This document shows, piece after piece, positions 1 through 17,723 of a stretch of DNA of 17,723 nt (position 1 is its first letter; each line of letters starts with the position of its first letter). The stretch is taken from assembly GCA_005877655.1 (NCBI GenBank), contig VBOC01000155.1, positions 1 to 17,723 of the forward strand, given 5' to 3'. Made by a program: the position numbers and the translations under genes. The notes beneath the pieces were generated by a model. It searched no databases, was not told the origin of the DNA, and saw only the letters and a program-made list of their open reading frames with translations. The stretch comes from Ignavibacteria bacterium. Its GTDB lineage: Bacteria > Bacteroidota > Ignavibacteria > UBA10030 > SZUA-254.

Positions 1-1035
1 CCACGCCAGCGTGAGGGTTGCCGGCTGGTTCGCTGTGCCGTTGAGCGGTGACGAGAGGACCGGAGGAGCGGGTGTGCCGGCAACTGTCGCAAAGTACCAG
101 GCGCTCGACCAGGCGCCCCGCCCCCCGGCGTTTTTCGCGCTGACCCGCCAGTAGTAGATGGCGCCGTTCGCAAGCGGCCCCACGGCGCGGGAAGTCGCGG
201 TGAGCGTTGAATCATCGAGGACGAGCGTGGCAAACCCCGGGCCGGCCGATACCTGCAGACGGTAACTTGGGGCCCCCGGTATGGACGACCAGCTGAGCGT
301 CACTGTCAGCGGCTGATCTGCCGCCCCGTTTGGAGGCGATGTGAGCGTCGGAGCGGGGGGCGGGGCCGCTGTCGTTGTGAAACCCATGCTCGCCGACCAG
401 GCGCTTGTACCGCCGGCATTCGATGCGTTCACGCGCCAATAATAGTCGAAATTGTTCGCCAGACCCTGAACCGGCCGGCTGGTCGCCGTGACCGTGGAAT
501 CATCCACGACCAATGTGGAGAAGACAGGAGAGGCGGATAGCTGCACCCTGTAGGAGGTCGCCCCCGAAGAGGCTCCCCATGCCAGCGTCACGCTCGTCGG
601 CACCGTTGCGCCGTCGGGGGGGCTTGAAGGAACCGGCGAAGGCGGAGGCGCAGGGAGAGTCGTAACGATCCACGTATCCGACCATGCACTCTGGTCCACA
701 ATATTTTGCGCTCTCACGCGCCAATAGTATGTTGTGCTCCGGTGAAGGCCACTCACGTCTGTCGATTGTCCAAAAATCAATGAATCGTGATACACGAGCG
801 TTGTGAACAAAGGAGTATCGGAGATCTGCAGTTCGTAGCTGGTGGCGCCGAGGACTGCGCGCCAGGCGAACGTCAGCGACGTCGGTTGATTGATGGAGCT
901 ATCAGGCGGAGACAGGAGCCTGGGCGCAGGAAGGACCTGGGCCGCCGATCTGGTACCCGCCGCAAGGAACAGGATGAACAATGCGCACCAGAGCCGCCCT
1001 GCGGCCTTCCAGGACCTCCCGATCCGATTGTTCAT
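1..1035 (-). CDS. Secreted fibronectin type III repeat protein (C-terminus outside window)
   Basis: The reading frame is open from an ATG at 1035 to the window edge (345 codons). The first 33 residues form a signal peptide: basic MNNRIGR start, hydrophobic core, and a probable cut after RSAAQ or just before. Tandem modules follow, each with a Trp in a T-L-x-W strand (residues 58, 153, 249, 345), a Y-x-L/V-Q-x-S strand, a Y-Y-W-R-V strand and an N/Q-x-x-x-x-x-A-W-S turn. This is the fibronectin type III pattern. Repeat spacing is 95, 96 and 96 residues, so the last two periods are exactly 288 nt. The protein is probably exported to the surface or periplasm as an adhesive or scaffold protein. 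A sorting domain (for example type IX secretion) would be beyond the left edge and cannot be seen. It lies 22 nt downstream of the WecA-like gene, in the same orientation, so it is probably the end of that operon. Binding partner unknown. Confidence 0.85.
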   Translation of the reverse strand, partial: MNNRIGRSWKAAGRLWCALFILFLAAGTRSAAQVLPAPRLLSPPDSSINQPTSLTFAWRAVLGATSYELQISDTPLFTTLVYHDSLIFGQSTDVSGLHRSTTYYWRVRAQNIVDQSAWSDTWIVTTLPAPPPSPVPSSPPDGATVPTSVTLAWGASSGATSYRVQLSASPVFSTLVVDDSTVTATSRPVQGLANNFDYYWRVNASNAGGTSAWSASMGFTTTAAPPPAPTLTSPPNGAADQPLTVTLSWSSIPGAPSYRLQVSAGPGFATLVLDDSTLTATSRAVGPLANGAIYYWRVSAKNAGGRGAWSSAWYFATVAGTPAPPVLSSPLNGTANQPATLTLAW

Positions 1036-1057
1036 GACAGCATCCGCGTTTAGAAAC

Positions 1058-2989
1058 TCATCGTTTCGCATAAACAAGGACGCCACCGGCCTTTGTTCTC
1101 TCTTCATGAGTTTTCATGTTCTCCAACCGAATCTCAGACCTCCGGATGCCGATTGAATTGAGCCGTGCGATTTCCTCGAGGCGCCGCAGGATCTCGGGTT
1201 TCACGTCCTGGTCTGCAATCAACAACTCATCGACTTTCATCTTATGCAGCAACCCCTCAAGTTTCCAATGGCCTCCGAACACGGGGTAGCCGTTGACGTT
1301 TTTGCCCTCGAGCTCTGCGTCGTCGTCCAGGAATCCGACCGGGATCAGCTTCGGGGCGGGATCATTCAGGATTTTCTGGAGAAGCAGCATGCCGTCGGTT
1401 CCGGCGCCGTAGATGAGTGTGCGCCTGCCTCCTTCAATCTCCCGGCGGGAAATGTATCTGAGAACGTGGAACGACGCCCGGGTCCCGGCGACTAATGACG
1501 CCAGAATGTAAAAATCCAGAATGAGCCCTGTAACACCCAGGGCGGCGGAGGACCGGGATGTGACCATAAAAAACAGCGCCGTTATTCCGACGGCGGCGGT
1601 CGCCGTCTTGAGGATGTTCAGCAAGTCTCCCAGCCCGAACATCCGGATGGTCTCCCGGTAGAGGCCGAATGCGCAGAACAGGGAGAGCTGCAGGAAACCG
1701 ACCATCGCCAGCGACAGGAAAAATTCGCGACCCGAGAACATCTCGCCCGGAGTCGTCAGGAGGAATGAGAATGAAAAGGCGATCAGTATGTAACAAAGGT
1801 CGAGGAACGCATGGAAGAGCGTGCGGTGCATCAGCGATGAGTCGTAGATCGGAAGCAGCAACCCGTTTCGAAGCACGGCGATCTCGCGGTACTGAAGTCT
1901 CCGCACGCCGACAACAGATGCGATCGAAATCGCAGCAACGATAAACGCGTTGGTGCTGCTGTTGCTGACCTGGAGCGCGAACGCGGCGCCCCCAAAGACG
2001 CAGGAGACCAGATATAAAACGAACACCACCGTGCGCTGCGACAGTCCCTTCGCGATCAACCTGTGGTGGATATGAGCTTTATCGGGTGTGACAATCGTGT
2101 GAAGCCTCGCGAGAAGCCCAGCCGGGCCGGAGCCTGTCGGGACGAGCGATTTCAACATCCGTCTAATCATAGAGAGAAGCGTGTCCATGATCGGCAACCC
2201 CAGCGCGAGCAGCGGGACGAGGATGGCAAATGCCGTGGATCCCTTGGTCGAACTCTGGATGGACAACAGTGCAAGTGAGAATCCGAGGAATAGGCTGCCG
2301 GAGTCTCCCAGGAAAATCCGCGCCGGGTTGAAATTATATTTCAGGAAACCGATGAGGGCTCCGGCCAGCGCAAGAGATATCATGGCGATTGCATAATGCT
2401 GAGAGAGGCAGGAAATCGCGCAGATGGTAATCGAAGCGATGACGGCGATTCCCGAGGCGAGTCCATCGAGGCCGTCGATGAGATTAAACGCATTCGTCAC
2501 GCCGACGATCCAGAGAACCGTGACGGGAAAATCGAGTATGCCCAAATCCAGCAGGTTGGAGCCGAGGATATTCGTCACCGATGAAATATGGACACCGGCG
2601 ACGTAAACGGTCGTCGCTGCGAGCGCCTGCGCCAGGAATTTTCGGCCCGCCTTGATGGGCCGAATGTCATCCCAGATGCCAACGGCGAGCATGAACATCA
2701 GAGATCCGATAAGCAGGATTGCCTGATGCGTCTGAAGCCGCGAAATCGAATGGAGAAAGGGATTGATCGGATACAGGATCACCAGGGCCGGCAGAAGGCT
2801 CGCGTAAATACCGACGCCCCCCAGGCGCGGCATCGGGCGCGTATGAATTTTTCGTTCGTCGGGCTCGTCGATGGCCCCGACACGGCCGGCCAGCTTGATG
2901 ACCAGGGGAGTCGCAATCAGCGAAAGAACCAATGGAATCCCGAAGGTGAGGATGACCCTCAATACGGTTACGATGGTCTCGTTGCTCAT
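1058..2989 (-). CDS. WecA/TagO-type phosphoglycosyltransferase fused to CapD-like TM/Rossmann module
   Basis: 643 residues. Residues 1-340 are a polytopic GT4/MraY-superfamily domain that transfers a HexNAc-1-phosphate from a UDP-sugar to undecaprenyl phosphate, the first step of polymer assembly. Visible signatures are DEPDERKIHTRPMPRLGG (41-58), an Asp pair in WDDIR (106-110), NAFNLIDGLDGLASG (166-180), FLGDSGSLFLGF (226-237) and HIHHR (306-310). Family members usually end near residue 350. Here residues 390-510 carry four further membrane segments and 520-600 a Rossmann-type domain with the nucleotide-binding turn YGAGTDG (527-533). These resemble the N-terminal half of CapD/PglF-type dehydratases (CoA_binding_3-like), but without their SDR catalytic domain. 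The extra module may sense a nucleotide or tether partner enzymes (inference). The start at 2989 lies 6 nt after the stop of the PorV-like gene. Confidence is high for the first domain and good for the fusion. Confidence 0.9.
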   Translation of the reverse strand: MSNETIVTVLRVILTFGIPLVLSLIATPLVIKLAGRVGAIDEPDERKIHTRPMPRLGGVGIYASLLPALVILYPINPFLHSISRLQTHQAILLIGSLMFMLAVGIWDDIRPIKAGRKFLAQALAATTVYVAGVHISSVTNILGSNLLDLGILDFPVTVLWIVGVTNAFNLIDGLDGLASGIAVIASITICAISCLSQHYAIAMISLALAGALIGFLKYNFNPARIFLGDSGSLFLGFSLALLSIQSSTKGSTAFAILVPLLALGLPIMDTLLSMIRRMLKSLVPTGSGPAGLLARLHTIVTPDKAHIHHRLIAKGLSQRTVVFVLYLVSCVFGGAAFALQVSNSSTNAFIVAAISIASVVGVRRLQYREIAVLRNGLLLPIYDSSLMHRTLFHAFLDLCYILIAFSFSFLLTTPGEMFSGREFFLSLAMVGFLQLSLFCAFGLYRETIRMFGLGDLLNILKTATAAVGITALFFMVTSRSSAALGVTGLILDFYILASLVAGTRASFHVLRYISRREIEGGRRTLIYGAGTDGMLLLQKILNDPAPKLIPVGFLDDDAELEGKNVNGYPVFGGHWKLEGLLHKMKVDELLIADQDVKPEILRRLEEIARLNSIGIRRSEIRLENMKTHEERTKAGGVLVYAKR

Positions 2990-2995
2990 GGGGGT

Positions 2996-3520
2996 TCAGA
3001 GTCCTATTAGTAAACTTATCTCGTGGAATTGTGATATATCGTTACCCGGAGAAATGGCGTAATCGATCTCGATCCGCTTGGTGATGAATCCCGCGCCGTA
3101 GTGTGCAGCCGAAGCGCCGGGAAGAGCGATGTAACCGGCGCGAAGAGCGATGGTTCCCACCGGGTAGATTTCGAGGCCGACTTTGTAACGGGATCCGGAC
3201 TCACCAATGCTCTTTTCGTCCGCGACCTCCAGGACAAGCAACCGCCGTCCCACGAACGAAGGATATTGAAGGCTGAGGCCGAGCCCGAGGCTTGCCGGAA
3301 CGGGTTCCGTTACCAGCGCCGTTCCGGGCTGGTCCCGCCGGATATCAATCCTGGAACCGATCCCGGTGTACACCAGGCCGTAGGTGGCGCCGGGGGTGGG
3401 ACTGTAAAAACATCCCGCCGACCATGAACGCGCCGTCGCCCGCTCTGTACCGCTTTCCGCTGTCGATGCGCCTACCCTGCCGCCAAGGCTGAAATTGTAA
3501 TGCGGCCCCGCCGCTCTGAT
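2996..3520 (-). CDS. PorV/PorQ-like outer-membrane protein, 3' fragment of a frameshifted gene
   Basis: This frame opens after a TGA at 3523-3521 and continues the protein begun at 3878. It reads GPHYNFSLGGRVGAS, then SAGCFYSPTPGATYGLVYTG and SLGLGLSLQYP, and ends EISLLIGL. The alternating aromatic/glycine strands and the hydrophobic C-terminal strand are typical of an outer-membrane beta-barrel. Removing one base from the C4 run at 3506-3509 (G4 on the coding strand) joins the two frames as NLNQSGGPHYNFSLGGRVG without losing residues, giving a gene of about 294 codons. No start codon with a ribosome-binding site is visible for this part alone, so it is unlikely to be a separate gene. It ends 6 nt before the WecA-like start. 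Confidence 0.7.
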   Translation of the reverse strand: MRAAGPHYNFSLGGRVGASTAESGTERATARSWSAGCFYSPTPGATYGLVYTGIGSRIDIRRDQPGTALVTEPVPASLGLGLSLQYPSFVGRRLLVLEVADEKSIGESGSRYKVGLEIYPVGTIALRAGYIALPGASAAHYGAGFITKRIEIDYAISPGNDISQFHEISLLIGL

Positions 3521-3878
3521 TCAGATTACCGGTATGGGTCAGCATCAGACCGACGCCGAACATGTCCTCTCTCGATGCCGGGAATGCGAACGCAGCCCCC
3601 TCGCTCATGGAAGGATCCAATACCTCCTGAACATGATTCACGGTGAGGAATCTTCTTTCAATAAAGAGAAGGGCTGCCGGATTTCCGTACATGCTGCTCG
3701 GGTCAAACGCCTCGGCCGCCGTAACGCCGCCAAGAGCCGCGCTGCGCGCTCCTCCTTCGACCGGGAGCGGATGATAACCGGATGATTGCTGGGAAAACGC
3801 CCGTCCGGCCATCGACAGCATGGCGATTGCACAAATCGGGACCAGCCGGAAATGCATCATCTGCGCATGGCTTGTCAT
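3345..3878 (-). CDS. PorV/PorQ-like outer-membrane protein, 5' fragment of a frameshifted gene
   Basis: The ORF starts at ATG 3878 (an alternative is MMHF at 3860) and has a signal peptide, LVPICAIAMLSMAGRAFSQQ, with probable cleavage after AFS. The mature start GARSAALGGVTAAEAFDPSS followed by NPAAL is the N-terminal signature of PorV/PorQ/UPF0164-type outer-membrane proteins of the FCB group, some of which (PorV) serve type IX secretion. The protein-like sequence stops making sense after THTGNLNQSGG, near 3510. The rest of this frame to the stop at 3345 is out-of-frame sequence, and the true C-terminal half continues in the next frame (see the 3' fragment). The start lies 11 nt after the Wza-like stop. 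Its place between an export lipoprotein and a polysaccharide initiator suggests an outer-membrane partner of export or a substrate-handling protein; this is inference. Confidence 0.75.
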   Translation of the reverse strand: MTSHAQMMHFRLVPICAIAMLSMAGRAFSQQSSGYHPLPVEGGARSAALGGVTAAEAFDPSSMYGNPAALLFIERRFLTVNHVQEVLDPSMSEGAAFAFPASREDMFGVGLMLTHTGNLNQSGGAALQFQPWRQGRRIDSGKRYRAGDGAFMVGGMFLQSHPRRHLRPGVHRDRFQD

Positions 3879-3889
3879 TGATCAGCCTG

Positions 3890-4630
3890 TCAGTGCACAA
3901 AACTAAAAAAACCGAACAGGAGCACGGCATCGCGGAGGAAATCGGAGAATTGCTTTACGGCATTCTCCGTCTTCGGCACGAATACGGTGTCCCCCGGTCT
4001 CACTCTCGGAAGCCCCTCCACGGTCCCGTTTTCAAGCGCCGTCGCCAGGTCGACCTCCACGGGGTCTTCATTCCTTCCGGCCCGGATAATCTTCACATGA
4101 CGCAGATCGGCTTCCGGGGTTGATCCGCCCGCGCTGGATATCATTTCGACAAGCGGCACTTCAGTCAATACAGGGAAATTTTCCTGCTTCACCACAGCGC
4201 CGATAACCGTGACTTTCTGAGTAAGCGGACTGAAGATCGCAACGATGATTCTGGGGTCGCCGTGGATGTAATCCGAGAGCTTCTGCTTGAGGAGCTGCTG
4301 AAATTGCTCTTTGGTAAGTCCGTCTACCATAAGCTCGCCGACGAGGGGCACGATGATCATCCCTCCTTCGCGAACCATGCTCTTCGTGGTGAACTCGGGG
4401 TATCCCCACACCGAAACGTCCACGGAATCGCCCTGTTTGATGCGATAGGCCTTCGGCTGGGAAACCGCCACTCCCAGCGAACCCGAACCCGACCGGGAAT
4501 AACCCGCAGGATTCTCACGTACGACGCTCTCCCGTGTGCTGCAGGAGATTATGAACAGTCCGGCTAAAAGAGGCAGCAAGGTGTGAATTATTTGCACAGC
4601 TGCGCGCTGCAGAACGACTAGTTTTTGCAT
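3890..4630 (-). CDS. wza: Wza-like outer-membrane polysaccharide export lipoprotein
   Basis: 246 residues. A hydrophobic leader ends in a lipobox, FIISC, with the lipidated Cys at residue 30. Residues 61-135 match the Poly_export domain (YRIKQGDSVDVSVWGYPEF, then GMIIVPLVGEL and GLTKEQFQQLL). Residues 138-218 are one SLBB domain (VTVIGAVVKQENFPV, then VRPGDTVFVPKTE). The C-terminus, DFLRDAVLLFGFFSF, is a hydrophobic helix of the kind that spans the outer membrane in Wza. It is shorter than E. coli Wza (379 residues) and has one SLBB domain rather than two, as in many short Bacteroidota export proteins. It would form the outer-membrane channel working with the Wzz-like protein encoded divergently. 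An upstream in-frame TGA at about 4642 blocks extension of the start. No good Shine-Dalgarno precedes the ATG; the nearest one, at 4675-4680, serves an overlapping mini-ORF (see 4618-4665). Confidence 0.9.
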   Translation of the reverse strand: MQKLVVLQRAAVQIIHTLLPLLAGLFIISCSTRESVVRENPAGYSRSGSGSLGVAVSQPKAYRIKQGDSVDVSVWGYPEFTTKSMVREGGMIIVPLVGELMVDGLTKEQFQQLLKQKLSDYIHGDPRIIVAIFSPLTQKVTVIGAVVKQENFPVLTEVPLVEMISSAGGSTPEADLRHVKIIRAGRNEDPVEVDLATALENGTVEGLPRVRPGDTVFVPKTENAVKQFSDFLRDAVLLFGFFSFVH

Positions 4631-4665
4631 AGGAGATGCTCACTGATAGTTCGTTTCGCATCCAT
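4618..4665 (-). CDS. Possible 15-codon leader ORF overlapping the wza start
   Basis: On the minus strand GGGAGG (4680-4675) is followed after 9 nt by ATG (4665-4663), a stronger initiation signal than the one before the wza-like ATG at 4630. The frame reads MDAKRTISEHLLCKN and stops at TAG 4620-4618, overlapping the wza start in another frame. It may be a translated leader that couples or tunes wza translation. Alternatively, a one-base error could mean that wza really starts at 4665 with an N-terminal extension. Chance occurrence is also possible. Confidence 0.25.
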   Translation of the reverse strand: MDAKRTISEHLLCKN

Positions 4666-4888
4666 TATGGAATGCCTCCCAGTTATTTTATGAAGAAAAT
4701 CATGGCGCTCATGCCTGTGTTCAAATGGCTAAGTACAAGAAGCGTACCAGTCGGGTGTCCGGATCGTGCCGGGGAAGATTCTTGCCCGTTTCCTCCAGCA
4801 AAGCAAGAAAATCGGCTGGAGCGCTTTGACCGCCGTCTGACCGAGGCCGGAATCCCTGGTCGCGGATTTCAGTCCGGAGCGTCGTGAT

Positions 4889-4905
4889 GGGTGCAAGATT
4901 TGCAC
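4889..4905 (+). promoter_or_regulatory. Palindrome GTGCAA-GAT-TTGCAC; operator or sigma-54-like -24/-12 element
   Basis: Positions 4891-4905 form a perfect inverted repeat with 6-nt arms and a 3-nt spacer, a typical size for a dimeric regulator half-site pair. The same bases also fit the sigma-54 pattern: GG at 4890-4891, ten bases, then GC at 4902-4903 inside TTGCA. Nine of twelve consensus positions match by my count. If it were a promoter, transcription would start near 4915 and leave a leader of about 140 nt before the wzz-like gene. The two readings are alternatives and neither is proven. Confidence 0.3.
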
Positions 4906-4969
4906 ACTGCTCACAGGGGGTTGGCTCCCGCTGAATGATCTTCCCAATGAAAATCGACGAAAAGGCGGG

Positions 4970-4998
4970 TTTAGGCGCGAAAAATGATTTGGTATGAT
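4970..4998 (+). promoter_or_regulatory. Candidate sigma-70-type promoter for the plus-strand operon
   Basis: TTTAGG (4970-4975) is separated by 17 nt from TATGAT (4993-4998), and TGG directly precedes the -10 box (extended -10). The -35 matches only three of six consensus bases. It lies about 60 nt upstream of the GTG start at 5058 and faces the polysaccharide genes. If the host is a Bacteroidota with a divergent primary sigma factor, this E. coli-style match may mean little. Confidence 0.35.
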
Positions 4999-5057
4999 AA
5001 TTGTCCCCCCTATCATGTCGGCATGAGTATCCCATAAGAGCCAGAAAGGATCCTCCA

Positions 5058-6077
5058 GTGAGTCCAGCGCAGTTTTCCGCCCATGACATCATCAATCTTC
5101 TCGTCCGCAGAAAAAAACTGATGAAGGTTTCGTTTTCCGTCGTCTTTCTCCTCAGCACGCTGTGCGCGTTTATCCTGCCGCGGAAATACGAATCGTCCAT
5201 CACGATCCTTGTGCAGCGCGACGAAACCCTTAATCCGCTCGTGAGCTATGAGATGGCTGTCTCGATGGCTTCCGAAGACCGGCTGAGGACGTTCAACGAG
5301 ATCATTTACAGCCGCCCCAGCATCGAGGCTCTCATTGACAGCATCGGCCTGAGACGGTCGATCGGCTCAACGCGGCAGCAGGAGGATTTAATAAAAGAAC
5401 TGCGCAAGAATATTAAGACAGACCGGAAGGGCGACTCCTTCTCGATCACGTATGTCGATGTGGATCCCGTCCGGGCGCAATTAGCCGTTTCCGCCGTAGA
5501 GAGCTACTTCGTCAAGACGGAGCTTCAGGTCGAGCACCAGCGGGACGAACTCACCGTGGAATTCTTCGAAAAGAAGCTGGATGACTTGCGTCAGAAATTC
5601 GAAGAGAATCAGAAACAGATGGTCTCGCTCCTGCGTCAGCGAATTCAGGAACAGCCCACGGAGAATCGCGGACTGTACACGCAGGTTGAGAATGCGGACA
5701 AACAGATCGGCGACATCGATGCGAGGATAAAGACGTATCAGCGCGAACTGGGCGTTCTGCGTTCATTTCCGCAATCACTTGAGAGCGCCAGGGGCAGGCA
5801 GGCACTCGACGAATTGCAGCGAGCGGACCTGCCGTTATCGGGCGATCTCCACACGGTGCTCGCCAAACGGGATGAACTCCTCCAGCGCTATACCTCTCAA
5901 TATCCTGGACCGCATGAGGAAGGTGCTCGAAACCGAGATTTCGAAGCAGCAATCGGATCTGTTCTCCCTCCAGCAAAAGAGGGGTCAATCGATCAACGAC
6001 CTCAAGCAATCCTCCGTAACCCAGCGTGTCGATCAGGACAAGGAGGCCGACTACGGCATTTACCAGAAACTCTATGA
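5058..6077 (+). CDS. Wzz/GumC-like chain-length determinant, 5' fragment of a frameshifted gene
   Basis: I chose the GTG at 5058 because AAAGGA lies 7 nt upstream; the protein then starts MSPAQFSAHDIINLLVRRKK. One membrane helix follows at residues 20-40 (LMKVSFSVVFLLSTLCAFIL), then a Wzz-type periplasmic domain (KYESSITILVQRDE) and long charged helices that should form coiled coils (from about 5560 onward). Sequence sense is lost after LLQRYTSQYP at about 5906. The remainder of this frame to the stop at 6077 is out of frame, while the true continuation (DRMRKVLETEI) lies in the +1 frame. Family members keep one or two residues between YP and LDRM, so a small deletion (about 2 nt missing) fits slightly better than a one-base insertion. 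The protein would span the inner membrane and set polymer length with the Wza-like channel and the ATPase encoded next. Confidence 0.85.
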   Translation: MSPAQFSAHDIINLLVRRKKLMKVSFSVVFLLSTLCAFILPRKYESSITILVQRDETLNPLVSYEMAVSMASEDRLRTFNEIIYSRPSIEALIDSIGLRRSIGSTRQQEDLIKELRKNIKTDRKGDSFSITYVDVDPVRAQLAVSAVESYFVKTELQVEHQRDELTVEFFEKKLDDLRQKFEENQKQMVSLLRQRIQEQPTENRGLYTQVENADKQIGDIDARIKTYQRELGVLRSFPQSLESARGRQALDELQRADLPLSGDLHTVLAKRDELLQRYTSQYPGPHEEGARNRDFEAAIGSVLPPAKEGSIDQRPQAILRNPACRSGQGGRLRHLPETL

Positions 6078-6354
6078 CGAAATGAAGGTGAAGCTTGAGC
6101 AGGCCCGCACGGCCCGCGACCTCGGCAAGCGGGCGGCCAATCAGTTCGTCGTCATTGATCCCGCACAGGTGCCGGCCGAAGCGACAAAGCCGAACCGGAC
6201 GCTTCTGATCGCGGGGGGATTCGGTCTCGGACTCTTCATGGGCCTGCTCGCCGCGGTGGGCGCGGAGCTTATGGATACCCGGGTGCGATCGCCCCTGGAT
6301 GTCGAAGTGTACGGAAAGCCGATCATCGCGTTCATCCCCGAGAACCTGCAATAG
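5905..6354 (+). CDS. Wzz/GumC-like chain-length determinant, 3' fragment
   Basis: This frame continues the protein begun at 5058: LDRMRKVLETEISKQQSDLF, then long coiled-coil helices with QRVDQDKEADYGIYQKLYDE, a conserved Pro-rich stretch (DPAQVPAEATKPNRT) and the second membrane helix LLIAGGFGLGLFMGLLAAVG. The C-terminus, TRVRSPLDVEVYGKPIIAFI, is the usual cytoplasmic tail that contacts the BY-kinase in this family. Rejoined, the gene would encode about 432 residues, normal for GumC-like proteins that lack a fused kinase. An ATG at 5914 exists but has no obvious Shine-Dalgarno, so separate translation is unlikely. The fragment ends 26 nt before the ATPase start. Confidence 0.8.
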   Translation: MDRMRKVLETEISKQQSDLFSLQQKRGQSINDLKQSSVTQRVDQDKEADYGIYQKLYDEMKVKLEQARTARDLGKRAANQFVVIDPAQVPAEATKPNRTLLIAGGFGLGLFMGLLAAVGAELMDTRVRSPLDVEVYGKPIIAFIPENLQ

Positions 6355-6380
6355 GCGCCGGACCATTGAAAGGAGTAATG

Positions 6381-7163
6381 ATGCAGCCCCCTACAGCGGA
6401 CACTCCAGATAAGGGCGAAGAAGTCATCCAGGAACCGGGAGGAGAGGCGCTCGAACGCGCAACCCGGTCGATCATTCTCAAACCGGAAATCGCGAGCGAC
6501 ATCAACGAAGGGTTCATAGATTTCCAGTTCTATAATTGTTTCAACTATTCGCTCCTCTCGGCCGACGGCAAGTCGGTCAACCTCACGCTCGGAATTACCA
6601 GCGCAAACCCCGGAGAGGGAAAGACGCTTGTCGCCTGCAATCTCGCGGTTTCCCTTGCGATGGGATATGGGAAGGAGACCGTGCTCGTCGACCTGAACCT
6701 CGAAGAGCCGCGGATCCATGACATCTTCGGCATCCCGAAAGGCCCCGGCCTGGTCGATGCTCTGCAACGGGGGCCGATACAGGTTTCGAGGACTGCGATC
6801 GAACATTTGTCGATTCTTACCGCAGGCGAAACGAACGGTCAGTTCAAACCGGCGAAAGGGGGGAAGTCCGTGGGATTCCGGCGCCGCGGCATGGCCGCGC
6901 CGACCGTCGGGTTGAATCACCTGGCGGATTTCGGCAGCGTCATCCTATCGCTGGAGCAGCAATACGACTTCGTCATCGTCGATATGCCGTCGATCGAATC
7001 GAAAGGGGTTCCGATCCTCTACGCCAACCACCTCGACGGCCTGCTTGTTGTCGTCGACTCGCGCAAAACGAGACGCGCCGATCTTGAGCGGCTCTTCCGC
7101 CGCGTGCACAAACGGCAGGTGGTGGGATTCGTGTTCAACTGTTTCGAGTCTGAAGATCGCTAG
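6381..7163 (+). CDS. BY-kinase/CpsD-like P-loop ATPase with degenerate Walker A' motif
   Basis: AGGAG (6371-6375) supports a start at ATG 6381 (5-nt spacer) or the adjacent ATG 6378. 260 residues. The MinD/ParA-like fold is shown by Walker A TSANPGEGKT (73-82) and Walker B VIVDMP (198-203). In this family the partner Wzz/GumC tail activates a cytoplasmic tyrosine autokinase that controls chain length. Here Walker A' reads VLVDLNLEEPRI (101-112): the usual D-x-D-x-R is D-L-N-L-E, so the second Asp and the Arg are both changed. The C-terminus, FVFNCFESEDR, has no tyrosine cluster. Kinase activity is therefore doubtful, and it may act as an ATPase partner of the Wzz-like protein (inference). It has no membrane segment of its own. 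Confidence 0.85.
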   Translation: MQPPTADTPDKGEEVIQEPGGEALERATRSIILKPEIASDINEGFIDFQFYNCFNYSLLSADGKSVNLTLGITSANPGEGKTLVACNLAVSLAMGYGKETVLVDLNLEEPRIHDIFGIPKGPGLVDALQRGPIQVSRTAIEHLSILTAGETNGQFKPAKGGKSVGFRRRGMAAPTVGLNHLADFGSVILSLEQQYDFVIVDMPSIESKGVPILYANHLDGLLVVVDSRKTRRADLERLFRRVHKRQVVGFVFNCFESEDR

Positions 7164-7175
7164 AAGAGCATTCCG

Positions 7176-7346
7176 ATGATCTCACTCGGGGGAACCATTT
7201 CGCTTTGCATCATGGCAATGCTGATCGGGAAACGGCGCCCGGGTCCGATGACGTGGGTTGATTACATCATCGTCGCGACCATCGCGCTCGCGCAGGCTGC
7301 CGTTGTGGTGTACGATTTGTTTACCCTGGAGCTCCCGACCATATGA
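7176..7346 (+). CDS. Small two-helix membrane protein, translationally coupled to wzy
   Basis: A 56-codon ORF starts at ATG 7176, 12 nt after the ATPase gene, and stops at TGA 7344-7346. That stop overlaps the wzy-like ATG (7343) as ATGA. The protein has a first hydrophobic segment (ISLGGTISLCIMAMLIG), a short basic loop (KRRPGPMTWVD) and a second hydrophobic segment (YIIVATIALAQAAVVVYDLF), so it is predicted to be a hairpin in the inner membrane. I do not recognise the family. Its Shine-Dalgarno (GAAGAG, about 8 nt away) is weak. The stop/start overlap and the lack of stops in a well-formed amphipathic pattern argue that it is real. It may be an accessory subunit of the polymerase or of the Wzz/ATPase complex (inference). 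Confidence 0.65.
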   Translation: MISLGGTISLCIMAMLIGKRRPGPMTWVDYIIVATIALAQAAVVVYDLFTLELPTI

Positions 7347-8923
7347 GCCGTTCGGGCAACAGCACACTCGTGTTCGAAACGGGCACCCTGTCGGGATCCG
7401 GCCTCGGCGAGGCGTCCATGACATTGACGCTCGCCAGCCAGCGCGGACTGGTGCTCGGGTTCGCGGTGATGGGCTCGATTGTCCTATCGGCAATCATCAT
7501 CCTGACCTACGGAAACCTGGCCGCAGCCTATTCCTTCCTCGGCGCCTTCGCGGTCGCCCTTATCAGTTTTTACCGGCTTGACGTCGGACTGGACATGCTT
7601 GTCGGCCTCGTGCTCTTCTTCGATGAGTTTGATATTCCAGGATTTTATGCCTGGACGCTCAGTGCCGGCTACTTCGCAAACCTCAAGGAGTCATCGTATC
7701 TGATGGGTTCGGAATGGGCGGTGATGAATCCGTTTGAACTCCACCTCTTTCTCCTGTTCTTCATCTGGCTGCTCGTGGTTTGCCTGAGGCGGAATGTCAG
7801 GTTCACGCCGGTCACGCTCTGGCCGTCACTGGCCGTGATGCTGCTCTGGATGGTCGTGTCGCTCGCACTCGGATTGCAGCGGGGAGGCGATTTTCTCCCA
7901 GCTCTCTGGGAGATTCGGGCCATGTTCTATTTTGCCCTCGTCTTCGCGTTCGTCCCGCAGGTCATCGAGTCGAAGGCCCAGATCCGGACGCTCCTCTGGG
8001 TCATGATTGCGGCGATCTCGATCAAGGCTTTTCAGGCGATCGCGCGATATATCCTGGGAGGGTTTACGACACAGGGATATCCCACGCTGACGAATCATGA
8101 GGATCCCGTTTTTATGACGACGCTGGTCATCCTTCTCCTGGCGTTCCTTCTGTTCAGGTCAGGGGGAAGCCAGAAGGCCGCGCTCCTTGCGCTCCTGGGG
8201 CCGCTTCTTCTGGGGTTCTTTCTCAGACAGAGCCGCGCGGCCTACGCATCGGGAGCCGCATCGCTGGCGGTATTCTTCGTGCTGCTGTCGAAAGAAGAAC
8301 GGCGCCGGCTGCTGAAGAACTCGGCTCCGGCCATCCTCCTTTTCTCGCTCTATTGCGCCGTCATGTGGAACAGCGAAAGCCGGTGGGCGATGCCGGTCAA
8401 GCTTGTCAAGTCCGGGTTTTCCAACGATCGGGAAACGGCCGGAGAACGGTTCTATTCCAACCTCTACCGGGAGCATGAGAAATATGATCTGGCGATCACG
8501 GTCAGAAATGCTCCCACGATCGGGATCGGATTCGGAAAACAGTACGATCAGCCGATCAAGCTGGTCCCCATCCCGTTCACGCTCCGGGATTACATCCCCC
8601 ATAATCAGATCCTCTGGCTGATCGTGAAGATGGGGGGAGTGGGGTTTTTTCTGTTCTGGCTGTTTTTCGACGGCATCGTCTACCGGGGCGCATCGATGGT
8701 TTCCCGGCTGCAGTACCCGTATCTGAAGGCGGTTTGCGTGATGGCGGTGGCAGCCGTTGTCAACCAGATGGTGACGTCGTATTACGACCTCCAGTTGACG
8801 TACTACCGGAACATGATCTATCTGGCCGCCCTCCTCGGACTGCTGCCGGCGATCCGGAACCTCGATCCCGGCCTGTCCGGGAATCCCGACGCCGAGAGGG
8901 CGGATGAAGGAGAGGAGATATAG
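7343..8923 (+). CDS. wzy: Wzy-type polysaccharide polymerase / O-antigen ligase family membrane protein
   Basis: 526 residues, highly hydrophobic, with about ten or more predicted membrane helices. The Wzy_C-type signature is present: a short LRQSRAAYASG motif at the end of a helix (294-304), then a large periplasmic loop (about 345-425) with SNLYREHEKYDLAITV, the PTIGIGFGKQ turn (391-400) and IPHNQILWLIVKMGGVGFF (418-436). In this family the conserved Arg and the P-H-N motif contribute to handling lipid-linked glycan in the periplasm. WaaL ligases and Wzy polymerases share these features. Polymerase is preferred because Wzx, Wzz and Wza-like genes surround it and no lipid A-core genes are seen. 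The start overlaps the small membrane protein by ATGA; the next gene begins 2 nt after the stop. No frame break is seen. Confidence 0.85.
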   Translation: MSRSGNSTLVFETGTLSGSGLGEASMTLTLASQRGLVLGFAVMGSIVLSAIIILTYGNLAAAYSFLGAFAVALISFYRLDVGLDMLVGLVLFFDEFDIPGFYAWTLSAGYFANLKESSYLMGSEWAVMNPFELHLFLLFFIWLLVVCLRRNVRFTPVTLWPSLAVMLLWMVVSLALGLQRGGDFLPALWEIRAMFYFALVFAFVPQVIESKAQIRTLLWVMIAAISIKAFQAIARYILGGFTTQGYPTLTNHEDPVFMTTLVILLLAFLLFRSGGSQKAALLALLGPLLLGFFLRQSRAAYASGAASLAVFFVLLSKEERRRLLKNSAPAILLFSLYCAVMWNSESRWAMPVKLVKSGFSNDRETAGERFYSNLYREHEKYDLAITVRNAPTIGIGFGKQYDQPIKLVPIPFTLRDYIPHNQILWLIVKMGGVGFFLFWLFFDGIVYRGASMVSRLQYPYLKAVCVMAVAAVVNQMVTSYYDLQLTYYRNMIYLAALLGLLPAIRNLDPGLSGNPDAERADEGEEI

Positions 8924-8925
8924 CC

Positions 8926-9732
8926 ATGAACCTCAGAACGCCTCAGCCTCGATCGATCTTCCTCCTGGGCACCCGGGTCGACAACATCGACGAATTCACC
9001 GCGCTTCGCATGACGATAGGCTTCGCCGCGCATCGCGACGGCCTGCCCGCGCGAACAGTCTGTTTTACGAATGTTCACACCATCTGTGAGGCGAGGCGCG
9101 ACCGCTCATTGATGCATTGCGTTAATCTCGCGGATCTGGTGCTGCCCGACGGGAGCGGATTGAAAATCGCCGGCCGGATTTTTGGCACCCCCATCCGCGA
9201 AAACCTCAATGGAACCGATTTTACTCCAAAAGTTCTCGATGCCGCACGGCAGAATGGCCTGAGCGTTTATCTTCTCGGTGCGCAGCTGGGAAGGGTGGTC
9301 TCGTGCCGTGCAAATCTCCTGAGGCAATACCCGAATTTGAGGATCGTGGGACTTCATCACGGCTATTTCACTCCGGAGGATGAACAGGACGTCATCCGGG
9401 ACATCAATGCCAAACAGCCGGATATTCTGCTTGTCGCGCTCGGCACCCCGGTGCAGGAAAAATGGATTTCAAGAAATGCAAGAAGGCTGAACGTCGGAGT
9501 CTGCCTCGCCGTGGGGGGGCTCTTCGACTTTCTCTCCGGCACAATTGTACGCGCCCCGGCCTGGATGCGGCGCGCGGGCATTGAATGGATCTTCCGTTTT
9601 CTCCAGGAACCGCGGCTGAAATGGAAACGGGTGCTTCTCGAAATCCCGATGTTCCTCGCCCTGGTGATTGCGAAACGGATCGTACCGCGGAAGCTACGGA
9701 TGACCCATGATCGGAGGGTAGCGCTGCGATGA
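8926..9732 (+). CDS. WecG/TagA/CpsF-family glycosyltransferase (GT26)
   Basis: 268 residues, starting at ATG 8926 with AGGAG 8 nt upstream. Family signatures run in order: CFTNVHT (46-52), VLPDGSGLKIAGRIFG (72-87) with the likely catalytic Asp75, GTDFTPKVL (96-104), VYLLGAQ (114-120), LLVALGTPVQEKWI (168-181) and CLAVGGLFDFLSG (193-205). The C-terminal appendage RAPAWMRRAGIEWIFRFLQE is also typical; in TagA this tail binds the membrane. These enzymes add the second sugar (for example ManNAc or ManNAcA) to undecaprenyl-PP-HexNAc, which fits the WecA-like initiator in this window. The sugar donor cannot be read from the sequence. No nucleotide-sugar epimerase or dehydrogenase for it is in the window. 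The stop overlaps the next gene's ATG (ATGA at 9729-9732). Confidence 0.88.
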   Translation: MNLRTPQPRSIFLLGTRVDNIDEFTALRMTIGFAAHRDGLPARTVCFTNVHTICEARRDRSLMHCVNLADLVLPDGSGLKIAGRIFGTPIRENLNGTDFTPKVLDAARQNGLSVYLLGAQLGRVVSCRANLLRQYPNLRIVGLHHGYFTPEDEQDVIRDINAKQPDILLVALGTPVQEKWISRNARRLNVGVCLAVGGLFDFLSGTIVRAPAWMRRAGIEWIFRFLQEPRLKWKRVLLEIPMFLALVIAKRIVPRKLRMTHDRRVALR

Positions 9733-10415
9733 AAATCGATGTCGCCCGATCGGTCACGAAGAACGACGCCGTCATGATGGGCTCCCAGGTCGTGACGTGG
9801 CTCTACACGTTCATCCTCATGCTCTTCCTGCCACGTTATCTCGGCAGCGAGGATTACGGAAGGCTGTACCTGGCAATCTCCGTCGGCATGATCATCCAGA
9901 TCGTGATCGAGTTTGGCGGCAGCTACTACATCCCCAAGGAGGTTTCGAGGGATCAGGCAAGCGCCCCCTCGCTGGTGATGAATTTCATTCTCATTCGAAT
10001 CTTCCTCTGGGTTGTCTCAATTCTGCTCCTGGCCGGGTTCGCGAATTTGGCCAGCTACCCGGGGGAAGTGAAGGGGCTCCTTTTCATCATCGGCACCGCG
10101 AAGCTCTGGGAAGGCATCGCGGGAGTGGTGCGCAATTGCCTCCAGGGATTTGAAAAAATGGAATACACGTCGGCCGCCGCAATCGTCGAGCGGACGTTTC
10201 TCACCGCGGTTGGCGTTGTTGCGCTTTTTTTGGGGGCGGGAGCAGCGGTGATTGCGGCGATCATGGCCGTGAGTACGCTCCTGAATTTTCTGACCGTCGC
10301 GAAATTCTTTCGCCGGTTCGTGCCCCGGCTTCCCCGCTTCGATCCTTCGGCTGCTTTCGCTCATGGCGTCGGAATCGGAGGTGGGGTGGTACGGGGCCGC
10401 GTACCGTTTTTTTGA
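9729..10415 (+). CDS. wzx: Wzx-type polysaccharide flippase, 5' fragment of a broken gene
   Basis: The start at ATG 9729 overlaps the previous stop. This half has six membrane segments typical of the MATE/MVF flippase superfamily (TM1 around VTWLYTFILMLFLPRYLG, followed by SEDYGRLYLAISVGMI). It moves lipid-linked repeat units across the inner membrane. Family-like sequence ends at RFDPSAAFA, near 10361. The remaining codons to the stop at 10415 are out of frame. The seventh membrane segment, usually of the form F-x-R-I-D-T-x-M-L-S, is missing between this fragment and the 3' part, so this is a deletion plus frame change rather than a simple indel. Both frames read sensibly through GCTTTCGCT at 10353-10361. 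Confidence 0.85.
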   Translation: MKIDVARSVTKNDAVMMGSQVVTWLYTFILMLFLPRYLGSEDYGRLYLAISVGMIIQIVIEFGGSYYIPKEVSRDQASAPSLVMNFILIRIFLWVVSILLLAGFANLASYPGEVKGLLFIIGTAKLWEGIAGVVRNCLQGFEKMEYTSAAAIVERTFLTAVGVVALFLGAGAAVIAAIMAVSTLLNFLTVAKFFRRFVPRLPRFDPSAAFAHGVGIGGGVVRGRVPFF

Positions 10416-11118
10416 CGTCCTCATGTTTCTGCCGAGCATCATCACGACCGCCCTTTTTCCCGTCCTGTCGCGGCTGTGGATCCAGGACGAAAAGATGCTC
10501 GGCAGCACCACGAACCGCTGCCTCGACTTTGTGATCTTTGCCGCCGTGCCCGCCGGCGTTTGCACGTTCGCCTACGCGGAACAGATCATCCAGTTCTTCT
10601 TCGGATTGAAAGAATACGGGCCGTCGGTTATCATTCTTCGTATTTTCTCGTTCGGCGTCCTCATGCTCTACGTCGATATGATTCTGGGGACGATGTTGTT
10701 CGCCTCCGACAGGCAGCGGCAGTGGACGGTGGTGGCGTTCATTGCCCTGGTGCTGAATCCTCTCCTTAATTATCTGCTGATTCCGATCTCCGAATCGCGG
10801 ATGGGCAATGCGGGCATCGAGGTTGTTGTCATGATCGCGGCGCTGAGGATCATGCCGGCGCACGTCCTGGGAACGTCGTGGATTGCCTCGACCGCCCGCG
10901 CCGCCGGCGCCGGGATGCTGATGGCGATTGCCATTATAATGGAAAACCGGGCGTCAATGCCGTGGCTCCCGGCCGGCATCATCGCGATCGGCCTCTACAT
11001 CGCCGCTTTGCTGGCGATGCGCGCCTTTCAGCCCGCCGAGCTTGCATTCATCCAGGGCTTTTTCTCCAGCCGTAATCTGAAAACCATTTTCCTTACACAA
11101 CGTGAGGTGAGCGCATGA
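10351..11118 (+). CDS. wzx: Wzx-type polysaccharide flippase, 3' fragment
   Basis: This is the continuation of the flippase in the +1 frame. It begins LLSLMASESEVGWYGAAYRF, the segment that normally follows the D-T-x-M-L-S helix, and continues with the C-terminal membrane helices (LMFLPSIITTALFPVLSRLW, then IILRIFSFGVLMLYVDMILG and AGAGMLMAIAIIM). ATG 10363 is available, but no clear Shine-Dalgarno precedes it. A second, in-frame gap is suspected at about 10817-10820. There GNAGI runs straight into EVVVMIAAL, whereas family members carry about ten more residues (G-x-A-x-A-T-type helix). The fragment ends with TGA overlapping the next ATG (11115-11118). With the missing pieces the protein would be about 490 residues, the usual Wzx length. 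Confidence 0.8.
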   Translation: MLSLMASESEVGWYGAAYRFFDVLMFLPSIITTALFPVLSRLWIQDEKMLGSTTNRCLDFVIFAAVPAGVCTFAYAEQIIQFFFGLKEYGPSVIILRIFSFGVLMLYVDMILGTMLFASDRQRQWTVVAFIALVLNPLLNYLLIPISESRMGNAGIEVVVMIAALRIMPAHVLGTSWIASTARAAGAGMLMAIAIIMENRASMPWLPAGIIAIGLYIAALLAMRAFQPAELAFIQGFFSSRNLKTIFLTQREVSA

Positions 11119-11825
11119 GAATTCTGCATCTGTTTCCTTATTCGCCCATTCCTCCAACGTTCGGGGGAGCCCTGCGCAACTACCACCTGCTGAAGCACAT
11201 GGCGGCGAAGCACGATGTGAGCGTGCTGTTATACGGGACATCGGAAGACGCAGACTCGATTGCCGAGGGATTTCATCTGCCCGGCGAGCGGATCCGGATA
11301 GTGCGGAGAACCTGGATCCGGAACCACTGGCGGCTTGGACAGATGTATGCGATGTCAACCCCCCACAGTTTTTTCCATCTCATGATCGGCCGCTCGGGCA
11401 GGATGCAGGAAGCGATCGACGAGGTCCTCGCCGCCGGGGAGTTCGACATCGTGCAGACCGAATTCACGCCGATGGGATGTTACAAGCTGAGGACCGCGGC
11501 GGCGAAAATCCTGGACGCGCACAATGTCGAGTACCATAACCACCTCCGGATGTCTGTGCACGCGAACTCGCTGATCAGGCGCCTCTGGTACCGGCGTGAG
11601 ACGCACATGCTGAAAGGAGAAGAGACGCGGGCCTGCCGGCAGCATGATGCGGTCTTTGCGACTTCCGCGCGCGACCTGGAACTGCTGGAGAAGCTCTCGC
11701 CGGGGGTTCCGAAATTCGTTATCCCCAACGGGGTCGATGCGTCGTACTTCAGGCCGAACGGCCAGGCTCCGGCATCCCCCTCGCTGAGATCTTTCCACTC
11801 ATTAATAGGAAGGTTCCCGGCGTAA
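11115..11825 (+). CDS. GT4-family glycosyltransferase, 5' fragment of a broken gene
   Basis: The ATG at 11115 is preceded by GAGGTGA and overlaps the flippase stop. The N-terminal GT-B donor-independent half is present: MRILHLFPYSPIPPTFGG with the Gly loop, KILDAHNVEYHN, and ATSARDLELL leading to FVIPNGVDASYFRP, the linker that enters the C-terminal domain. Sequence sense ends at GQAPASPSL (about 11785). The stretch normally found next (a strand such as L-V-F-T-G, then Y-x-P-N-x-D) is missing, and the reading frame changes. The enzyme would add a hexose-type residue from a nucleotide sugar to the lipid-linked repeat unit at the cytoplasmic membrane face. Donor and linkage cannot be read. Confidence 0.82.
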   Translation: MRILHLFPYSPIPPTFGGALRNYHLLKHMAAKHDVSVLLYGTSEDADSIAEGFHLPGERIRIVRRTWIRNHWRLGQMYAMSTPHSFFHLMIGRSGRMQEAIDEVLAAGEFDIVQTEFTPMGCYKLRTAAAKILDAHNVEYHNHLRMSVHANSLIRRLWYRRETHMLKGEETRACRQHDAVFATSARDLELLEKLSPGVPKFVIPNGVDASYFRPNGQAPASPSLRSFHSLIGRFPA

Positions 11826-12307
11826 CAATCACGATCGTCGGAAACCGCCCGCCCCGGGAATTATTAAGGAGGGCCTCGGACCAAGTCATCATCACCGGCT
11901 ACGTGGACGACGTTCGCCCGTTCGTCGAGCGCGCCAGCGTCTATGTCGCACCGCTGCGTATTGGAAGCGGAACACGATTGAAAATTCTGGAAGCCTTATC
12001 GATGAAGAAACCGGTCGTCACGACCAGCATCGGGTGCGAGGGGCTGGACATCCTTGACGGGGAATCGGCTCTCGTTGCCGATGAGCCTGAAGCGTTTGCT
12101 TCGCGCGTGATCGAGCTGCTTCAAAATGGAGGATTGCGCCGGAAGCTGATGCGAGGCGGGTATGAGCTGGTGCGGGAGAAGTACGATTGGCGCATCGTGC
12201 ACCAACGGCTGGATCAAGCCTATTGCGAGGTGTTGCGGAGCGCGCGCGTCCCTGCCGTCGCGGACCGGGAACGTCTCGAGTACCCTGAGCCGGTTTACGC
12301 AACGTAA
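11780..12307 (+). CDS. GT4-family glycosyltransferase, 3' fragment
   Basis: The frame continues as LAEIFPLINRKVPGVTITIV, a G-N-R-P-P loop, VIITGYVDDVRPFVERASVY, and the nucleotide-sugar site APLRIGSGTRLKILEALSM with the catalytic-type Glu of the E-x7-E region (K-I-L-E-A-L). It ends EKYDWRIVHQRLDQAY. This is the C-terminal Rossmann domain of a GT4 enzyme. The bases CTCGCTG at 11780-11786 read as PSL in the upstream frame and as LAE in this one. That fits a deletion between two short direct repeats with loss of roughly 20-25 codons. ATG 11903 exists but would leave out the start of the domain. The gene ends 31 nt before the deacetylase start. Confidence 0.82.
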   Translation, partial: LAEIFPLINRKVPGVTITIVGNRPPRELLRRASDQVIITGYVDDVRPFVERASVYVAPLRIGSGTRLKILEALSMKKPVVTTSIGCEGLDILDGESALVADEPEAFASRVIELLQNGGLRRKLMRGGYELVREKYDWRIVHQRLDQAYCEVLRSARVPAVADRERLEYPEPVYAT

Positions 12308-12338
12308 GTCTCTCACGACCATGAAAGGAGAATTTTGC

Positions 12339-13220
12339 GTGGCAACAGACGGAAGCGTGGTGCAGATGGATCACCGCGCCCGCAACTCGATGAACGTGCT
12401 GATGTACCACCGGATCGTCGACGACGAAAGCCGTGCACAACGGCACTGGACCTGCGTCCACGTGGACAATCTCGCTCAACAGCTCCACATGCTGGATCGC
12501 TGCGGTTTTACCACCATCACCTTCAACGATTACCAGCTATCCCTTTCCGTTGAGGTGAATTTGCCGCGAAAACCGGTCGTCATTAGTTTCGACGACGGAT
12601 ATCTTGACACCTACCGGCTGGCGTTTCCCGTCTTGCGGGAACTTGGAATGAAAGCCGTCGTCTTCGTCGTCGCCGGCAAGAATGTAAAGTCCAATATCTG
12701 GGACCGGCATATCGGTGTTCCTCCGGCCCCGCTTCTTGAGCCCGGACATCTGGTGCAGATGTCGCGGGAGGGAATCGAAATCGGTTCTCACTCCCTGACG
12801 CATCCGCGCCTCATCGATCTGCCGGACGATGCTGCTTGGGAAGAGTTATCCCACTCGAAGCTTCTACTCGAGATGCTCCTTGACTCCCCGATTAACAGCA
12901 TCTCGTATCCCTACGGGATCGTGGATACCAGAATCAAGAACATGGCCCGGGAAGCCGGCTATACGATCGGGTGCGGCGTCTCGAGCGGTCCCGCACACTT
13001 CGGGGATGACCTGATGGAAGTACGGAGGACTGCCATTAAGAATTCGACCGGACCGCTGGGGTTCGGATTGCGGCTTCTGCCGCTCTTCCAACGATATTCT
13101 TTTCTCCGCTGGAAAACTTCGCAGGCCTTATCGAGCCGGGCGACTCCCGCACGCAGGAGGAATCTGCCCGATGTCGCGATTTCGACCGTCCCGGGGAATG
13201 GGTTCGAACATGAGAACTGA
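12339..13220 (+). CDS. NodB-type polysaccharide deacetylase, probably cytoplasmic
   Basis: The GTG at 12339 is chosen because AAAGGAG (12324-12330) lies 8 nt upstream; an in-frame ATG at 12321 has no such site. 293 residues. Carbohydrate esterase 4 motifs are visible: motif 1 VVISFDDGY (80-88; D85 and D86), motif 2 EIGSHSLTHPRL (147-158; His151 and His155 as metal ligands) and motif 3 SISYPYG (187-193). The N-terminal block NVLMYHRIVDD is also typical. These enzymes remove N- or O-acetyl groups from sugars in a metal-dependent reaction. No signal peptide or membrane segment is visible, so it would act on cytoplasmic or lipid-linked intermediates before flipping, unlike secreted PgaB/IcaB types. 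Its last 50 nt overlap the following acyltransferase gene. Confidence 0.87.
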   Translation: MATDGSVVQMDHRARNSMNVLMYHRIVDDESRAQRHWTCVHVDNLAQQLHMLDRCGFTTITFNDYQLSLSVEVNLPRKPVVISFDDGYLDTYRLAFPVLRELGMKAVVFVVAGKNVKSNIWDRHIGVPPAPLLEPGHLVQMSREGIEIGSHSLTHPRLIDLPDDAAWEELSHSKLLLEMLLDSPINSISYPYGIVDTRIKNMAREAGYTIGCGVSSGPAHFGDDLMEVRRTAIKNSTGPLGFGLRLLPLFQRYSFLRWKTSQALSSRATPARRRNLPDVAISTVPGNGFEHEN

Positions 13221-14088
13221 CAGGGCGCAAATGGAAGTCCCGGAATATCCGGACATCGCGGTTCCAGCGCGCGATCCGGGCCACGTCACATGCGAGATTG
13301 TGCGATCGGAGAATGAGTTCGCCTCGTTGTTTCAGTCATGGGAGCGGCTTACCACGCTCTCGAAGGCTCGCATCTACCAAACATTCGACTGGCAATGGAC
13401 ATGGTGGAGCCATTTCGGGTCGGGGCTCGGCCTGCACATCATCGTTCTCCGGCACAACGGAGAGATCATCGGCCTTGCGCCGTTTTGCGTGGAAACAGAC
13501 TCTGTCTGGGGCCTTCCGTATCGCCGGCGCCTGAAGATGGTGGGCTGCGATGTTCGGATTAAAGAGCCCTCGGGGATCACGATCACGTACGATATATCGG
13601 ATTATCTCGACATCATCATCCATCCGGGACATACCGGCCCGGCTGTGGAGTCGATCGCGCAATATTTGCGCGATCACGTTTCTGAATATGACGCGATTGA
13701 GCTTACAAACGTGCCTGACGGGAGCTTAATCATGAAGTCACTTGTTCCGCGGCTCAGGGAAGGAGGCTTCAGGATTTTGGCCTCGCGCGCGGACGTGTGT
13801 CCCCGTCTGAAAGTGCCATCTTCCATGGAGGCGTACCTTCAATCGCTGGGGAACAACGTTCGCCGCCGGCTTCTCCAGGCAAAGGCGGCCGCGAACGGGG
13901 GCGGATTGTTCACAATTGAATGCGCCGAGGGTCCGGCCGACTGGCCGGTTCGGTTCGGGAGCTCGCCGCACTGCACCAGCAGAGGTGGAACCGGATCGGT
14001 TATCCGGGGCTTTTTTTTGAAGGGCGGTTCGGGCGCTTTATCCACGACGTTGTCGGGCGCATGCAGGAACGGGGCCGGGTATGGCTGA
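13171..14088 (+). CDS. FemAB/CelD-like GNAT acyltransferase, 5' fragment of a frameshifted gene
   Basis: The ATG at 13171 has a perfect AGGAGG (13155-13160), 10 nt upstream, inside the deacetylase gene. The N-terminal GNAT half typical of BioF2-like/CelD (Acetyltransf_6) proteins is present: CEIVRSENEFASLFQSWERL, then IYQTFDWQWTWWSHFG, IIVLRHNGEIIGLAPF and VRRRLLQAKAAA. The last block corresponds to the R-x-L-R-x-x-x-K-type substrate region. Sequence sense ends at ECAEGPADW, near 13945. The continuation (SVRELAALHQQRWN) is in another frame and is reached if one base is missing there. Family members move acyl or aminoacyl groups to cell-wall or exopolysaccharide sugars and often accompany exosortase-associated polysaccharide genes. 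The N-terminus is clearly related to the partial gene at 17469. Confidence 0.82.
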   Translation: MSRFRPSRGMGSNMRTDRAQMEVPEYPDIAVPARDPGHVTCEIVRSENEFASLFQSWERLTTLSKARIYQTFDWQWTWWSHFGSGLGLHIIVLRHNGEIIGLAPFCVETDSVWGLPYRRRLKMVGCDVRIKEPSGITITYDISDYLDIIIHPGHTGPAVESIAQYLRDHVSEYDAIELTNVPDGSLIMKSLVPRLREGGFRILASRADVCPRLKVPSSMEAYLQSLGNNVRRRLLQAKAAANGGGLFTIECAEGPADWPVRFGSSPHCTSRGGTGSVIRGFFLKGGSGALSTTLSGACRNGAGYG

Positions 14089-14582
14089 AAATCGCTACAT
14101 CGGGCGGAAAGACGGTAGCGGTGCGCCTGGGATTCTGCTTTAACGATGCGTTCTATGACTACCTTTCAGGTTTCGACGATCAATCGGCCGCCGCGAAGCG
14201 AAGGCCGGGTATCGCCCTGCTTCTTTCAATGATCGAAGATGCGAGAGCTTTGAATGCGGAAACCGTTGACTTTCTTCGCGGAGAAGAGGCGTACAAGTTT
14301 GAGATGAGTTCCGGCGCAGCGGATAACTGGAGGGTCACGGCGCTTTCGCCCTCTCCGGCGCATGCCTCCTGGCTGCGGGCGATTCTGTCGTTTGTTGACG
14401 GGGGAATCCGTTGGTGGTGGAAAGAACGGCTCCTCATGCGCGTCCAATCTCAGCAACACAGGTTCCCCTCTTCGGCCATTAACTATTTGCGCTTTCGAGC
14501 TGCGTCGGCTGCGCGGAAAATCAAGCGTGCAGGGGGCCGGGGTTCAGGATATCAATCGGAGAAACTGAATGTTCATGCCTGA
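13941..14582 (+). CDS. FemAB/CelD-like GNAT acyltransferase, 3' fragment
   Basis: This second GNAT half includes VRELAALHQQRWNRIGYPGL, then GRVWLKIATSGGKTVAVRLG (the beta-strand/acyl-CoA region) and FYDYLSGFDDQSAAAKRRPG (acyl-donor loop). LLLSMIEDARALNAETVDFL and the FLRGEEAYKF motif close the fold. A basic C-terminal tail follows. ATG 13920 lies upstream in this frame but has no good Shine-Dalgarno and would translate nonsense before the junction. Rejoined, the gene is about 470 codons. The stop at 14580-14582 overlaps the next gene's ATG (14569) by 14 nt. Confidence 0.78.
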   Translation: MAGSVRELAALHQQRWNRIGYPGLFFEGRFGRFIHDVVGRMQERGRVWLKIATSGGKTVAVRLGFCFNDAFYDYLSGFDDQSAAAKRRPGIALLLSMIEDARALNAETVDFLRGEEAYKFEMSSGAADNWRVTALSPSPAHASWLRAILSFVDGGIRWWWKERLLMRVQSQQHRFPSSAINYLRFRAASAARKIKRAGGRGSGYQSEKLNVHA

Positions 14583-14832
14583 CGAGGTTCACGCTCATCT
14601 GAACCAAGTGCTCGATCCGCCGGCATCGACAGAAGGCAGGATCCGGCGGGAGAACCAGCGCCCCTGGTCGAGAAATCTGCTGCACTCATTCCGGGACCTC
14701 CTGGATCACCTGCGGGACCTCGCCGTGGCATCGATTCCTGCGCATGACGACCGGAAAATCATGCTTGACGCATACTTAACCGGCTGCGCCCTCTCCTGCA
14801 CCGGGGATTATTGCGCGTTGAGCTCAGAATGA
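14569..14832 (+). CDS. N-terminal fragment of the broken PRTase-like/HAD protein
   Basis: The ATG at 14569 is preceded by GGAGAA (8 nt away) and overlaps the GNAT stop by 14 nt. The fragment reads MFMPDEVHAHLNQVLDPPAS and ends with a likely helical stretch, SFRDLLDHLRDLAVA, then DDRKIMLDAYLTG. After ALSCTGDYCALSSE the frame stops. The continuation RTAAREAVNPVRN is in another frame, so one or more bases are probably missing around 14800-14830. The region has no domain I recognise. It probably forms the helical N-terminus of the large protein that follows. Confidence 0.6.
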   Translation: MFMPDEVHAHLNQVLDPPASTEGRIRRENQRPWSRNLLHSFRDLLDHLRDLAVASIPAHDDRKIMLDAYLTGCALSCTGDYCALSSE

Positions 14833-16124
14833 GGACTGCGGCCCGCGAGGCCGTGAATCCCGTGAGGAACCCCCGCTCCCCGAAGAACTGGATTCAGATC
14901 CTACAGAAGGGGATTCGGTCGCAGGCTTTGCTGATTCCATCGAGAGCAGCCGATGCTCTGGCGGCTTGCGCTGTCGAATTGCGGATTAAGCTGCGCGAGT
15001 CCACTTTGGTGCGGGCCTCCGAAATTTTGAAGACAGCGATCGAAAGGATGGCTTCTCAGCTCGTCTCGACCGAACAACGCACAGAGGTTGGGGTGCAATC
15101 GGATGCGCTATTACAAGAGGCCGCACAAGCGGTTCGGGGTGGAACCTACCCGGATGCGCTCCTCGATCGGGTCTTGAAAATTCCGGCATGTTTCAAGGAT
15201 TTTGACTGCCACCCCGATGACTGCGGCCTGTTCGCAAACAAGATTGCGGAAATCTTTGAAGACCGGCATGAGTCATTCACCGTCCTTGGAATCAGGACTT
15301 CCGGCTCGTATCTGGCTCCCCTCTGTGCGGCCTTCCTGCGGAGGGAGGGATTCAGAGATGTCACGATCGCGACCATCCGGCCCGATGTGAGTCTCCTTTC
15401 ATGGGAGAAGAGCCGGCTGATCAGGAGATCGAAGGCGGGAACGATTCTCATCATTGACGACCCGCCCTTCACCGGCGAGGGGCTTCTCTCATCCATCAGA
15501 ATGCTGGAACGGATGGGAATAGAGACGAACAGGATTGTTGCTCTTGTCTTTGAAGATCCGGAGGCGCCATTCTTCAGGGTAAATGAAATGACGGGCGGTT
15601 CAACCTGGAAGGAGCTAAGCTCGCGCATCAGGACGATTCTGTTGCCGAAGCGTGAGTGGCGGATCAGGAGAGTCACCGGCGTGCTGGATATGGGCGGCGC
15701 GGAGATGAGAATCCTGAAACTGCACGGCTATTCTGTTCATGAAGCCCCCGCGGGAACGGCTGATCCGGCGTCGGCTGCGGGCAGCCAGCGTTTTCGCGTC
15801 CGGAAGGCGCGGCGTCATGAGAATCTGAAGCTTGACAGCACGCTCGAAACTCCGGGAGGGGCCGCCTCTTCCTCGTTTATTGCCAGGGGAACCGGGTTCG
15901 GCTGGTTCGAAGATCATGCGCTGGAAATCGCACGCCGGATGTCGGATTTCGCTCCGCCGGTTTCGCGGCTTGAAGAGGGCCTGGAGAGTTCGTCCGGCAT
16001 GCAGCGAGGTATGTTGCCGAACGATCCCGGGCTCTCCCCCTCGACAACGAGGGGAATCGCGACCTGGAAGACCGCAAGACAGGCTGGCACCTGCTGGCGC
16101 GCACGTTCGGGCGGAGTTATCTGA
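14811..16124 (+). CDS. Phosphoribosyltransferase-like domain, middle fragment of the broken multidomain protein
   Basis: The open frame begins with a TTG at 14811, but the true N-terminus is probably at 14569. Meaningful sequence runs from about 14826 to 15985. A helical region is followed by PACFKDFDCHPDDCGLF (15183-15233), with three Cys and one His close together. The PRTase-like core is FTVLGIRTSGSYLAPLCAAF, in place of the usual loop with G-G near a lysine or arginine, and TILIIDDPPFTGEGLLSSIR (15441-15500). The latter resembles the PRPP-binding motif (hydrophobic-DD-x-x-x-TG) with PPF in the middle. A C-terminal stretch follows: GTGFGWFEDHALEIARRMSD, then FAPPV, possibly the start of a kinase-like region. 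The frame loses sense after EEGLE (about 15986). The enzyme may attach or release a ribosyl phosphate, or may use the fold only for binding; I cannot tell. Confidence 0.6.
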   Translation: MRVELRMRTAAREAVNPVRNPRSPKNWIQILQKGIRSQALLIPSRAADALAACAVELRIKLRESTLVRASEILKTAIERMASQLVSTEQRTEVGVQSDALLQEAAQAVRGGTYPDALLDRVLKIPACFKDFDCHPDDCGLFANKIAEIFEDRHESFTVLGIRTSGSYLAPLCAAFLRREGFRDVTIATIRPDVSLLSWEKSRLIRRSKAGTILIIDDPPFTGEGLLSSIRMLERMGIETNRIVALVFEDPEAPFFRVNEMTGGSTWKELSSRIRTILLPKREWRIRRVTGVLDMGGAEMRILKLHGYSVHEAPAGTADPASAAGSQRFRVRKARRHENLKLDSTLETPGGAASSSFIARGTGFGWFEDHALEIARRMSDFAPPVSRLEEGLESSSGMQRGMLPNDPGLSPSTTRGIATWKTARQAGTCWRARSGGVI

Positions 16125-17482
16125 TGCTGCGCTCTTTTTCCTACTATCAGCTGCGTAAACGGCTGTCGAGAATATGCCTCGGCGCGCCCCGGGCCGTGAT
16201 CGACGGCCGGATGGGACCCGCCGAGTGGATCATGCCGGCCGGCGGAGGGAACCCGCTCAAGCTGGACTTTGACGAACACGCATTCGACAGGAGCGATCTC
16301 TCGGTTTTCGATCCGGTCATCGATCTGGCGGGCTTCTCGGTCGAGCACCGGTTGCCGGACAATCTGGAAAAAATCTTGATGATCGAATATATCAGCCGGA
16401 GCGGCGACACCGGAGCATGGGAACGACTCCCGGCATGCAAGATGATCGTGTGTCTTTCCGCGCAGTCGGAGCTCGAATCACAGGCCTTCGAAGGCGATGC
16501 GGATCCGGTTAAGGTTACGCTCGACTTATTGGAACTGGAACGGGTCTTGTCAAAAACGGCAAACGGGTTTCTCTCGGATGCGTTCCGCCTTCAGGAGGCC
16601 CGCTGGGAGTCGGACGAAATGGTGGCCATCGACGTCGACGGCGTGCTCGAGGACAGCATCCTGGGTTTCAGCGCCATGTCGCCGACAGCCGTGAAGGCGG
16701 TTCGTACGCTGGCGCGACACGGATTTCAGGTTGTGCTCGCCACCGGCCGAAGCTTGCCGGACGTGATCGAGCGATCACGGATCCTGCGCGTCCCGGGCGG
16801 CATCGCAGAGTACGGATCTGTGGTCTGGGACCGGGGGCGCGAGGCGACGGCGACTCTCGTCACCCCGCGGGAAATGGAACAACTTCGGAAACTCCGCGAG
16901 ATTCTCGCCGATCAGGACGGGATCTCCATCGACCCCGGTCACGAATATTCGGTCCGGGTTTTTCAGTCGGCAAAGGGCTCCCGCCGGCGGGTTGCGGCTT
17001 TCTGGCTTGAACAGATCCTGCGGCGGTGGAAGCTCGATGAAGTGCGCGTCATCCAGGGAAACTCAGTCACGGACGTGGTGGGAAGATCCGTGAACAAGGG
17101 CGCCGGACTCCTGTACCTGAGGCGGAGGTTCAATGCGCGCGAGGTTCATGCGATCGGGGACACTCACGAAGATGCGCCGCTCTTCCGCGCCGCGGATCAT
17201 TCCTACTCGCCGGCAAACGCGGCACCCGGCCTTGTGAGGGGGATGAGGAACGGCGATCTCTTCGTTGCGAAAGGAAAGACGCAGCGCGGGCTTTTCCAGA
17301 TCGCGATGAGGATCGCCCACGGAAGAAGTCGCCGTTGTCCGCTCTGCTCAGACGCCGATCAATGGAGCGAACCGGTTTCGATCCTTGTCGAGGCGCTGAG
17401 TCTGAGAGACCGGAGCCGTTTTCAGAAAATATCCGATCTGATCGGCCACGACATGCTCAAGAATTTCTATGCCAGCCTTTAA
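15974..17482 (+). CDS. Kinase-like region plus HAD-superfamily phosphatase, 3' fragment of the broken multidomain protein
   Basis: The frame opens after a TGA at 15971-15973 and makes sense from about 15990: FVRHAARYVAERS, ERNRDLEDRKTGWHLLARTF, then VIDGRMGPAEWI and NPLKLDFDEHAFD, VFDPVIDLAGFS. This order (D-G-R-M, then K-x-D-F-D-x-H, then D-x-x-x-D-L-A) looks like the active-site end of an aminoglycoside/choline-kinase-type phosphotransferase; this is tentative. The HAD domain follows: motif I VAIDVDGVLED (16625-16657; catalytic DVD), motif II VVLATGRS, the C2-type cap (GGIAEYGSVVWD), motif III Lys in SVNKGAG and motif IV HAIGDTHEDAPLF (17147-17185). This is type HAD-IIB (Cof/sugar-phosphatase-like). 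A C-terminal CPLC motif and helix close the protein. ATG 16124 is a possible internal start. It ends overlapping the next gene's ATG at 17469 by 14 nt. Confidence 0.75.
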   Translation, partial: RGPGEFVRHAARYVAERSRALPLDNEGNRDLEDRKTGWHLLARTFGRSYLMLRSFSYYQLRKRLSRICLGAPRAVIDGRMGPAEWIMPAGGGNPLKLDFDEHAFDRSDLSVFDPVIDLAGFSVEHRLPDNLEKILMIEYISRSGDTGAWERLPACKMIVCLSAQSELESQAFEGDADPVKVTLDLLELERVLSKTANGFLSDAFRLQEARWESDEMVAIDVDGVLEDSILGFSAMSPTAVKAVRTLARHGFQVVLATGRSLPDVIERSRILRVPGGIAEYGSVVWDRGREATATLVTPREMEQLRKLREILADQDGISIDPGHEYSVRVFQSAKGSRRRVAAFWLEQILRRWKLDEVRVIQGNSVTDVVGRSVNKGAGLLYLRRRFNAREVHAIGDTHEDAPLFRAADHSYSPANAAPGLVRGMRNGDLFVAKGKTQRGLFQIAMRIAHGRSRRCPLCSDADQWSEPVSILVEALSLRDRSRFQKISDLIGHDMLKNFYASL

Positions 17483-17723
17483 CAATCATCCGGGCGGACA
17501 GCCGATTGTGAACCGCGCGATCCGCGCGCCGGGTAAGGGCGAGGCGCGTTCACTCAAGGGACTTTGCCAGCTCCACGTTGTGCGCTCCGAGAGGGAGCTG
17601 GATGCCCTGGAGGAGCGGTGGAATGAGCTCATACGTTCTTCGGATGTTTCCGCTTTTCAGACGTTTGAGTGGCTGAGGACCTGGTGGAAGTACTTCGGCG
17701 CTCATCGAAGGCTCCACTCACTC
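17469..17723 (+). CDS. Second FemAB/CelD-like GNAT acyltransferase (C-terminus outside window)
   Basis: The ATG at 17469 lies inside the end of the HAD gene. 85 codons are visible, with no stop before the edge. After a basic N-terminus (about residues 1-30) it reads LHVVRSERELDALEERWNEL, then VSAFQTFEWLRTWWKYFGAH. This matches the first GNAT (CEIVRSENEFASLFQSWERL, then IYQTFDWQWTWWSHFG) block by block, so the two genes are paralogs on either side of the PRTase-like/HAD gene. A GTG at 17508 is an alternative start. The acyl-donor region and catalytic core are beyond the right edge, so function is inferred only from the N-terminal signature. Confidence 0.75.
   Translation, partial: MPAFNNHPGGQPIVNRAIRAPGKGEARSLKGLCQLHVVRSERELDALEERWNELIRSSDVSAFQTFEWLRTWWKYFGAHRRLHSL

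Follow-up and report, generated by a model that had tools for sequence, protein, structure and literature searches.

A broken gene in a polysaccharide locus

The window, that is, the whole stretch of 17,723 nucleotides analysed here (contig VBOC01000155.1, Ignavibacteria bacterium), carries a set of polysaccharide genes on its forward strand, towards the end of which lies a gene broken into three pieces between two FemAB-like genes (Table 1). The FemAB gene of a same-order locus, L080, matches window positions 13183-13947, and the stub at the contig end, on whose 85 aa Pfam gave no match, resembles L052:4851-6227, an Acetyltransf_6 protein. No exosortase was called in the window; the gene at 7343-8923 matches the O-antigen ligase family Wzy_C.

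Table 1. Genes, gene pieces and domains of the window.
Feature	Position	Strand	Evidence and remarks
Chain-length determinant (Wzz, then GNVR)	5001..6354	+	two frames
O-antigen ligase/polymerase-like (Wzy_C)	7343..8923	+	E 1.2e-9
WecG/TagA/CpsF glycosyltransferase	8926..9732	+	E 1.1e-60
Polysaccharide flippase	9729..11118	+	two frames
Group 1/4 glycosyltransferase	11115..12307	+	two frames
NodB-type polysaccharide deacetylase	12162..13220	+	Polysacc_deac_1 E 2e-24; first codons uncertain
FemAB-like (Acetyltransf_6), directly upstream, overlaps start of piece 1	13171..14582	+	split in two frames; second piece E 4.6e-22
Piece 1 (P0001): N-terminal helical domain	14569..14832	+	87 aa; translation, L052 N-terminus match
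Piece 2 (P0002): rest of helical domain, PRTase, start of kinase-like N-lobe	14811..16124	+	437 aa
Type I PRTase-fold segment	15093..15662	+	PPi-loop-like GIRTSGSYLAPL; PRPP motif IIDDPPFTGEG, acidic pair at 15456-15461
Piece 3 (P0003): kinase-like C-lobe, HAD-IIB phosphatase	16124..17482	+	452 aa
Kinase-like catalytic region	16202..16336	+	D27 (VIDGRM), W and K/D (LKLDF), DPVIDLAG; residue map, P0032 fold
HAD-IIB phosphatase	16619..17260	+	nucleophile D170 (DVDGVLED), ATGR, K325, GDTHEDAP; invariant alignment columns
Second FemAB-like gene, start only, overlaps end of piece 3	17469..17723	+	ended by contig end

The initial annotation had read the broken gene as one continuous protein, and its relatives bear this out. 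An intact single chain of 969 aa in L052, a Rokubacteria locus from a Candidatus Rokuibacteriota MAG, takes all three pieces in order: piece 1 aligns with residues 11-53 (65% identity over 43 aa, E 6e-16), piece 2 with 68-450 (42% over 390 aa) and piece 3 with 517-968 (56% over 452 aa, E 2e-173). The pieces fall in sequence along many other single-chain relatives, about 900-980 aa long, and three genomes of the same taxonomic order have uninterrupted ORFs, of 945 aa in L080, 943 aa in L081 and 968 aa in L082; the intact homologues are single chains, not separate unrelated genes. Piece 1 alone gave no significant match among 129 more distant or partial relatives. In a tree, the window piece clusters with L052 and P0005 with a support of 1.0, and the grouping drawn as set B has a low support of 0.28.

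Comparison of frames with the relatives placed the last ~45 codons of piece 2 out of frame, and the frame of piece 3 stays open upstream of 16124 (502 codons from stop to stop). The breaks resemble assembly indels, because the window has four further split genes; rpoB of the same genome, looked at for assembly quality, lies in two pieces on two contigs and gives no guidance either way. The mappable PRTase, kinase-core and HAD residues are present on pieces 2 and 3 with two exceptions, both in the kinase N-lobe (the loop Gly is replaced by E and the N-lobe Lys by R). A decayed pseudogene without function in the window's organism would account for the two frame breaks and for a hinge segment after EEGL that is unlike that of relatives, but it is improbable given the retained active-site residues and the four other split genes, which together fit assembly indels, and even if right it would leave the family untouched.

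Domains and conserved residues

All the motifs quoted in the initial annotation (IDDPPFTGEG, DGRM, KLDFDEH, DVDGVLED and GDTHEDAP) occur in the translations, and its domain order, helical, phosphoribosyltransferase (PRTase), kinase-like and HAD-IIB, is upheld by single-chain relatives and predicted structures.

The PRTase domain has both the fold and the PRPP motif with a vicinal acidic pair of type I PRTases. The fold, which had been named as a check, is found in the predicted structure of the window's own segment. Pfam Pribosyltran matches piece 2 below its cut-off (E 2.9e-5, 23.9 bits against 26.3) and 23 of 33 PRTase segments at E <= 0.01. The vicinal pair D282-D283, DD in the window, is kept in 114/114 sequences of set A and, residue by residue, in 119/120 and 118/120 of set B. 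In the model of the relative P0032, strands 249-254 and 277-281 are connected by a single helix (262-273), and its PRTase core has no helical-bundle insertion of ~80 residues. Foldseek matches of the PRTase segment were weak and mixed, the four at E <= 0.001 being two HGPRT and two periplasmic binding proteins; CriT/gPRT chains were not among the matches listed, an absence that carries no weight. The Pfam profiles PRTase_2, PRTase_3 and TRSP, the Ter-type PRTase families, gave no match at E <= 1 on the window pieces or on eight partial or full relatives.

At the C-terminal end, Pfam Hydrolase_3 matches piece 3 above its cut-off (E 3.8e-12), and the HAD-SF-IIB model scores 41.2 bits against a cut-off of 41.8. 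The Rossmann core, the C2-type cap and the D-x-D, T/S, K and D...D motifs of HAD-IIB enzymes are all present, and fold and cap in the P0032 prediction match HAD-IIB chains. Both Asp of the DxD motif are invariant or nearly so (D663 in 234/234), and the PRTase and HAD active-site residues in general are almost invariant in the 234 sequences.

The kinase call, tentative in the initial annotation, stands for the fold, as the P0032 prediction, in which the domain lies within a larger model, supports an APH-type kinase; it does not stand at the profile level, Pfam APH matching 0/28 kinase segments. The best hit of a PDB sequence search was 4r77 (E 1.6), and the catalytic-loop Asn expected after the APH catalytic Asp is not conserved, position D+5 being mostly L or P. 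One clade and the distant two-domain relatives retain the mapped kinase residues, and another clade has lost part of them: K405, D532 and D554 are each present in 120/120 sequences of set B, but set A has K at position 405 in just 21/114 and D at position 554 in 63/114, the PRTase motif remaining invariant. A separate APH-type kinase gene lies nearby in about half of the scanned loci. Residue loss showed no clear association with this neighbour (K kept in 2/27 loci with it and 4/19 without, among 61 loci including L080-L082).

Distribution, neighbours and fusions

The gene is accessory, present in 4/98 genomes of its order including its own, and no known housekeeping role, which the initial annotation had named as a refuting outcome, turned up. 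A search for relatives matched 36/120 genomes at E 0.001, all but four of them only weakly and by HAD-type similarity (E no better than 4e-9). The large PRTase-kinase-HAD protein is widespread in bacteria and apparently uncharacterised, and no description of such a family was found in the open-access literature.

The polysaccharide setting proposed from the window extends to the family: after removal of near-duplicate loci and L080-L082, polysaccharide genes lie near the family gene in 43/58 loci, a presence count that, like those for the APH neighbours and for GT2 and NodB below, is not independent, since the neighbour queries came from the same loci. None of five polysaccharide markers was found in the other 15, 11 of which have at least 8 kb of flank. 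The density of GT2 and NodB genes is flat across 0-10 kb, and therefore neither is specifically adjacent; the NodB background control was a profile search, not tblastn, over 30 of the loci's genomes with rounded genome sizes. Pfam tallies of neighbours cover 320 of 374 selected ORFs and the best 25 families per tally, with spurious ORF calls in high-GC loci. The family protein was also found fused to GT2, NodB, FemAB-like or proline-dehydrogenase-like domains.

L080 and L082 have as neighbours a ComA-like phosphosulfolactate synthase, two ATP-grasp ligases, a Pro_dh-like protein and two FemAB genes, and L081 has one ATP-grasp; one ATP-grasp of these loci has a weak, sub-threshold match to ATPgrasp_Ter (E 9.9e-6; 25.8 bits against a cut-off of 29.1). 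Among the few other scanned loci with such neighbours, a ComA-like gene occurs in L049 and ATP-grasp-like genes in L018, L032 and L052. In the window's own genome, C253 carries ATP-grasp genes, and C176 carries ComA, a FemAB-ATP-grasp ORF and a phosphatase resembling ComB.

Alphaproteobacterial relatives have two domains and lack the HAD; they occur in 90 plasmid records, 66 of them from Sinorhizobium. They keep all mapped kinase residues (4/4), and their PRPP motif has a D-E pair. Of the loci viewed, 4/4 have a histidine phosphatase gene nearby and 3/4 an inositol-phosphate synthase gene.

Possible reactions and relation to known systems

Kelly et al. 2022 reportedly described the gPRT-PRP ribofuranosyltransferases. 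These enzymes, such as those of K. pneumoniae O4/O7, C. jejuni Cj1432 and H. influenzae Bcs3 CriT-CrpP, combine a PRTase fold with a HAD phosphatase in polysaccharide loci (PMC12096443, PMC10299916, PMC11127046), and by analogy with them the earlier suggestion of a phosphorylated ribosyl sugar decorating the polymer is plausible. They are the closest analogue of the window protein, sharing the two domains in one chain, the polysaccharide loci and some glycosyltransferase fusions. However, the acidic pair of CriT is split (D680 in loop 1, E818 in loop 3, no vicinal DD), and CrpP has a helical cap inserted after motif I and conserves only the first Asp of DXD (PMC10299916). The window family, in contrast, has a vicinal DD, a compact PRTase lacking the ~80-residue helical bundle, a HAD-IIB fold with both DxD Asp and no CrpP-like cap, and an APH-fold domain in between, which the gPRT-PRP enzymes lack; gPRT membership, of which split pair and bundle are two defining features, and a PRP-type HAD were thus both rejected. 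With type I nucleotide PRTases (PyrR, HGPRT, UPRT, APRT, OPRT) the family shares fold and PRPP motif, but the domain sits inside a ~950-aa chain in glycan loci. Likewise, unlike HAD-IIB (Cof/SPP/MPGP) sugar phosphatases, its phosphatase is the C-terminal domain of a larger chain and scores below NCBIfam equivalog cut-offs, and its kinase-like domain departs from APH/choline-kinase-like phosphotransferases in profile match, catalytic-loop Asn and a metal Asp that is not universal.

We tentatively favour PRPP-dependent ribosylation of a polysaccharide-pathway acceptor followed by dephosphorylation. The protein would be a cytoplasmic enzyme with several domains, encoded in polysaccharide loci. 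Judging from fold and conserved motifs, its PRTase domain would bind PRPP and pass 5-phosphoribose to the acceptor, most likely a lipid-linked glycan or an acyl or amide substituent on which the adjacent FemAB-like transferases act. The 5-phosphate would then be taken off by the HAD-IIB domain further along the chain, leaving the ribosyl group, and the APH-fold domain would phosphorylate the acceptor or, in clades with eroded residues, merely hold it. Several observations count against this proposal: the PRTase, unlike CriT, has a vicinal DD and no long helical insertion, which favours an acceptor of smaller size; the phosphatase differs from the PRP type; a quarter or so of the loci lack polysaccharide markers and GT2 and NodB are not specifically adjacent; kinase-residue loss shows no clear association with an APH neighbour; and the alphaproteobacterial relatives lack the HAD.

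Since the PRTase keeps the acidic pair of nucleotide PRTases and CriT does not, a small-molecule acceptor is possible, if rather unlikely: phosphoribose would be put onto a base-like, amide or acid metabolite, and kinase and HAD would finish a nucleoside-like compound, exported with the coat or attached later. Such a pathway would resemble the nucleoside-like metabolite modules of Ter (tellurite-resistance) operons, in which a PRTase, a HAD and an ATP-grasp are found together, as they are in some family loci. The canonical DD motif, the neighbours in L080 and L082 with the weak ATPgrasp_Ter match, the genes on C253 and C176 and the alphaproteobacterial inositol-phosphate synthase all point this way, but the window pieces do not match the Ter PRTase or TRSP profiles and lie in a glycan locus, ComA- and ATP-grasp-like neighbours occur in few scanned loci, and the GT2 and NodB fusions point to glycans.

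A kinase-centred enzyme is doubtful: its conserved core would be PRTase-like plus APH-like, and its main reaction would be to phosphorylate the end of a glycan or a sugar of the inositol type, with the PRTase as PRPP/sugar-phosphate sensor or substrate site and the phosphatase reversing or trimming the phosphorylation. The invariant kinase residues of set B and the HAD-less alphaproteobacterial relatives, with intact kinase residues, D-E pair and nearby histidine phosphatase, would suit such an enzyme, but kinase residues erode in set A while the PRTase motif is invariant, and the APH Asn is not conserved. That the protein is a scaffold or regulator, sensing PRPP as PyrR does and organising a glycan assembly line with enzyme domains that have degenerated, is very improbable in view of the almost invariant HAD and PRTase active sites.

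Returning to ribosylation, it is conceivable, though unlikely, that the family is a separate PRPP-dependent decoration class independent of gPRT-PRP, in which an ancestral PRTase-kinase core acquired a phosphatase (the fused HAD-IIB, or perhaps the neighbouring histidine phosphatase in alphaproteobacteria) and would, within modular coat-decoration sets, place ribosyl or phosphoribosyl groups onto secreted polysaccharides across several phyla. In these sets, FemAB-like transferases would be paired with or fused to ATP-grasp, proline-dehydrogenase-like and PRTase-kinase-HAD proteins, and the groups would possibly be placed on sulfolactyl-type amide substituents.

As the gene usually lies among coat-polysaccharide genes, the family protein may mark a hitherto unknown way of decorating the polysaccharide coat. 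If so, it would be a second, unrelated bacterial route from PRPP to ribose on coats, and would explain over a thousand database matches (706 and 459, possibly overlapping) labelled as HAD hydrolases or hypothetical proteins. Partner genes are indicated by the fusions (GT2, NodB, FemAB-like, ATP-grasp, ComA), and because megaplasmids of Sinorhizobium meliloti carry a two-domain relative, the question can be addressed in a genetic model.

Integrity and conservation of the three-domain protein

The three ORF pieces called at the target locus of the window are fragments of a single gene. In a Candidatus Rokuibacteriota genome (L052), a FemAB-like domain is followed by the target protein (PRTase, kinase-like and HAD-IIB domains) within a single open frame, and the 969-residue target part of this frame matches the three window pieces collinearly, with identities of 65% over 43 aa, 42% over 390 aa and 56% over 452 aa, respectively. 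This ordered match bears out the initial annotation, which had read one continuous protein across the breaks. Three genomes from the same order as the window (L080-L082) carry the target unbroken, as single ORFs of 945, 943 and 968 aa. The two breaks in the window gene more likely reflect assembly indels than decay, because four other genes are also split (table); the contig looks as though indel errors are frequent.

Features of the window and of related loci
Feature	Locus	Coordinates (strand)	Remark
Fibronectin type III repeats	Window	1-1107 (-)	fn3 E 3e-14; extend past contig start
Chain-length determinant gene	Window	5001-6354	Split, two frames
Flippase gene	Window	9729-11118	Split, two frames
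Glycosyltransferase gene	Window	11115-12307	Split, two frames
FemAB gene	Window	13171-14582	Split, two frames
Target gene	Window	14569-17482	Three ORF pieces
FemAB-Pro_dh-like fusion	L094 (window's own genome)	4232-6100 (-)	
FemAB-ATP-grasp fusion	L095 (window's own genome)	3352-6009	
ATP-grasp and FemAB genes with ComA-like and ComB-like neighbours	L095 (G000:C176)	1850-6009	
ATP-grasp and FemAB genes with ComA-like and ComB-like neighbours	L080	1906-5449	
Flippase-like protein fused to APH-type kinase	L018	12580-15003	Adjoins target
Two target copies	L049 (Chloroflexi)	9938-12652 and 16848-19673 (-)	ComA, ComB-like (by eye) and LarA-like (Lar_N E 4.6e-35) genes also present

At E 0.001, one protein search matched 706 sequences and another 459, in sets that may overlap; each search scored about 8,000 candidates and listed 120 matches, and 234 of the 241 listed sequences (P0012 to P0252) are 850-1450 aa long. 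Sources named among the listed matches and loci include Actinomycetota, Chloroflexota, Dormibacterota, Bacteroidota, Candidatus Binatia, Terriglobia and Rokubacteria. Within the window's order the gene is present in 4 of 98 genomes, including the window's own, and thus it is accessory, not housekeeping.

Residues were counted in sets A (first search, n=114) and B (second search, n=120), numbered as in the relative P0032. PRTase G288 and HAD D663 and D851 are invariant in both sets; PRTase D282, HAD D661 and HAD K818 are each found in 114/114 of A and 119/120 of B, PRTase D283 in 114/114 and 118/120, and HAD D847 in 114/114 and 107/120. In the kinase-like domain, D532, W540, D569 and D573 are invariant and K552 is kept in 112/114 and 120/120, whereas N-lobe K405 occurs in 21/114 of A (E in 66) versus 120/120 of B, and D554 in 63/114 versus 120/120, so that the site, judged by its residues, is intact in B and partly eroded in some members of A. 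The window protein keeps D532, W540, K552, D554, D569 and D573, with R at position 405. A CxxC pair close to the C-terminus (P0032 902 and 905; GRSRRCPLC in the window), possibly a metal site, is present in 114/114 of A and in the window lineage and absent from B.

Genomic neighbourhood and fusions

Among 58 non-duplicate genome loci, the following lie within 10 kb of the target: GT2 in 36, APH-type genes in 32, flippase in 28, NodB in 26, GH16 in 19 and FemAB in 14. At least one of GT2, NodB, GH16, flippase and FemAB is found in 43/58, or in 41/52 of those whose flank reaches 8 kb or more. Members of the flippase-APH and APH clusters adjoin the target: their density is 15.3 and 12.3 genes per 100 kb in the nearest 2 kb and drops to 0-1.7 past 4 kb. 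Within 4 kb, an APH-type gene is present in 31/61 loci and a flippase in 27/61. FemAB is likewise close (4.4 and 3.7 per 100 kb within 4 kb; 0-0.6 farther out); GT2 and NodB have an even density across the 10 kb. NodB is about 29-fold denser around the target than genome-wide (28 matches in 897 kb versus 178 in about 167 Mb), the background coming from 30 of the loci's genomes by a detection method different from that of the locus count. The target is itself fused to GT2 (P0071, P0123), NodB (P0063), FemAB (P0139, L052) and a Pro_dh-like domain (P0172, Pro_dh score just below the cut-off). In the L018 flippase-like fusion, APH (E 2.1e-15) covers residues 568-737, and comparable neighbours occur in other loci.

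In L080-L082, two FemAB genes and ComA-like (E 2e-38 in L080), ATP-grasp and Pro_dh-like genes precede the target. Two other contigs of the window's own genome carry similar genes: C253 has a FemAB C-terminus at its end, then ATP-grasp genes, a FemAB-Pro_dh ORF and GT2, and on C176 a ComB-like phosphatase and a FemAB-ATP-grasp ORF accompany ComA. C253 could be the continuation of the window's contig, since by eye its end looks like that of L052's second FemAB gene. ComA-like and ComB-like genes next to ATP-grasp and FemAB suggest a sulfolactate-type substituent.

Two-domain relatives in alphaproteobacteria

More distantly related alphaproteobacterial proteins of 582-586 aa match the PRTase and kinase of the target and lack the HAD domain (BLASTP E 1e-15, about 400 residues; hhalign probability 98.2, 366 columns); no Pfam family matched them at E 0.01. 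The mapped kinase residues are all present in 4/4, with one Gly substituted in one, and the PRPP motif has a D-E pair. Ninety plasmid records, 66 of them from Sinorhizobium, carry such a protein; those at L098, L099, L100 and L101 are megaplasmid-borne and annotated as hypothetical. All four loci viewed have a gene of the histidine phosphatase family no more than 3 kb away and annotated glycosyltransferases inside the viewed stretch, and three of the four have an inositol-phosphate synthase gene. The phosphatase may either stand in for the HAD domain or serve inositol phosphate.

Comparison with known ribofuranosyltransferases

Published reports describe C. jejuni Cj1432 and H. influenzae Bcs3 as enzymes that move ribose-5-phosphate from PRPP onto a glycan, after which a HAD domain in that same polypeptide takes the phosphate off (PMC12096443, PMC10299916, PMC11127046, PMC11231755). 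The target family does not belong to these gPRT-PRP enzymes: unlike theirs, its PRTase has its two acidic residues side by side and lacks the helical insertion, and its HAD domain is of type IIB. The vicinal acidic pair counts against a bulky glycan acceptor and keeps alive the somewhat less likely alternative that the family acts on a small-molecule acceptor. We tentatively regard the family as glycan-pathway enzymes; since it has the same two domain kinds in the same setting as Cj1432 and Bcs3, it may, by analogy, act as they do, transferring ribose-5-phosphate from PRPP to a glycan that would then be dephosphorylated.
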